A DNA stretch of 64,000 nt from Arion vulgaris (Eukaryota > Mollusca > Gastropoda > Stylommatophora > Arionidae): contig CM036767.1 of NCBI GenBank assembly GCA_020796225.1, forward strand, positions 18,033,927-18,097,926, written 5' to 3'. Every line of letters begins with the position of its first letter. Position 1 is the stretch's first letter. The notes beneath the pieces are model-generated. The model had not been told where the DNA came from. It searched no databases and saw nothing but the letters and a program-made list of their open reading frames with translations. This document shows positions 1 to 64,000 of this stretch, piece after piece. A program made the translations under genes and the position numbers.

Positions 1-1017
1 ATTCAATAAAGTCAATCATTCGCCTTTAGACCTGTTTTTTCCAGACTTGTAAATTTTTCTACCAGTCTGCATGGAGTGCAGCGTCATTGGTTTTGTCGAC
101 TGAGAACATATTTATATACAGTGTAAACTAAGATGGACTGTTATGTATATATTTTATTTTCAGTCTGTTTGATTTGACATGTTCAATTGCGTATTTTATT
201 TTATTTCCACTCTACTTTAGAATGACGTGAAAAAAGTAAGAAATTCTTGTGTATCTTATAGTATTTTCTGGTTTCCTTAGAGTATACTGTTGACCTCATA
301 AATCTGTTACTATGTCTTCTGAGAAATTGTGGGCAGTAAGTTTAGCAGAACTAAAGGGGGTAGCCAGGTGTGCTGCATTAGGAAAGGTACAATTTAGTTA
401 GAAGAACTGGTCATCTTATCTCTTAACTCTTAGTGGACCAGGGACAATTTGTTTTTAGAGTAAAAACCGCCCTTTAGTGTGGCATTTGGTCCACAAGGAG
501 TTAATGTTGTAAGATTGAGGTCTTTATAGCTTGCTGTAAAGATTGTTAAAATATGATTTCAAGTTTCTTGAAACTTACCGTAAAGATAGTCAAAATGATT
601 TTTAAAATACTCAAAATTTGTTTCAAGATTTTTGTTTGATAATTCTGGAAAGTCATATCTGAAAATATTTACCAATACCTGAAACTTGTTTTTAAAAAAA
701 TTCTAAACTAAGTTGGAAAACTTTGCTGTATTTGAAAAATTGTAGAATCTATATGAAGATTTGTAAAACTTGATTTGAGGTTGATATGTTGTATCCAATG
801 TGCTTGCAGTATATCACCTTGTAATATATTATTATTATTGATAGATTATTGGCACTTAATGTGTAATTTATGTCAATTTTTACTTGAATTTTGAGATTGA
901 AATCTTAAAATATTGAGTTTTTAAATGTTAAAAAAAGTGAAACTGCAAAAATTGAGATGGGATTAGAGAGTTGATTTTTAGCTAAGACAGACTACAATAC
1001 TTTCAACCTTCAGGGGT
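1..1017. other. AT-rich non-coding DNA
   Basis: No supportable gene or recognisable repeat. The DNA is AT-rich with many short poly-T and poly-A runs. If the TOM1-like gene extends leftwards, as its missing N-terminus implies, this is intron of that gene. Confidence 0.5.
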
Positions 1018-1223
1018 GTGCATGAACCAGCCATCCTGACGAACTGTCGTCGACATGAGGTGTTTGTGGTAATAAGAAAGCAGATAAACTGCAATAAAGG
1101 CACCTATAGTCGGAGTGTAAAGATCAGGGTACTAAGAGTGTTCCTATTCCTGTTGGCAACGTATGGGTGTGAAGCATGGACATTTGGCAAGACAGTGGAA
1201 TATAGATATGTGCTTTTGAATAT
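1018..1223 (+). pseudogene. nLTR-1 LINE fragment, RT C-terminal part (left half)
   Basis: The translation contains KIRVLRVFLFLLATYGCEAW, the typical 'YGCEAWTLGK' segment found just after the palm domain of LINE-type reverse transcriptases. The reading frame then breaks off at a SINE-B insertion and resumes at 1721. It is 5'-truncated and carries frame damage, so it is a dead copy. Sequence similarity to LINE RTs is my recognition of the motif, not a search result. Confidence 0.7.
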
Positions 1224-1732
1224 TCTTCTTCGTTCTCACTAGATTCGGATTTCGGATTCTTTAATAAGCCGTCTGCCTCAGATTATCAGCCACGCCATAC
1301 AGTTTGTCTTGGATGCTAGTGTAAGTGGGCCACCTCTTTCTTCTCAAGTTTGCATACTGGGGCAGTTCTGTAGGATATAATTCCTATGATTTTGTGCTGA
1401 CCTCTTCCCACAGTAAGTTTTGTCCACCCTCGTGATGGTAGTTCTGACATTCTTACTGCGTGGCTAAATCTCCGAGGCAGATTGGCAACCATAGAATCCG
1501 TTATCCCATTCCTCATTGTGAGGGTCGTTGCACCATGTTATGCTCCTTACGGCCTGGTGCATCCGTTTTCTGCAAGCATTTGTTTCGGGTTAGCATTCCC
1601 TAGCGGATACATGCATCCGATCTCATCCAGACCTCCTTAGTCGCCTCTTACGACATGCATGGCAGGTAACAGTGGTTCTATTCTTTACACCCCATTTGGG
1701 CCCTGGTAACCACTCGGGCGGCTTTTGAATAT
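1212..1732 (-). mobile_element. SINE-B copy with 12-bp target-site duplication
   Basis: A 497-bp element (1224-1720) on the minus strand sits between two perfect copies of GCTTTTGAATAT (1212-1223 and 1721-1732). Its 5' end (right side) is the SINE-A/B/C head, with a tRNA-like CCCGAGTGGTTACC block and the conserved core CATGTCGTAAGAGGCGACT. The rest is a long family-specific body ending in a GAAGAA-type tail (left side). It splits the nLTR-1 fragment, so it is younger than that LINE. It is the clearest full-length copy of the long SINE-B type. Confidence 0.85.
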
Positions 1733-2092
1733 AAGTGTTACAGAAGAGTCCTCAGTATATCATTGACAGAGAAGAGAACAAATAGATCTTTTTAGAAAGA
1801 ACTCAAAATCAAATAAAACTGACTGATGCTACAAATTTGAATGAGAAAATTGAAGTATTTTGGACATATAAAGAGACATGAAGGATTGAAGAAAACCAAT
1901 ATGGAAGGAGACATTCCAGCAAAGTGGATAAGAGGAAAACCATGGACAAGATGAATTCAGGATGTAACTGATGAGTTGAGCATGACGGCTGCAGAGACGG
2001 GACATCTGGCCTATGAGAGAGATATAAATTTCGAAAGATTGTTAGGATGGCAAAGTTATGCTCAGGACAAGCTATTTGATGATGAGTAAGGG
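1733..2092 (+). pseudogene. nLTR-1 LINE fragment, C-terminal tail (right half)
   Basis: This continues the LINE broken by the SINE-B insertion. The + strand translation reads CYRRVLSISLTEKRTN, then LKYFGHIKRHEGLKKTNMEG and a region rich in GHLAYER, the C-terminal signature of an endonuclease/RT LINE. It ends near GATGATGAG at 2088. Near-identical tails occur at 16555-16800, 30055-30215 and, on the other strand, 41440-41830, showing one multi-copy family. Frameshifts and stops make it non-functional. Confidence 0.75.
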
Positions 2093-2640
2093 TGTTAAAT
2101 ATAGATAACTGAAACATACTTCTGTTGTTTATTGATCGCCAGTGTGATAAGGACTCTGCAGTGATGATGAATTCATACATCACTTGAGGGAATTTTGAAT
2201 CACAATTTGTAGGAGTAGGACTGGGCACCTGCGATGCAAAATGAGGATTGTGTTTAACCAAATAACCACAGGAGTCATCACCATGTATACCCTTTGATAT
2301 CTTCTGAGGGATTCTTTCGCTCTCTCTCCCATGCCCACTGTATGTAGCTCTTCCAATATGGTTCCTGAATCACCTCTGCCCCTTCTCCATCTACTATTTT
2401 TCACAGTATTTATTCCGTCTTGGCTGCATCTAATTAGAACCTTCATGGCATGCTCTCTGCTAATGCAAATATGATTTTGGTAAATGGCAAGTAGTTGCAA
2501 GCAACTAACCAGTCTCCTGAGTTTACAGTAAAACTAAAGACTGTTGGGTTGGGGACCCTAGAGAGGGTCTTTAGGCAAGCAATGTTTTTCTGTTAGAAAC
2601 AAACACATTAGGAGGCCCGCCTGTGTGCAGACATGTCCTA
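2093..2640. other. No gene recognised
   Basis: Two overlapping minus-strand open frames of 106-150 codons run through here, but the first is the antisense of the nLTR-1 tail and neither shows a domain or a splice context. I see no gene in this stretch. Confidence 0.4.
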
Positions 2641-2644
2641 AATT

Positions 2645-2880
2645 CCCTTCAGTTTCAGTTTGAAATATCTTCATTGTACTTAAGATATGTCCATAGTTTG
2701 AAATATCTTCATTGCACAGGATATCTCCTTCACAATATCTCCAACAGAGTCCAGCAACTAACTTTACCAGTTTGATGTTGATTGATGAGCCTACTCATAT
2801 ACCTGTTGTTCTATTCTTTTCAGGCGACTCCAATCTTCAATCAAAGCTCTTACAATTGAGCAGTTGACATGGATTTGGTT
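2645..2880 (-). pseudogene. nLTR-8 LINE 3'-end fragment
   Basis: The reverse complement resembles the C-terminal end of the jockey-like LINE seen intact at 40483-40755: the codons for '..RLINQNRTG..', 'EILRR' and 'CNEDIPN'. The motif GTTTGAAATATCTTCATTG occurs twice (about 2660 and 2697), a small internal duplication. It is a short, degraded copy. Confidence 0.5.
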
Positions 2881-3146
2881 TAGATAAAAATCTTCTTTAC
2901 TTTACAATACTCACTCTGACCCGTCCCAAATTCCCAGCGATAAACAAGCCAAGGGAAGCCACTCTGATAAAAACTAAAGTCAAGGATAAACCTAACCTAA
3001 AAATTGAGTGTTTACAAGATTTTACTTTGTGGCAACACATTTCATTGATGATACTTGCCTGTTGGCACTTATAATTGCTTGTATTGCAGAAGTCTTTAGT
3101 CTTAATGAAACATTTTCTGCATTAAATGATATGTTGTTCTTAACAG
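2881..3146. other. Putative intron, no repeat recognised
   Basis: AT-rich DNA leading up to the candidate microexon at 3147. No gene or known repeat is seen. Confidence 0.35.
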
Positions 3147-3170
3147 ATGTCAGATGAGGAAATACTTAAG
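3147..3170 (+). CDS. TOM1: Candidate microexon of the TOM1-like gene
   Basis: A 24-nt segment lies between an acceptor (TTGTTCTTAACAG) and a donor (GTATAC). It encodes MSDEEILK and is in phase 0 on both sides, so it joins without shift to the phase-0 exon at 9265 (LQDKETDYDEMEQWL). The acidic composition fits the linker before the C-terminal motif of TOM1 proteins. A 24-nt open frame with splice sites can occur by chance, so this is tentative. Confidence 0.35.
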
Positions 3171-3521
3171 GTATACATTTCTACAGAGAATATTTTACGT
3201 TCCTTTATGTCTTAGTTGCATGCTTTATCATTCTATCAACATTTTGTTTGCCAGTTTGGTTTTCATTTTTTGATTGTTGACTAATTTAGTTCTTATTTAT
3301 CATTTGTTAATTTTCCATTTTAGTTTTATTATTTGGTGGTTTGTCAATTTTATTTGCATTTTTTTAGGGTTGATCAATTTGATTTTCCTCATTTTATAAT
3401 TTTTCAGTTTTGTAATTGTTTGACAGTTTTCATATTTTATTTATTAATGAACGTAGCAACAGTAGAAAGAATAATATGATGCTTATTCAGTTTAATAGTG
3501 ACAAAAGCAGATTACACTCAT

Positions 3522-3655
3522 TGATTGATTGATAGGACCATCATCATTGCACTTTGGTGAATAACCATGTGTGCTCTGATCTCTTTCTTATACAGAAAGA
3601 TCACTGAAGCAATGCACTAGCTCCATATTACCAGCAAGAGTTCCTGATGTAATAT
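3522..3655 (-). mobile_element. SINE-F fragment
   Basis: This matches the 3' part of the SINE-F family (TGATTGATTGATAGGACCAT ... ATCATCATTGCAC), also seen at 11601, 41028, 45293 and 53560. Only about 130 bp remain; the tRNA-like head is missing. Confidence 0.65.
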
Positions 3656-4020
3656 GGAAGGAAAATATGCTAGAAGGAAGTAGTTGAAGTCTCTGAGGAA
3701 GTCAAGACTAACAAAAATCATTTGTATCTTTTGGGCATTTAGATATATAGGGGGCTGAACAGGCTGGTAGACTTTCAGGTATGGCTACTGGGAAAAGCGA
3801 ATAAGCAATGGACCAGTCTGATATTCTAAATGCTCTCACGAAAGTAGGAAGTGCAATGATACAAGAGATGAGAAGGAATATGCAACCCTGACTAGATTAC
3901 AAGAATATCAAATCAAATGGGGAGAAGTCAGATCAGTTATATGAGGACTACCATCATATCACTCTGGACTGAATCCAGCAGCATCCAGCGGCCCAACACA
4001 CCAGTTCGATGTTGATTAAT
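3656..4020 (-). pseudogene. Unassigned DNA ending in a short nLTR-8 remnant
   Basis: The only interpretable part is about 3955-4020, whose minus-strand translation LINQHRTGVLGRWMLLD matches the LINQNRTGTVSRWTLMEIL segment near the C-terminus of the jockey-like nLTR-8 LINE at 40483-40755. The rest shows no gene. Confidence 0.45.
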
Positions 4021-4059
4021 CAATTTTTTTACATATTTGATATGTTGCTCTGGAGACGG

Positions 4060-4345
4060 AATGCAAGAAAATGGGGAGAGATCTGGAAAGATGGCCTTGG
4101 ATAGGCGGCTTGGAAGCCTGTTGTGGACCATGCCCTCTGGCGAAGGTGAAAAGAAGAAGGTATACCGCTCTTGGTATAAACTGTTGTATGCCTGTAATCG
4201 CTTGGGCAGTTTAGACAGGAGGACATGAGCCTGTGAATTAATGGCTGCATGTCTAGTGCGAGCGTTGAAATAAGATGAGAAGGTCAATAATAAAAAACCG
4301 TCCTCTATGGTATGAAACTTTGTTACTGCCTGAAATGACACAGCA
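4060..4345. repeat. Dispersed repeat H, copy 1
   Basis: Blocks such as GACAGGAGGACATGAGCCTG, TATACCGCTCTTGG and a following TGCATGTCTAGTGC recur, diverged, at about 8260-8360. No coding sense is visible; the longest open frame (134 codons, minus) has no domain. It may be a decayed LINE or SINE body. Confidence 0.45.
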
Positions 4346-4671
4346 ATATGAATTTGGGCAGATCCAATATAGAACTGGAGGACTCAGAGATACTGAGATG
4401 GAGATTGCAGTGGTGAGGCCTATGTACTAGTGCTAGTCGTCATGTGACTTTCAGTTAAGATGTTTTATTGAAATGAAGAAAAACAAAAAGAATAGTAGAC
4501 CAACACAGAACTGATGTTGTCAGTCGCTACACTCTGAGGGATATTCAGAGGAAAAGATCAAAGTACCTATTGATTAATTGGTTGAGTATGCAGTGAGAAG
4601 GATCTCTTAACTAAATTAAACTATCTAAGCTAATACAAAGTTAAATATTATTAGCTTTACTATCCAGTTTT

Positions 4672-4777
4672 GTGAGCTCGATCACAAACCCAAGCGTACC
4701 TGGTTCAAACCCCACATGTGGCAAGTTTCGAAGCAAATTCGTTTCCGTGGGATTTTACAAAGGTAAAAATAGACCTC
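4672..4777 (+). mobile_element. SINE-M head fragment (tRNA-derived)
   Basis: This contains a good RNA polymerase III B-box-like stretch, CTGGTTCAAACCCC, followed by the family block AGTTTCGAAGCAAATTCG and a purine-rich AAAGGTAAAAATAG. Related copies are at 13108-13208 (+), 23190-23420 (-) and 39950-40190 (-). It abuts the tail of the SINE-B copy that follows. Confidence 0.6.
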
Positions 4778-4779
4778 AC

Positions 4780-5146
4780 CATTCTTCTTCTTCTGCATTC
4801 TCACTAGATTGGGATTTCGGATTCTCTGATAAAGGTAGCCGTCTGCCTCAGATTATCAGCCATACAGTTTGTCTTGGATGCTAGTGTAAGTGGGCCACCT
4901 CTTTCTTCTCAAGTCTGCATACTGGGGGCAGTTCTGTAGGATATGATTCCTATGATTTCTGCTTCCCGTTTGTGCCGACCTCTTCCAGCAGTAAGTTTTG
5001 GCCACCCTGTGATGGTAGGTCTGACATTCTTACTGCGTGGCTAAATCTCCTAGGCAGATTGGCGACTGTAGAATCCGTCATCACATTCCTCATTGTGAGG
5101 TGTCATTGCACCATGTTATGCGCCTTACAGCCTGGTGCATCTTGGA
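4780..5146 (-). mobile_element. SINE-B copy, 5'-truncated
   Basis: It starts (3' end) with a TTCTTCTTCTTC tail and matches the 1224-1720 copy through the body as far as the 'GGTGCATC' block at 5146. The tRNA-like head and conserved core are absent, as expected for a 5'-truncated retroinsertion. The tail unit here occurs once, in contrast to five times in the copy at 13427. Confidence 0.75.
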
Positions 5147-5309
5147 TACGCACCTTGATGATGATGAGAAAATCAACGACTCGTTTACTGTTGTTGATGG
5201 CTACCTCCTGTAAAGGATATGCTACGATTTTCATTTCATCCAGCTTTGCATGGAATTTATGTTTAGAATTTGCAACAATAATGTTTCTCAGGTCGATCTA
5301 GCTTCAATT

Positions 5310-5450
5310 CGGTAGATCTAGAGAAATACTGGGAAGTAAAGGTAGCCAATGTGATGTTGACCACATCACCCACCTTGTGCCGTAGGTAACAAAAAAATAA
5401 TATGGGCCCAACACCGAATTCATTCATATACCGTAGTATGATAACAGATG
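5310..5450 (+). mobile_element. SINE-D fragment (3' half)
   Basis: This shares GTTGACCACATCACCCA and a following TATGGGCCCAACAC block with the SINE-D copies at 12078-12350, 25326-25560 and 31222-31495. The tRNA-like head is missing. Confidence 0.65.
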
Positions 5451-6519
5451 CTTTTACTTTTTTATTTATAAATTGTATGTTCCATTATATTTTACAAAAA
5501 TATCTAAAAAAATAGATGTTTGCTAGATAGAAAAGCAGAAAACGAAATTTGTCTTATGTATTTTGATAGCAAAGAAATTGTGATCCTATTTTTTAATTGC
5601 TATTCCCTGTTTACTGCAGCTCATGACCTTGTATAATGGCTGACTGAACATGCTATTAGTTGTATACATTTTAAAATTAACTTATTACTCAGTAAAGAAA
5701 CACATCTGATCCTTTACTTGGAGATCTAAATTGTAAGTACCTCTAAAGACAGAGTAAGACTCGCCTGAATGGCGAGGAACACTTTGGTACTTTAGTGATC
5801 GCTCTAAATTTAAACAAGCCTTCACACAGAAATCAGTCAGAACCGCCATGACTATGCATGAGTTCATAACGGGCAAATGAAAAAAAAAAAACCAAACACA
5901 TAAAGAGTTAAAAATGGTCTTTTTGACAAACAAATTTCTGCAGAACAAGCTGTTCAAACGTCATACCTCCGGAGGCATGACATATTCTCAAGTTCTTTTC
6001 CTGTGACACACAAACTGACAATCAGTTTTATAATTAAGATTTGAATAGACCCGTTTCATGACATATATTTGATATATTATTGCTGTAACATTAGATGAAG
6101 CAAAAATGTGAAGGAGATTAGAGAAGTTATGCATGTTCAACAGAAGCAATAGGCAAATTATGTCAGTAGTAAAAGCATCTTGAAATTTTTAGTTTATCAA
6201 GTGTCACTTATGCTTCCTATGTTCCAGTTTTCTAAAACGCCATTGCTACTTTTCCTGCTTATTGCCTGCATATCTCATGTTCTACTGTTTAGCATGTAAT
6301 CTCTCTGTGACTGACTTGCTAGCATTTGCATACTGCGGCTTGTCTTATGATATTATCATATCAAATCATTTTTTTTAAATATTTCAAATAAATTGTGCTT
6401 ATTCGTGATTACAAATACATCTGATTTATTACTGTGTACTTAGCAATAGCTTGTATATAACAATATATATCTGTAGCCTTTCTGTATATTTCTGCTCATT
6501 CTTTTCAAACAGGTTATGT
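5451..6519. other. AT-rich non-coding DNA
   Basis: No gene seen. The 90-codon minus-strand frame at 5685-5957 has no domain. A short stretch around 5830 (AAATCAGTCAGAACCGCC) is shared with 15600 and 53555 (AAAATCAGTCAGAAGCGC), so a low-copy dispersed repeat runs through here. Confidence 0.45.
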
Positions 6520-6968
6520 GATCGTGTTGTGTGTAATATGAGTTGATGTTACTGCATTCTCTGTGTGATATGAGTTTATGTTTCTTCATTCTGTGTGTAA
6601 TACAAGTTTATGTGTTCATTCTGTGTGTAATATGAGTTTATGTGTTCATTCTGTGTGTAATATGAGTTTATGTGTTCATTCTGTGTGTAATAAAGTTTAT
6701 GTGTACATTCTGTGTAGTAACATAAGTTTTTGTGTTCATTCTGTGTGTAATATGAGTTTGTGTTCATTCTGTGTGTAATATGAGTTTGTGTTCATTCTGT
6801 GTGTAATATGAGTTTGTGTTCATTCTGTGTGTAATATAAGTTTTTGTGTTCATTCTGTGTGTAATATAAGTTTTTGTGTTCATTCTGTGTGTAATATGAG
6901 TTGATGTGTTCATTCTGTGTGTAATACAAGTTTATGTGTACATTCTGTGTGTAACATAAGTTTATATC
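6520..6968. repeat. 28-30 bp minisatellite, about 15 copies
   Basis: Tandem copies of a unit around GTTCATTCTGTGTGTAATAT. Early units are 30 bp (ending GAGTTTATGT), later ones 28 bp (GAGTTTGT), showing two subtypes laid end to end. The open frames on both strands here are by-products of the repeat. Confidence 0.95.
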
Positions 6969-7324
6969 TATGTTTTAGTGTGTCAAATAACCTGCTTAGA
7001 TCTTTTTTAGTTGTACACTAGATCAGCAGACTGACACATGTTGCTGACATGAAAATTGAAGGGCAAAAACCCAAAGTACACAATTAGAAATTGAATCAGT
7101 TTTCTTATAACAGTGTAGTCAATGTCAAATTTCCTATGTTTGCAATACAGTAAACCTCCTCCTCTCCACACATCTTCAAATTGTTGATGAGTCTATGATC
7201 ATGAAATGAAAATGATGTATTGCATTACTGAAGAGTTTTTTTTTTAATGTAGATGTAGATTTAACTAAAAAGATTTCTTAGTGAATTGAATTTGATTCAG
7301 AATGGATTCAGATGAATATGTGTA

Positions 7325-7720
7325 GTTAAGGATCATCATCAGGTGCCATCTCCACATCGAAGGTTGGCTGCAATGAATCTCCAGCATCCTGTCTTTGCCT
7401 TGGTGTTGCACACTGCCAGACTGTAACCTGTCCATTTCTTAAAGTTTCCCTCCCACTTATCTCTCGGTCTTCCTCTTGCTCTTCCCCCTCAACTTTCCCC
7501 TCTAGTAAATGTTTTATCATGGTGTCATGTCTTTTTATGTGCCTAAAATACTTTACTTGTCTGAATTTTTTTTCTTAATAATTGTTTCTTCATGCCTAGT
7601 TTTCCTAAAACTTGTTAATTTGTCTGTTTTTCTGTCCATGAAACTCTGCCTATTCTTCTATATATCAACATCTCAAATGCATCAATTCTGTCTTCTAACT
7701 GCTTGTTCATTATAGTTAAG
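7325..7720 (-). pseudogene. nLTR-5 LINE 3' fragment, copy 1
   Basis: The minus-strand translation includes SGRETLRNGQVTVWQCATPR and ends PTFDVEMAPDDDP, a LINE RT C-terminal tail. It is close to the copy at 44680-45225, which adds upstream RT residues (YPILMYGSETWTMNKQLEDR). The 3' end lies at the ATCATCATCAGG on the left. It is a 5'-truncated copy. Confidence 0.7.
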
Positions 7721-7765
7721 GATAATAATGGTAAAATATCAGATGTAGGACTGTAGATCTCTCTG

Positions 7766-7796
<31 letters not shown>

Positions 7797-7797
7797 A
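7766..7797. repeat. (CT)n microsatellite
   Basis: About 30 bp of mostly CT dinucleotides. A short (CA)n tract follows at 7867-7882. Confidence 0.9.
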
Positions 7798-7996
7798 ACA
7801 AATATTGACTAATCACAGTCACTCATAAAATTAAAGTGTAAATTTAACCTTTTCAAAGAAATGCTGAGCACACACACACACAGTATTTCATATAGTTCAA
7901 ATTGTAAATGGATCTTCTTCTGTATTGCATCTCTATTGTAATGTTTAACACAGTAATTCTTGTGGCTAAAATTGTAATTGAATCTATTTCTGTCGC

Positions 7997-8252
7997 CGCC
8001 CGAATGGTTACCGGGACCCAAATATGGGTTGTAAAGAATAGAACCACTATTACCTGCCACGCATGTCGTAAGAGGCGACTAAGGAGGTTTGGCTGAAGTC
8101 GGATGCATGTGTCCTAAACGTGTAGAAGTCTATGCCTTTAGGGGCCTACCAAACCAATGTGCAACGTATACACGTTCTTTGGCAAAGATCAAACATATCA
8201 CAAAGAGTGATTAAAATTGGTGGTAAAGAACGAACGCAAAGAAGAAGAAGAA
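7997..8252 (+). mobile_element. SINE-A copy 1
   Basis: Full-length, about 255 bp: tRNA-like CCCGAATGGTTACCGGGACC head, conserved core (GCATGTCGTAAGAGGCGACT at about 8060), then the A-type body (ACGTGTAGAAGTCTATGCC) and the tail ACGAACGCAAAGAAGAAG. ATTTCTGT occurs before the head and after the tail, a possible short target-site duplication. Confidence 0.85.
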
Positions 8253-8257
8253 GATTT

Positions 8258-8450
8258 CTGTTTTCGTTACTGCCTGTAATACCGCTTTTTGGATGGTGTA
8301 GGACAGGAAGAACATGAGCCTGTGGAATTTAATGCCAGCATGACTAGTGCAATTGCTGTGCATCTGTTCAGGTTATGTTTTCTTTATGCTCTCGACAGAA
8401 AAAATTATGTGGCCTTACCATGGATCGAATCCGGGTCTCTCGCATCTGTT
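8258..8450. repeat. Dispersed repeat H, copy 2
   Basis: It resembles 4150-4280: GACAGGAAGAACATGAGCCTG and GCATGACTAGTGC. It lies directly after the SINE-A tail and ends before the next unit of the interrupted array. Confidence 0.45.
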
Positions 8451-8589
8451 TCTGTAAATGTATCTATACTGAAGTAATGCTGAACACACTCAGTAATTCA
8501 TATGGTTGAAATTGTAAATATATCTATTTCTATTTTTCTATTTTCTTCTAAAGTAATGTTGAACACAGACAGTTACTCTTATAGTTCAA

Positions 8590-9125
8590 ATTGCAAATAT
8601 ATCTTCTGTAATGCTCGCTCGTCCATCATGGGTGATGATTACCACACAAGTTTCATCCAAGGAAATGTAGTTGCGTTATGTTTGTCTGTGTGTGCAGTAG
8701 ATGACTAGTGAGCCTGATGGGCTTGAAATGTTCCTGTACACTGTGGGCAAGGTATACTTGCACTTGTGGGGAGTTTTACTGCCATTCTATTTTGACGTTT
8801 TTGTTCCATCCATGCTGTTCTACCTGCCTCTGAGGCCGAGGAACCGTGTCGAAGAATGTGTGCCAGGTTGATTTGTCTTGAGCAACATTCTCCAGTTGTC
8901 GACATCTATGCCAAAGGATTTCATCGAGTTCTTGAGTGTGTCTTTGAATCGCTTTTGACCACCCTGTGAGCGTTTACTGACCACCCTGTGAGCGTTTACC
9001 GCTATGCATCTCACCGTAAAAGAGTCGTTTGGGTATTCTGCAATCCGACATTCAAGCCACATGTCCTTTCCATTGTGTCTGGGACTGCATAAAGATTGTA
9101 TAGATGCTGGGAAGAGCAGCTCTTT
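8590..9125 (-). pseudogene. nLTR-4 LINE C-terminal fragment, copy 1
   Basis: The minus-strand frames read GQKRFKDTLKNSMKSFGIDV followed by DNWRMLLKTNQPG and, in a shifted frame, IPCPQCTGTFQAHQAH, a CCHH-like finger. This is the characteristic end of RTE/CR1-like LINE proteins with a C-terminal zinc finger. CCACCCTGTGAGCGTTTAC occurs twice in tandem near 8960-9000. It is frameshifted and 5'-truncated. Confidence 0.75.
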
Positions 9126-9264
9126 TTAGGACCTGCACGTATCTCTATTGTAATGTTGAACACAGTAATTCATATGATTCAAATTGTAAATAGATCTATT
9201 TCTATTATTGTATCTCTACTAAAGTAATGTTGAACACACACAATTATTCATGCTTTGTGTTTAG

Positions 9265-9327
9265 TTACAAGACAAGGAGACAGATTATGATGAAATGGAG
9301 CAATGGCTTGCAATACATGGAAATGGA
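9265..9327 (+). CDS. TOM1: TOM1-like gene, internal coding exon
   Basis: A 63-nt phase-0 exon between the acceptor TGCTTTGTGTTTAG and the donor GTAAGT. It encodes LQDKETDYDEMEQWLAIHGN plus G. The EMEQWL motif corresponds to the 'EDIEQWL' block near the C-terminus of TOM1 and TOM1L2 as I remember them. TOM1 proteins are endosomal adaptors with VHS and GAT domains that bind ubiquitin, Tollip and clathrin; this exon belongs to the clathrin/endosome-binding tail after the GAT domain. It joins in frame to the exon at 11177. Confidence 0.75.
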
Positions 9328-9555
9328 GTAAGTTTGTTGAATTAGCATTAGCCATGTTCCTGATCCATTAGTGTTCCTTATGGACAATCTAGCAAAACCA
9401 TTTGATATTTTTATAGCTATTTCTTATCTCTGCCCCCTTCCAGATTCTACTTATTCTTCTAATGTTACTCTTTAGCCTCCACACTTTTGTCTTACACGTG
9501 GGTTCCAATTAGACATATGAGATTTGTTCAAATGTATTGAACATTAATTTTTCCA
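9328..9555. other. Intron of the TOM1-like gene
   Basis: No repeat recognised. It continues to the mariner remnant and the long minisatellite. Confidence 0.6.
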
Positions 9556-10060
9556 TCGGAAACAAATGAAATATAGGAGGTGTCCTACGACAGGAAGGCA
9601 TAGGCAACCTTCAAGCACATTCGTGCAAATTTTCTTGTCTGCAGAGAGCATGTCTCTGGCAATCTGTCTGTGATTAAGCTTAGGGAAACAGAAGCAACTC
9701 CATCTGGAAGTCTCACAGAACATGGTGGATTGTGTCCTCAGTGACCCAGACTTCCTGAACACTGGTACTGGGGATGAGTTGTGGGTTTATATATGACCTG
9801 GAAACCATGGTGCATTCATCACAGTGAAAATGTACATCACAAAGATTTTTAAAAAATATGTACACCAACATAAAAATCATGTTGACAATTTTCTTTGTCT
9901 TTTGGTGGGTGGTGCATCACAAATGCTCTCCACAACATTACCAAACAGCACTATCTGGAGGTCATCCATCGCCTTTGTGATACAGTTATGGTTCCTGGAA
10001 TATAAGGCGGGATATGGCCAAGATGACGGTGGCAACAGTACATTAAGAAAATCTTGAACA
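9556..10060 (+). pseudogene. Mariner-type transposase remnant
   Basis: The + strand reads VSQNMVDCVLSDPDFLN followed by TGTGDELWVYI and a stop, which mirrors the mariner 'DPDFL..(I)TGDETWVY' block containing the first catalytic aspartate. A later frame (9824-10057) carries diverged sequence in the right place for the following transposase region. Stops and frame changes make it a fossil. No inverted terminal repeats were found, so its limits are uncertain. Transcription of the host gene would run through it. Confidence 0.45.
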
Positions 10061-10106
10061 CAAGTTGCCTTTCGTTTTGTGTGTATCATTCTAAGCCTAC
10101 ATTTCT

Positions 10107-11090
10107 TTGTACCTTTTGTTGTGTTTGTATCATTCTATTCCTGCATGCCTGACTGAGTTAATTCATATGTTTTGTCTTTGTGGCATTGGATGCCTGCATT
10201 TATTCATACCTTTTGTTTTTATGTGTGACGTTGAATGCCTGAATTTATTCATACCTTTTGTTTTTATGTGTGACGTTGGACGCCTGAATTTATTAATACC
10301 TTTTGTTTTTATGTGTGACGTTGGATGTCTGAATTTCTTTGGTGCGTATCGTTCAATGCTTATATGTATTCATACCTTTGGTGTGTATCAGTGGTTGCCT
10401 ACATTTACTAATACCATCTATTTAAAGTATAACTCAATACCTACATTTATTCATACCTTTTTTTAAATGGGTATCACTTTATACATATATTTATTCATAC
10501 CGTTTTTTATTGGGTATCAATCACTTTATGCACACATTGATTCATACCCTTTTTTAAATGAGTATCACTTTATGCACACATTTATTCATACCTTTTTTAA
10601 AATGGGTGTCACTTTATGCACACTTTTTCATACCTTTTTAAAATGGGTATCACTTTATGCACACATTTATTCATATTCATACCTTTTTTTAAATGGGCAT
10701 CACTTTATACGTACATTTTTTAAAACCTTTTTAAATGGGTATCACTTTATACCTACATTGATTCATACCTTTTTTAAAATGGGTATCACTTTATGCACAC
10801 ATTTTTTCATACCTCTTTTAAATGGGCATCACTTTATACGTACATTTTTTAAAACCTTTTTAAATGGGTATCACTTTATACCTACATTGATTCATACCTT
10901 TTTTAAAATGGGTATCACTTTATGCACACATTTTTTCATACCTCTTTTAAATGGGCATCACTTTATACGTACATTTTTTAAAACCTTTTTTAAATGGGTA
11001 TCACTTTATACCTACATTGATTCATACCTTTTTTAAAATGGGTATCACTTTATGCACACATTTTTTCATACCTTTTTTGTATGTCTTTCT
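10107..11090. repeat. ~43-45 bp minisatellite with a 129-130 bp higher-order unit
   Basis: About 22 tandem units built on ATTCATACCTTTTTTAAA and GGGTATCACTTTATGC. The left part is an older variant (TTTTTATGTGTGACGTTG). From about 10761 three units form a higher-order repeat, with starts at 10761, 10890 and 11020 (129 and 130 bp). The repeat forms 119-189 codon + strand frames that are not genes. It fills the intron just before the exon at 11177. Confidence 0.95.
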
Positions 11091-11176
11091 ATACCTTAAT
11101 TTATTCATATCTTCTATTTTGATGTATCGTTCAATTTCTGCATTCATACATTTATTAATGTTGATTGTTTTGGCAG

Positions 11177-11219
11177 GATTTAGGCGGTGGGAAACCACAG
11201 GAAGCTGTTACCAGATCAG
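11177..11219 (+). CDS. TOM1: TOM1-like gene, penultimate coding exon
   Basis: A 43-nt exon between the acceptor TTGTTTTGGCAG and the donor GTAGGG. It starts in phase 0 and ends after the first base of a codon, and encodes DLGGGKPQEAVTRS. The split codon G|AG gives glutamate with the next exon. It links the EMEQWL segment to the EFDRFLSERA segment, as the short linker does in TOM1 proteins. Confidence 0.7.
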
Positions 11220-11285
11220 GTAGGGCTGTTCTCTAATCTCTTCTTTCACTCCCTATCTATCTTTGTTAGAACTTGATTGATTGAT

Positions 11286-11600
11286 TCTCTTTCGCGATCA
11301 CCGCTTAGGCTGATGTACTAGATTTATCCATAAATCTTATTCATATGGAAATCTGATTCATGCAACCTTTAGCACCGGTGTGTTTTCTACATCTTTAGCA
11401 CCATTTGGAGCTCTGGTGCTTATCTTTCGGCAATGTGTCCGGTTTTAGCCAGCGTTTTCGGGGTCCCCAGCGTAACTGCAAGGCAGCAGGTTGCTATTTT
11501 CTTTTAGGGTAGCTACCCTTAGACAACCTTCCTCTCGGTTGTTGAGCATCATCTTCCCAGGTTACTAGTCTTTTTTTGGACTACTTGGTTTGCTTGCCGT
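11286..11600 (-). mobile_element. SINE-E copy 1
   Basis: The + strand shows the family signature GCGATCACCGCTTAGGCTGA followed by CCGGTTTTAGCCAGCG and GCAAGGCAGCAGGTTGC. It matches 32104-32335 and the TSD-bounded copy at 48146-48379, from which I take the minus orientation. It lies in the last intron of the TOM1-like gene. Confidence 0.7.
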
Positions 11601-12003
11601 TTGATTGATTGATTGCTAGGACCATCATCATTGAGCTTCGGTTAGTAACCATATGTGCTCCGATCTCTTTCTTACACAGTGAGAACAGTGCACAAACTCT
11701 GTAGCACTGGCGAGGGTCCCTGATATACATTTTTGAAGATGGTGAAGGTATTTTTATAGGAATTTTATTTTTAACCTTTTCTAATGAGTTTTTGCCTGGC
11801 GGAGGCTTTCGAGCCTTCTCTTTTCAATTTTGAACTGCCAATTGTTCTTTTACGGGCTCAAATTAAACACAAACCTACGTTTTATGCAATAGAACTAGGA
11901 ACTCGATCTCACCTACACTGAGATCACTGATCTCGGGAAAATATCTTGATGGCTCCACAAGGAAGCGAACCGAATACCTTTGAAACGGGAAGCGATTTAA
12001 ACA
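11601..12003 (-). mobile_element. SINE-F copy, near full length
   Basis: It runs from GATTGATTGATTG on the left to the tRNA-like head on the right (reverse complement near CGAATACCTTTGAAACGGG). The body contains the family blocks TTTCTTACACAG, AACTGCCAATTGTTCTTTTA and CGATCTCACCTACACTGAGA. The long form, about 400 bp, is unusual for a SINE. Confidence 0.7.
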
Positions 12004-12063
12004 TATACAGTCAGACAATAAATCCCTAACAGCTCTAAAGTGAAAATATGTGATATATAGTAT

Positions 12064-12364
12064 TAAGTTTCCCTGTAGTAAAGTAAAGGAACCCCTTTTT
12101 ATACTATGGGGTGTATAGGGCAATACAGTGTTAGGCCCATATTTTTTATTGACCGTCAGCACACAATGGGTGATGTGGTCAACAACATGCCAGCCTCCTT
12201 TACTTCCCAGTGCTTTTCCTGGTACCCAATTGAGGCTGGGTCGATCTGAGAGCCGTTATGGTCAGAAAAAATTCCACGCCCACTTTTGAAATTGAACCCG
12301 AATCACTAGCCTAAGAAACGATCACTAACAACTACACTACTGCGGCTCTCTAAGTTTCCTTGTA
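12064..12364 (-). mobile_element. SINE-D copy with 14-bp target-site duplication
   Basis: A 273-bp element (12078-12350) between TAAGTTTCCCTGTA (12064-12077) and TAAGTTTCCTTGTA (12351-12364), one mismatch. The tRNA-like head is on the right (GCGGCTCTC complement) and the TTTACTTTAC-type tail on the left. The right duplication ends 17 bp before the acceptor of the TOM1-like terminal exon, so this SINE landed within the branch-point region and the intron apparently tolerated it. Confidence 0.85.
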
Positions 12365-12381
12365 TCTGTGTATTTTTACAG

Positions 12382-12524
12382 AGTTTGACAGATTCCTCTC
12401 TGAGCGAGCTACAGCTTCAGACAGTGTGCCTACCATTTCAGCGCAGACTGGACAGCAGCCAGCAAGGACCGCACGGACACTACAGAAAACAGACAAGGAT
12501 GAAAACCCACTATTTGCGTTGTGA
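12382..12524 (+). CDS. TOM1: TOM1-like gene, terminal coding exon with stop
   Basis: A 143-nt exon after the acceptor TGTATTTTTACAG. With the split codon it reads EFDRFLSERATASDSVPTI, then a Q/T-rich linker and KTDKDENPLFAL before TGA. In human TOM1, as I recall it, the matching parts are '[20 protein letters not shown]' and an end in '...DMLFAL'; the conserved acidic-LFAL terminus makes the assignment convincing. The VHS and GAT exons must lie left of this window or be unrecognised in it. The next bases are 3' UTR. Confidence 0.8.
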
Positions 12525-12850
12525 AGCGTGAAGCCATATTCTGTTGTTATATCTCTTCTTTTTTCAGCCTGTGCAGTCCTGTTCCTTCATTATCTATGTA
12601 CTTATTACATCACTACTGTAATGTATTCACAAATGCAGATTTTCTAGAAAAATGGCTATTGATTGTTGATGACTAAGTGCTTTGTTGTCTAAATCCGAGA
12701 AACTATTCATTTATGCATTGTATATATATATAAACAAATTATGTATTTACACCGACATCAAAGATTTTTTTCATTTTCTTGCTCACATAATAATATATTA
12801 TTTCAAATATAATATAATAGTGTATGATAAGTGGCTCTGTGGCTTAGAGG
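12525..12850 (+). other. Likely 3' UTR of the TOM1-like gene
   Basis: AT-rich sequence after the stop. No canonical AATAAA is evident before the SINE-C at 12853, so the polyadenylation site is not fixed. Confidence 0.4.
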
Positions 12851-12852
12851 TA

Positions 12853-13100
12853 GTCTTCTTCTTCTTAGAATGCTCCATATTGACCACTTTTTGTGATTTG
12901 TATGTGACCCGAGCCTAAGAGCGATTATACTTTGTTCCAGTTATGCGCCTACAAGTAGGCCAGCACATCTGATTTCTACGATGCTTTTTATTTATTAGGG
13001 TAATTTCCCTAAGCCCCTACCTCATTCGCCTCTTACGACATGCCTTGTAGGTCGCAGTGTTGCTATTCTTTGCTTCCCTTGAGGGCCTTGGCAACAATGG
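12853..13100 (-). mobile_element. SINE-C copy 1
   Basis: The tail (left) is TCTTCTTCTTCTTAGAATGC, followed by the C body (CGCCTACAAGTAGGCCAGC), the conserved core on the minus strand (CGCCTCTTACGACATGCC) and the head (TTGAGGGCCTTGGCAAC). Confidence 0.8.
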
Positions 13101-13107
13101 CTGTTAG

Positions 13108-13208
13108 AGTAGTGAGTTTGATCGCAATTCAAACGTACCTTGTTCAGACACCTCAGCGGACAGTTTGGAAGCAAGTTTGTTCCGTGGATTTTTGCGAACG
13201 GTAAAATA
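13108..13208 (+). mobile_element. SINE-M fragment
   Basis: It shares TGATCGCAATTCAAACGTACC and GGAAGCAAGTTTG with the SINE-M copy at 4672. Only about 100 bp remain. Confidence 0.5.
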
Positions 13209-13415
13209 TAAACATCATTAGTTTGTATACTTTTTCTAAGTAGAAGTGGTAAAAAGTGTTGCCTGAAGAAAAAATACAGAGCTTAACACAAAATTATGAT
13301 ATTTTTTCTATAGTTGAATATAATTTATTTTGTAAACATTTTTGTAGGTAAACAATTTTAAAATATCAAAATACATAGTGAGGTAGTTGTATGAAAACAC
13401 AAAGTTAGTTAGTTA

Positions 13416-14306
13416 TATAAAAACTTGCCCGAGTGGTTACCAGGGCCCAAATTTGGGGTGTAAAGAATAGAACCACTGTTACCTGCCACGCATGTCGTAA
13501 GAGGCGACTAAGGAGGTTTGGCTGAAATCAGATGCATGTGTCCGCTAGGGAATGCTAACCCTAAACAAATGCTTGCAGAAAACGGATGCACCAGGTCGTA
13601 AAACGCATAACATGGTGCAACGACCACTCACAATGAGGAATGGGATAACGGATTTTACGGTCGCCAATCTGCCTAGAAGATTTAGCCACGCAGTAAGAAT
13701 GCCAGACCTACCATCACAAGGGTGGCCAAAATTTACTGCTGGAAGAGGTCGGCACAAATGGGGAAGCAGAAATCATAGGAATTATATCCTACAGAACTGC
13801 CCCCAGTGTGCAGACTTGAGAAGAAAGAGGTGGTCCACTTACACTAACGTCCAAGACAAACTGTATGGCATGGCTGATAATCTGAGGCAGACGGCTGCCT
13901 TTATTAGAGAATCAAATCCCAATCTAGTGAGAAAGCAGAAGACAAACTGTATGGTGTGGCTGATAATCTGAGGCAGACGGCTGTCTTTATTAGAGAAACC
14001 GAAATCCCAATCTAGTGAGAAAGCAGAAGACAAACTGTATGGCGTTGCTGATAATCTGAGGTAGACGGCTGCCTTTATTAGAGAATCCGAAATACCAATC
14101 TAGTGAGAAAGCAGAAGACAAACTGTATGGTGTGGCTGATAATCTGAGGCAGACGGCTGCCTTTATTAGAGAATCCAAATCCCAATCTAGTGAGAATGCA
14201 GAAGACAAACTATGGTGTGGCTGATAATCTGAGGCAGACGGCTGTCTTTATTAGAGAATCTGAAATCCCAATCTAGTGAGAAAGCAGAAGAAGAATATAA
14301 AAACTT
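13416..14306 (+). mobile_element. SINE-B copy with 11-bp TSD and a five-fold tail array
   Basis: The element (13427-14295) is bounded by TATAAAAACTT at 13416-13426 and 14296-14306. It has the tRNA-like CCCGAGTGGTTACCAGGGCC head, the conserved core and the long B body. Its terminal segment, from AGACAAACTGTATGG to the GAAAGCAGAAG tail, is repeated five times with starts at 13854, 13940, 14028, 14116 and 14203 (periods 86-88 bp). Other B copies in the window have one tail unit. Confidence 0.9.
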
Positions 14307-14708
14307 ATTTGGGGATCTCTGTGACGTAGAGGTTAGGTGCTCACCTCTCGTTCCAAAGGTACTCAATTCGCTCCTGGAACTATCACAATATTTTTTCAGA
14401 AATCCTTGATTTCATTGTAGGTAAGATCAAGTGTCTAGTCCTGCTGGAGATAGACGATAAAACATATGTCCTGTGTTCAATTTGAGCACCTAAAAGAACC
14501 CTTGGCAGTTCATAATCAAGAAGAGCAGGCTGGAAAGACACTGTCCGGGCAAAATTCATTAGAAAGACTTTTAAAATACAAACTTTCTTCAGAATATTTT
14601 CACCATCGTCTAAATTGCGTCAGGGACCTTCGCCTGTACTAAGATTTTATGCACTGAGATCTTCTTGCGTAAGAAAGAGATCGGAGCACATATGGTTACT
14701 CACCTAAG
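14307..14708 (+). mobile_element. SINE-F copy, full length
   Basis: The head reads CTCTGTGACGTAGAGGTTAG, an A-box-like tRNA segment, with AATTCGCTCC in the B-box position, followed by the F body to TCTTTCTTACGCAAG-type sequence (complement of the family block) near 14670. The left boundary coincides with the end of the SINE-B target duplication. Confidence 0.7.
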
Positions 14709-14711
14709 TGA

Positions 14712-14803
14712 AAAATCTGCTGATGGCTCTAGAAGGGAACTAACCGAGTACCTTTGGAATGAGAGATAATCACCTAACCTCTATGCCACAGAGAACCCTA
14801 GGT
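14712..14803 (-). mobile_element. SINE-F head fragment, inverted
   Basis: An 85-90 bp piece of the F head in the opposite orientation to its neighbour (GCACCTAACCTC-type block here as ATCACCTAACCTCTATGCCA). With 14307-14708 it can form a fold-back. Confidence 0.65.
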
Positions 14804-15027
14804 TGGCTGTAATGGTTCTTCAACATGTTCTCTCCCTTGCCTTAATGCTACACTCTGCCAGACTATTGCCTGTCCACATCCTGATGTTCACTTCACATTT
14901 ACATTTCAGTTTTCATATTACTCTCTTGTCTTCCTCTAATACGATAGTGAACAAAAACACATGTCCACATCCTGCCTCTCTTCACCAAATAAGCTGTACG
15001 ACAATTTCTGTAACATATTGCTGACTG

Positions 15028-15260
15028 TTGAATGGATTAGAGCACGGACTCCGATTCGGAAAACCTGGGTTCAATCCCTGGTAAGACTAAGAAGTTTTTT
15101 CTGTCAAGGCATAAAGAAAAAATCCTAAACTGAACAATTTTGCATTGACTGCACTAACCATACAACCATTAAATTTCTCAATCTCATGTCCTCTGTCTCC
15201 TACACCACCCTAAAACGCAGTCACACAGGCAGTACAGACAGTTTTTTTGTATTGCTGACC
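15028..15260 (+). mobile_element. SINE-N copy 1 (tRNA-derived)
   Basis: The head is tRNA-like: GAATGGATTAGAGCACGGAC in A-box position and GGGTTCAATCCCTGG as B box. Then comes the family body with GGCATAAAGAAAAAATCCTA and TGACTGCACTAACCA. A second copy is at 33119-33320. Confidence 0.75.
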
Positions 15261-15449
15261 GCTACTTTTGTTAGAGTCTTTACTGTGGAAGTCAGAAAGC
15301 AAATGAAAGATTGTATCACCCTCTCGCTAATATCATATTCAGGTGTTTTGAGACAATGTTTTTATTCTTGTAATGTCTATGTATATTAGTAAGCAATTAA
15401 CATTATTTTGGTCCATGTATGCTTCATCATAAACAAGTGGATTAAGTTT

Positions 15450-15540
15450 GAAAATAGATGTCTACAAAAAATAATTAACATAAAATGGGGCGAATTTAGA
15501 AGTGATGAAATCAGGAAATGTCTGGTCATCAACTAGATCT
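15450..15540 (+). pseudogene. nLTR-3 LINE short fragment
   Basis: This matches 49555-49640 (TTTGAAAATAGATGTCTACA, then AAATGGGGCGAATTTAGAAG and AATGTCTGGTCA). The remainder of the LINE is missing. Low-copy repeat sequence follows (CAGTCAGAAGCGCCAT complement at about 15590, shared with 53555). Confidence 0.6.
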
Positions 15541-15824
15541 TCTTCTGCATTCGTCCGCTACTGAATTCGGTGTTAGCCATGATGCATGGTATGGCGCTTC
15601 TGACTGATTTTTGCGTGAAAACCTGCTTTACCATTTGACTGGAGTTGAACTAGTAAGAACTAAACTGAAACAATGGTATTGAAAATCTAATATAGTGTTA
15701 GGAACATTTATCAACTATGTTCATAGAACAAATGAACTATATATGTTGACATTTTCAACTATGTTCATTAACAGGAAATTGAACTAATATAGTGTTAGGA
15801 ACTATTTCAGCAATTATGTTCTTT

Positions 15825-15965
15825 ATAAAGAACATATAATAATTCCTCTCGATCAGTATATCGTTAAATAGGACCTGCAAGCAATTTCTCCATACCGCTT
15901 TATCCTGAGTAACTCGCTCAATCTTCTCCATGGAACTGAGACCAATATTTCTTGCCATAAAGAAC
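15825..15965 (-). pseudogene. nLTR-3 LINE 3' end
   Basis: The minus-strand translation reads NIGLSSMEKIERVTQDKAVW followed by RNCLQVLFNDILIERNYY, the C-terminus of this LINE, ending in its ATTATTATT-type tail (left). Better copies are at 49600-49925 and 57730-58460. The surrounding AACTATGTTC / ATAGTGTTAGGAAC blocks (15690-16010) are themselves repeated several times. Confidence 0.65.
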
Positions 15966-16019
15966 ATGGAATTGAAAAACTAACATAGTATTAGGAACTA
16001 CATGTTTCATAAAGAACAT

Positions 16020-16180
16020 GGAATTTACAGCATAACAGGTACGTAAGTAGGCTCATCAATCAAAATCGAACTGGAAACGGTCAGTCGGTGGACGCTGTTG
16101 GAGATATTGCGAAGGAGATCGGAGCACCTATGGACATGTCCAGAGTGCAATGAAGATATTCCAAACTGAAACTGAATGGA
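16020..16180 (+). pseudogene. nLTR-8 LINE 3' end fragment
   Basis: The sequence parallels 40618-40755 almost base for base: GTAGGCTCATCAATCAAAAT, GGAGATATTGCGAAGGAGAT and AGTGCAATGAAGATATTCC. This is the extreme C-terminus and 3' end of the jockey-like LINE. Confidence 0.75.
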
Positions 16181-16554
16181 ATTGAAAATCAAATATAAAT
16201 GTTAGTGATAAGTTACAACTTTATTTTTCATTAGAAATCAAACAAAATATGAATAATAGATTATTTAAAACTGAAATAAATGTTTGATCTGTAATTGATT
16301 GAACACTTGTGAGGCCATTAATTTGTATGATTTGATTGATTGATTGATTGATAGGACCATCATCATTGTTTTCATATAGGTAATTGCTTTTAGCAGATTT
16401 TTTCACTTTTCTTAGCACTATTTTGTATTCCTTAGAACTATTTTGCAATTTGACTGCTATACATCTGTGACCTAAGTGATTTTATTTATTTATGTTACAA
16501 TAGAGTTTTATAATGCAGCTCTGTAAAGACATTCCTTGATGAAATCTTTCTAGA

Positions 16555-16800
16555 CATCTTTCAAAATTGATGTATTTTGGACATATAAAAAGACATGAAG
16601 GGTTGGAGAAAACCATCATGGAAGGAGGCATACCGGCAAGAGAAGAAGAGGAAGACCACGGATAAGATGGATTCAGGATGTAACTGATAGGGTGAACATG
16701 ATGGCTGCAGAGGCAGGACATCTGGCCTATGAGGGAGAGAAATTCCGGAGGACTGTTGGAGTGGCAAAGGACAAGCTATTTGATAATGATGAGACATTTT
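16555..16800 (+). pseudogene. nLTR-1 LINE C-terminal fragment, copy 2
   Basis: It encodes LMYFGHIKRHEGLEKTIMEG followed by a GRPRIRWIQDVTD-like part and GHLAYEGEK. Ends at GATAATGATGAG. It is a better preserved copy of the tail at 1845-2092. Confidence 0.75.
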
Positions 16801-16814
16801 TATCTTAATGAAAT

Positions 16815-17000
16815 GTCCGCCTGCCCAACGTGTTCATAGCGTTGGATGATGGGTGACAAGCCCCCTGTGAGTGCGGTTCAATTTCGCAAGCTGGCAGAAA
16901 AGCCACAGGTTCTCCAGATTTACGGTGTCCTGGCACGAACCGAAGGTTACGATGTCCATGACACCGAGCTGAAAGCTCAAGTGCTTCTGAATCCAAAAAA
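16815..17000 (+). mobile_element. SINE-K copy 1 (tRNA-like)
   Basis: It begins TCCGCCTGCCCAACGTGTTC and has GTGCGGTTCAATTTCGC as a B-box-like element, with an A-rich end (CCAAAAAAAAATAAAAT). It matches 47362-47580, which carries the same blocks. Confidence 0.65.
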
Positions 17001-17535
17001 AAATAAAATCTTAATGAAATTGTTGTACAGTTTTGTCTTAGTCCTGGGACACAGTGTATTGAAACTTAAGCTAGAATTTCTGTCAGATTTACCATAACTT
17101 TCTGTATGCAGTTATTTCCTCAGTTGTACACAGTTAATTCAAGAGAGGCCAAAAAGGCATTTAATTAAAAAATCATAACTACTGTCAATAAAAAACATAT
17201 ATATATATATATATCTTCTTATATACTAATTTAAAGAAAACTGGACAACCTAATAGAATAACAAGGTTAAAAATTAGTAGAAGTAAAATAGTAGAAGTAA
17301 ATCTAGAAAGACTTCTTATAAGGGAAATAACTTGAATGGCGCAGTGTGACGATTGCCGTTCAACGGAGCTCGCTGTGGCGCAGTGTACGGTGATTGACAT
17401 GGAAAGAGTTAATTAGTCTTTGACTGGAACAACCTCTTTGAAAATACTAACAGATTCATGTTGACTAATGCATTCTTAGAGTGTATTCAATGATTACGTC
17501 TGATAGTTAGCTTAGAAGATGAAATAGTTATATCT
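17001..17535. other. Non-coding DNA with an (AT)n microsatellite
   Basis: No gene seen. An AT tract lies at 17188-17213. A short direct duplication around GTGGCGCAGTGT and TGGCGCAGTGTGACG occurs near 17335-17385. Confidence 0.5.
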
Positions 17536-17539
17536 GAGA

Positions 17540-17850
17540 GTGTAAAATGGTACTATGTACAGAAGATGAAATTGTTACATCTGAGAGTGTATACAGAAGA
17601 TGAAATAGTTACATCTGAGAGTGTATACAGAAGATGAAATTGTTACATCTGTCAAGAGTGCTATAGTGCAGAAGATGAAAAGTACATCAGAGTGTATACA
17701 GAAGATGAAATTGTTACATCGAGAGTGTATACAGAAGATGAAATTGTTACATCGAGAGTGTATACAGAAGATGAAATTGTTACTAGTCTGATAGAGTTGT
17801 ATACTAAGAAAGATGAAATTGTTACATCTGAGAGTGTATACAGAAGTATA
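17540..17850. repeat. ~34 bp minisatellite, 8-9 units
   Basis: Tandem unit AGAAGATGAAATTGTTACAT plus CTGAGAGTGTATAC. Units lose or gain a few bases (GAGAGTGTATAC without the CT). Open frames here are repeat products. Confidence 0.9.
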
Positions 17851-17904
17851 CATCAGGTAAGTGAAATGCATCTGAGGTATACGAATGAATTTACATCTGA
17901 GTGT

Positions 17905-18090
17905 ACATCATCATCATCAAGTGCCATGCCGACTGACATAGGCGATCATGGATCTCCACAAATCTCTGGTGTCTGTTATCATCTCAGATGTTGACGCTCT
18001 TACGTGCCATAAAGTCAGGCTATCCAAAATTGTCTTTCTCTGTCTCGTCTACCCTCGATTATACTGGTTTGTCACAATGTTAGAGTGTAC
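17905..18090 (-). pseudogene. nLTR-2-type LINE 3' end
   Basis: From CATCATCATCAAGTGCCATG it matches the 3' end of the LINE at 52210-52400 (GGCGATCATGGATCTCCACA, TGTTATCATCTCAGATGTTG). On the minus strand this is the family ending with an 'RRQARHLM' type C-terminus. Confidence 0.65.
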
Positions 18091-18588
18091 ATAGAAGATG
18101 CAATTGTTACGTTACATTGCAGTTTCTATGTGACATATAGAGTATAGTGTGTTTGCTTATACTCAAATGACAGAACATATTTAATTCTTTTTTTATGTAT
18201 GTGCAATCTGTGTGTGTTGGAGTGTGTGTTTTCTAAGCTCAATGCAAGACAGCTTTAGTGAAACACCCATTTGTATTTATTTCTTTGCACCCATTCAACA
18301 TCCAAGAACATATTTTTATCTTTTTATAAGTTCACAAATTTGCAAGTAGACTTCTATAAGCAGATGTTTGTATTTTTTATTTGTAAATTAGTATTCTTTG
18401 TTGTGACCAATTGTCTTGCTTTAATTGCGATACCATTTTGTTTGCTAATGTATTTGTTGTAAAAATAGTTTTTTTTTAGATGTGCTTATGAAATTCTAGT
18501 TTATTTTATGAGGTTTTTTTTTGTTTATGAAAAATGATGTCCCATATTTTTGCTGACCATTGGGTATGAAATACCTGTCATTTTACAG
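18091..18588. other. AT-rich non-coding DNA
   Basis: No gene or repeat recognised. The 63-codon frame has no domain. Confidence 0.4.
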
Positions 18589-18832
18589 AACTTCTTCTTG
18601 GAATGCTCCATATCGACCACTATGTGTGATTTGTATGTGGTCAGACTCTAAGAGCAATTGTACATCGTGCCAGTTATGCGCCTACAAGTAGGCCAACACA
18701 TCTGTTTTCTGTGATGCTTTTTATTTACTAGGTAGCTTCCCTAGGTCCTACATCAGTCACCTCTTACGACATGTCTTGTAGGTTGCAGTGGTACTATTCT
18801 TTGCTTCCATTGCTGGCCCCGGCACTACACAA
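18589..18832 (-). mobile_element. SINE-C copy 2
   Basis: The CTTCTTCTTGGAATGCTCC tail, the CGCCTACAAGTAGGCCAACA body, the core (ACCTCTTACGACATGTC, two changes) and the GGCCCCGGCACTACAC head are all present in order. Confidence 0.8.
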
Positions 18833-19118
18833 GCGATGTTGCAGGAGGTAAACAGGCCAGTTCCATTTCTCATATGTCAAACTTTGGTTGCGTGAATTGA
18901 ATTCACGAACCTTTTATTTTGCTTATTTTGCTCCATTTTGTTAATAACTGGACACAGAAAAATTGTATTCTTATGTATTTGTAAGATTATTTTGTTGTAT
19001 TTACAATGTACAACCTTTAGCTTTCTGTCTTCATTCAAAATATATTTTATTTGGATTTGTTTTTTAAATAATTGTAACAAAATTTTGTTATCCAAAATTG
19101 TGAGGCTCAAGATAGGAC

Positions 19119-19673
19119 TAGAGCAGTGATATCCAATGTTTTTATATAGTGGGGCGCATATGACTGTTGATTGTAATACCACTACTACTAGTAACAATAA
19201 CAACAGTAATGTTAATATAACTGAGATGTTAACGTTATCTTCAGTGGAAAAGTAAAGATTGGGCTTAGGGAGCAGTAGAATTGTTACAAAATAAAACAAA
19301 ATTCATTGCAAGACAGGCACTATTTTGGAACCCGCAGGGAAAGAGGAGACGGGGAAGGCCTAGACAGACCTGGAGAAGAGAGCTGGAGGCTGATATTAAA
19401 AGGATAGGTAAAACATGGAAGGGATAGCAAGAGAGAGGAGAAGAGCTGGAAGAAGTTTGTTGAAGACCTGTGCTCCATTGGGAGTTGAAAAAGGTGAAGA
19501 AGAAGAAGAAACAAAATTGCAAAAGCAATAAAATCATGTTCTTGGTAGTGCTTTGAAAAACAGAAAAATTATGTTATCTTGATATCTTTTTAATGTTAAA
19601 ACTAGCAGAGTAAAATAGGGTGTCATTGTAGTTTGTCACGGGCGCCACATTCTATAGTCAGTACTAGAGTAAC
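19119..19673. mobile_element. Possible hAT-like MITE split by a LINE insertion
   Basis: The 7-mer ACTAGAG stands before CAGTGATATCCAATG (about 19127) and after CTATAGTCAGT (about 19663). Internal GTGGGGCGCATATGAC and GTCACGGGCGCCACATTC are roughly complementary, like hAT termini. The terminal repeats are poor, so this is tentative. Confidence 0.35.
19294..19518 (+). mobile_element. nLTR-6 LINE, 5'-truncated insertion with 10-bp TSD
   Basis: A 205-bp insert (19304-19508) is flanked by AAACAAAATT at 19294-19303 and 19509-19518. It encodes FWNPQGKRRRGRPRQTWRRE followed by LEADIKRIGKTWK and ends in GAAGAAGAAGAAG. It shows directly that this LINE family integrates with the GAAGAAG tail and a short target duplication. 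Confidence 0.85.
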
Positions 19674-20240
19674 GTCCATATTGAATTATATTATTACATA
19701 TCAATTGTGTTTGATAGTAATTTATATCAGAGTTATGCTATCCTTGAGGATATTCAAGCTGACTTCTGACTGTGTATTCAGAAGATGATGATGATAATGA
19801 TGATTTACCAGTTTTAAGAACATCCTCAGCTGCCATGAATATTCATTGCAATTTTAAAATTCACTTTTGATGAGCACAGTCTATCTTGGCAAGTGCTATG
19901 TTAGCTGGTATTTGTTAGAATTATGTTGACCAGATTTATGGCTGAAGTGGTCGGGTTTTTTTTTAATCCACAAGATGGACACTATGGATACTCCTCTGAT
20001 AATTTGTCGATGAAGGTGAAATTTTACAACAAATCGATATAAGAACAAAATATGAAGTGGCTGAAACAAGTATTGCCATTGTCCACATGTGGCTCTGTTA
20101 TAGAATCCAGGCAGTAAGAGAGGTAGGAGAAGACATAAAGAGAGACATGGAGACAAACTGTAAACAGAGAAGAAAACAGGTGGGAATGAACTAGATTGGC
20201 ATGCTCAAGACAGATCTAGTTGAGGAAATTTTGCTAATGT
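19674..20240. other. Non-coding DNA
   Basis: Nothing recognised apart from a GATGATGATGATAATGATGA simple stretch at about 19783. Confidence 0.4.
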
Positions 20241-20530
20241 CTTATGCTTCAAGGGTTATTGGTTACTAAACTGATGTCATTACACTCCGGGCAGACCCAT
20301 AGGTGCTCAGTCTTCCCCAACAAATATCGAAAAGTATATACACTGGTGGTTCCAGTCAGCTCGTTGGTTAAACACGCTCCTCACTCTGTCCCTCAGGTAT
20401 CCAGTCCTACCCATACAGGGAGTAACTCTAAACTGCTTAAATCGCTGGATCAATTCAACATCTATTCTAGTGTCTTCATCCAATTAACAGTCGCAAAAAG
20501 ACCGAAGAATATCCTACTTAAGGGGATGCT
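20241..20530 (-). pseudogene. nLTR-8 (jockey-like) LINE fragment
   Basis: It parallels 25551-25830, the region after the RNase H domain of the better copy: GGTTATTGGTTACTAAACTG, CCATAGGTGCTCAGTC and the block for LRDSLLDE-like residues. It is a short C-terminal piece. Confidence 0.7.
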
Positions 20531-20777
20531 TCAAGAAGACTGACAACAAACAAAAAGTAAGAAAACAAAAATTAAAGCCACCATCAGTTGAAAATGAAAA
20601 AAAAAAACACTTAGATAATATACAATATTATTCTTGTCATCAACACTCTAGACTGAGAACCCAAATTTGACAGCTTTGTACATGGCATTTCCATTTAAGA
20701 TATTAGGGTGATCATTTATACCATGATTGTCACCAAGTTCTGTCTTCTGAACACCAGTAACAAATTTACCTTTATGC

Positions 20778-20880
20778 TTCTTCTTCGAACGCTCCACATT
20801 TACCACTTGTTAAACCACTCTTTGTGATCTGTATGTTACGGAGCCTAATAGCGATTGTATGTTGTGCCAGTTTCACTTGT
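20778..20880 (-). mobile_element. SINE-C 3' fragment
   Basis: The tail CTTCTTCTTCGAACGCTCC and about 100 bp of C body are present (AACCACTCTTTGTGATCTG). The core and head are absent. Confidence 0.7.
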
Positions 20881-20959
20881 AGATAGTGCACAATTCCTAC
20901 AGTATGTTTCTCAATTCCTAGTTGGCACATATGTCCGCTTGCTTCACTCACTAATGTAA

Positions 20960-21205
20960 CACCATTCTTGGAATATGTTCTTCTGTTTACAATGAACACA
21001 CATGACAATCTGTTTAACTTAAGGATGTAGCACCATTCGTAGGTGTATGTATCTGTTTAATTCACACAATGACAATCTGTTTAACTTAAGGATGTAGCAC
21101 CATTCTTGGAATATGTTCTTCTGTTTACAATGAACACACATGACAATCTGTTTAACTTTATGACAAAGTACCATTCTTGGAGGATGTTCTTCTGTTTACA
21201 TTGTT
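20960..21205. repeat. ~70 bp tandem repeat, 4 units
   Basis: Units start at CACCATTCTTGG or variants at 20960, 21031, 21099 and 21169. The shared block is ATGACAATCTGTTTAACTT. The second unit has a diverged middle. Confidence 0.85.
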
Positions 21206-21439
21206 CTTAAGTTTCAATAGGTTCACTTTTCTTAAACTGTTAGCTATTTTTAGTTGGTATTTCAGTCTGCAATGAAGATGTAGCATAATCTGCCTCTGTT
21301 GACATGATATTTTAAATGATAAAACCCTCTAGTGACAGCATAAAGACCATCCATGAACAGTTATATTTACTCATTTAATCTCTTACTTCCCCTGATACTT
21401 GTTTAATCTCTTACTTCCCCTGATATATACACTTTCTCT

Positions 21440-21625
21440 TAGCCTTTTCAGATCTAAGTTTATGAAGTAACCTCACTTCACATATCTAGTTCTTAGAGGG
21501 TAGGAGGACCAACTCCTTTCTTCATGTGTGGAATGTCAAGTGTGGGATTGAACCCACAACTCTCTTGTGTCAGAGTTGATAGGTGAATGCTTATGCAGTA
21601 CGCTAATCCATACCACACTTCCTTC
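21440..21625 (-). mobile_element. SINE-L copy 1 (tRNA-derived)
   Basis: The minus strand has the tRNA-like head CATAAGCATTCACCTATCAA and B box GTGGGTTCAATCCCACAC, then the body to TTAGATCTGAAAAGGCTAAG. Relatives are at 23693-23885, 34336-34650 and 38563-38900. Confidence 0.75.
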
Positions 21626-21689
21626 CCATAATACTAAACTTAATACCTAACAAGATGAATGAAATAAGATTTGAAGGATTAGCCTCACA

Positions 21690-22345
21690 CTTTTGTTATG
21701 TTATGTGATCGACATCATGGCACATTGGTCATTCCCATGCATGCTCTGTTCTCCGCTGCAGCAGCCATCCCAAAGTGCACTTGCTCACCGTACCCATGAG
21801 AAGTTGATTAGTGTATCTTCTCTATCTACCACTAAGATGACACTGTCTGGAATGTACAAACTTAATTCCTAATTCTCGAATTCGTTCCAGTGTCTGAGAC
21901 TTGCCCATGCCACATAAATGAGAGTGTACTGCATTGGTGATGTTGGCTCTGTCCATACTTCTGCTCGTATGAGTCGGGGCATTGTTTGCAAGAAAGTCAG
22001 CACGCTCAGTAACTCCTGCACTCCAGCATGCCCAGGTGTGTACAGCCAAGTCAGTGTCTTGAGATGTGATCTCCGAATGCTGTCCACCTATTCCGCATGC
22101 ATACTTCCAGATTCAATCCTTTGAAGCATATTCATCGAGGTCTGATATGATAATTGTATAGGGGGGGGCCTGCTGCTCAGTCACCCATAAGATAGTCCTG
22201 GAGGTAGCGTTGATCACCATAGTCATGCTCGATGTTGTTGTCTCAAAAGCGCCACAGTCTTCATGAAGTGTGCTACTGTTTCATTGTGCTGAATAAGCCT
22301 ATGATTATCTGGTTCCGCGTCTAATAGAGCCATCGGTGTAAATAA
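21690..22345 (-). pseudogene. nLTR-8b (jockey-like) RNase H and C-terminal fragment
   Basis: Two overlapping minus-strand frames carry LKTLTWLYTPGHAGV and TERADFLANNAPTHTSRSMD, the end of a LINE RNase H domain with its GHAGV and ERAD motifs, separated by a frameshift. The C-terminal part and the 3' end (a TAACATAACA-type tail at the left) follow. The run GGGGGGG near 22160 falls in the same fragment. Confidence 0.8.
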
Positions 22346-22701
22346 TGATATCATCTAAATGAGAGTGCTGATCATTGGTCAATTACACTTTTCTTGTATC
22401 TCCTTTTGCCCCTCTCCCAAAGAATAAAAAAGCGCATGGTATAGAGAATAAAAAATTGTGCTTTAAATTCAGCTCATTACATTCCTGAATGTTCTCACAG
22501 TATGACTGTCAGAACAGGGGACCCGCCATATCAATCATACATTCATGCTTTCTGTTACTTGACTATATTTGTGAATGATCTGTGCACCAAAAGAAATATT
22601 GCATCTTTCCTGCAACTTTTCATCCTGCACATATTATTAAAATGTCTTCAACTTGGTTTGGTAATACTAGTATTGCAAAGTTCAAGTGTCTCATTTTGCT
22701 T
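22346..22701. other. Non-coding DNA
   Basis: No gene or repeat recognised. Confidence 0.4.
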
Positions 22702-22875
22702 TTTGTTTATTTGTAACATTGCAAAAGTCATATATTACATATGAATTCCTGTTCTCAAAACAAGTAAGATTTTGTTGTGTTTTCTGTGTTTGTTTATTTG
22801 TAACATTGCAAAAGTCATATATTAATGTGACTTCCTGTTTTAAAAACAAGTAAGAAATTGTTGTGTTTTTGTTTT
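22702..22875. repeat. 87-bp direct duplication
   Basis: Two units (22702-22788, 22789-22875) share TTTGTTTATTTGTAACATTG and CAAAAGTCATATATTA, with several changes. Confidence 0.8.
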
Positions 22876-22904
22876 TTATCTTTAGTATTTTCTTCCCTAG
22901 ACAT

Positions 22905-22995
22905 TAAAGTAAAGTAAAAGCTATACCTTGTGGTATAGTAATACAGTGTACCTGTATTTCATTGACCATCGGCACGAGGGTGATGCGCATCCCAG
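22905..22995 (-). mobile_element. SINE-D 3' fragment
   Basis: TAAAGTAAAGTAAAAGC followed by AATACAGTG and CATTGACCATCGGCAC matches the 3' part of SINE-D. Confidence 0.65.
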
Positions 22996-23190
22996 ACATT
23001 GTTAGAACAGATCTCGAGGAAGATGGAAAGCCTGGACATCCAAAGGAGAACATAGAGAAGAACTATTGAAAGATTGTGGCCTGACATATGAAAAAATTGA
23101 TAGAAAGGTAGCAGGATGGCAGTAATGGAAATCTCTTGTGGAAGCCTTACATGTCAAATGGAACACGAAGAGGATATAAAAATTAAAAGT
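22996..23190 (+). pseudogene. Short LINE C-terminal fragment
   Basis: TCGAGGAAGATGGAAAGCCT and TGATAGAAAGGTAGCAGGAT read like the 'RSRGRWKAW...ERIDRKVAGWQ' end of a LINE protein. It is weak and short. Confidence 0.35.
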
Positions 23191-23420
23191 GAATTGCATA
23201 TCCTTTACAGGACTTTTCGAATCAACCCCAGCTTTTAACACTGTTTGTGATTTTTCTAGGCATTATTACGTTCAGTAGTTTGCCATTGCTTTTGAACGGG
23301 TGGTGCCATTGTCCTTTGTAAAAATCCATGCGAAAAATTTGCAACCAAACTGTCCGCAGCGTGATTCAAACTCAGAACGTCGGGTTAATAGACCGAGTCA
23401 CTATGAAGAAGTTATAGATA
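23191..23420 (-). mobile_element. SINE-M copy, near full length
   Basis: The minus strand has the B box TCTGAGTTTGAATCACGC, then GGACAGTTTGGTTGCAAA and the 3' body to GTCCTGTAAAGGATATGCAA. It is almost collinear with 39950-40190. Confidence 0.75.
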
Positions 23421-23692
23421 GATGGATTTCTTACCAAGAAATCTCTAATATATTAATTAGGTTATGTCACAATCTGACCTGAGCAGTACACAGAAAACCA
23501 TTCTTCCCATGGGAAATGGGGAGAGGTGGTGTAGAATATAGTTTATGTATCCTGTTGTAAAATGCTGGGACAGTGGGTTAGTCATGGGACGACAACCCCA
23601 GCCAGTAAAAATGGCGTGTGCAATAAAAGCATCATTTAATCAATAGTTAAACATGCCGTCCCTGAAGATGACCCACCTCTATTTTATTTTAA
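23421..23692. other. Non-coding DNA
   Basis: No feature recognised. Confidence 0.4.
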
Positions 23693-23885
23693 CAAATTTC
23701 CTATAGCCTTTTTAGATCTTAGGATATGATGTCACCTCACATCTCGAGACCCTAGTGTCCAAGAGGTAGGAAGGCCAATTCCTTTCCTTACATGTGGAAC
23801 GTTGAGTGTGTGATTTAACCTAAAATACTTGTGTTCAAGTCGACAGGCGAACGCTTATGCATTACGCTTATCCGTCCCACAGGCT
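23693..23885 (-). mobile_element. SINE-L copy 2
   Basis: It is collinear with 21440-21625: TTTTTAGATCTTAGG, AATTCCTTTCCTTACATGTGG, and the head complement AGGCGAACGCTTATGCATTA. Confidence 0.75.
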
Positions 23886-24170
23886 TCCTAGTACAGACTG
23901 ATATTTGAAGAATGGGGAATAGCTGAAGATAGTTACACATGATAGGACTGCTTGGAGAGGTTTCGTTGGTGGCCAATGCACACATTGGTAAGAATAGTGG
24001 AAGATAATGTAACAATCCCCTTCACCTTCTGATAAAATAATCATATAGTATTGAAACAAATGAAAGCTGTGATTAGTCCACTTGCTTCATAGACAAGTGG
24101 TGCCAGAATCAAATTCTATAGAGGGAGTGGTATTTTTTCCTGCCGTAACAGCTTTCAATCTAACCCAGCT
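23886..24170. other. Non-coding DNA
   Basis: No feature recognised. Confidence 0.35.
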
Positions 24171-24540
24171 TTATTTGCTTATTCCTCTCTTCTTCTCGTG
24201 AAGCATAAGGTCTCAACAGTTGTCCTCCCACTTCCCCAGTCTCTTGTTGTTTTCTTTATGGCTTACTGGTTAGTGCCAGCTCACTAATCCTGGCGCTACG
24301 TTGACCCCGCTTACTGGTATAATCCAGCATCTTTCAGTTCCTCAAGAAGGCTCCAGATCTGTATGGCACATCTCTTTTTCTGTTTTTTTTTTTTGTGGGT
24401 TCCACATAAGTGATTGTCTGGTGACACTCAACTGTGTTTTCTGTAGGGGATGCCCGATGTACTTTCATTTTCTCCTGACTTAGGTCATCATTGGGTCTTG
24501 TCCTTATCAACAGTTCTGTGTTTACCACTCGTCATAACAT
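24171..24540 (-). pseudogene. nLTR-6-related LINE 3' fragment
   Basis: It matches 47965-48150 plus 48380-48500: CATAAGGTCTCAACAGTTGT, CCTCAAGAAGGCTCCAGATC and TGATTGTCTGGTGACACTCA. The latter copy is split by a SINE-E; this one is continuous there, confirming the insertion. Confidence 0.65.
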
Positions 24541-24589
24541 CTCATTCTCAGAAACCGTAAAAGACATTTGATGATAAAAGTCTGAATCT

Positions 24590-24822
24590 TAAAGGTCTAA
24601 AGATGAAGGATTGACTTCATGAACCGGATTTCCCCATATGGCTCCGCCCCTGTCAGCAGAGATGGCACGCCATCTACCGAGGGTGTTGCACGAACTCTGT
24701 AGCTCTGGGAACGCTCCTAGGGATCTCATGAAAAAACTGCACATATGACTTGGTCCAGATTTTAACCCACAACCTTCAGTACGTATTAACAACTTCGCCA
24801 TTGAGATCCCCAATCTGACTTT
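24590..24822 (-). mobile_element. SINE-J copy 1 (tRNA-derived)
   Basis: On the minus strand it begins GGGGATCTCAATGGCGAAGT (tRNA-like A-box region) and continues AACCTTCAG complement, GGTTGTGGGTTAAAATCTGG (B-box region) and GGTAGATGGCGTGCCATCTC to AGGATTGACTTCATG complement. It gives the reference structure for the copies at 36527, 47275, 57222 and 60178. Confidence 0.75.
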
Positions 24823-24839
24823 TTTTTTTTATTCAAGGA

Positions 24840-24940
24840 AACACTTTGTGACGTTGAGCCCATCACACATTGCGTACTGTTGGTCAAAGAAACAAATACA
24901 GGTCTAACACCATGTTCTTAATATATCTCATTGTATGAAA
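24840..24940 (+). mobile_element. SINE-D 3' fragment
   Basis: GTTGAGCCCATCACACATTG and AATACAGGTCTAACACCATG match the 3' half of SINE-D, diverged. Confidence 0.6.
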
Positions 24941-25014
24941 ACAGGTTCTTTACTTTCTCTCAAAATAAATTATAGACAAGCATGCAAAACTCTGGAAACA
25001 ACAAAGTAAAACAT

Positions 25015-25322
25015 TCAGAGACAACTCAGAATCTCAATCTCTAGTCTGTGACGCAACTGCCATTTATGGCAGCAACAAATGCACACCATTCTTCTCTATT
25101 CTTGACCGTCCTCTGTATTGTATTCTAACAGTGGTTCATTTCTTTTTGTCCTACTGTTCTCCTCCATATTATTTTGGGTCTTTCACATTTTCGTTTACCC
25201 TCTGGTGTCAATCTCAGTGCAGTTTTCATGACAGAGTTAAGTCTCAATCACGCATATCACATGTCCGATCCATCTCCAGCGTCTGTTTTGGATGATGCGG
25301 CTTATATTTTCTTCTCGACACT
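25015..25322 (-). pseudogene. nLTR-9 LINE C-terminal fragment
   Basis: The minus-strand translation contains RRWRWIGHVIR-like and NNMEENSRTKRN stretches in the order typical of LINE RT C-termini ('RRWRWIGHVLRM...GRPKTTWRR'). Several stops are present. Confidence 0.55.
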
Positions 25323-25325
25323 GCA

Positions 25326-25560
25326 AGAGAGCCGTTGTAGCGTAGTTGTTAGTGAACTCGCTTCGCAAGGCTGGTGGTCTGGGTTCAGCTCCCGCAATCC
25401 CGACCACGACGGCTCTCAGGTCGACCCAGCCTCAACTGGGTACCAGACATGATCTGGGAATGTAAAGGCGGCCGGCGTGATGCTGACCACATCACCCATT
25501 GTGTGCCGATGGTCAATAAAAAATACAGGCCTAACACTGTATTGATCTATATTGGTTATT
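25326..25560 (+). mobile_element. SINE-D copy with intact tRNA-like head
   Basis: The head GAGAGCCGTTGTAGCGTAGT has an A-box-like TAGCGTAGTTGTTAGTG and a B box GGGTTCAGCTCCCG. The body GACGGCTCTCAGGTCGACCC and 3' part ATCACCCATTGTGTGCC follow. It is the best D head in the window. Confidence 0.8.
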
Positions 25561-26305
25561 GGTTACTAAACTGACGTCATTGCACTCCGGGCAAACCCAT
25601 AGGTGCTCAGTCTCCCCAACAGATATCGAAGAGTATGCATACTGATGGTTCCTGTGGCTCGCTGATTAAACACACCTCTCACTCTGCCTCTCAGGCATCC
25701 AGTTCGACTTGAAAAAAGGGTAATTCCAAACTGCTTAAATCGCTTGATCGATTCAACATCGATTTTAGTGTCCTCATCCAACAGAGAGTCTCGAAGAGAC
25801 CGAAGAATATCCCCTTATCCATCTTCAACTCCCCAACAATCGATGCTGTTGATGCAAGCCTGTCCGCTCTCTCATTACCGTAAACACCCGCATGCCCAGG
25901 ACAGTATATCCACGTAAGCCGCTGGAGGTTAGAAACTTCTATAGACGACATCCACTCATACCGAAACCTGCCCTTCTGGATCTTGTGAAGCATCGACTGA
26001 GAGTCAGATACAACAACTGCCCCAGTAAATGAAGTCCCAGAAATCCAATGGAGGGCAGCAGTAACGGCCTCAACCTCCATCCTCATACTAGAAGTAGTTG
26101 TCCTGTATGCCCAACTTCGCTCTGCAACAACCCTACCATGCGCATTAGCCAAGAAACCCCAGCCGGATTTCTCACCACGTTGAACCGACCCATCGGTATA
26201 TACAACAACATCATCATCCCTTGCATTATCTTCTATCAGCTGCTTAACTGCGAGATCAGCCTTCATGTTGCCCCAATCTCTACATTCTCTTCCAAGATCT
26301 ATATA
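25561..26305 (-). pseudogene. nLTR-8 (jockey-like) LINE fragment with complete RNase H domain
   Basis: The 191-codon minus-strand frame holds a whole RNase H fold: VVVYTDGSVQRG (first Asp), SSMRMEVEAVTAALHW (Glu), VVSDSQSMLHKI (second Asp) and CPGHAGVYGNERADRLA (His and last Asp). This is the domain that follows RT in jockey/CR1-like LINEs. The RT part is missing and the frame opens into the next frame near 25780, so the copy is truncated but unusually well kept. Confidence 0.85.
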
Positions 26306-26504
26306 CCACGAGGTATGAAAGGGTTCCTTTACTGTGCAAGTAGTTCTTGTTTAGAGATATCATTGGACCAAAGCACATGTAAGATCTTTTGCAAAAGAGT
26401 TGTGTGGAAGGTGTAGAGTTTGGACATATCTTGTTCTGTCATTCTCCAACATTCTGATCCGTATATTGAAGCAACCTAGAATCACAGATTGACTAATCCT
26501 TTAT
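26306..26504. other. Non-coding DNA
   Basis: LINE-like antisense traces, no clear feature. Confidence 0.35.
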
Positions 26505-26840
26505 GTTATGTTATTCGATCAACGCCATGGCATATGGTGAATTCCCATGCGCGCTCCGTTCTCAGAAAGACCTCAGAACCATCCCAATCTTAACTTGTTC
26601 AGCGTACCCATGAGAAGTTAATTAGTATATCTTATATCCCTACCATGAAGACGACACTGTCTGGCATGTCCAAACTTAACTCTTAATTCTCGCAATCATT
26701 CCAGTGTCTGGGACTTGCCCATATTACACAAATAAGCGTGCACCACATTGATGATATCGACTCTGTCCATACTTGTGCCAGCTTGAGTCAGGGCATTGTT
26801 TGCAAGAAAGTCAGCACGTTTTTCATGGAAACTAAAAAAT
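26505..26840 (-). pseudogene. nLTR-8b LINE 3' fragment
   Basis: The minus strand reads KRADFLANNALTQAGTSMDR followed by the C-terminal part, and the left end shows the ATGTTATGTTATTCGATC 3' tail complement. It is collinear with 21715-22000 and, inverted, with 60985-61310. Confidence 0.75.
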
Positions 26841-27169
26841 CTTGTGTAGTTGATTAGTGAAAAATCGGTTGCAGCTGGCCACGATGAAAGTTTGTGCAAC
26901 TTAAACCAAGCACCATCAATAGAGTGTATTAATAACAAAACATTCCAGCACATCACTCTCAAACTAAAAAACATGAACCTGTTTCATTTAGCTACACTTG
27001 TACATTTCTTTGCACCAACTTTAAAATGCAAACATGTCACTATGAACACACAAAAAAGAGCATTGTACAACACACTCTTTCTCCTAACATTATGCTATCC
27101 GATCATTGAGCAACGAATTCTCATCAGCCTACTGGACACAGAGCAAACTCAATATATACGAGTTACAAA

Positions 27170-27602
27170 TGAAATGGTCGCTCGGTTTTACTATATGGAT
27201 CAGAGACATGAAAAACATGTAACAAGACAGACAGTTGCATAAGAGGCGTTGAGAGAAGATGACTCACACGAATTATACGAATTCGTTGACATAAAATAAT
27301 ACATAAGACTCTCTCTCTTGATCCCCGCTTAGGCTGATGAACCAGATTTTTTCATGAATTCTGCTGTTGGTTTCTCCGTACAGCTTCTCGTTGAAGTCTG
27401 TATTATCGGGCCAAGTTTCGTTTATACATAAGAATGAGATTACACGATACGCAAGAATCAATATCAACGAGGAGATAAAAATAAAAGATGAATATGATTG
27501 GGAACATATATATTAAGAAGGAAGAGGACAAGACATCAACATGTAGATTTGAAATGGAATCTGGAAATCAAGCGAGGTAGGGTAAGACGAGAGACGAACT
27601 TG
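27170..27602 (+). pseudogene. LINE C-terminal fragment split by a SINE-E relative
   Basis: Before the split the + strand reads LLYGSETWKTCNKTDSCIRG; after it, EYDWEHILRRKRTRHQHVDL and KRGRVRRET. These are consecutive parts of a LINE RT C-terminus. The 27309-27423 insertion separates them. A 130-codon frame overlapping at 26850-27242 is in another frame and has no domain. Confidence 0.65.
27299..27433 (-). mobile_element. Short SINE-E relative with 10-bp TSD
   Basis: A 115-bp insert (27309-27423) between ATACATAAGA at 27299-27308 and 27424-27433. It keeps the E 3' end (CCGCTTAGGCTGATGAACCA on the + strand next to a CTCTCTCTCT tract), then diverges to AATTCTGCTGTTGG, unlike the long E copies. 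Confidence 0.75.
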
Positions 27603-28310
27603 ATTAAGTGCCATGCCTGCCGGCGTAGGCGATCATGTCTCTCCACAACTTCTCTGCTGGTGCATGTAATCAGTTCTGACGTCGATCTTGTGTCAAACCA
27701 TGATGTCAGGCCATCCAACATCTTCTCCCTCTGTCTTCTACGATCTCTCCTTCCCTGAATGTTACCTGTTGTCACCAAATGTTCTAAGCCTTCTCTTCGC
27801 ATTATATGCCCGACGAATCTTAATTGTCGGATTCTTATTCTTTTGATAAGGTTTCGTTGTGTGCAGGCCTGATTAAAAACCTCCTCATTTGTTTTCTTCG
27901 CTGCCCATGGAATTTTCAGCATTTTTATGTAAAAACCACATCTCTGTGGCTTCCAACCATCGTAGTGATGATTTATTCATTGTCCATGATTCTCTGTCGT
28001 ATAGAAGTATTGGATCAATATAACACTGGAGTATTCGTTTTCGGAGTGTTATTGGTAGTGAATTCACGCATAGCCTAGTGTGTTTTTAATTTTCATAAAA
28101 GATGCTTTCACTTGAGCTATTCTACTTCTAATCTCTGTTTTACACCAGCCATCTGATGTCAGGAATGTTCCCAGGTACTTGAATCGATGGGCTTGTTTCA
28201 GTGTTGTGTTATTTATGTTGATATTACATATAGGTGTTTCATGTTTCTTGGAGACAACCATAACGAATTGTATAATAATATTAATAATAACATTCGCCCA
28301 TCGCAAGCGA
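27603..28310 (-). pseudogene. nLTR-2 LINE C-terminal half
   Basis: The minus-strand frames in order read KHETPICNININNTTLKQAH (palm end, with FKYLGTFLTSDGW), RILQCYIDPILLYDRESWTM, FVGHIMRREGLEHLVTTGNI and RLRRQAWHLIKF. They are in three frames, so frameshifted. This is the longest LINE coding remnant in the window. Short copies of its 3' end are at 53155-53440 and 54018-54450. Confidence 0.85.
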
Positions 28311-28736
28311 TGATGGCAACAACCTTAGACATGTGCTACTGCACCTTTGGTGTGTGCGGAGGTGACTTTAGAGCTCAATACTCGAACACAAGCACCTGCC
28401 GCAGGTGGGACATGCATGATCAAAGTTAGACGTGTAGGTGTTGTGTTGTCTTTTTGCGCAGCTCACGTTCTCTGCGCCTCAATGGCATGACGATTCTCAG
28501 CTATGCGAGTTCCTTTTGTGTTGTTATAGCGCCACATTTGGCGATCTTGCGCACTCGATTCCCAGCACGTGTTGTCTATTTCAAAGCATTCCAGAGACAC
28601 TTTAAAAGTGTCATGTATACAGAGAAAGAGAAGAGGTGGGATTGACCTTGAATGAACTAATCTGGTTTGCTCAACAGATCTAACAAGTGGACATTCGTTG
28701 AATGCGTTATGCTTCAACGGGAGATAGCGGTCTCCA
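28290..28736 (-). pseudogene. nLTR-4 LINE 3' end, copy 2
   Basis: The minus strand reads RIAENRHAIEAQRT and then a Cys/His region ending near GCCATCATCGCTTGCGATGG, with an AATAATATTAATAATAAC tail on the left. It is collinear with 48895-49100 plus 49223-49325. It overlaps the nLTR-2 copy by its tail only. Confidence 0.65.
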
Positions 28737-29934
28737 AAATATAAATTGAATACAATGTTTCTGCAAGAGATATATCTTGAATATCTTCGTTTAAAAAAGC
28801 AGTTGGCCAGTACAATATAATATTAAATAATTTATTAACAAAACACAAAAACAGTAAAACACATTCAATCTTATCCGTCTCATTCACAAACTAATCCACA
28901 TTATTTTTTAATCGATTTGTTGCGTCTGCTCGCAGTTTTCTTGCAGTGATTTTGCTCACCATCGTACATAGCTAGTTCGATCGTCAACGAATAAGTTGTG
29001 ACAGAAAGTATAATAGTTTAATTGCAGCATATACTTTTTGCACTAGCGAATAGAATGCGCTGTTACGTGCATTGATAAAAGGTAAATTTAATTATATTAA
29101 TAATTAATATCTATTTAATTAATAATGCTTATTGAAGTTACTTTACTTTGCACGTTCATTTTAAAGTACTCACTCTATCACGATTAAATTTAATGTGCAT
29201 TCAATAAAAAAAATAATGTTATTATTTTGCAATCGCTTACGCAGTATTGTAAGAAATGTTAGAATATAATAATTAATATACTATACACAATTATCTTGCA
29301 TTAGCATTAGCTGCAGCAGCCTTTTCAACTTTAAAGCCGTAGTTTGAAAAACAATTGAGTTGTTTACTTGTTATAGCATTTTATACTGAATCAACTGCAT
29401 TGTTGTGTTTACTTGTAACTATATTGTCTGTGATTTCAAGTGTAGACCTTCATGTGTTATGCAATTTACAGATTTTGTAGTTGCTATAGTAAGTTGTACT
29501 GAATCAACTGATTGCACTGTTGTATGTTCATTACAGTTTTTGAGAATTTTGTTGCATTTTATGTGGTCGTTTACTTGTAACTGTGACTTCAAGTGCAGAC
29601 TTTGGGATGTGCTATAGTTGTCTACACATATTGCAGTTCCTTGTTATGTTTATCAAATATGTGTTGTGTTTGTATATGACTACATGTCATATTGTCGAAT
29701 CAGATGTATAGTATCTTCTCCAATTTAGTATCTTTTATATTTTTACTATCAATTCTAGCAGTTGTTCAGAGTACATGAATACACATAGACTTAATAATAT
29801 AACTTTAGTTAATTATAAGTACAGCAGCAGACAAAAATGCATAGATAATCTATGCTAATTTCAAAATGGTCTATAATTAGCACATTTGATCTGCCTAAAA
29901 ATAAATAAATATATAACCTGTTTTCATACCATGA
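28737..29934. other. AT-rich non-coding DNA
   Basis: No gene seen in 1.2 kb. A diverged duplication is visible around 29404-29470 and 29500-29620 (GTTTACTTGTAACT...TGTGATTTCAAGTGTAGACC against GTTTACTTGTAACTGTGACT). Confidence 0.5.
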
Positions 29935-30050
29935 GGTATGTTATGTTATTTGATGTCAAATGGAAATTTTCATGCGTGCCCTGTCCTCCACTGCATCAGC
30001 CATACCAATGTCCACTTGCTCACCGTACCCCTAAGACGTTACCTCTATAT
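29935..30050 (-). pseudogene. nLTR-8b LINE 3' tail fragment
   Basis: GGTATGTTATGTTATTTGAT followed by CATGCGTGCCCTGTCCTCCA and CACTTGCTCACCGTACCC parallels the 3' end at 21700-21800 (minus strand). Confidence 0.65.
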
Positions 30051-30215
30051 ATAGAGAGAGGAAGACCAATGATAAGATAAATTCAGAATCTAGCTGATGA
30101 TTTAAGCATGATGGCTGCAGAGGTGGGACATCTGGCCTATGAGAGATGAAATTCTGTAGAACTGATAGGGTATCAAAATTCTGCTTAGGACAAGCTATTT
30201 AATGATGATGATGTA
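30051..30215 (+). pseudogene. nLTR-1 LINE 3' end, copy 3
   Basis: AAGACCAATGATAAGATAAA and TGATGGCTGCAGAGGTGGGA through GATGATGATG match the tails at 1990-2092 and 16680-16800. Confidence 0.7.
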
Positions 30216-30324
30216 AAGCTCAAAATGAAAGTAATATTACAAATTTTTAAAGGTCTTTATATAAAAATAAAATTCTCACAACTTTTCACCGTCTTAAAAA
30301 TTACATTTGACATTCTGTGCTCTA

Positions 30325-30412
30325 CAGTTTGAGATCTTCCTGGGTAAAAAAGAGATCGAAGGACATGTGGTTATTTACCAAAGCTCTGTGATCCTGATCC
30401 TATCAATTAGAT
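30325..30412 (+). mobile_element. SINE-F 3' fragment
   Basis: AAAAAAGAGATCGAAGGACATG and TCCTATCAATTAG match the end of SINE-F. Confidence 0.5.
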
Positions 30413-30510
30413 AATCAATTATAACTCCAGAAGATAGATATAGTTACTCTCACTGATGGTTTGTGAATGGACATCTATTATACATTTACTTCTTCTGTCG
30501 TTTTGTTCAG

Positions 30511-30590
30511 CACAAGATAGTGAACCTGCAGACTTGAACGAGATGCTTCAGATGAACATTCTGATTTCCAAGTTCCTAAAACAACCATAG
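30511..30590 (+). CDS. Candidate terminal exon of an unrecognised gene
   Basis: After a strong acceptor (TCTGTCGTTTTGTTCAG) the only open frame starts with the last two bases of a split codon and reads QDSEPADLNEMLQMNILISK, then FLKQP and TAG. The composition (acidic start, amphipathic helix-like LNEMLQMNILISKFL) looks like real protein. An AATAAA follows at 30679, 90 bp after the stop. I do not recognise the family. Upstream exons were not found; they may lie in the repeat-rich DNA between 12.6 and 30.5 kb. Confidence 0.5.
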
Positions 30591-30678
30591 ATGCTTGCAC
30601 AAGTCATTAGAGTCTGTGAACACAAGGTATGCTTGATAATCATTATATCTGTTATGATAGAATATTAATGGGTTTCAT

Positions 30679-30684
30679 AATAAA
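30679..30684 (+). promoter_or_regulatory. Putative polyadenylation signal
   Basis: AATAAA lies 90 bp after the TAG of the candidate terminal exon. It is a common hexamer in AT-rich DNA, and its position is the only support. Confidence 0.35.
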
Positions 30685-30699
30685 TTTATGAGGACAACT

Positions 30700-31215
30700 G
30701 ACATGCTATTATTTTTTGAAGGGTGGTGATCGTGGAGGTGTTCTAGGTTTTAGGTTGGTTAATTGTTATAGTTTCTGATGTTGATTGATGCTGGATGGAT
30801 TCATACTTGATGGTAAAAAATGTATAAACACTATTTTTGAGAGTACATGAAAGGTTTATTGGCATTATCACCTTAGCCAAAAGCACGTCTACTCAGCTTA
30901 ATGTTTAATGTCATCTCTCTTGTTTCCTTGTTTACTCTCCGGACCGAATAAATCGCACTATTTTACTACACAAAAGCGCATGCTCAGAGTTTTGTGTTGC
31001 ACTTCTGCATAGAGAGTACAACACATAGTCTCAACTATTAAATAATCTAATTATACTACTCTAACTATCTGGCTAACTGTCCATTCTTCGCTGACACCTG
31101 GGGCTATGACATATTGAAAGCATCTATAATGGGTACATTTGATCTACATAAAATAGAGTATATGGGTAATGAACCAATTTTTATATTGTGACGTATATTG
31201 GGAAATATGGTGTTA
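30700..31215. other. Non-coding DNA
   Basis: No gene or repeat recognised. Confidence 0.4.
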
Positions 31216-31219
31216 TGAA

Positions 31220-31495
31220 AAGTAAAGGAACCCTTGTTATCTCACATGGTATATAGGGTAATACAGTGTTAGGCCCATATTCTTCATTGACTGTCGGCAC
31301 ACGATGGGTGATGTGGTCAACATCATGCTGGCTGCCTTTACTTCTCAGTGCTTTTCCTGGTACCCAATTGAGGCTGGGTCGACCTGAGAGCCATTACGGT
31401 TGGAAAAATGGCACGCCCACTGTGGAATTGAACCTGGACCACTAGCCTAAGAAGTGAGTTCACTAACAAACAACTACACTACTGCTGCTCTCCAG
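31220..31495 (-). mobile_element. SINE-D full-length copy
   Basis: It is collinear with 12078-12350: AAAGTAAAGGAACCC tail complement, CACACGATGGGTGATGTGGTC, GGGTCGACCTGAGAGCC, and the head complement ending ACACTACTGCTGCTCTCC. Confidence 0.8.
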
Positions 31496-31554
31496 AATAT
31501 GGTGTTAAGCATATGTATTTTGACATATGACACAGGCGAAAGATGTATAAACAA

Positions 31555-31735
31555 AGTATTATAGTTTTACAAAGTACAAAAACAATATACAGCGACGTTT
31601 CGACCAAAAGGCCTTTATCAAGTAAATGATACAAAGGAAGCGAAGAAATTCAAACTTCTTTTTGCCAGACATAACATATACAGTCAGGCAATAAATCCCT
31701 AATGAAACTCTAACACATGAGGAATGATTTGGTCA
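31555..31735 (-). mobile_element. Penelope-like 3' tail with hammerhead-like core, copy 1
   Basis: On the minus strand the sequence reads ACTTGATAAAGGCCTTTTGG, TCGAAACGTCGCTG and then a T-rich stretch to GTAAAACTATAATACTTTG. TTGATAAAG and CGAAACG around a short GGCC hairpin resemble the conserved core of the hammerhead motifs carried by Penelope-like elements. The flanking CAGTCAGGCAATAAATCCCT recurs at 12011 and, degraded, at 59740. Confidence 0.5.
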
Positions 31736-31966
31736 ACATCACTTTAAGTAATATATATAAAAAATAGATAATAAATAAGAAATAGATGGATAGACAATAT
31801 CAAGACCACACTACATAAACACGGATATAACACAACATGGGCGACTCATCTGGCCCTAGAATGCAAATTAAAGCTCACACCCTACGCTTAACGGCAAGAG
31901 TGGACAACCAATTCCATCTTCCACCTGGGGATAGACAATATCTTCTTTGCCATCACCGCTTAGACT

Positions 31967-32104
31967 TATGTGTCCTAAACGTGTAGAAGTCTATGCGTTT
32001 AGAGGCCTACCAAACCAATGTGCAACACGTTCTTGGCAAAGATCAAACAAATCACAAAGATTGATTAAAATTGGTCGTAAAGAACGAACGCAAAGAAGAA
32101 GAAG
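31967..32104 (+). mobile_element. SINE-A 3' half
   Basis: ATGTGTCCTAAACGTGTAGA through ACGAACGCAAAGAAGAAGAA. The head and core are missing. The break is exactly at the start of the A-specific body, where SINE-B diverges. Confidence 0.75.
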
Positions 32105-32335
32105 ACCACTTAGACTGATGTACCAGATTTCTCCATAAATCTTATTCATGTGGAAATCTGATTCATGCAGCCTTTAGCAGCGGTGTGTTTTCGTCACATC
32201 TTCAGCACCATTTGGAGCTCATCATTCGGCGATGTGTTCGGTTTTAGCCAGTGTTTACTGGGTTCGCTATCCATTAGCCTTTGGCTGTCCCTGCCTACCT
32301 GCAAGGCAACAGGTTGCTATTTTCTTTTAGGAGAC
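32105..32335 (-). mobile_element. SINE-E copy
   Basis: ACCACTTAGACTGATGTACC to AAGGCAACAGGTTGCTATTT. It lies between a SINE-A 3' half (+) and a SINE-A head (-), a rearranged cluster. Confidence 0.7.
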
Positions 32336-32339
32336 ATGT

Positions 32340-32453
32340 TCATCCGACTTCAGCCAAACCTCCTTAGTCGCCTCTTGCAACATGCGTGGCAGGTAACAGC
32401 GGTTCTGTTCTTTACGCCCCAAATTTGGGCCACGGTAACCACTCGGGCAGACA
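32340..32453 (-). mobile_element. SINE-A/B head with core
   Basis: The minus-strand head CTGCCCGAGTGGTTACCGTG and core (GCATGTTGCAAGAGGCGACT, two changes) end at CGGATGAACATG. Since A and B share this part, the family cannot be fixed. Confidence 0.7.
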
Positions 32454-32499
32454 ATAGACATATAAAAAATTAGGAAGGGAGTAGGGACAGTATTCCTCC

Positions 32500-33115
32500 T
32501 GGTGGGACACTTTGTTCTATCATCATCTTCCTGCTAAGTTTCCATTGCATTTCTGTTTCTTGTACTGACATATGCAGTTATATAGGTGTTCTCTGATGCC
32601 CAATATGATGATCTTGATCTTAGTGCTCTCTTTCTAGATGCCATTGAATACTTTCTCCATGTCCACCAACACTGCCACTGATTGCTTTCTCCATGTCCAC
32701 CAACACTGCCACTGATTGCTTTCTCCATGTCCACCAACACTGCCACTGATTGCTTTCTCCATGTCCACCAACACTGCCACTGATTGCTTTCTCCATGTCC
32801 ACCAACACTGCCACTGATTGCTTTCTCTATGTCCACCAACACTGCCACTGATTGCTTTCTCCATGTCCACCAACACTACCACTGATTGCTTTTTTTGAAA
32901 AACCTTTGTAATTTCCTGGGCAATACAAGAAACATAATCTTCTGTTGATCTGTGTTGCCGGAAGTCACTATTAGTTGCTATCCTGTCAGATGCTACATGA
33001 GTCTCCTTCTGACCAGTTTTCTTATTAACTTCTTGTATGCTGCAGATTAGGTTGACTGGTCTTTAGCTACTCTGGTCAAGTCTATCTTTTCCATGCTTTG
33101 GGATGGGTACCATGA
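32500..33115 (-). pseudogene. LINE RT palm fragment carrying an internal minisatellite
   Basis: Reading the minus strand, the translation gives ATNSDFRQHRSTEDYVSCIA followed by QEITKVFQKKQSV and VLVDMEKVFNGI. This is the RT region FR..RST.D (motif 2a) then motif A with its catalytic Asp (VLVDMEKAFD). Between the two lies the 34-bp tandem array at 32640-32890, made of the motif-A codons themselves. Confidence 0.75.
32640..32890. repeat. 34-bp minisatellite made of RT motif-A codons, 7 units
   Basis: The unit, read on the minus strand, encodes VAVLVDMEKAI. As 34 is not a multiple of three, each unit shifts the frame, so all three frames stay open over 102 bp cycles and give 64-104 codon spurious proteins. 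Units are almost identical. Confidence 0.95.
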
Positions 33116-33118
33116 ATT

Positions 33119-33320
33119 ACTGAGAGCGCCTGGCTGAATGGATTAGAACGCTGGCTCACATTTGAGAGACACAGGTTTGATCCCAGTTACGGTTAAGGAG
33201 TTTTTTTCACGGGCATAAAGAAAAAATCCTATCCTGAACAGTTTTGCTGTGACTGCACTAGCCAGTGACTATTCAATTCCTCAGGCTCATGTCCCACATC
33301 TTCTACACTGCCTTAAAAAG
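33119..33320 (+). mobile_element. SINE-N copy 2
   Basis: The tRNA-like head GCGCCTGGCTGAATGGATTA has AGGTTTGATCCCAG as B box. The body GGCATAAAGAAAAAATCCTA and TGACTGCACTAGCCA match 15028-15260. Confidence 0.75.
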
Positions 33321-33469
33321 TGGTAACAAAGGCAGTAAAGATATTTTGAAGACCATGATAGCTTCTTTTCATTTGGAAGACACTTGTTCAGTTTACATGT
33401 GGAAGACACTTGACCGTTGGAATGTCTCTGTCGTAGTCTATATGTAGTGTGCTGTGAAATTCTTCACTC

Positions 33470-33565
33470 CTGTTGTATCGTTTGCTTGATAAAGACTTTT
33501 TGGTCGAAACGTTGCTGTGTATTGTCACTTTTTTTGTATTTTGTAAACTACAGTACAGTACTTTG
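33470..33565 (+). mobile_element. Penelope-like 3' tail with hammerhead-like core, copy 2
   Basis: TTGCTTGATAAAGACTTTTT then GGTCGAAACGTTGCTG and a T-rich run ending GTATTTTGTAAACTACAG. It is the same element end as at 31555 (inverted) and 57590. Confidence 0.5.
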
Positions 33566-34007
33566 TTATTACGCGTTTCGCCATTTTACATAGTTTACTG
33601 CAGTCTCCCCCTAGATCGATAATACTATTAAGTTTTCCAGCTGTTTCCTTTTTTTAAAAACTTCTTTCTTGCTTTAGGATGCAGGTTTATAAGCATTCTA
33701 TTTTTATATATAATTCGTGATTCAATCGATAGTTAAAAGAACTATTTAATCGAGAAATGAGTTGACGCGTAAGAATACATTTAGCTACCGAATGAATGAA
33801 AATGACGTAATTGTTTTGACAATTATCATTGCCGGAAGACGTCAAAGGTACACAATGTTACATCATAGATAGGTGCATTTTAAAATGAACTACCGAAAAA
33901 TAGTGCGTTTCGATATGCGTGACTGTATTCAGACTGTATACAATATTTTTTAATGATATTGTATATATTATTATGCTTGTTATGTTATTATGACATAATA
34001 TTTATAT
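33566..34007. other. AT-rich non-coding DNA
   Basis: No gene or repeat recognised. Confidence 0.4.
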
Positions 34008-34335
34008 TTTAGTGTTATATATTCAACTTTCAACGCTAATCAGTGTCAAGTTAAAAGTAATATTTATGAAGAAATAATTTATAAAACAATAAGTACACGT
34101 TACTCATTTTTGGTTTGGGGAGGTGGACCTTACTGACTAGGGAGCGAATACTAATTAGGGAAGAAAGGTGCGAAATTTCAGATGTTTTAGCGTTATATAT
34201 CAATTTTCAAAGCTAATCAGTATCACGTTGACAGTAATAATTATAAACAAATAATTTTTAAATTAATAAGTGCACGTTACTCAAAATTTTTGGTGGGGCT
34301 GGGCCCCACTGGCCCTTAATGACGAGCCGCCCCTG
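34008..34335. mobile_element. hAT MITE-related element with a ~175-bp spaced direct repeat
   Basis: The right end GGCCCTTAATGACGAGCCGC then CCCTG is the terminus of the hAT MITE family seen at 34451, 38713 and 48704. Internally two diverged ~105-bp copies (from TTTTAGTGTTATATATTC at about 34010 and TTTTAGCGTTATATATC at about 34185) lie in direct orientation. No matching left terminus was found. Confidence 0.55.
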
Positions 34336-34442
34336 AGCATAATGAATAAGCGTTCGCCTATCGACTCGGGACAAGAGGGTGTGAGTTCAATCCCACACTC
34401 CGCGTTCTGCATGTGGGGAAAAGAATTAGCCATCTCAAATTG
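34336..34442 (+). mobile_element. SINE-L copy 3, left part
   Basis: The head ATAATGAATAAGCGTTCGCC and B box GTGAGTTCAATCCCACAC are clear. It is interrupted at 34442 by the MITE and continues after 34622 (TGTATACCTCAAAAG). Confidence 0.75.
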
Positions 34443-34622
34443 GCCAATTGCAGTGGCGGCTCGTGGTCATATTTGTTGGTGAGGCCAGAAAAAATGTTCG
34501 GAAAAATCATGGTTTTGGGTTGTTATATTTTAATTTAGAAAATAATAAATACTCATTATACATTATTTTTGGTGGGGCCCGTCCCCACTGGCCCTTAATG
34601 ACGCGCTGCTACTGGCCAATTG
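34443..34622 (+). mobile_element. hAT MITE 1 with perfect 8-bp TSD
   Basis: A 164-bp element (34451-34614), CAGTGGCGGCTCGTGGTCAT ... CCTTAATGACGCGCTGCTAC TG, flanked by GCCAATTG on both sides. An 8-bp duplication and CAGTG termini are diagnostic of hAT. Confidence 0.9.
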
Positions 34623-34930
34623 TATACCTCAAAAGAAAGCCTAGTGGGTGATACTTTGGCTCCGTTGACAGTTTCATGTTTCTGATATATTAAATCACTG
34701 AATACATGTCCCCTTTATCTTCCCCCTCCCCATGTCGCATCCTTCCCTCTATATCTCCGCCCCCGCATCCACCCATCTCGTTTCCGGTTTCCCAACGCAA
34801 TTCATTGTTTCCTTCTGTAATATAAAACGACCTGTACAATCATGTTAGCTGGTATACGACAGTAGGCCTACAGCAGTAAAAAATACCAATAAGTAAATTA
34901 TATCATAGTTCACAGATATATATATATATA

Positions 34931-34961
34931 CAGTGGCGGCTCGTCATTATGGGCCAGTGGG
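34931..34961 (+). mobile_element. hAT MITE terminal fragment
   Basis: CAGTGGCGGCTCGTCATTAT directly follows an AT microsatellite and is fused to the jockey-like RNase H fragment at 34962. No second terminus is seen. Confidence 0.7.
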
Positions 34962-35840
34962 CTCATTACCGTAAACACCCGCATGCCCAGGACAGTATAT
35001 CCACGTAAGCATATGGAGGTTAGAAACTTCTATAGACGACATCCACTCATACCGAGACCTGCCCTTCTGGATCTTGTGAAGCATCGACTGAGAGTCAGAT
35101 ACAACAACGGCCCCAGTAAATGAAGTCCCAGAGAGCCAATGGAGGGCAGCAGTAACGACCTCAGCCTCCATCCTCATACTAGAAGTAGTTGTCATGTACG
35201 CTCCACTTCGCTCTGCAACAACCCTACCATGCGCATTCGCCAAGAAACCCCAACCGGACTTCTCACCACGATGAACCGACCCATCGGTATATACAACAAC
35301 ATCATCATCCCTTGCATTATCTTCTATCAGCTGCGAGATCAGCCTTCATGTTGCCCCAATCTCTACATTCTCTTCTAAGAGTAATGATAACGTTGAGATA
35401 GTTGGCCATGCTACTATCTGTTGGGATCCATTCTTCCCCTTTTGGTAGGATCGCAACCGTAGTCACCTGGCCAATTGTTCTCTCAGCCTGGGCCATCTAT
35501 GACATGCCACGCTTGATTCTCGTGCCCTTAACATCATTAGTGTTCTTGTGCAGTGGATGTCTCTTATCCGCAGTAACACACATATATGCCTTGGTTTGGG
35601 CGATTACATGACGGGAGTGTAGTGACAGAAGGCCAAGCATATATATCATCATGCATATATATCATCTTCACAATGGAGGTATCTCTAGTGGAGCCCAGGA
35701 CTATATGCATACCTTCATTCTGAACCCGTTCGAGTCGATCATATTGTGATCATGATATCGTAAGAATGACGAGTGCGTAATCCACCACGGACATAACCAG
35801 TCGATCGAACAAAAGGACAAGTAGTCTCTGCTCAAGGTGT
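34962..35840 (-). pseudogene. nLTR-8 (jockey-like) LINE fragment, RT thumb to RNase H
   Basis: Minus-strand frames in order: YDRLERVQNEGMHIVLG with STRDTSIV (end of RT), VKGTRIKRGMS and MAQAERTIGQV (connection), MANAHGRVVAERSGAYMTTT, and CPGHAGVYGNE. The RNase H domain stops abruptly at the MITE junction, before the last catalytic Asp, and the YTDGS block is out of frame. It is close to the copy at 25561-26305. Confidence 0.8.
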
Positions 35841-36526
35841 ACGACTACCATAACTTTGAGAGCCGCAAGACCACGCCTGCACCGTTGTATCGTCTGTTCA
35901 ACATGGTGTTTCTCTCTCTCTCTCGCGCAAACATGGTGTTTGAAAGATATACTACTTTCTTACTGTACCCATTACCTAGTCTAGCTTGTGTTCGTAAGAA
36001 CGCCTGTATTGCTAGGCTAGGCAATGGGTCAGTGGTTCGAATCCTGTGTTTGGTAATGTGTTTTTTTTCGGAAGCTATTAATACGTGTACACTGTCTATT
36101 TATTTCGTTAGAAAAGGGAAGTTAGCGAAAACAGTTACCTCTCTTTAGGGGAAGATCATAATTTGCGTAAAATCATTTGTAACCAACCTTTTATTCTGGG
36201 ACACCTCAATCTGGTGAGCTAGTAGTTATAAAGTAAGGAATATATTTTCATATGTGTCGTTCTTTACCTTTGGATCCATTCAATAAAAGCTATTGGAGTA
36301 ACGAATAAGTTACTATTCGCACAAGACTATAGCCTGTATAGTATTTCGTTACCCATGCAAAACGGGATCAACAAAGTTTGTTTTTTAAAACCAGATAAGT
36401 TATAAACATTACACAATAGTATTTCAACTAGGGCGAAATTCGTGTGTGCCTGTCTCCTACATTGCTGTATGGGGTCTAAGATCCGGAGTGCAATGTATTC
36501 ACGTTCTCTGTTCAAACCACACTGAT
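35841..36526. other. Non-coding DNA with a 19-bp hairpin and a perfect B box
   Basis: Imperfect inverted repeats ACCCATTACCTAGTCTAGC (35967-35985) and GCTAGGCTAGGCAATGGGT (36011-36029) pair at 17 of 19 positions. GGTTCGAATCC, an exact pol III B box, follows at 36034-36044. No gene is recognised. Confidence 0.55.
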
Positions 36527-36850
36527 AGTAGTCTCTGTGGCTAAGTGGTTAAGCCTTCGCTTTCTGTTCCGAACGTCCTAGGTTCTAATTCGGACCGCGC
36601 CGTTCTGTTAGCAAGTGCATTTTTTTCCAAATAGACACCTAGGATGTTACCGGAGCTACGGAGTTTGTGCATTACGCAATACTCTCGGTATGTAGCGTGC
36701 CGCTTCTGGGGAGAGAGACCGATCTATATGGGGTAAAACCCGGAGCAATGAAGTCAATCTTTCGGCTTTATACCCTGTAGACCACACAGAGATGAAGTGT
36801 CTACGCTGAATGCTGGGGGTAACAAGAAGAGACCGACTGAGAAATGAAAT
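36527..36850 (+). mobile_element. SINE-J copy 2
   Basis: The head CTGTGGCTAAGTGGTTAAGC, B-box region AGGTTCTAATTCGGACC, then GAGCTACGGAGTTTGTGC and GGGGTAAAACCCGGAGCAAT are all present in family order. Confidence 0.8.
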
Positions 36851-37372
36851 CAATAAAAAAAAGTGGGTACAACATCAGTACTAGACTTCATCAAGAAACA
36901 ACAAATTAAATGGTTCGGCCACATAAGCAGATTACATCAGACAGTGCACCCCAAAGAGCAATGCTGCTCCGATACAATGGGCAAAAGGCCGGCCGCACAA
37001 AAGATGGACCTCGGAGATAGCAGGAGTGCCAGGTAACGAGAAGGCAGACAAACTTGCTAAAAGGGAGCAGAATGTGAACAAATAGATAATGAAATCACAT
37101 ACTTTGAAAAAAGAGCTATCATGGACATTAGAAAAGAACCTACACCATCCAACGATGACTACCACACACTTGACAGACATGGACAGACTATCATCTTCCG
37201 ACTCAGGATAGGTCATAACAGACTGAACAAACACCTCCACAGGCTGCGATTGTCCCCAACCCCTCTGTGCCCCTGCTGAACAAACCACAGAACATGTCCT
37301 GCAAGACTGCCCCTGTATGTCCTCCCAAGAAAGGAATGCTGGCCCTACAACACAACACTACATTCAAAACTA
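36850..37372 (+). pseudogene. nLTR-7 LINE C-terminal region, chimeric
   Basis: The first part reads IKQQIKWFGHISRLHQTVHP-like RT C-terminus. From about 37000 another frame reads SEIAGVPGNEKADKLAKREQ (last RNase H motif), KKELSWTLEKNLHHP and EQTTEHVLQDCPCMSSQERN (CCHC-like end). The join of a non-RNase-H tail to an RNase H tail looks like a chimera of two LINEs. It runs directly into the 78-bp array. Confidence 0.65.
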
Positions 37373-38304
37373 CATGGCACTAGAGATGAGCTCCAGACTA
37401 CAGTCGATTTCATCATAAGAACACGTCTAACGGTATAATCATCAAAACTACATGGCACTAGAGATGAGCTCCAGACTACAGTCGATTTCATCATAAGAAC
37501 GCGTCTAACGGTATAATCATCAAAACTACATGGCACTAGAGATGAGCTCCAGACTACAGTCGATTTCATCATAAGAACACGTCTAACGGTATAATCATCA
37601 AAACTACATGGCACTAGAGATGAGCTCCAGACTACAGTCGATTTCATCATAAGAACACGTCTAACGGTATAATCATCAAAACTACATGGCACTAGAGATG
37701 AGCTCCAGACTACAGTCGATTTCATCATAAGAACACGTCTAGCGGTATAATCATCAAAACTACATGGCACTAGAGATGAGCTCCAGACTACAGTCGATTT
37801 CATCATAAGAACACGTCTAACGGTATAATCATCAAAACTACATGGCACTAGAGATGAGCTCCAGACTACAGTCGATTTCATCATAAGAACACGTCTAACG
37901 GTATAATCATCAAAACTACATGGCACTAGAGATGAGCTCCAGACTACAGTCGATTTCATCATAAGAACACGTCTAACGGTATAATCATCAAAACTACATG
38001 GCACTAGAGATGAGCTCCAGACTACAGTCGATTTCATCATAAGAACACGTCTAACGGTATAATCATCAAAACTACATGGCACTAGAGATGAGCTCCAGAC
38101 TACAGTCGATTTCATCATAAGAACACGTCTAACGGTATAATCATCAAAACTACATGGCACTAGAGATGAGCTCCAGACTACAGTCGATTTCATCATAAGA
38201 ACACGTCTAACGGTATAATCATCAAAACTACATGGCACTAGAGATGAGCTCCAGACTACAGTCGATTTCATCATAAGAACACGTCTAACGGTATAATCAT
38301 CAAA
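37367..38304. repeat. 78-bp tandem array of a LINE 3' end, 12 units
   Basis: Twelve near-identical units of AAACTACATGGCACTAGAGA through CGGTATAATCATC. In the LINE sense (+) each unit encodes LHGTRDELQTTVDFI plus RTRLTV and a stop, the last codons of the nLTR-7 ORF. The antisense strand is free of stops because 78 is a multiple of three, which gives a 323-codon artefact frame. The array ends with AAAAAGCGATCGCAAAGAAG, the LINE's own 3' tail. Confidence 0.95.
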
Positions 38305-38324
38305 AAGCGATCGCAAAGAAGAAG

Positions 38325-38450
38325 AAGAACGGTAGAAGGGGAGCTGAACGTAATGAATAACAGTTTGGACACAATACAGAGGACGGCAAAGAACAGAGAA
38401 AAATGGCGTGCGTTTGTTTCTGCCCTCAGTTAGAAGGGCGTCACATACAA
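38325..38450 (+). pseudogene. LINE 3' end fragment
   Basis: EGELNVMNNSLDTIQRTAKN followed by REKWRAFVSAL is a LINE C-terminus of the type also found antisense at 56375-56620. It follows the GAAGAAGAAG tail of the array without spacer. Confidence 0.6.
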
Positions 38451-38562
38451 GAGAGAGAAGTCAAAGTCGTAGCAGCACGTTTCAATACACATTATCTTCG
38501 TGGTATTTAGATAGAATCCAACACTTTGTTGAAGTAATATTCATCGCTATTCTTTGTAAAAC

Positions 38563-38920
38563 GTAATGTGTAAACGTTCCCTATCGACTCTGACACAAGA
38601 AGGAAGTGAGTTCAATCCAACACCTGACGCTCTACACACGAGGAAAGGAATTAGCCCTCTTACCTCCCTCACAGTAGGACCTAGAAATGTGAAGTAACTT
38701 CATACTCTAAGGCAGTGTCGACTCGGGATAATTTTTGTTGGTGGGGCCAGACAGATATTTTAGGAAAAATCATGGTGTCGGTTAGGATATATTTTAATGT
38801 ATAAAATAATAAATACACTTACACCTTTTTTTTGTGGCCGGCCCCACTGGCCCTTAATGACGAGCCGCCACTGCTCTAAGATCTGAAAAGCTACTGAACA
38901 TTTTATTTAAATGAAATTCT
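38563..38920 (+). mobile_element. SINE-L copy 4, split by a hAT MITE
   Basis: Head part ACGTTCCCTATCGACTCTGA with B box GTGAGTTCAATCCAACAC, then AAGGAATTAGCCCTC. After the MITE it continues as CTCTAAGATCTGAAAAGCTA, as in the other L copies. Confidence 0.75.
38705..38881 (+). mobile_element. hAT MITE 2 with 8-bp TSD, nested in SINE-L
   Basis: A 161-bp element (38713-38873) from CAGTGTCGACTCGGGATAAT to TTAATGACGAGCCGCCACTG, flanked by CTCTAAGG and CTCTAAGA (one mismatch). Confidence 0.85.
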
Positions 38921-39067
38921 TCATTTAAGAATGTAGATAGTAATCATCTGAACATTTTTGTGAATGCTAACAGAACACGAACAATACATCAGTCTTTGGT
39001 TTCTTTTCTTACTCTCGTTCGCTTTCGAAACACAACTAAATTATCGTACTCGGAATATGTTCCGCCC

Positions 39068-39322
39068 ATGTGTGTTGCCGGGTCTCGCAAGGGGAGCAAC
39101 GAATAGTAACACTGAGACCTACAAGGCATGTCGTAAGAGGCGACTGAGGTAGTGGCTTAGGGAAGCTACCCTAGTAAATAAAAGGCGTCTCAGAAATCGG
39201 ATGTGCTAGCCTACTTGTAGGCGCATAACTGGCACAACGTACACTCGCTCTTAGGCTCAGATCACATACATATCACAAAGAGTGGTTTAACAAGTGGTCG
39301 ATAGGAACTTCGAAGAAGAATT
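39068..39322 (+). mobile_element. SINE-C copy 3, full length
   Basis: Head GTGTTGCCGGGTCTCGCAAG, core GCATGTCGTAAGAGGCGACT, body GCCTACTTGTAGGCGCATAA, and tail ACTTCGAAGAAGAA. Confidence 0.85.
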
Positions 39323-39945
39323 GTATTCACAAATACACGCAGATGCACATACTCTTTCTCTTTCCCCTTCTCTCTTTCTTGCGTGCGCACACACACAAAC
39401 ACAATATCACATTCAAGAGTGTAGGATTCCCTCAACCAAACAACAACAAAACGGCCAAGATAAAAATAATGACTATTAGTAAAGCGTGGTGACATTTTAA
39501 AGTTAATGAAATGGGTGTTCACGTCCATAGTCTATTCACGGACATCGTCAGTTCCATCTAGTGCGGCTTTCGTTAGAGTCGGATGTGCATCTAGTTTAGT
39601 TAGGATATCTGCACGCTGTTTACCGCACGTACAACAGACAGGTTGACTCGACATTACAGGTAAATTTGATATGAAACATACAGGTAGGTGAGAAATTAAA
39701 CACCCTTGTTGTACAGAAAGGGAATGAACCATGGGCGCCCACGCGTTAAGTCAAATATGAGGGGGTGTGTGGTAGTGCCACCTCCAGGAAATGCTTTATG
39801 CAAAGCTGGTCTTCTCCATTTCCACGTAGTAAACTACCAATTTAAAATATTTCAAGTTCATATTGCCCCTCCTAAAAAAAATTCAGTGGACGCCCATGCC
39901 TATTGTCTCCAGGACAATAGCTACGGAAATATAAAGTACGGGTTA
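39323..39945. other. Mostly unassigned DNA
   Basis: The minus strand at 39535-39640 reads GKQRADILTKLDAHPTLTKA, possibly the tail of an RNase H domain. Nothing else is recognised. Confidence 0.35.
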
Positions 39946-39949
39946 GTTA

Positions 39950-40190
39950 ATTGCATATCCTTTACAGGACTTTGCGAATCAACTCCCAGTTTTTTTAACG
40001 CTGTTTGTGATTTTTCTAGGCATTATTACGTTCAGTAGTTTGCCATTGCTTTCTGAACGGGTGGTGCCATCGTCCTTTGTAAAAGTCCACACAAAACAAT
40101 TTGCAACCAAATTGTCCGCAGCGTGATTCGAACTCAGAACGTCGGGATTAATAGACCGAGTTACAAACCCTAAGCCACAGACGCCACACG
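39950..40190 (-). mobile_element. SINE-M copy, near full length
   Basis: It is collinear with 23191-23420 (TTTACAGGACTTTGCGAATC, TCTAGGCATTATTACGTTCA, GTCCGCAGCGTGATTCGAAC) and extends further into the head (GTTACAAACCCTAAGCCACA complement). Confidence 0.75.
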
Positions 40191-40284
40191 AAAGTACGGG
40201 TAGGATCCACAATTTAATGTTTTGAAATATTAAAGTTTACGAAATAAGTATTATAACGTGATCGTGAGTATACTGAGGAATTAA

Positions 40285-40755
40285 GAGAACGACTAAGCTA
40301 AGGACTTTGTTTAAATTGTTGTTAATGTACTGAGAAAAGTCGGTGCGCAGGCAATGGACTGAATCACTGCAGGCGTTAACAATTTGCAGACTTACACTTG
40401 TCTTTGTTCCGGGGCACATGGGTGTCGTTGGCAATGAGAGAGACGGCTGTCAGGCTCTGCCGCTATATCAGAGGGCCAGCCAATGGACAGAGCTGACATC
40501 GTGAAGGCCCTCATAGAGCGTGGCCGCAGAGACCTTCATCTAAACCAATCCACGTCAACTACTAGATTGCGAGAACTGGGTTTGAAGATTGGCGTGGCCA
40601 GAAAAGAACGGTACAACAGGTATACGAGTAGGCTCATCAATCAAAATAGAACTGGTACGGTCAGTCGCTGGACGCTGATGGAGATATTGCGAAGGAGATC
40701 GGAGCACCTATGGACATGTCCGGAGTGCAATGAAGATATTCCAAACTGAAACTGA
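40285..40755 (+). pseudogene. nLTR-8 (jockey-like) LINE C-terminus
   Basis: The + strand reads LVFVPGHMGVVGNERD-like sequence (RNase H end; GCACATGGGTGTCGTTGGCA), then an open 88-codon frame, MDRADIVKALIERGRRDLHL through RRSEHLWTCPECNEDIPN, with a Cys-containing C-terminus. This is the intact 3' end that identifies the short copies at 2645, 3955 and 16020. Confidence 0.8.
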
Positions 40756-40861
40756 GAAATGACAATGATGACAACGACCAAGATTATGACTACTATTCAG
40801 ATTGTCAGTGCATATCAGTAGCAGTCAGTTGGATTTGCACACCGGTGAACAATATATTTAT

Positions 40862-40951
40862 TTGTTGCGTCAGTGGTTTTTCTTGGTCACTCTGTGGAAG
40901 GATGAGGGCAGGAACTTTCTGATTTGGGGGGAAAATTTGGAATCATCGCTG
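40862..40951 (+). CDS. Weak candidate exon
   Basis: Between an acceptor-like TTATTTGTTGCGTCAG and a donor GTAAGT, one frame is open and reads WFFLVTLWKDEGRNFLIWGE then NLESSLELL. No family is recognised and chance cannot be excluded. Confidence 0.2.
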
Positions 40952-41027
40952 GAGCTACTATGTAAGTGCTTTTCTGATTACACTTTTAGCTATATTTAAG
41001 GGGCCGAGCTCGTATTGGGGCACCGTG

Positions 41028-41215
41028 ATTGATTGATTGATAGGATCATCATCATTGCACTTCGGTGAGTAGCCATGTGTGCTCCGATCTCTTTCTAACA
41101 CAGGAAGATCTCAGCTGCAGTGCATGAACTCCATAGCACGGCAAGGGTCCCTGATGTAATTTTGAAGATGTGAAGATATTTTTGTTGGAATTTGTTTAAA
41201 CATTTTTTCATCTTT
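41028..41215 (-). mobile_element. SINE-F 3' half
   Basis: TGATTGATTGATAGGATCAT, TTTCTAACACAGGAAGATCT and AAGGGTCCCTGATGTAATTT match the family. Confidence 0.7.
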
Positions 41216-41440
41216 TCTAATGGTGACACCGCGAGTGTATAGACACCGATTCTATTCAGCTTACTGTTGTTCAGAAACTGTTTGGGTCAGTTAAGATCTG
41301 GTCTCTGTATTATTCAGTATTTTTTCTCACCAAATGTGAGTTGCTTACCATATTATTTGATTCAACTCATCAAAAAGTTTGTCATGAGCAGAACTTTGCT
41401 ACCTTAACAGATAATTCTTGAAATTCTCTCTCTCTCTTCT
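41216..41440. other. Non-coding DNA
   Basis: No feature recognised. Confidence 0.35.
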
Positions 41441-41830
41441 TTCTTCTCCTCTCTCATAGGTCAGATGTCACACACCAGCAACCGTCATGTTCAAACCATC
41501 AGTTATATCCTGAATCCATATTATCCGTGGTCTTCCTTTTCTTCTCATTGCCGGAATGCCTCCTTCCATGATGGTCTTCACTAGTCCTTAGTGCTCTCAT
41601 TTCTCATTGAATGCCTCTTCCATGATGGTCTCTCAGCCCCGAGTCTCTTTATATGTGCAAAATACTTACATTTCTTCTCATTGCCGGAATGCCTTCCTTT
41701 CCATGATAAGAATTCTTTTTATTGCAGCCCTATGTGCCGAGTCTCTTTATATGTGCAAAATACTTACAATTCTTCTCATTCTTATTTGTAGCATCAGCCA
41801 GTTTGATTTGATTTTGAGTTCTTTCTAGAT
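41440..41830 (-). pseudogene. nLTR-1 LINE 3' end with internal duplications
   Basis: Antisense of the nLTR-1 tail (CTCATAGGTCAGATGTC ... TTTATATGTGCAAAATACTT). The segment around CATTGCCGGAATGCC and CCGAGTCTCTTTATATGTGC is present two to three times, so part of the coding tail is tandemly duplicated relative to 1845-2092 and 16555-16800. Confidence 0.7.
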
Positions 41831-41975
41831 AGATTATTTGATTAGTCCAATAAAATCTCCACATCAAAGGTAGACTGCAAAGGATCCAACACTTCCTGTT
41901 TTGTTCAGCAGTATGGAGGCATGTCCGTATGTTAGTATCAATTTCTTGTCATCGTTAGTTAATATTACACCCGTC

Positions 41976-42222
41976 TGTTGACGGGGCTCTCAAGCGAATC
42001 AAAGAATAGTACCACTGTGACCTACAAGGCATGTTGTTAGAGGCGACTGAGGTAAGGGACTATGGAAGCTACCCTAGTAAATAAAAACGTCGCAGAAATC
42101 GGATGTGCTGGCCTACTTGTAGGCGCAAACTGGCACAACGTACACTCGCTCTTAGGCTCAGATCACATACAAATCACAAAGAGTGGTTAAAAGTGGTAGT
42201 TCAAGTAAGAAGAGGATGAAGT
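41976..42222 (+). mobile_element. SINE-C copy 4
   Basis: Head GTTGACGGGGCTCTCAAGCG, core GCATGTTGTTAGAGGCGACT (two changes), body CTACTTGTAGGCGCAAACTG, and tail TTCAAGTAAGAAGAGG. Confidence 0.8.
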
Positions 42223-42390
42223 TAGAACTATGTTTTAGTTTATTAAGTATTCCTTGTCTGTACTTGGTATCTTCATAAAGAATGGTTAACAAGTGGTAGT
42301 TCAAGTAAGAAGAGAATGAAGTTAGAACTATGTTTTAGTTTATTAAGTATTCCTTGTCTGTACTTGGTATCTTCATAAAGATCTATGGTC
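42191..42390. repeat. 100-bp direct duplication spanning the SINE-C tail
   Basis: AAGTGGTAGTTCAAGTAAGA begins at 42191 and again at 42291. Each unit runs through TGTCTGTACTTGGTATCTTC. The duplicated segment includes the SINE-C 3' end and the beginning of a hammerhead-like Penelope tail. Confidence 0.85.
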
Positions 42391-42450
42391 GAAACGTAGA
42401 GTGCTGTTATTTTCATATTTAGTCATTTATTTTTCCTAGCTTATGTAATA
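42368..42450 (+). mobile_element. Penelope-like 3' tail with hammerhead-like core, copy 3
   Basis: CTTCATAAAGATCTATGGTC then GAAACGTAGAGTGCTG and a T-rich stretch. It is diverged from copies 1 and 2 but keeps ATAAAG...GGTCGAAACG. Confidence 0.4.
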
Positions 42451-42599
42451 CTGTAATTTACATGTCTTTGTCCATATTGCGATTTACTCAGTATTATCGC
42501 ATTCTCCCACGGTCTGCCATCTCAGATCTGTAGGTTTCCAGAGGACATCGTCTTTTACATCTCCTAATGTTTACTTCCTAATTTTATCACTATCTTCCT

Positions 42600-43436
42600 C
42601 GTGACAACTTGCCCTCAACGTGCCCTCAACGTGTCCTCCAGTATTGTTTCCAACAGAGACTCATGTCTGCTTCTGCTTTACGATCGCTATTTTGATGATT
42701 TTACCGTCATGCGCCTTCTTTTGATGAAGTCGACTGTTGTCTGGAGCTCATCTCTGGTGCCATGTATTTTTGAATGTAGTGTTGTGTTGTGCATTCCTTT
42801 ATATGAGGACATACAGGGGTGCAGGACATATTCTGTTGTTTGATCAGCGGTGTCACATAGACACATAGAGGATGGGGACAATCGTAGCCTATGTAAGTGT
42901 TTGTTCAGTCTGTTATGTTCTATCCTGAGTCGGAAGATGATGGTCTGTCCTGATCATTCAATTGGATGGTCATGCTGGTAGTTTATGTTCATGCTATTTC
43001 TTCTGTGTTATAGTTATGTCTGTCATTTCTTTTGTTGTTATAGTTTATGTTCATGTCTATTTCTTCTGTTGTTATAGTTTATGTTCATGTCTATTTCTTC
43101 TTCTGTTGTTGTCGATTTTTATTGGGTTGTTGCCCAGTGCCGTGGCTTGGGTGATATAATATTTGTGTCAGAATTCTACTATACCATCTTTCCATCTTTT
43201 TCTTGTTATTCCTCTCACCTTCTGTCCTGATGTTCTGCTATAGAATATTATGTTTACCTTGTTGTTAGGTTAAATTATTTGTATGTTGCTGAACCACTTT
43301 ATTCTTTGTTTCTCAATGTAACTCATGCAAGGTTATGACCCAAATTTCTCTCTTATATGCTGTTGTTGGTAACTTTTCGAAGACACCGCATTTCATATGT
43401 AGTTATTTTTGGTGACTGCGTTTTACTAACTGTCCT
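42600..43436 (-). pseudogene. nLTR-7 LINE C-terminal region
   Basis: The right part (43120-43420) is antisense RT C-terminus, also seen at 52430-52800. The left part ends with HNTTLHSKIHGTRDELQTTV and DFIKRRRMTV, the single-copy form of the segment amplified twelve times at 37367. The 3' tail is AGCGATCGTAAAGCAGAAGC (42665-42690 complement). A ~40-bp unit (TTATAGTTTATGTTCATGTC) is repeated three to four times at 42975-43100 inside the copy. Confidence 0.7.
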
Positions 43437-43689
43437 CGCCCGAGTGGGCCCAAATTTGGGGTGTACAGAAAAGAACACTGTTACCTGCCACACATGTCGT
43501 AAGAGGCGACTAAGGAGGTTTGGATGAAATCGGATGCACGTGTCCTAGACGTGTAGAAGTCTATGCGTTTAGGGGCCTACCAAACCAATGTGCAACGTAT
43601 ACACGTTCTTGGCAATGAGCAAACATATCACAAAGAGTGATTAAAATTGGTCGTAAAGAACGAACGCAAAGAAGAAGACTAACTGTCCT
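43425..43689 (+). mobile_element. SINE-A copy with perfect 12-bp TSD, nested in a LINE
   Basis: A 241-bp element (43437-43677) flanked by ACTAACTGTCCT at 43425-43436 and 43678-43689. The head (lacking GTTACCGG), core, body and CGAACGCAAAGAAGAAG tail are all present. Confidence 0.9.
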
Positions 43690-43815
43690 TGGTTGACTCT
43701 GGTAGCACAGCGTAGGCATGACAATGCTGTTGATCATCTTGTTGTTTAGCTGGGCATAGACCCTCAACCAACTCATGCCTTCCTATCTCTAGCTATCTCC
43801 TGCATCTCCCTCCAG
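43690..43815 (-). pseudogene. LINE fragment right of the SINE-A insertion
   Basis: The minus strand reads LNNKMINSIVMPTLCYQSQP, the RT 'VLPTLLYGSE'-type block. It continues the LINE left of the SINE. Confidence 0.55.
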
Positions 43816-44500
43816 CTCTTCTTTATATTGTTGATCTCCGCCTCCAAATCTCGTCTCCATGTATTTTCGGCCTCCTCTTTCGCTGTCCCTGCGGGTTCCA
43901 GGCAAGGACCCTTCTTGTTATATTCCCTCCGGTTTTCGCAAAGTGTGTCCTATCCAGCGCCAGCATCTTTTTAACCTGTTCGTTCACTGGAATATGTCTT
44001 GTTCTCTCCATAAGTTCCTCATTTGTGACCCTATCATACCATCTTATTCCCTCTATTCTGCGCAGACACCAGTTGATGAATGTTTGCAATTTATGTGCTA
44101 TTGTTTTAGTTGTTCTCCATGTTTCTGACTATTTACAATCTGGTGCTATTGTTTTAGTTGTTCTCCATGTTTCTGACTATTTACAATCTGGTGCTATTGT
44201 TTTAGTTGTTCTTCATGTTTCTGACTATTTACAATCTGGTGCTATTGTTATAGTTGTTCTCCATGTTTCTGACTATTTACAATCTGGTGCTATTGTTTTA
44301 GTTGTTCTCCATGTTTCTGACTATTTACAATCTGGTGCTATTGTTTTAGTTGTTCTCCATGTTTCTGACTATTTACAATCTGGTGCTATTGTTTTAGTTG
44401 TTCTCCATGTTTCTGACTATTTACAATCTGGTGCTATTCTTCTTCTTCTTTCGTTCACCCGCATGAGTTCAGACGTAGTCAGGGTGCCTATCAGCACCTG
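43816..44500 (-). pseudogene. nLTR-6 LINE RT C-terminus with internal 48-bp array
   Basis: The minus-strand 88-codon frame reads MQTFINWCLRRIEGIRWYDR, then HIPVNEQVKKMLALDRTHFA and VLAWNPQGQRKRRPKIHGDE, the thumb and C-terminal region of a LINE RT. Upstream, the 'SETWRTTKTI' codons that should occur once are repeated (44100-44440). A + strand collinear copy is at 51900-52180. Confidence 0.8.
44096..44440. repeat. 48-bp minisatellite made of RT thumb codons, 7 units
   Basis: The unit CTGACTATTTACAATCTGGT plus GCTATTGTTTTAGTTGTTCT CCATGTTT. In LINE sense (minus) it reads SETWRTTKTIAPDCK and stop, so each unit contains the RT 'GSETW' motif. Being a multiple of three, it leaves a 158-codon + strand artefact frame. 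Confidence 0.95.
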
Positions 44501-44664
44501 ACTGAATTTTCAGAAGGCTTACTTTCCTATCACCAGTTTCCTCGCCATTCAGGCGAGACTTACCTCGACTTCAGAAGAGTTACTGAATTACAGTTCCAGT
44601 ATTTTTATTGTCACTTTAATGACACGTTTCAAAGACGAATGTCAGTATTAAGCTTTTCTGGAAG

Positions 44665-45280
44665 ATTTATTGTTCTCTCATCATCATCAGGTGCCGTCTC
44701 CACCTCGAAGGTTGGCAGCAATGAATCTCCAGCATCCTCTGTCTTTCTCCTTGATGTTGCACTCTGCCAGACTGTAACCTGTCCATTTCTTAAAGTTTCC
44801 TCCCACTTATCTCTCGGTCTTCCTCTTGCTCTTCCCCTCAACTTTCCCTCTAGTAAAGATTTATCATGATGTCATGTCTTTTTATGTGCCTAAAATACTT
44901 TACTTGTCTGAATTTTATTTCTCTTAATAATTGTTTCTTCATGCCTAGTTTTCCTAAAACTTGTTTATTTTTCTGTTTTTCTGTCCATGAAACTCTGCCT
45001 ATTCTTCTATATATATCCACATTTCAAATGCATCAATTCTGTCTTCTAACTGCTTGTTCATTGTCCATGTTTCCGAGCCATACATTAATATAGGATATAT
45101 ATAGCATTTGATCATTCTCATTTTTAGCCTGTTTGTGATTTGTTTGGATGTCAGTAACTTTCTCATACTATTGAAGTTATCCTTGGCCATTCCTATTCTC
45201 TTTTAATTTTTGTTGTACATCATCTGTTATCATCTGTTATCATCTGACCGAGATATAAGAAATGTTTTACTTTGTTCTCT
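44665..45280 (-). mobile_element. nLTR-5 LINE, 5'-truncated, probably TSD-flanked
   Basis: Frames read KCYIYPILMYGSETWTMNKQ with LEDRIDAFEMW and, shifted, KWEETLRNGQVTVWQSATSR to FEVETAPDDDE. TTGTTCTCT occurs at both edges (about 44669 and 45272). The outside sequence (CACGTTTCAAAGACGAATGT at 44620; ATTTATCAAAGTG at 45285) is continuous in a second copy at 46130-46195, showing an insertion into an older repeat. Confidence 0.7.
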
Positions 45281-45292
45281 ACATTTATCAAA

Positions 45293-45799
45293 GTGATTGA
45301 TTAATTGATTGATAGGACCATCATCATTGCACTCGGTGAGTAACCATGTGTGCTTCGATGTTATTTCTTACACAGGAATAACTTATCATCATTGCACTCG
45401 GTGAGTAACCATGTGTGCTCCGATGTTATTTCTTACACAGGAATAACTTATCATCGAACTTCGTAGCAGCGCTGGTGAGAGTCCACGATGTAATTTAGAA
45501 AATGGTTAACATTAAGATCTTTTATAGGAATTGTTTATTAATAATAATCCTTTTCTAATGTATTTGCACGGGCAGCGGTATTTCAGCCTACTCTTCTCGA
45601 TATCGAACTGCCAATGGTTCTTTTACGTGCTCAAATTGAACACGGGACCTACTTTTATCGTCCGTCTCCGATAGGACTAGGAACTAGATCTCATCTACAC
45701 TGAGATCAGGCATCTCTGGAAAAATATCCCGATGGCTCCATGAAGTAGCGAACCTGGTACCTTTGTCACGAGAGACGAGCACCTAGCCTCTACGCCACA
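45293..45799 (-). mobile_element. SINE-F full-length copy with a ~72-bp internal duplication
   Basis: All F blocks are present to the head complement CACCTAGCCTCTACGCCACA. The block ATCATTGCACTCGGTGAGTA to TTTCTTACACAGGAATAACT occurs twice in tandem (about 45323-45468). Confidence 0.8.
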
Positions 45800-46076
45800 A
45801 CTATTTATATACTTCTTCTTCTTTGCGTTCGTTCTTTACGACCAATTTTAATCACTCTTTGTGATATGTTTGATCTTTGCCAAGAACGTGTATACGTTGC
45901 ACATTGGTTTGGTAGGCCCTAAACGCATAGACTTCTACACGTTTAGGACACATGCATCCGATTTCAGCCAAACCTCCTTAGACGCCTCTTACGACATGCA
46001 TGGCAGGTAACAGTGGTTCTATTCTTTACACCCCAAATTTGGGCCCCGGTAACCACTCGGGCGACTATTTACATAC
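45800..46076 (-). mobile_element. SINE-A copy with 13-bp TSD
   Basis: A 251-bp element (45813-46063) between ACTATTTATATAC (45800-45812) and ACTATTTACATAC (46064-46076), one mismatch. Tail TTCTTCTTCTTTGCGTTCGT complement, full body, core (one change: TTAGACGCCTCTTACGACAT) and head. Confidence 0.9.
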
Positions 46077-46527
46077 AATATACTGCTACTCAATTGTAAT
46101 TCCAGGACTTTTATTGTTGCCACTAAATCACACGTTTCAAAGACGAATGTCAGTATAACGCGGTTCTAGAAGATTTACTATTCTCCACATTCATCAAAGT
46201 GGCTAACTAACATTGTCGTCTTATCTTAGTAGACGGGTGATTTCGACATAGACAAGTCAATTACAGTATTACATAAGGAAGGACAAATGAAGTATTAAAT
46301 ATATTTAAAATACAACAAAGAACTGATCGTAAGTTTTCAGGAGTCAACGTACAGACATTCTCGAACAAACATAACCGTACATCGCCTTATTATCTTAGTA
46401 GCAGTAACAGAAGTTTAGGATATTGTACCCACTTTCAAGAGACCTAGTTTCAACACTTTCAAGTTATCAATTATTGTGTGTATGTTATTTTCCTTCCAGT
46501 GTTTATGGGACTTATAGAATGTATAAA
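46077..46527. repeat. Dispersed repeat P and unassigned DNA
   Basis: 46088-46200 matches the DNA flanking the nLTR-5 insertion at 44585-44668 and 45272-45290. The rest is unassigned. Confidence 0.5.
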
Positions 46528-46590
46528 ACAGAAAAACCACGACACTTGGCAACAACCCGGTAGCAGTGTGACGACACAAGAAGAAGATAA
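46528..46590 (+). pseudogene. LINE 3' tail fragment
   Basis: CAACAACCCGGTAGCAGTGT GACGACACAAGAAGAAG is the 3' end of the LINE seen antisense at 52430-52490. Confidence 0.65.
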
Positions 46591-47269
46591 ATGTATAGCC
46601 TATTTATAGAATGTTTTACAGTCTCTCTTCTCTTCCTCCCCACACTTAATTATGTTGGCACCGGTTAAGTAGTTTCTCATTATTGCGCATCTATTTGCAC
46701 CCTCTCTTCACAGTTACCTTGTATCTCACACATAACTCTTGCGCACATCGCGTCTCTAGTGTGCCCCTTATATCTGAAATGTACCCGGATCAACGTCTGT
46801 TGTGATCTTCTTACACATCTGTTGTACTCTACACTTCTATTGTGCCTTTTCACACCACCATCGCACCTAATTTATGTCTAATTCAGATCTCTATTGTGTC
46901 CCGCACCTCATTCTTCTATTGTATCCCTTTCATGGCGCATGTTGCGCCGCCTTCACACTTTTGTTCTGTCCTTGTCACATCTGTATTTGATCCTTCGTAC
47001 CTTTGTTAGGAACCTCAATCTTTGTTTCCAACCTTTCTCGAATCTGTTATGTCACCGCACATTTTGTATGTTCCACCTTTGCATCCCCTTCCCTATGATT
47101 TTTAGGTGATAAACGCCTCTTTAAGTCGAGGCACGCCCATTCAGCGTAAGAACAAATATATGGTGGCTACATCAAAGCGTGTAGGCCAAGAGACATCAAA
47201 ATAAGAAGTAACTCCCTAAGGAGAATCCTAACCTTCTAACTGCATCTTCAATATTGACACACCCAACAT
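46591..47269. other. Non-coding DNA
   Basis: No gene recognised. The region is locally pyrimidine-rich with repeated CACATCTGT and TCTATTGTGTCC words (46780-46960), a decayed short-period repeat. Confidence 0.4.
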
Positions 47270-47271
47270 AT

Positions 47272-47735
47272 TGAGAATCTCTGTGGCTAAGTGGTTAGCC
47301 TTGCATTCCACTGGTTCAAATCCGGACCGCGCCGTTCTGTTCACCAGTGTACTTATTCCATAAATTCGCCCGCCTGCCCAGCGTGTTCGTAGCGCGTTGG
47401 ACGACGGATGATACGGCCCCTGTGAGTGCGGTTCAATTCTGCGGGCTGGCAGAAAAGCCACAGGTTCTCCAGATTTACGATGTTCGTGGCACCGAACCGA
47501 AGGGAAACGATGTCCATGGCACCGAGCCGAAGAACTGAAAGCTCAAGTGCTTCTGGATCGGAACAAAAAAGTTTTCATTAAAAAAATTCCAAATATTCCT
47601 AGGATTGTTGCCCACGCTACGTAGTTCGAGTTTTGTGCAATACTCGTGGTTGGCGTGTCATTTCTGTAGAGGGGTACCGTGCCATATGGGGTAAAACCCG
47701 GTACAATGAATTCAACCCTTCGAAGAATCATTGGT
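47272..47735 (+). mobile_element. SINE-J copy 3 interrupted by SINE-K
   Basis: The J head (CTGTGGCTAAGTGGTTAGCC, B box TGGTTCAAATCCGGACC) runs to about 47360. J resumes at about 47590 (TTCCTAGGATTGTTGCCC) through GGGGTAAAACCCGGTACAAT. The intervening block is SINE-K. Confidence 0.75.
47362..47585 (+). mobile_element. SINE-K copy 2, nested in SINE-J
   Basis: CGCCCGCCTGCCCAGCGTGT, GTGCGGTTCAATTCTGCGGG (B-box-like) and AAAGCTCAAGTGCTTCTGGA, with an A-rich tail. It matches 16815-17000. Confidence 0.75.
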
Positions 47736-47960
47736 CTAATATGGTTTGCAATCACGGTAACGGGAGTACATTGACCCAGTTTGGAATGTTCTCTTAAGTG
47801 CAGTTGTCTATGAAACATTGTCCTTAGTTAGCCGTGTACTCTGTACGATTGTATTGACCAAATATCCAAATACGAATGTATGTCATTTACAACGTATTGT
47901 ACCATCAACAACCACTTGTCATATCATTGTAGTATGTAAAATTGATGTTTAAATAAATCC
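47736..47960. other. Non-coding DNA
   Basis: No feature recognised. Confidence 0.35.
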
Positions 47961-48505
47961 CACCTTATTCCTTTCCGCTCCTCGTGGAGCATAGGACCAT
48001 AACAGTTGTCTTCCAGTTTTCCCGGTCTTTTGTTGTTTACTGGGATAGTCCAGCATCATTCAGTCCCTCAAGAAGACTCCTACTCCAGGTCTGTTTTGGA
48101 CGTCCTCTTTCCGTTCCCTTGCTAGTTCCACTCAAGTGCTTGTCTCTCTCTCTCGCGATCACCGCCCAGACTGATGTACCAGATCTCCTCATAAATTCTA
48201 TTCATGTGGAAATCTGATTCATGCAGCATTAGCATTGGTGTGTTTACGTCACATCTTTAGCGCGATTTGGAGATCGTGTGCTTATCCTTCGGCGATGTGT
48301 CCGGTTTTAGCCAGCGTTTACCGGGTTCGCTCTCCGTCAGCCTTTAACTGTCCCCATCCGAACTGCAAAGCAGCAGGTTAAGTGCTTGTCTAGTGACACT
48401 CGACTGTATTCTCAGCAGGGTATAAACGACCCATCACCATTTTCTCCTCCTGACCTAGGTCATCATGGTTCTTATCACATGTCTGTATGTGCGACACGGT
48501 CATAC
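47961..48505 (-). pseudogene. nLTR-6-related LINE 3' fragment split by SINE-E
   Basis: It is collinear with 24171-24540 on both sides of the SINE-E at 48146-48379. Confidence 0.65.
48134..48391 (-). mobile_element. SINE-E copy with perfect 12-bp TSD
   Basis: A 234-bp element (48146-48379) flanked by AAGTGCTTGTCT at 48134-48145 and 48380-48391. On the minus strand it begins AACCTGCTGCTTTGCAGTTC and ends GCGGTGATCGCGAGAGAGAG. This fixes the limits and orientation of the family. Confidence 0.9.
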
Positions 48506-48695
48506 CTTCACGGTCTAAGAATACACCGACCGAGTACACTTATTGATAAAGGTCTAAATCTTATTGGTATTCAGCTTGATGACTCGCTACGTTACCGAAC
48601 CATACAACAAGACGGATTTCACATTTGAGATGAATACCCTGAACTTTGCTTTTACTAGAGATGGCAGTAAATTAGCTGAATAAATTATGATACTA

Positions 48696-48874
48696 ACAAT
48701 AATCAGTGGCGGCTTGTGGTCATTTTTCTTGGTGGGGCCAGACACAAATTTTCGGAAAAATCATGGTTTTGGAGTATTTACTATTATTTGTCTATTCCGG
48801 GAAGTTTTCCCTTTCGATTATCGTTGGCGCAGGGCCCCACTGGCCCTTAATGACGAGCCGCCCCTGACAATAAT
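48696..48874 (+). mobile_element. hAT MITE 3 with perfect 8-bp TSD
   Basis: A 163-bp element (48704-48866), CAGTGGCGGCTTGTGGTCAT to TTAATGACGAGCCGCCCCTG, flanked by ACAATAAT on both sides. Confidence 0.9.
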
Positions 48875-48889
48875 AATAACCCTTCCATC

Positions 48890-49560
48890 GAAAACGTGAT
48901 TTCAACAGTCTCGGCGTGTGTTGTTGCTTCTCTCTGGTGTGTGTGGAGGTGACTGTATAAGTCCAATCCTAGAACGCAGTCTCTTACCATAGAATATACA
49001 TGATCAGGTTTGGACAAGTGCGTATTGTGTCTTTTCGCACAGCTCGTGTTTTCTCTGCGTTTCATTAGTACACCGATTCTCAGCTATGTCAGTTCTAGGG
49101 ACCTCGCAGGTGCTGGGGAGTTCGTGCACTGCCGCTGAGATTTTCCTATGTAAGAAAGATATCGGAGCACGCATGGCTACTCACCGAAGTGCAATGACGT
49201 TGGTCCTATCAATCAATCCTTCAATAAATTTCCCTCTTGCTGTGATTCAGCTTCATATTTGGTGATCTTGTGCAAGGGAATCTCAACACATTGTACCAAT
49301 ATCGAAGCATTTTAGATGCATATTATTACCAGTGTCATTGTAGCGGTTTTTATCTTCTGTTCACCAACCGGTTGTCTGCCCCCATAGTTCGCCATACATT
49401 TCTGGGCGCGCTTATCAAGCATCCGCACAACGTTACCGGCATATTTCCCATAGGACTTCTGCAACAGAGTGTGAATACTTGGAATTTGGCCCTCATGTGG
49501 AATTCGGTATCTAGGATTTTGTCCTGCCATTTTATTGTGAGTAATTTGCATTTGAAAATA
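48890..49560 (-). pseudogene. nLTR-4 LINE C-terminal region split by SINE-F
   Basis: The minus strand reads MAGQNPRYRIPHEGQIPSIH then TLLQKSYGKYAGNVVRM (classic 'W.DRI.N.EVL.RA...SI...L....RWAGHVVRM'), and further on LGLDLYSHLHTHQREATTHA (C-terminal zinc finger). A SINE-F piece (49098-49222, +) interrupts it. Confidence 0.8.
49098..49222 (+). mobile_element. SINE-F 3' piece nested in nLTR-4
   Basis: GGAGTTCGTGCACTGCCGCT, TTTTCCTATGTAAGAAAGAT and CCTATCAATCAATCC. The flanking LINE sequence is continuous in the copy at 28500-28540. Confidence 0.7.
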
Positions 49561-49930
49561 GATGTCTGCGAAAATAATAAATATAAAATGGAACGAATTC
49601 AGGAGAAGTGATGAAATCAGAGAAATGTCTGGTCAACCACTAGTGACAACTGTTATAAGAAAGAGCAGATGGAGATATGTTGGACACACCTTGAAGAGAA
49701 ATGATAAACGAATATCAAAGCAGGCATTGAAGTGGGATGCAAAGGGTTCAAGAAAGAGAGGATGACCTAATGAAACCTTGAAACGAACTTTGCTGAGAAA
49801 GGCAAGAAATATCGGTCCCAGTTCCATAGAGGAGATTGCGCGAGTTCCCCAGGATAGAGCAGTATGGAGAAATTGTTTGCAGGCCCTATGTAACGTATAA
49901 CGGTACGAGAGGAATTATTATTATTAATCG
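49555..49930 (+). pseudogene. nLTR-3 LINE C-terminus, best copy
   Basis: SDEIREMSGQPLVTTVIRKS, RWRYVGHTLKRNDKRISKQA and (frameshifted) QDRAVWRNCLQAL, ending GAGGAATTATTATTATTAAT. The ATTATT tail differs from the GAAGAAG tail of other LINEs here. Confidence 0.85.
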
Positions 49931-50140
49931 TGGAGACCACTTGTGTGGAAGTGGTTTCCCGCGTGTCTGCTGTACAATGTCCTGTTTCATTTGCGTACAA
50001 CAGTGAAGTGAGCACTATGGCCCAGTCAATTTTCAGCTTTGTGGTTACGCTTATCTTCTTTGCTCCACACAGTGTCGGATTAGCCTAGTAGCAGAAGTAG
50101 CAATGCACGGGCCCCGCGCTTCTAGGGGCCCCGCGCCTAT

Positions 50141-50790
50141 GTGGCAGAGATGAAAATGGAAAAAATAACCAGATGTTATTTCAAAACACGCATTCTGTCT
50201 GAATTTTTTAATGTCGTATGTGATGGTGCCGAATCCAAAGAAATCGAAGCAGAAAATGCAGAAGACGTGTCCCACTGTGTAGTGGATGAAAGCAGTGCTA
50301 TAGAAGAATCATCATTACCAATACTACCATTAAGATCAGTAACTCTTCACGATTTAGCCACATTTTTCACAAGACAAACTGAAATCGAATGTACAGAAAG
50401 TCTTCCCAATTTAGCCATATCAACTTCAAGCCAAAGAGAGACAGAAAGCTACAGACATGCTTCTAATGAAGCAACATCTTCTACAAGCCAAAACACTACG
50501 AAAGTAAAATGTACTCAACGATATTGGTGAATGGCCAAACAATTTCAATCGAGATTATTGGATTGTGAAAGAAAGTAGCGAAGTGCAACATATGAACAGT
50601 GATTTCTTGTCTTAAAAAAACATACAATAAAGAAAACAATCCACGATTTTGTCGAAAGTCGTTTTTCACATACACACATACACCAACAAACAAAACTCAC
50701 GTAAGAGATTGGTTGTGTTATACAGAAACTAAAGGACAACTGTTATGTTTTGTTTGCAAAGTTATTGATTTAGGCTGTACCATAGAGTGA
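50141..50790 (+). pseudogene. hAT transposase N-terminal part with TTF-type zinc finger
   Basis: The frame at 50141-50530 (129 codons) is acidic and Ser-rich, like the low-complexity N-terminus of ZMYM1-like hAT proteins. After a stop and frame change, 50599-50790 reads FTYTHTPTNKTHVRDWLCYT then ETKGQLLCFVCKVI, a TTF-type zinc finger ('RDWL.YS...G..FCF.C'). The link between the two is broken by a frameshift near 50530. Confidence 0.75.
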
Positions 50791-51235
50791 CTGGTGTATT
50801 TGGAATACTCCGGCAGTTAAAATCTATTACAGCAGAAGAGGTCTTGAAAAGAACTCCAAATATTGTCAGCTCTTACCAAGAGGATTTGGAAGAAAGCCTA
50901 GGCGACGAACTTATGCAGTTCACTGAACTTCTTAAAACTAATGTAGCTGCTGCTATTAGCAACGAAAAGCATGAGGCTCTTGAACTGCAATTTTATAAAC
51001 TTATAATGGAAAATTCATTAGAGTCGTGTTTCCCAAATGTAGAAATAGTCTTACGAATTTACTTGTTTTTAATGATTACTAACTGCAGCGAAGAAAGTTC
51101 TTTTTCGACATATAAAAGCGTATTCGAGCGTATAAAAGGTGAGTTCAGGAACATGATGGGACAAGAATATAAAAATAACCTCACCTTAATGAACATTGAA
51201 TGTAATTTACTTGAGAAATTGATTTGTCTAGTATT
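50787..51235 (+). pseudogene. hAT transposase C-terminal part with dimerisation domain
   Basis: The 180-codon frame starts in a helical region (ITAEEVLKRTPNIVSSYQED) and ends with the hAT dimerisation block, FPNVEIVLRIYLFLMITNCS, EESSFSTYKSVFERIKGEFR and NLTLMNIEC. About 300 residues with the DDE catalytic core are absent between the zinc finger and this part, so the gene cannot encode an active enzyme. Confidence 0.85.
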
Positions 51236-51544
51236 ATCTCTAAATTTGCTCACATTAAATCGAGACAAGTTTGTTTGTAAAAGTTGTGTTTTATTTTATT
51301 ATCATACAAAATCTAGGGCCCCGCGCTAAAATTTGCTACGGGCCATCGCTAGCCTAATCCGGCACTGCTCCACACAGTATAACACGCAGTCTTCCAAATC
51401 AACACAAGCTTTGAATATTCTGTTGTTGGCATCACAGTCAATATTTGCCGCTCTGAATAGGTTGCTTCCAAGAGAAACAAAGTTGTCCCCAAATCTTCAG
51501 TGCTATGCTCAATATAAATATTACATAGCATTAGACGAAGTAAC

Positions 51545-51722
51545 CGCAAGGAAAGAGGAGTAAGGAATGCCTAGACATACCTGGAAAGAGAGCTGAATGC
51601 TGATATTAACAGGATAGGTAAAACATTGAAAGAATCGGAAGGGATGGCAGAAGAGCTGTCAGAAGTCAGCTGGAAGAAGTTTGTTGAAGACCTGTGCTCC
51701 GCTGGGAGCTGAAAGGTAAAAA
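51545..51722 (+). pseudogene. nLTR-6 LINE 3' end
   Basis: It parallels 19330-19500: GCAAGGAAAGAGGAGTAAGG, GATATTAACAGGATAGGTAA and GAAGACCTGTGCTCCGCTGG. Confidence 0.7.
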
Positions 51723-51889
51723 GATTAGACCAAGTACGTGGACAGCAATGTAGACAAGAGGGAGTAACAGACAGATGTCAGAATAAGTATACAGAATGCA
51801 AGTTGAGCTTTCACTGTACTGTGAAATTTGAGGAACTTAAAAGAAATCAAATCTGACACAAAAATTAGAATATTTAATTCCAATGTTGA

Positions 51890-52190
51890 AAACGGTTCTC
51901 CTGTAGGTGTCAGAAACATGGGGAACGACTAAAACTCGAATAAATTGCAAACATTCATCATCTGGTGTTTGCGCAGAATAGAGAGACTGAGATGGTATGA
52001 CAGGGTCACAAATGAGATTATACAGAGAACGAGACAGATCCAAGTTAATCAAGAGGTTAAGAAAAGATGTTTAAGCTGGATAGGGCACACCTTGAGAAAA
52101 GGAAAATATAACTAGAAATGCTCTTTCCTGGAACCCGCAGGAGAAACGAGGGTCTAAAAATACACGGAGACGATATATATGGAGGCAGAA
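51890..52190 (+). pseudogene. nLTR-6 LINE RT C-terminus, single-copy thumb
   Basis: The + strand reads LQTFIIWCLRRIERLRWYDR, VNQEVKKRCLSWIGHTLRKG and, shifted, FLEPAGET. It shows the normal unamplified order of the segment that became a 48-bp array at 44096. Confidence 0.75.
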
Positions 52191-52199
52191 ATGAACGGT

Positions 52200-52968
52200 A
52201 TGATATGTCATCATCATCATCAGGTGCCGTGCCTGCTGTCGTAGGCGATCATGGATCTCCACAAATCTATGTCGCTGGTGTTTGCTATCAACTCAGATGT
52301 TGACGCTCTACCGTGCTATGAAGTCAGGCTATTCAAAATTGTCTCTCTCTGTCTTCCTCTGTCTCGTCTACCCTCGATTTTACCGATTGTCACAATGTGT
52401 TCTAAACCTCCCTCCTCATCTTCTTCTTCTTCTTCTTTTGTCGTCACACTGCTACCGGGTTGTTGCCCAGTGTCGTAGTTTTCTGTTTTTGTCTTGCGCT
52501 GTTCTGGTGGCTTGTGTGATTGTTATCTTTGCTCTTTCACAGGATTCTACTAGGCCATCTAACCATCTTTTCCGTGGTCTTCCTCTTGCCTTCTTTCCCG
52601 ATGTTCTGTTGTAGAAGACTCTGTATACTGTGGAGTTTGATGCATTCTTATTAAGTGGCCAAACCACTTCATTCTTTGTTTATCTATGTAATTCAAGCAC
52701 GGTTTTGTGCAACTTTCTTTCTTATGCTGATGTTGGTGATTCTGTCTTTTCTTGTGTTGTTGGTAACTTTTCGCAGGCAACGCATTTCACATTGCGTCAT
52801 GCGTTGCCTCCTCATTACATGCCCGAAAAATGATGACTGCCTCTTTCTTATATTGATGATAAACCTTCTCTGTGTCTTGATCTCATTCAATACCTCTACA
52901 TTAGTCATTTTCGCAGTCCTGGATTCTCATCATTCTTCTGTAAAACCACAGTTCTGTGGCCCTTAGAG
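52200..52968 (-). pseudogene. Composite of two LINE 3' regions
   Basis: 52205-52420 is an nLTR-2-type 3' end (GGCGATCATGGATCTCCACA). 52430-52960 is an nLTR-7-type RT C-terminus, antisense: RMKWFGHLIRMHQTPQYTES, KKARGRPRKRWLDGLVESCE and, further on, a piece reading MTNVEVLNEIKTQRRF. A TTCTTCTTCTTC tract at 52420-52440 marks the tail of the second. Confidence 0.7.
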
Positions 52969-53110
52969 ATTTTTCGATATGATATGTAAGAAGCTGAAAT
53001 ATCTAGCTAAAGATAGGAAGACATGGCATGAGTTTGTTGAGGACATATGCCCCCATCTAGGGTTAAAAAAGCACAGTAGAGATGAGAGGTTAGACCGAAG
53101 AAGAGCTATA
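52969..53110 (+). pseudogene. LINE 3' end fragment
   Basis: AAGATAGGAAGACATGGCAT and TTTGTTGAGGACATATGCCC resemble the nLTR-6 '..DR..W..FVEDLC' end. Confidence 0.5.
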
Positions 53111-53154
53111 GAGCTGCTGGATCATTGAATAAGATGAACAAGAAAGAAGTAATC

Positions 53155-53440
53155 AATTAATAAAGTGACATGCCTGTCAGCGTAAGCAATCATGTCTCCC
53201 CACAACTCTCTCTCTCTCTCTCTTCTTGGGGCAGTTAATCAGTTCTGGCATCGATCTTTTGTCAAACCACCATGTCAGACCATCCAACATCTTCTCCCTC
53301 TGTCTTCTACGATATCTCCGTTCCTAAATTTTACCTGTTGTCACCAAATGTTCGAAACCTCCTCTTCGCATTATATGCCGGAAGAACCTTGATTGTCTGA
53401 TTCTTATTCATTTGATAAGGTTTCTTTGAAGGAAGTACGG
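53155..53440 (-). pseudogene. nLTR-2 LINE 3' end, copy 2
   Basis: It is collinear with 27605-27850 (TAAGCAATCATGTCTCCCCA, GTCAAACCACCATGTCAGAC), with a CTCTCTCTCTCT tract inserted at 53207. Confidence 0.75.
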
Positions 53441-53559
53441 ATTAGTTTAAACAGTGCCGCTACGAAAGATTTTTTTTGTCATAAACTATTTTACCTCTGA
53501 AGTCGACGAAGGTCAGGGACACCAGTCAAATGGTAAGCAGACCTCACTCAAAAATCAGT

Positions 53560-53975
53560 CAGAAGCGCATTACCAGGCCTAACCAGAGTCACAATGTGTG
53601 CTCCGCTCTCTTTCTTAGACAGGAATATCTCAGCTGCAGTGCACGAACTCCGTATCACCGGCGAGGATTCCCGATGTAATTTGGAAGATGAAGATATTTG
53701 TATAGGAATTTAAAATCTTTTCTAAGGAATTTTGCCCGGACAGCGGCTTTCCAGCCTGCTTTTCTCAATATTGAACTGCCAATGATTTTTTTACATGCTA
53801 AAATTGAACACGGACCACGTTTATCGTTTTTCTCCGCTAGGACTAGGAACTCGATCTCACCTACACTTAGATCAGCGATCTCTGGAAAATATCTATAGCT
53901 TCACGAGGGGCGAACCTGGTACCTATGGCACGAGAGACAAGCACCTAACCTCTACGGCACAGAGACTCCTTCCTA
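53560..53975 (-). mobile_element. SINE-F full-length copy
   Basis: It runs from AATGTGTGCTCCGCTCTCTT to the head complement CACCTAACCTCTACGGCACA. The GATTGATTGATAGG 3' end is missing. Confidence 0.75.
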
Positions 53976-54017
53976 GTTCACTAACAACTACGCTACTGCG
54001 GTTTGTAAATCATTCAA

Positions 54018-54450
54018 TCAATCAAGTACCGTGCCTGCCGGCGTAGGCGATCATGTCTCTCCACAACTCTCTTTGCTTGGTGCATGTAATCAGTTCTGAC
54101 GTCGATATTTTGTCGAACCATGATGTCAGGCCATCCAACATCTTCTCCTCTGTCTTCCAAAATCTCTCCTTCCTAAATTTTACATGTAGTCACCAAATGT
54201 TCTAAACCTTCTCTTCGCATTATATGCCCGAAGAACCTTGATTGTCGGATTCTTATTCTTTTGATAAGTTTCTTTGTGTGCAGGCCTGATTTAAAACCTC
54301 CACATTTGTTTTCTTTGCAGTCCATGGAATTTTCAACATTTTTATGTAAAACCACATCTCTGTGGCTTCCAATGATCGTATTGATTGATTGTTCATTGTC
54401 CATGATTCGCTGCCATACATAAGTGTTGGTTCAGTAATAAGTATTGTTAA
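54018..54450 (-). pseudogene. nLTR-2 LINE 3' end, copy 3
   Basis: The minus-strand frame reads HRDVVLHKNVENSMDCKENK, LIKRIRIRQSRFFGHIMRRE and GLEHLVTTCKI, then the 3' end to CCGGCGTAGGCGATCATGTC complement. Confidence 0.8.
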
Positions 54451-54529
54451 TCATTACAAATAGAAAATGATTACTATATATCTTATCTATAATATGAGAT
54501 TTTCATGCAAACAAGCCAACCGTACCACC

Positions 54530-54998
54530 GTCTAGAGCAGTGTTTCCCAAACTTGTTCGGCCCATCGCCAACTTTGCACAACATAAACTTTGCAACGTCC
54601 CTCCACATTATAACAGTTTGTCAACGTCCTCCCCATATATATATATATATATACATGCTCTACTTATTTTCTCTTTGACATAGAAAATTGATATATATTT
54701 CTGTCATACATGGTCAATTTTCAAATGATTATATGCATGAAACAGAAAAATTGAAAAAAATGCGTCGTGTAAGATGGGAATAAGATGAATTAAATGCAGA
54801 ATTCAAATTTTAAATGATTATTCAATCGTAAATCACGAAAATAATTTATTTTAAATATATATTATTAATTTCTTCTTTAAGGAGCCACCGAAATCTAATC
54901 ACCTGAACACCACATTCTTCTGAACCACTACGCTCTTTCCCAGACGTTTCAGCGCCCATAGGAGTGGTACCGCCCACTTTGGGAACGCTGGTCTAGAG
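54530..54998. mobile_element. 453-bp hAT MITE with perfect 8-bp TSD
   Basis: The element (54538-54990) starts CAGTGTTTCCCAAACTTG and ends CCCACTTTGGGAACGCTG; GTCTAGAG flanks both ends. No coding capacity is visible. It holds an AT microsatellite at 54638-54652. Its terminal repeats are unlike the CAGTGGCGGCTCGT family. Confidence 0.9.
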
Positions 54999-55472
54999 TG
55001 AAATGATACTCCCACAACAAGTTCTTTGAACATTGGCTACGTCTTGATAGATTTGTTTAACAAATAAATATTTTGCTATTACCTTATCTACCCCTTTGAA
55101 TATAAACTCAGTTTTACATTACTAGACAAGAAAAACAGCGAGTGGTGGCTTTAACTTAACCATGCAAATCATTGGCAGAATGAATATGTAGAGTGAAGTG
55201 TGTCAAAACAACACAATACAGAATCGGTTCAGGTCAAAACACTTACACAAACAGCAGACTTGACAAGAGTGTACCGGGGTTGATTTGTCTACACATGTAA
55301 TTATCATTCTAATTGTAATGTAATGTTTCTGTTTTATCTTCATGTGGTTAAAATTACTTGAGTAGCTTGGACCATCGACACTACGGTTATTGTGGCTGTG
55401 AGTAGTAGTAGCATAAGTAGTGTAGGCATACTGTGTGAGGTTACTCAATCTTATATGTAGTAATATAGTGTA
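54999..55472. other. Non-coding DNA
   Basis: No gene or known repeat; the 81-codon minus frame at 55203-55448 has no domain. Confidence 0.4.
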
Positions 55473-56038
55473 GTGTTATCATTTGTTAATGTGCAGGTAG
55501 TTATTCTTCTTTGCGTTCGTTCTTTACGACCAATTTTAATCACTCTTTGTGATATGTTTGATCTTTGCCAAGAACGTGTATACGTTGCACATTGGTTTGT
55601 AGGCCCCTAAACGCATAGATTTCTACACGTTTAGGACACGTGCATCCGATTTCAGGCAAACCTCATTAGTCGCCTCTTACGACATGCATGTCAGGTAACA
55701 GTGGTTCTATTCTTTACACCCCAAATTTGGGCCCCGGTAACCACTCGGCGGTGTTATGATTTGTTAATGTGCAGGTAGTTATTCTTCTTTGCGTTCGTTC
55801 TTTGACCAATTTTAATCACTCTTTGTGATATGTTTGATCTTTGCCAAGAACGTTATACGTTGCACATTGGTTTGGTAGGCCCCTAAGCGCATAGACTTCT
55901 ACACGTTTAGGACAGGTGCATCCGATTTCATCCAAACCTCCTTAGTCGCCTCTTACGTCATGCGTGGCAGATAACAGTGGCTCTATTCTTTACACTCCAA
56001 ATTTGGGCCCGGTAACCACTCGGCTAGCAGGTAGTTAT
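55473..56038 (-). mobile_element. Two SINE-A copies in direct tandem
   Basis: SINE-A at 55506-55750 and another at 55783-56026, same strand. The 33 bp before the first (55473-55505) are repeated between them (55751-55783) with one change. The second copy has its own 12-bp duplication GCAGGTAGTTAT (55771-55782 and 56027-56038). This fits one insertion followed by tandem duplication of flank plus SINE. Confidence 0.85.
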
Positions 56039-56061
56039 ATAAGATAAAGATGTAATGACAT

Positions 56062-56368
56062 GACTTGTTAGTGTCTTCTTCTTCTTCTTCTTCTTCTTCT
56101 TCTTCGAACGTTACATATCAACTACTTGTTAACCACTCTTTGTGATTTTTATGTGATCTGAGCCTAAGAGCGTTTGTACGTTGTGCCAGTTATGCACCTA
56201 CAAGTAGTAGGCCAGCACATCCGATTTCTGCGACGCTTTTTAATTTACTAGGGGAGCTTCCTAGGTCCATACCTACCTCAGTCGCCTCTTACGACATGCC
56301 TTGTAGGTCGTAGTGTTACTATTCTTTGCTCCTCTTGCAGCCCCGGCAACACACGGACTTGTTAGTGT
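56062..56368 (-). mobile_element. SINE-C copy with perfect 13-bp TSD
   Basis: A 281-bp element (56075-56355) flanked by GACTTGTTAGTGT at 56062-56074 and 56356-56368. A long (CTT)n tail, the C body, the core on the minus strand (CGCCTCTTACGACATGCC) and the head (GCAGCCCCGGCAACACAC). Confidence 0.9.
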
Positions 56369-56379
56369 ACAGGTAGTAA

Positions 56380-56830
56380 TATATCTTCTTCTCTTCCACC
56401 ATTTACATTTATATAGAAGGGGGGCTGTAGTGATCTTGTGTGTGCTTGTTCTAATGCACTTTGTAAGCTGTTATTCATTTTCTTAAGGCTGTTCTTCATG
56501 CCGTCGCTCCGTCTTGTGCGTGGTCTTCCTCTTGCTCTGTACTCGTTATACTTTTCTGTGTGGCTCTCTGTGGTAGACGATACCAGGACACTTTTGTCAG
56601 GTGTCCAAACCATTTAATCTACTGTTTTTTAAAGATTGAATGACTGGTTTCACATTCAGTCATCTTCTGATTTCTTCATTTCTAACTTTGTCTCTTATTG
56701 TCACACCTGCAGCTCTTATAAGACACTTCATCTCTGTCGTTATTATTTCCCGCTCATTAGCTGCTGTTATTGACCATGTTTGGCACTGGTAACATAGTTT
56801 TGGCGAGAAAATCGTTATTATGAGATTTGC
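56380..56830 (-). pseudogene. LINE RT C-terminal fragment
   Basis: The minus frame reads YRARGRPRTRRSDGMKNSLK then KMNNSLQSALEQAHTR. It is related to the 38325-38450 fragment. Confidence 0.6.
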
Positions 56831-56884
56831 TTTCGTTTTAGCACAGAGTAATTAATATGATGCAATAATGTTGTGGTATAACAT

Positions 56885-57106
56885 TTAACCCTTACGCTGC
56901 TACATACTTTCTGATGGATGAGCTAAAATGGCTCTCTTTGTTTCTAGGTCACAAACGTGAATGTACGCCTATAGCAGTGACAGTATCAATGTATAACGTG
57001 CTAACACGTCTTTAGCCCACGAGGAGAAATATAACAGACGTGTTAATGCGTCTTTAGAAGTGAATGGGAAAACGTATATATACGTCCTTAGCAGCTAAAG
57101 GGTTAA
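56885..57106. mobile_element. piggyBac-type MITE in a TTAA target
   Basis: A 214-bp element (56889-57102) with ends CCCTTACGCTGCTA and TAGCAGCTAAAGGG, inverted with few mismatches, inside TTAA on both sides. TTAA duplication and CCCTTT-type ends are typical of piggyBac. Inside are repeated ACGTCTTTAG-like words and the palindrome CGTATATATACG. Confidence 0.85.
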
Positions 57107-57221
57107 ATGTATAGATAATCATGCAGAAAGTAGTGTTGTTAGTGGATATCGTTATTGGAAGGTTACTTGGACCAATGCTGCAGTATCTGCTTCTGACACC
57201 TATGAGGTTATCACAGCATGG

Positions 57222-57418
57222 AGGTATCTGTGGCTAAGGTGCTTAACCTTTGCTTTGCGTTCCGGAGGTCATGGGTTTGAATCCGGACCGCGCCGTTCTG
57301 TTCACATTGCGTTTTTCTCATAGACCACTAGGGTTGTTGCCGGAGTAACGGAGTTCGTGCTTTGGACAATATTCTCGGCAGGTGAAGTACCGTTTCTGTG
57401 GAGAGGGACCGAATTATA
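57222..57418 (+). mobile_element. SINE-J copy 4
   Basis: Head GTATCTGTGGCTAAGGTGCT, B box GGGTTTGAATCCGGACC (perfect pol III consensus core), then GCCGGAGTAACGGAGTTCGT. It is truncated at the 3' end. Confidence 0.8.
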
Positions 57419-57589
57419 TTGTTTCTCTAGTTATTTCTTTTATTACGTTCCATCTTCTCTAACTATTCCAAGTATATTGATCTTGTTGTCTTTCATTTAT
57501 TTAGTTAGCAGTTTTAATCGTAACGCCTCATTCAACCTTCTTACATTTCAGAAACTAATTCTGGTTTCGTATTTAACAGTTGTGGCGAA

Positions 57590-57720
57590 ACACGTAAAAA
57601 ACAAAGTACTGTGGTTTTACAAAATACAAAAAAAATAACAATAAACTGCAACGTTTCGACCAAAGGCCTTTATCAAGCAAAGGATACAACAGAAGGAAAG
57701 AAATTATTCACAGCAGAACA
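57590..57720 (-). mobile_element. Penelope-like 3' tail with hammerhead-like core, copy 4
   Basis: On the minus strand: GCTTGATAAAGGCCTTTGGT then CGAAACGTTGCAG and a T-rich run to GTAAAACCACAGTACTTTG. It is the best preserved of the four. Confidence 0.55.
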
Positions 57721-57724
57721 TAAA

Positions 57725-58465
57725 TAATAATAATTCCTCTCATTGTTATACGTTACACTAGGGCCTGCAAGCAATTTCTCCATACTGCTCTATCCTGGGC
57801 AACTCGCTCAATTCCTCCATGGAACTGAGACCGATATTTCTTGCCTCTCTCAGCAAAAATTTGTTTCAGGGTCTCCTTAGGTCGTCCTCTCTTTCTTGAA
57901 TCCTTTGCATCCCACTTCAATGTCTGCTTTGATATTCGTTGATCATTTCTCCTCAAGGTGTGTCCAACATATCTCCATCTTCTTTTCTTATAACAGTTGT
58001 CACTAGTGGTTGACCAGACATGTCTCTTCTTCTTTTCTGCGTTCGTTCTTTACGACCAATTTAATCACTCTTTGTGATATGTTTGATCCTTGCTAAGAAC
58101 GTGTATACGTTGCACATTGGTTTGGTAGGCCCCTAAACGTATGACTTCTACACGTTTGGGACATGCATCCGATTTCATCCAAACCTCCTAAGTCGCCTCT
58201 TACGACATGCGCGTCAGATAACAGTGGTTATATTCTTTACACTCCAAATTTGGGCCCCGGTAACCACTCGGGCGACATGTCTCTGATTTAATCACTTCTT
58301 CTGAATTCGTTCCATTTTATATTCATTATTTTTCGCAGATATCTATTTTCAAATGCATTCAACTTGCTTTCTATATCTTTAGTCATTTTCCAACCTCGCT
58401 GGCATATGTTAGGATGGATACAACATTTGAATTGAAAATTCGTAATTTAGTTCTAATACTATATA
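57725..58465 (-). pseudogene. nLTR-3 LINE C-terminus split by SINE-A
   Basis: The minus frames left of the insertion read RRNDQRISKQTLKWDAKDSR, then GRPKETLKQIFAERGKKYRS and ERVAQDRAVWRNCLQALV; right of it, sequence encodes the preceding part. It ends left in AATAATAATTCC, the family tail. Confidence 0.85.
58017..58284 (-). mobile_element. SINE-A copy with 11-bp TSD, nested in nLTR-3
   Basis: A 246-bp element (58028-58273) flanked by GACATGTCTCT at 58017-58027 and 58274-58284. Tail, body, core and head are intact. Confidence 0.9.
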
Positions 58466-58555
58466 ACTTGCAGTTCCATATTTTATTTAGACTTTTAAAA
58501 TCTGATGTTGCTTTGCTAATTCGTATCATAATTTCTTTTTAACATTTCCTGTGCA

Positions 58556-59739
58556 ATCAAAACATAAATAATCAAAACATAAATAATCAGAACATAAATA
58601 ATCAAAACATAAATAATCAAAACATAAATAATCAGAACATAAATAATCAGAACATAAATAATCAAAACATAAATAATCAGAACATAAATAATCAAAACAT
58701 AAATAATCAAAACATAAATAATCAAAACATAAATAATCAGAACATAAATAATCAGAACATAAATAATCAAAACATAAATAATCAAAACATAAATAATCAG
58801 AACATAAATAATCAAAACATAAATAATCAAAACATAAATAATCAGAACATAAATAATCAAAACATAAATAATCAGAACATAAATAATCAGAACATAAATA
58901 ATCAAAACATAAATAATCAGAACATAAATAATCAGAACATAAATAATCTGAACATAAATAATCAAAACATAAATAATCAAAACATAAATAATCAGAACAT
59001 AAATAATCAAAACATAAATAATCAAAACATAAATAATCAGAACATAAATAATCAAAACATAAATAATCAGAACATAAATAATCAGAACATAAATAATCAA
59101 AACATAAATAATCAAAACATAAATAATCAGAACATAAATATCAGAACAGTAAATAATCAAACATAAATAATCAGAACATATAATAATCAAAACATAAATA
59201 ATCAAACATAATAATCAAAACATAAATAATCAGAACATAAATAATCAGAACATAAATAATCAAAACATAAATAATCAAAACATAAATAATCAAAACATAA
59301 ATAATCAGAACATAAATAATCAAAACATAAATAATCAAAACATAAATAATCAGAACATAAATAATCAAAACATAAATAATCAGAACATAAATAATCAAAA
59401 CATAAATAATCAAAACATAAATAATCAGAACATAAATAATCAAAACATAAATAATCAGAACATAAATAATCAAAACATAAATAATCAGAACATAAATAAT
59501 CAAAACATAAATAATCAAAACATAAATAATCAGAACATAAATAATCAGAACATAAATAATCAGAACATAAATAATCAGAACATAAATAATCAAAACATAA
59601 ATAATCAAAACATAAATAATCAAAACATAAATAATCAGAACATAAATAATCAGAACATAAATAATCAAACATAATAATCAAAACATAAATAATCAGAACA
59701 TAAATAATCAGAACATAAATAATCAGAACATAAATAATT
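58556..59739. repeat. 15-bp satellite array, about 79 units
   Basis: AACATAAATAATCAR, where the last base is A or G in an irregular order (one T at about 58949). A few one-base losses cluster near 59140-59220 and 59667. The 15-bp period leaves long open frames of (IIYVL)n and (DYLCF/S)n on the minus strand that are not genes. Confidence 0.97.
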
Positions 59740-60108
59740 CAACAGTAAATTCCTAACGGCCCTAAAATGAAAATCTGTGGGAAATCGAATAACAGTTAGT
59801 GCAATTGTTTTCATGCAATGGTTTCCTGACGATTGTCACCGATGACATCCATGCAAGCTCCGGATGCATGACAAAATGTTATTTCGTGTTATCTTTCTTT
59901 AGCAATTGCACTTGTTATGTAGAGTGATTGTTCTATTATGATGGTCCTATAATTAATCAAGCAATCAGGCTATCAATCAATCAAGCTATCAATCAGGCTA
60001 TCAATCAGGCTATCAATCAAAGTAAAGAAAATGTTTTCATTCCGTGAATATTTTACATATTTATATATATTTTTTTCATGCATTTGAAATACTGCCATAT
60101 ACCTGATC
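59740..60108. other. Non-coding DNA with a short ATCAATCAGGCT repeat
   Basis: CAGTAAATTCCTAACGGCCC resembles the Penelope-flanking block at 12011 and 31683. TATCAATCAGGC / TATCAATCAA recurs at 59966-60018. No gene. Confidence 0.5.
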
Positions 60109-60109
60109 T

Positions 60110-60405
60110 CCATGGCGAAGTCTCAATGGCGAAGTCTTCATTGCGAAGTCTCAGTGACGAAGTCTCCATGGCGAAGTCTCCATGGCGAAGTGGTAAAGTC
60201 GTTTACCTGTCCTACTGAAGGTTTTGGGTTAGAATCTGGACCGAGACACATGTGCAATTCTTTCATTAGATCCCTAGGATTGTTGCTGGAGCTACGGAGT
60301 TCGTGCGCTGTGCAATGCTCCTGGCAGATGGCATGCCATCTCTGCCGAAAGGGACGGAGCATATATGGGGAAACCCGGTGCAATTATGTCAATCCTTCTC
60401 CTCTC
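60110..60405 (+). mobile_element. SINE-J copy 5 with its 5' head amplified six times
   Basis: A 14-bp unit (ATGGCGAAGTCTCC and variants) is repeated six times at 60112-60196 and runs straight into the intact A-box region ATGGCGAAGTGGTAAAGTCG of the SINE. The SINE then continues normally (AGGATTGTTGCTGGAGCTAC, GGGGAAACCCGGTGCAATTA). The copy at 24590 has this head once. Confidence 0.85.
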
Positions 60406-60525
60406 CGTCCATTTCGGTCGTTTGTTCAGTAAATGGGAGTTACTGCAGCCTCCCCGCGGTTTTCTCCAGATCTGATCCGGTCTGATCATCTCATTTTGTT
60501 AAGTTTCCGTACATCGCCTGAAGTA

Positions 60526-60985
60526 TATTTGAGAATATGGTGTTAGACATGTATATTTCTTTCTTCTCTTCTTCTTGCATTCGTGCTTTACGACCAATTT
60601 GAATCACTCTTTGTGATATGTTTGATCTTTGTCAAGAACGTGTATATGTTGCACATTGGTTTGGTAGGCCCCTTAAACGCATAGACTTCTACACGTTTAG
60701 GACACGTGCATCCGATTTCAGCCAAACCTCCTTAGTCGTCTCTTGCGACATGCGTGGCATGTAACAGTGGTTCTATTCTTTACACTCCAAATTTGGACCC
60801 TGTAATCACTCAGGCGGTATATTTCTTTGACCAGCGGCATATGATGGAGGATGGTGTTTGCTTCCTAGTGTTTCTCTGGTGCTCAGTTGAGTCTGGGTCG
60901 ATCTGAGAGCTGTAACTATTGGGAGAATGCCCATCCCCAACTGTGAAATTTGATACTTGGGATCGCACGCCTACATATCAAGAGC
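60526..60985 (-). mobile_element. SINE-D copy interrupted by SINE-A
   Basis: GAGAATATGGTGTTAGACAT at the left and CATATGATGGAGGATGGTG, GTTGAGTCTGGGTCGATCTG at the right are one D copy. Confidence 0.75.
60551..60828 (-). mobile_element. SINE-A copy with perfect 12-bp TSD, nested in SINE-D
   Basis: A 254-bp element (60563-60816) flanked by GTATATTTCTTT at 60551-60562 and 60817-60828. The core has two changes (GTCGTCTCTTGCGACATGC complement). Confidence 0.9.
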
Positions 60986-61313
60986 TGATATAACGGAACC
61001 GTGCTGACTTTCTTACAAACAATGCCCCGACTCAACCTGGCAGAAGTAAGGACAGATCCGATGTCATCCAAGCGGTGTGTCACCATTCATGTGATATCGA
61101 TGAGTCTTAGACACTGGACTGATTGCGAGAATGAGTTCAGTTTGGATATACCAGACAGTGTCTTCTTCGTCGTAGAGACAGAAGATATACTAATCAATTT
61201 CTCATGGGTACGGTGAGCAAGTAGACTTTAGGATGACTGCTGCAGCGAAAGACGGAGCACGCATGTGAATGCCCAATGTGCCTTGACGTCGATCGAATAA
61301 CATAACGAGCGTT
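60986..61313 (+). pseudogene. nLTR-8b LINE 3' end
   Basis: CCGTGCTGACTTTCTTACAA encodes RADFLTNN; the rest parallels 21700-22000 inverted, to the 3' end TCGATCGAATAACATAACG. The 21-bp satellite starts directly behind it. Confidence 0.8.
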
Positions 61314-64000
61314 CACTACTACTCTACCTCGGGTATCCACTACTCTACCTCGGGTCTCCACTACTCTACCTCGGGTCTCCACTACTTACCTCATGTCTCC
61401 ACTACTTTACCTCGGGTCTCCACTACTCTACCTCGGGTCTCCACTACTCTACCTCGGTCTCCACTACTTACCTCGGTCTCCACTCCTCTACCTCGGGTCT
61501 CCACTACTTACATCGGTCTCTACTACTCTACACGGTCTCCACTACTCTACCTCGGTCTCCACTACTCTACCTCGGGTCTCCACTACTCTACCTCGTGTCT
61601 CCACTACTCTACCTCGGGTCTCCACTACTCTACCTCGGGTCTCCACTACTCTACCTCGGTCTCCACACTTACCTCGGTCTCCACTACTCTACCTCGGGTC
61701 TCCACTACTCTACCTCGGTCTCCACTACTCTACCTCGGGTCTCCACTACTCTACATCGGTCTCTACTACTCTACATCGGGTCTCCACTACTCTACCTCGG
61801 GTCTCCACTACTCTACCTCGGGTCTCCACTACTCTACCTCGTGTCTCCACTACTCTACCTCGGGTCTCAACTACTCTACCTCGGGTCTCCACTACTCTAC
61901 CTCGTGTCTCCACTACTGTACCTCGGGTCTCCACTACTTACCTCGGTCTCCACTACTGTACCTCGGTCTCCACTACTTACCTCGAGTCTCCACTACTCTA
62001 CCTCGGGTCTCCACTACTCTACCTCGGGTATCCACTACTCTACCTCGGTTCTCCACTACTGTACCTCGGGTCTCCACTCCTCTACCTCGGGTCTCCACTA
62101 CTCTACCTCGGGTCTCCACTACTCTACCTCGGGTCTCCACTACTCTACCTCGGGTCTCCACTACTCTACCTCGGGTCTCCACTCTCTACCTCGGGTCTCC
62201 ACTACTCTACCTGGGTCTCCACTACTGTACCTCGTGTCTCCACTACTCTACCTAGGATCTCCACTACTCTACCTCGGTCTCCACTATTCTACCTGGGTCT
62301 CCACTACTCTACCTCGGGTCTCCACTACTCTACCTCGGGTCTCCACTACTCTACCTCGGGTCTCCACTACTCTACCTCGGGTCTCCACTACTCTACCTCG
62401 GGTCTCCACTCCTCTACCTCGGGTCTCCACTCCTCTACCTCGGGTCTCCACTACTCTACCTCGGGTCTCCACTACTCTACCTCGGTCTCCACTACTCTAC
62501 CTCGGGTCTCCACTCTCTACCTGGTCTCCCACTACTCTACCCTCGGGTCTCCCACTACTCTACCTCAGGTCTCCACTACTCTACCTCGGGTCTCCACTAT
62601 TCTACCTCGGGTCTCCACTACTCTACCTCGGTTCTCCACTACTCTACCTCGGGTCTCCACTACTCTACCTCGGTCTCCACTACTCTACCTCGGGTCTCCA
62701 CTACTCTACCTCGGGTCTCCACTACTCTACCTCGGGTCTCCACTACTCTACCTCGGGTCTCCACTCTCTACCTCGGTTCTCCTACTCTCTCACCTCCGGG
62801 GCTCCACTACTCTACCTCGGTTCTCCACTACTCTACCTCGGTTCTCCACTACTCTACCTCGGGTCTCCACTACTCTACCTCGGGTCTCCACCTCAGGTCT
62901 CCACTACTCTACCTCGGGTCTCCACTACTCTACCTCGGGTCTCCACTACTTCTACCTCATGTCTCCACTACTCTACCTCGGGTCTCCACTACTCTACCTC
63001 GGGTCTCCACTACTCTACCTCGGGTCTCCACTACTTTACCTCGGGTCTCCACTACTCTACCTCGGGTCTCCACTACTCTACCTCGGGTCTCACTCTCTAC
63101 ATCGGGTCTCCACTACTCTACCTCGGGTCTCCACTACTCTACCTCGGGTCTCCACTACTCTACCTCGGTCTCCACTACTCTACCTCGGGTCTCCACTACT
63201 CTACCTCGGGTCTCCACTACTCTACCTCGGGTCTCCACTACTCTACCTCGGGTCTCCACTACTCTACCTCGGGTCTCCACTACTCTACCTCAGGGTCTCC
63301 ACTCTCTACCTCGGGTCTCCACTACTCTACTCGGGTCTCCCTACTCTACCTCGGGTCTCCACTACTCTACCTCGGGTCTCCACTACTGTACCTCGGGTCT
63401 CCACTCCTCTACCTCGGTTCTCCACTACTCTACCTCGGGTCTCCACTACTCTACCTCGGGTCTCCACTACTGTACCTCGTGTCTCCACTACTGTACCTCG
63501 GGTCTCCACTACTTTACCTCGGGTCTCCACTACTGTACCTCGGGTCTCCACTACTGTACCTCGAGTCTCCACTACTCTACCTCGGGTCTCCACTACTCTA
63601 CCTCGGGTTCCACTACTCTACCTCGGGTCTCCACTACGTACCTCGGTCTCACTACTCTACCTCGGGTCTCCACTACTCTACCTCGGGTCTCCACTCACTC
63701 CTACCTACCTCGGGTCTCCACTACTCTACCTCGGTCTCCACTACTCTACCTGGGTCTCCACTACTCTACCTCGGTTCTCCACTACTCTACCTGGGTCTCC
63801 ACTACTCTACCTCGGGTCTCCACTATTCTACCTCGGGTCTCCACTACTCTACCTCGGTTCTCCACTACTCTACCTGGGTCTCCCACTCTACCCGGTCTCC
63901 ACTACTTACCTCGGGTCTCCACTACTTCTACCTCGGGTCTCCACTACTCTACCTCGGGTCTCCACTCCTCTACCTCGGGTCTCCACTACTCTACCTCGGG
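61314..64000. repeat. 21-bp GC-rich satellite, over 120 units, continuing past the window
   Basis: Unit CTCCACTACTCTACCTCGGG T. On the minus strand it reads (VETRGRV)n. The strands differ strongly: this strand is mostly pyrimidine. Units vary by small losses (GGGT to GGT, ACTCTACC to ACTTACC), which repeatedly break the frame. It has a much higher GC content than the rest of the window. Confidence 0.97.

What the first reader, a model, noticed from the sequence alone, without database searches (positions are those of the whole stretch)
32640..44440. Transposon fragments repeatedly turned into minisatellites
At least eight tandem arrays in this 64-kb window consist of pieces of SINEs or LINEs that occur once in sister copies: LINE 3' end x12 (37367-38304, 78 bp), RT motif-A codons x7 (32640-32890, 34 bp), RT thumb codons x7 (44096-44440, 48 bp), SINE-B tail x5 (13854-14295, ~87 bp), SINE-J head x6 (60112-60196, 14 bp), SINE-C/Penelope tail x2 (42191-42390, 100 bp), part of nLTR-7 (42975-43100, ~40 bp) and nLTR-1 tail (41600-41780). 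This suggests a genome-wide process that nucleates tandem repeats within TE copies, perhaps template slippage during reverse transcription or repair.
Basis: partly seen in the sequence, partly recalled or inferred. Interest (0 to 1): 0.75.

Follow-up and report, generated by a model that had tools for sequence, protein, structure and literature searches.

The report
LINE tail repeatedly expands into minisatellites
In this large animal genome (probably a snail's), pieces of jumping genes have been copied head to tail into short arrays, and the tail of one LINE family carries such arrays at the same place in many of its copies; the phenomenon is known, and jumping genes do not look like its preferred source here, but this family is a tidy case for studying how satellite DNA is born.

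Summary
The arrays are real. Five of the eight listed are TE-derived with a single-copy relative (37364, 13853, 32639, 60107; 44095 in part). 42174 straddles a SINE end, 42979 is not shown to be TE, 41600 is an irregular two-copy duplication.

A TE-directed process is not supported in the sample I could test: of 71 tandem repeats with units of at least 20 bp in about 186 kb, 15 overlap dispersed repeats, against 34.7 +/- 4.2 expected by position.

The best array, 37364-38305, is not a one-off. It is the last 78 bp of a LINE family. Of the 29 nearest other copies, 28 hold one unit, yet 7709 unit-unit junctions occur genome-wide; the arrays read share one register, set by a 6-bp direct repeat. 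On C1, 17 of 17 array loci keep the array's 5' edge although insertions are often cut just upstream. This favours growth in the DNA after insertion over slippage by reverse transcriptase. Whether arrays arose many times or few is less sure: one clade is weakly rejected on long bodies (p = 0.0465) but not on 345 bp. Known kind; new member.

The parts
37364..38305 (+). 78-bp x 12.1 array: last codons, stop and 3' end of a LINE ORF
   Evidence: TRF; single-copy sister 42690-42950; 28 of the 29 nearest other genomic copies loaded have one unit
37023..37363 (+). LINE body upstream of the array (about 341 bp, 5'-truncated)
   Evidence: matches to other copies start near query position 124 of 36900-37370; homology to L033 begins here
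38300..38330 (+). 3' terminus of the same LINE: TCAAAAAGCGATCGCAAAGAAGAAGAAG...
   Evidence: same terminus followed by differing flanks in other copies
42666..42950 (-). related LINE copy with one 78-bp unit
13853..14291 (+). 88-bp x 5 array: last 88 bp of SINE-B up to its GAA tail
   Evidence: TRF; single unit in sisters 1224-1595 and 4774-5141
32639..32892 (-). 34-bp x 7.5 array inside a decayed LINE RT (LVDMEKA; the name motif A is recalled)
   Evidence: TRF; frames on either side; single copy in relative L022
44095..44438 (-). 48-bp x 7.2 array at the 5' edge of a truncated LINE piece (SETWRTTKTIA)
   Evidence: TRF; frames; partial single-copy sister 51909-52196; relatives of the adjoining piece in fetched loci
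60107..60191 (+). 14-bp x 6 array: head of SINE-J
   Evidence: TRF; one copy in sister 24600-24830, by eye
42174..42381 (+). 100-bp x 2 duplication straddling the 3' end of a SINE
   Evidence: TRF; SINE similarity stops near 42200
45320..45455 (+). 65-bp x 2 duplication inside a SINE, not in the finding
55473..56024 (+). tandem dimer of a SINE (276 bp x 2), not in the finding
42979..43101 (.). 34-bp x 3.8 array next to a repeat; TE origin of the unit not shown
41600..41780 (-). irregular two-copy duplication in an nLTR tail; not a TRF array

Best explanation
These are ordinary TE-derived minisatellites in a minisatellite-rich, TE-rich genome. For the main array the likely course is: (1, shown for part of the copies) an RNase H-bearing LINE inserts by target-primed reverse transcription, leaving one 78-bp segment near its 3' end that is flanked by a 6-bp direct repeat (TCAAAA ... 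TCAAAA). (2, inferred) After insertion, slippage or unequal exchange between the two short repeats duplicates the segment. (3, inferred) Further slippage, unequal crossing-over and local homogenisation grow the array to between 2 and about 80 units. (4, inferred for a minority) Some arrays took in units from other LINE copies or were inherited with the template. The other TE arrays of the window can follow the same route, with 4-8 bp of repeat at their edges. TE bases are not preferred over other DNA as seeds in my sample; this one LINE end is a recurrent site.
For: Same register, up to point changes, in the arrays read, with 5' edge CACTACAT|TCAAAA. In the 28 single-unit copies the unit begins with TCAAAA in 28 and TCAAAA follows it in 26 (not in L032, L060). 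Nearest relatives of the window copy hold one unit (28 of 29). Arrays of 2 and 3 units exist beside long ones. Long-body tree: at least 5 changes, one clade rejected weakly (AU p = 0.0465; 8 array, 21 single rows). 17 of 17 array loci of C1:1-100 Mb keep the array's 5' edge, with 11 to more than 600 bp of body (the 11 bp of L068 by eye). If arrays had been on the template at today's size and cuts were uniform, 10 of 10 usable loci cut within 400 bp of body would have a chance of about 0.0007 (five loci with longer bodies and two of unknown array length not used). 20 of 25 arrays have within-array divergence no more than 0.01 above twice the body's end branch. Target-site duplications of 8 bp or more in 7 of 23 array copies tested, against 1.3% of mismatched pairs. 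No TE enrichment.
Against: The 345-bp tree does not reject one clade of all 25 arrays (p = 0.198), and without L001, L015 and L040 a single clade of 22 fits slightly better than the free tree (p = 0.543). In both trees well-supported branches alone force only one change, and the array label is more clustered than in shuffles (0 of 500 as low; 15-17 of 500), although rows were picked so that this could follow from sampling: singles nearest to the window, arrays by array score. Five of 25 arrays (L005, L012, L019, L028, L040) are more diverse than their body allows, and C18, C45, A14 recur across arrays. A60, in 11 of 12 window units, is in none of 28 single-unit copies but at 30% or more in nine other arrays; T36+A60 units make up 18 of 31 units read in L002 and in L011, 3 in L017, 1 in L023. 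So the window array may come from an array-bearing parent; A60 is a CpG transition, which weakens but does not remove this. Only 3 of 41 arrays have private fixed variants. The truncation estimate is rough.
Confidence: 0.6

Rival explanations
1. Array-bearing LINE lineages: the array arose once or a few times in a mobile master and was copied as part of the element; single-unit copies are other lineages or contractions.
For: Shared unit variants across arrays, such as T36+A60 in L001, L002 and L011 and A60 in nine other arrays but no single copy; 345-bp tree does not reject one clade (p = 0.198; 0.543 without three rows); array label clustered on both trees; five arrays more diverse than their body allows. 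In human, LTR12 tandem repeats are said to be propagated by transposition (PMC3389668, section 3 read).
Against: Array copies sit in several parts of the long-body tree (at least 5 changes, AU p = 0.0465); no array of 17 on C1 begins inside the array; unit number runs from 2 upward.
Confidence: 0.26
2. Slippage of reverse transcriptase on the LINE RNA during target-primed reverse transcription made the array in one step at insertion.
For: Arrays of the LINE and SINE-B lie near the 3' end, where reverse transcription starts; insertions have target-site duplications; the 12 units of the window copy differ by 0.4%, as expected of one event.
Against: Slipping transcripts should often be cut inside the array, and 0 of 17 are; arrays of 2-3 units in diverged copies fit slow growth; the RT-motif and SINE-head arrays are not at 3' ends.
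Confidence: 0.1
3. Assembly artefact: collapsed or expanded repeats from read overlap errors.
For: Raw reads not examined.
Against: Units differ by point variants, lengths vary by locus, unit edges are constant, and differing flanks lie directly beyond the 3' terminus.
Confidence: 0.03

Closest known systems
TE-derived minisatellites of the human genome (Ahmed and Liang 2012, PMC3389668; abstract and section 3 read)
   Same: Pieces of retrotransposons turned into tandem arrays; most at single loci, 185 clusters at several loci; flanking direct repeats of 5-20 bp in 300 of 7276
   Different: Here one LINE end does so at many loci in one register. The human paper counts 23% of minisatellites and satellites as TE-derived
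SINE-derived satellites of squamate reptiles (PMC10702118; abstract and discussion read)
   Same: Part of a retroelement amplified, with a terminal piece reaching the element's end; most variants thought to have independent origins
   Different: SINEs, not a LINE coding end; those arrays reach up to 1000 units and favour subtelomeres
Short arrays in the 3'UTR of Ogre LTR retrotransposons (PMC7004042; passages read)
   Same: Array at a fixed place downstream of the coding region, lengthening at some loci
   Different: There such repeats are common in the elements; here the nearest copies have one unit
Central repeats of non-autonomous Helentrons in oyster (PMC7492417; abstract read)
   Same: Mollusc; arrays spread with mobile elements
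   Different: DNA transposon with built-in repeats; the nearest LINE copies here are single-unit

Membership tests
TE-derived minisatellite | unit is homologous to a TE segment that is single in other copies | tested here: met
   37364, 13853, 60107, 32639; 44095 in part
TE-derived minisatellite | array lies inside or at the edge of a TE copy with TE sequence continuing outside | tested here: met
TE with built-in tandem repeats (Ogre or Helentron type) | array present in most copies of the family | tested here: not met
   28 of the 29 nearest other copies have one unit; the rest of the family was not counted
LINE with RNase H domain (I-like group; clade name recalled) | RNase H domain in the ORF upstream of the array | tested here: met
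   PF00075 at 25.8 bits, exactly the curated cut-off, in a frame of L033
LINE with RNase H domain (I-like group; clade name recalled) | insertion by target-primed reverse transcription: truncated 5' end, fixed 3' terminus, target-site duplication | tested here: met
   (duplication of 8 bp or more in 7 of 23)
LINE with RNase H domain (I-like group; clade name recalled) | placement in a named clade by RT tree | not tested
   no RT tree was made
Satellite DNA proper | long homogenised arrays in heterochromatin | not testable with these tools
   longest seen: matches span C4:68847308-68853825, about 80 units; no chromatin data

The most novel reading that the evidence does not exclude
The 3' end of this LINE family is a portable seed for satellites: the 78-bp segment with its flanking TCAAAA repeats makes new insertions prone to grow an array in the same register, so that retrotransposition scatters hundreds of independent, parallel satellite births over one genome.
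Probability: 0.27. Interest if true: 0.62.

Novelty: new member of a known kind. Interest (0 to 1): 0.4.

Why it matters
How a single-copy segment first becomes a tandem array is an open question; the human survey could explain only 6% of its TE-derived arrays by accepted mechanisms (PMC3389668, abstract and section 3 read). Here the same segment stands at many sites with 1, 2, 3 and more units, so the rate of the first duplication, its dependence on flanking repeats and on age, and later homogenisation could be measured in one genome. The negative result also matters: in the sample tested, TE coverage predicts more TE-derived arrays than are seen.

Tried and rejected
Rejected: that TEs are the preferred source of arrays in this sample; that the 37364 array is unique to this copy; that it is part of most close copies. 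Led nowhere: Rfam (0 matches), ARAGORN (0), Pfam on nine of the ten pieces (the tenth is a hAT domain) and on the two (nothing above a curated cut-off), a protein search with the RT piece (none), a PDB sequence search (two chance-level rows). Private fixed unit variants as a sign of independent origin were found in only 3 of 41 arrays, so that test is weak. One paper search found no paper with all six terms; another, for at least four of five terms including gastropod, none.

Not done for lack of service: genome searches for the arrays 32639, 13853 and 44095 were sent but did not complete; those for 60107, 42174, 42979 and 41600 were planned and not sent; a count of all LINE ends was sent and not answered. 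The genome search answered three requests. So the fraction of LINE copies with arrays is unknown, and recurrence is shown for one family only. An earlier count gave the sizes of two fetches as 184 and 15.7 kb; recounted they are about 135 and 15.2 kb.
Full report
Setting. The window is G000:C15:18033927-18097926 of an assembly of 1.52 Gb in 3227 contigs. Among the 120 hits listed (of 143) for its RNase H reading frame at 25694-26350, the organisms named are the land snail Bradybaena similaris (four hits, 36-55% identical) and one bacterial metagenome genome (Omnitrophica); the other hits, the best one (94%) included, name none. A gastropod is likely, not proved. Dispersed repeats cover at least 53% of the non-array bases of the window, counted against itself and the loci fetched by then.

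Arrays. TRF gives 32 rows on the window, 29 loci after merging. Seven of the eight arrays of the finding are called. Comparison within the window and by eye shows single-copy relatives for 37364 (LINE), 13853 (SINE-B), 60107 (SINE-J head) and part of 44095 (LINE). The 32639 array lies in a decayed LINE reverse transcriptase: one frame reads RSTEDYVSCIAQEI ... LVDMEK into the array, and L022 holds a relative with one LVDMEKAFDTVW; the names RT and motif A for this stretch are recalled, since Pfam, a protein search and a PDB sequence search did not recognise the piece. 42174 is a 100-bp duplication across a SINE end, 41600 an irregular two-copy duplication, and 42979 is not shown to be TE.

Is there an excess? 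In the window plus 122,035 flank bases of 68 loci, with the 78-bp LINE masked in the loci, 71 tandem repeats have units of at least 20 bp. 15 of them (6 of 17 in the window) have half a unit covered by a dispersed match, against 34.7 +/- 4.2 for random segments. One of the 15, 61318, may count through array-to-array matches. Of 55 with enough flank (16 dropped), 11 have both flanks in dispersed repeats, against 42% of random points. The sample is small, the flanks are LINE insertion sites, and short units inside old TEs are hard to see; but there is no sign of enrichment.

The LINE array. A search with 37000-38700 found copies on many contigs with the same array (81 matches from 40 scored of 6248 candidates; this query favours arrays). 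Oriented and parsed, L001-L028 hold 9 to at least 31 units (several loci end inside the array) directly after the LINE body; where the end was fetched, the same terminus, TCAAAA(A)AGCGATCGCAAAGAAG..., follows, with small changes in some, then differing flanks. L029 and L030 lie in the same C4 array as L011 and were left out of counts; that array spans about 6.2 kb, or 80 units. A search with the flank alone (40 scored of 3937 candidates) gave 29 other loaded copies of 96-98% identity in the flank: 28 have one unit, one (L040) has five. The unit-unit junction, with up to 2 mismatches, occurs 7709 times against 2 for the control. The exact places listed there form 17 loci in the first 100 Mb of C1; if even, about 260 such loci in the genome (extrapolated). 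Twelve of the 17 were fetched: 2, 2, 2, 3, 3, 3, 6, 6, 7, 8, 9 and at least 13 units, with bodies about 75 to 95% identical to the window's where enough body was left, and 100% over the 32 bp of L067. Two more are L004 and L009 (14 and 17 units); of the other three only the 5' edges were fetched.

Where do arrays form? The arrays read share one register, up to point changes, set by TCAAAA at both ends of the unit. All 28 single-unit copies begin it with TCAAAAC and 26 of 28 have TCAAAA after it. Other arrays of the window show 4-8 bp of repeat at their edges (read by eye): AAGA in SINE-B, AAAG in the RT array, AATAGCAC at 44095, ATCATC at 45320. A single-copy relative to show that the repeat came first was seen only for the LINE and SINE-B.

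When do they form? (a) Tree of 25 array and 28 single rows on about 345 bp (four array rows with under 240 bp dropped): at least 7 changes, none of the inner branches strongly supported, so supported branches force one; label more clustered than in any of 500 shuffles; one clade of all 25 not rejected (p = 0.198), and one clade of 22, without L001, L015 and L040, fits slightly better than the free tree (p = 0.543). Tree on long bodies, 8 array and 21 single rows: at least 5 changes, supported branches again force one, 15-17 of 500 shuffles as low, one clade rejected weakly (p = 0.0465). Changes cannot tell gain from loss; the more distant sister at 42690 also has one unit. (b) All 17 C1 loci keep the 5' edge (L068 has 11 bp of body by eye). 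If arrays had been on the RNA at their present length, 10 of 10 usable loci cut within 400 bp of body would have a chance of about 0.0007 (L073 and L075 left out because their array length was not fetched, five loci with longer bodies not used). (c) Within-array divergence is at most twice the body's end branch plus 0.01 in 20 of 25; L005, L012, L019, L028 and L040 exceed it. (d) Unit variants: all 12 window units carry T36, found in 15 of 28 single copies; 11 of 12 carry A60, found in no single copy and at 30% or more in nine other arrays. T36+A60 units also make up 18 of 31 units read in L002 and 18 of 31 in L011, 3 in L017 and 1 in L023. A60 is a CpG transition, so repetition by chance is possible, but an array-bearing parent is not excluded for the window copy. 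(e) Target-site duplications of 8 bp or more flank 7 of the 23 array copies tested (of 41 parsed), against 1.3% of mismatched pairs.

Verdict. Growth in the DNA after insertion, started between short direct repeats, is the best single account; inheritance or exchange is needed for a minority and could be more common than I think. The kind is known: TE-derived minisatellites in human, SINE-derived satellites in reptiles, 3' arrays of Ogre elements, oyster Helentrons (PMC3389668, PMC10702118, PMC7004042, PMC7492417; parts read are named under Closest known systems). A review also holds that any part of a TE may give rise to tandem repeats and that no part is clearly preferred (PMC9659126; abstract and sections 2.2 and 4 read). 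I saw no description of this LINE array in the listings of six paper searches, which cover one open-access library only.

Noticed in passing
58555-59738 and 61318-64000: The two longest arrays of the window (15 bp x79 and 21 bp x130). The first has no dispersed-repeat match to speak of; the second runs to the end of the window and is matched in part by fetched loci.
   Followed up: partly
50769-51326: Reading frame with a hAT family C-terminal dimerisation domain (PF05699).
   Followed up: no
L012, L028, L005 arrays: Arrays on young LINE bodies contain units with variants such as C45 (and C18, A14 in L012) that are typical of older copies, as if units had been exchanged between loci.
   Followed up: partly
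L024:2904-2961, L026:518-575, L027:1138-1195, L033:1236-1293, L058:1269-1332: A 30-bp duplication (1.9-2.1 copies) at five loci, each matched elsewhere; perhaps a built-in repeat of one dispersed family (the units were not compared).
   Followed up: no
L004, L005, L006, L008 (5' ends): Four array copies are cut at nearly the same place, about 351-355 bp upstream of the array; the flanks of L004, L006 and L008 share nothing. A possible truncation hot spot.
   Followed up: partly
38300-38330: The LINE terminus contains the palindrome GCGATCGC just before its GAA tail.
   Followed up: no
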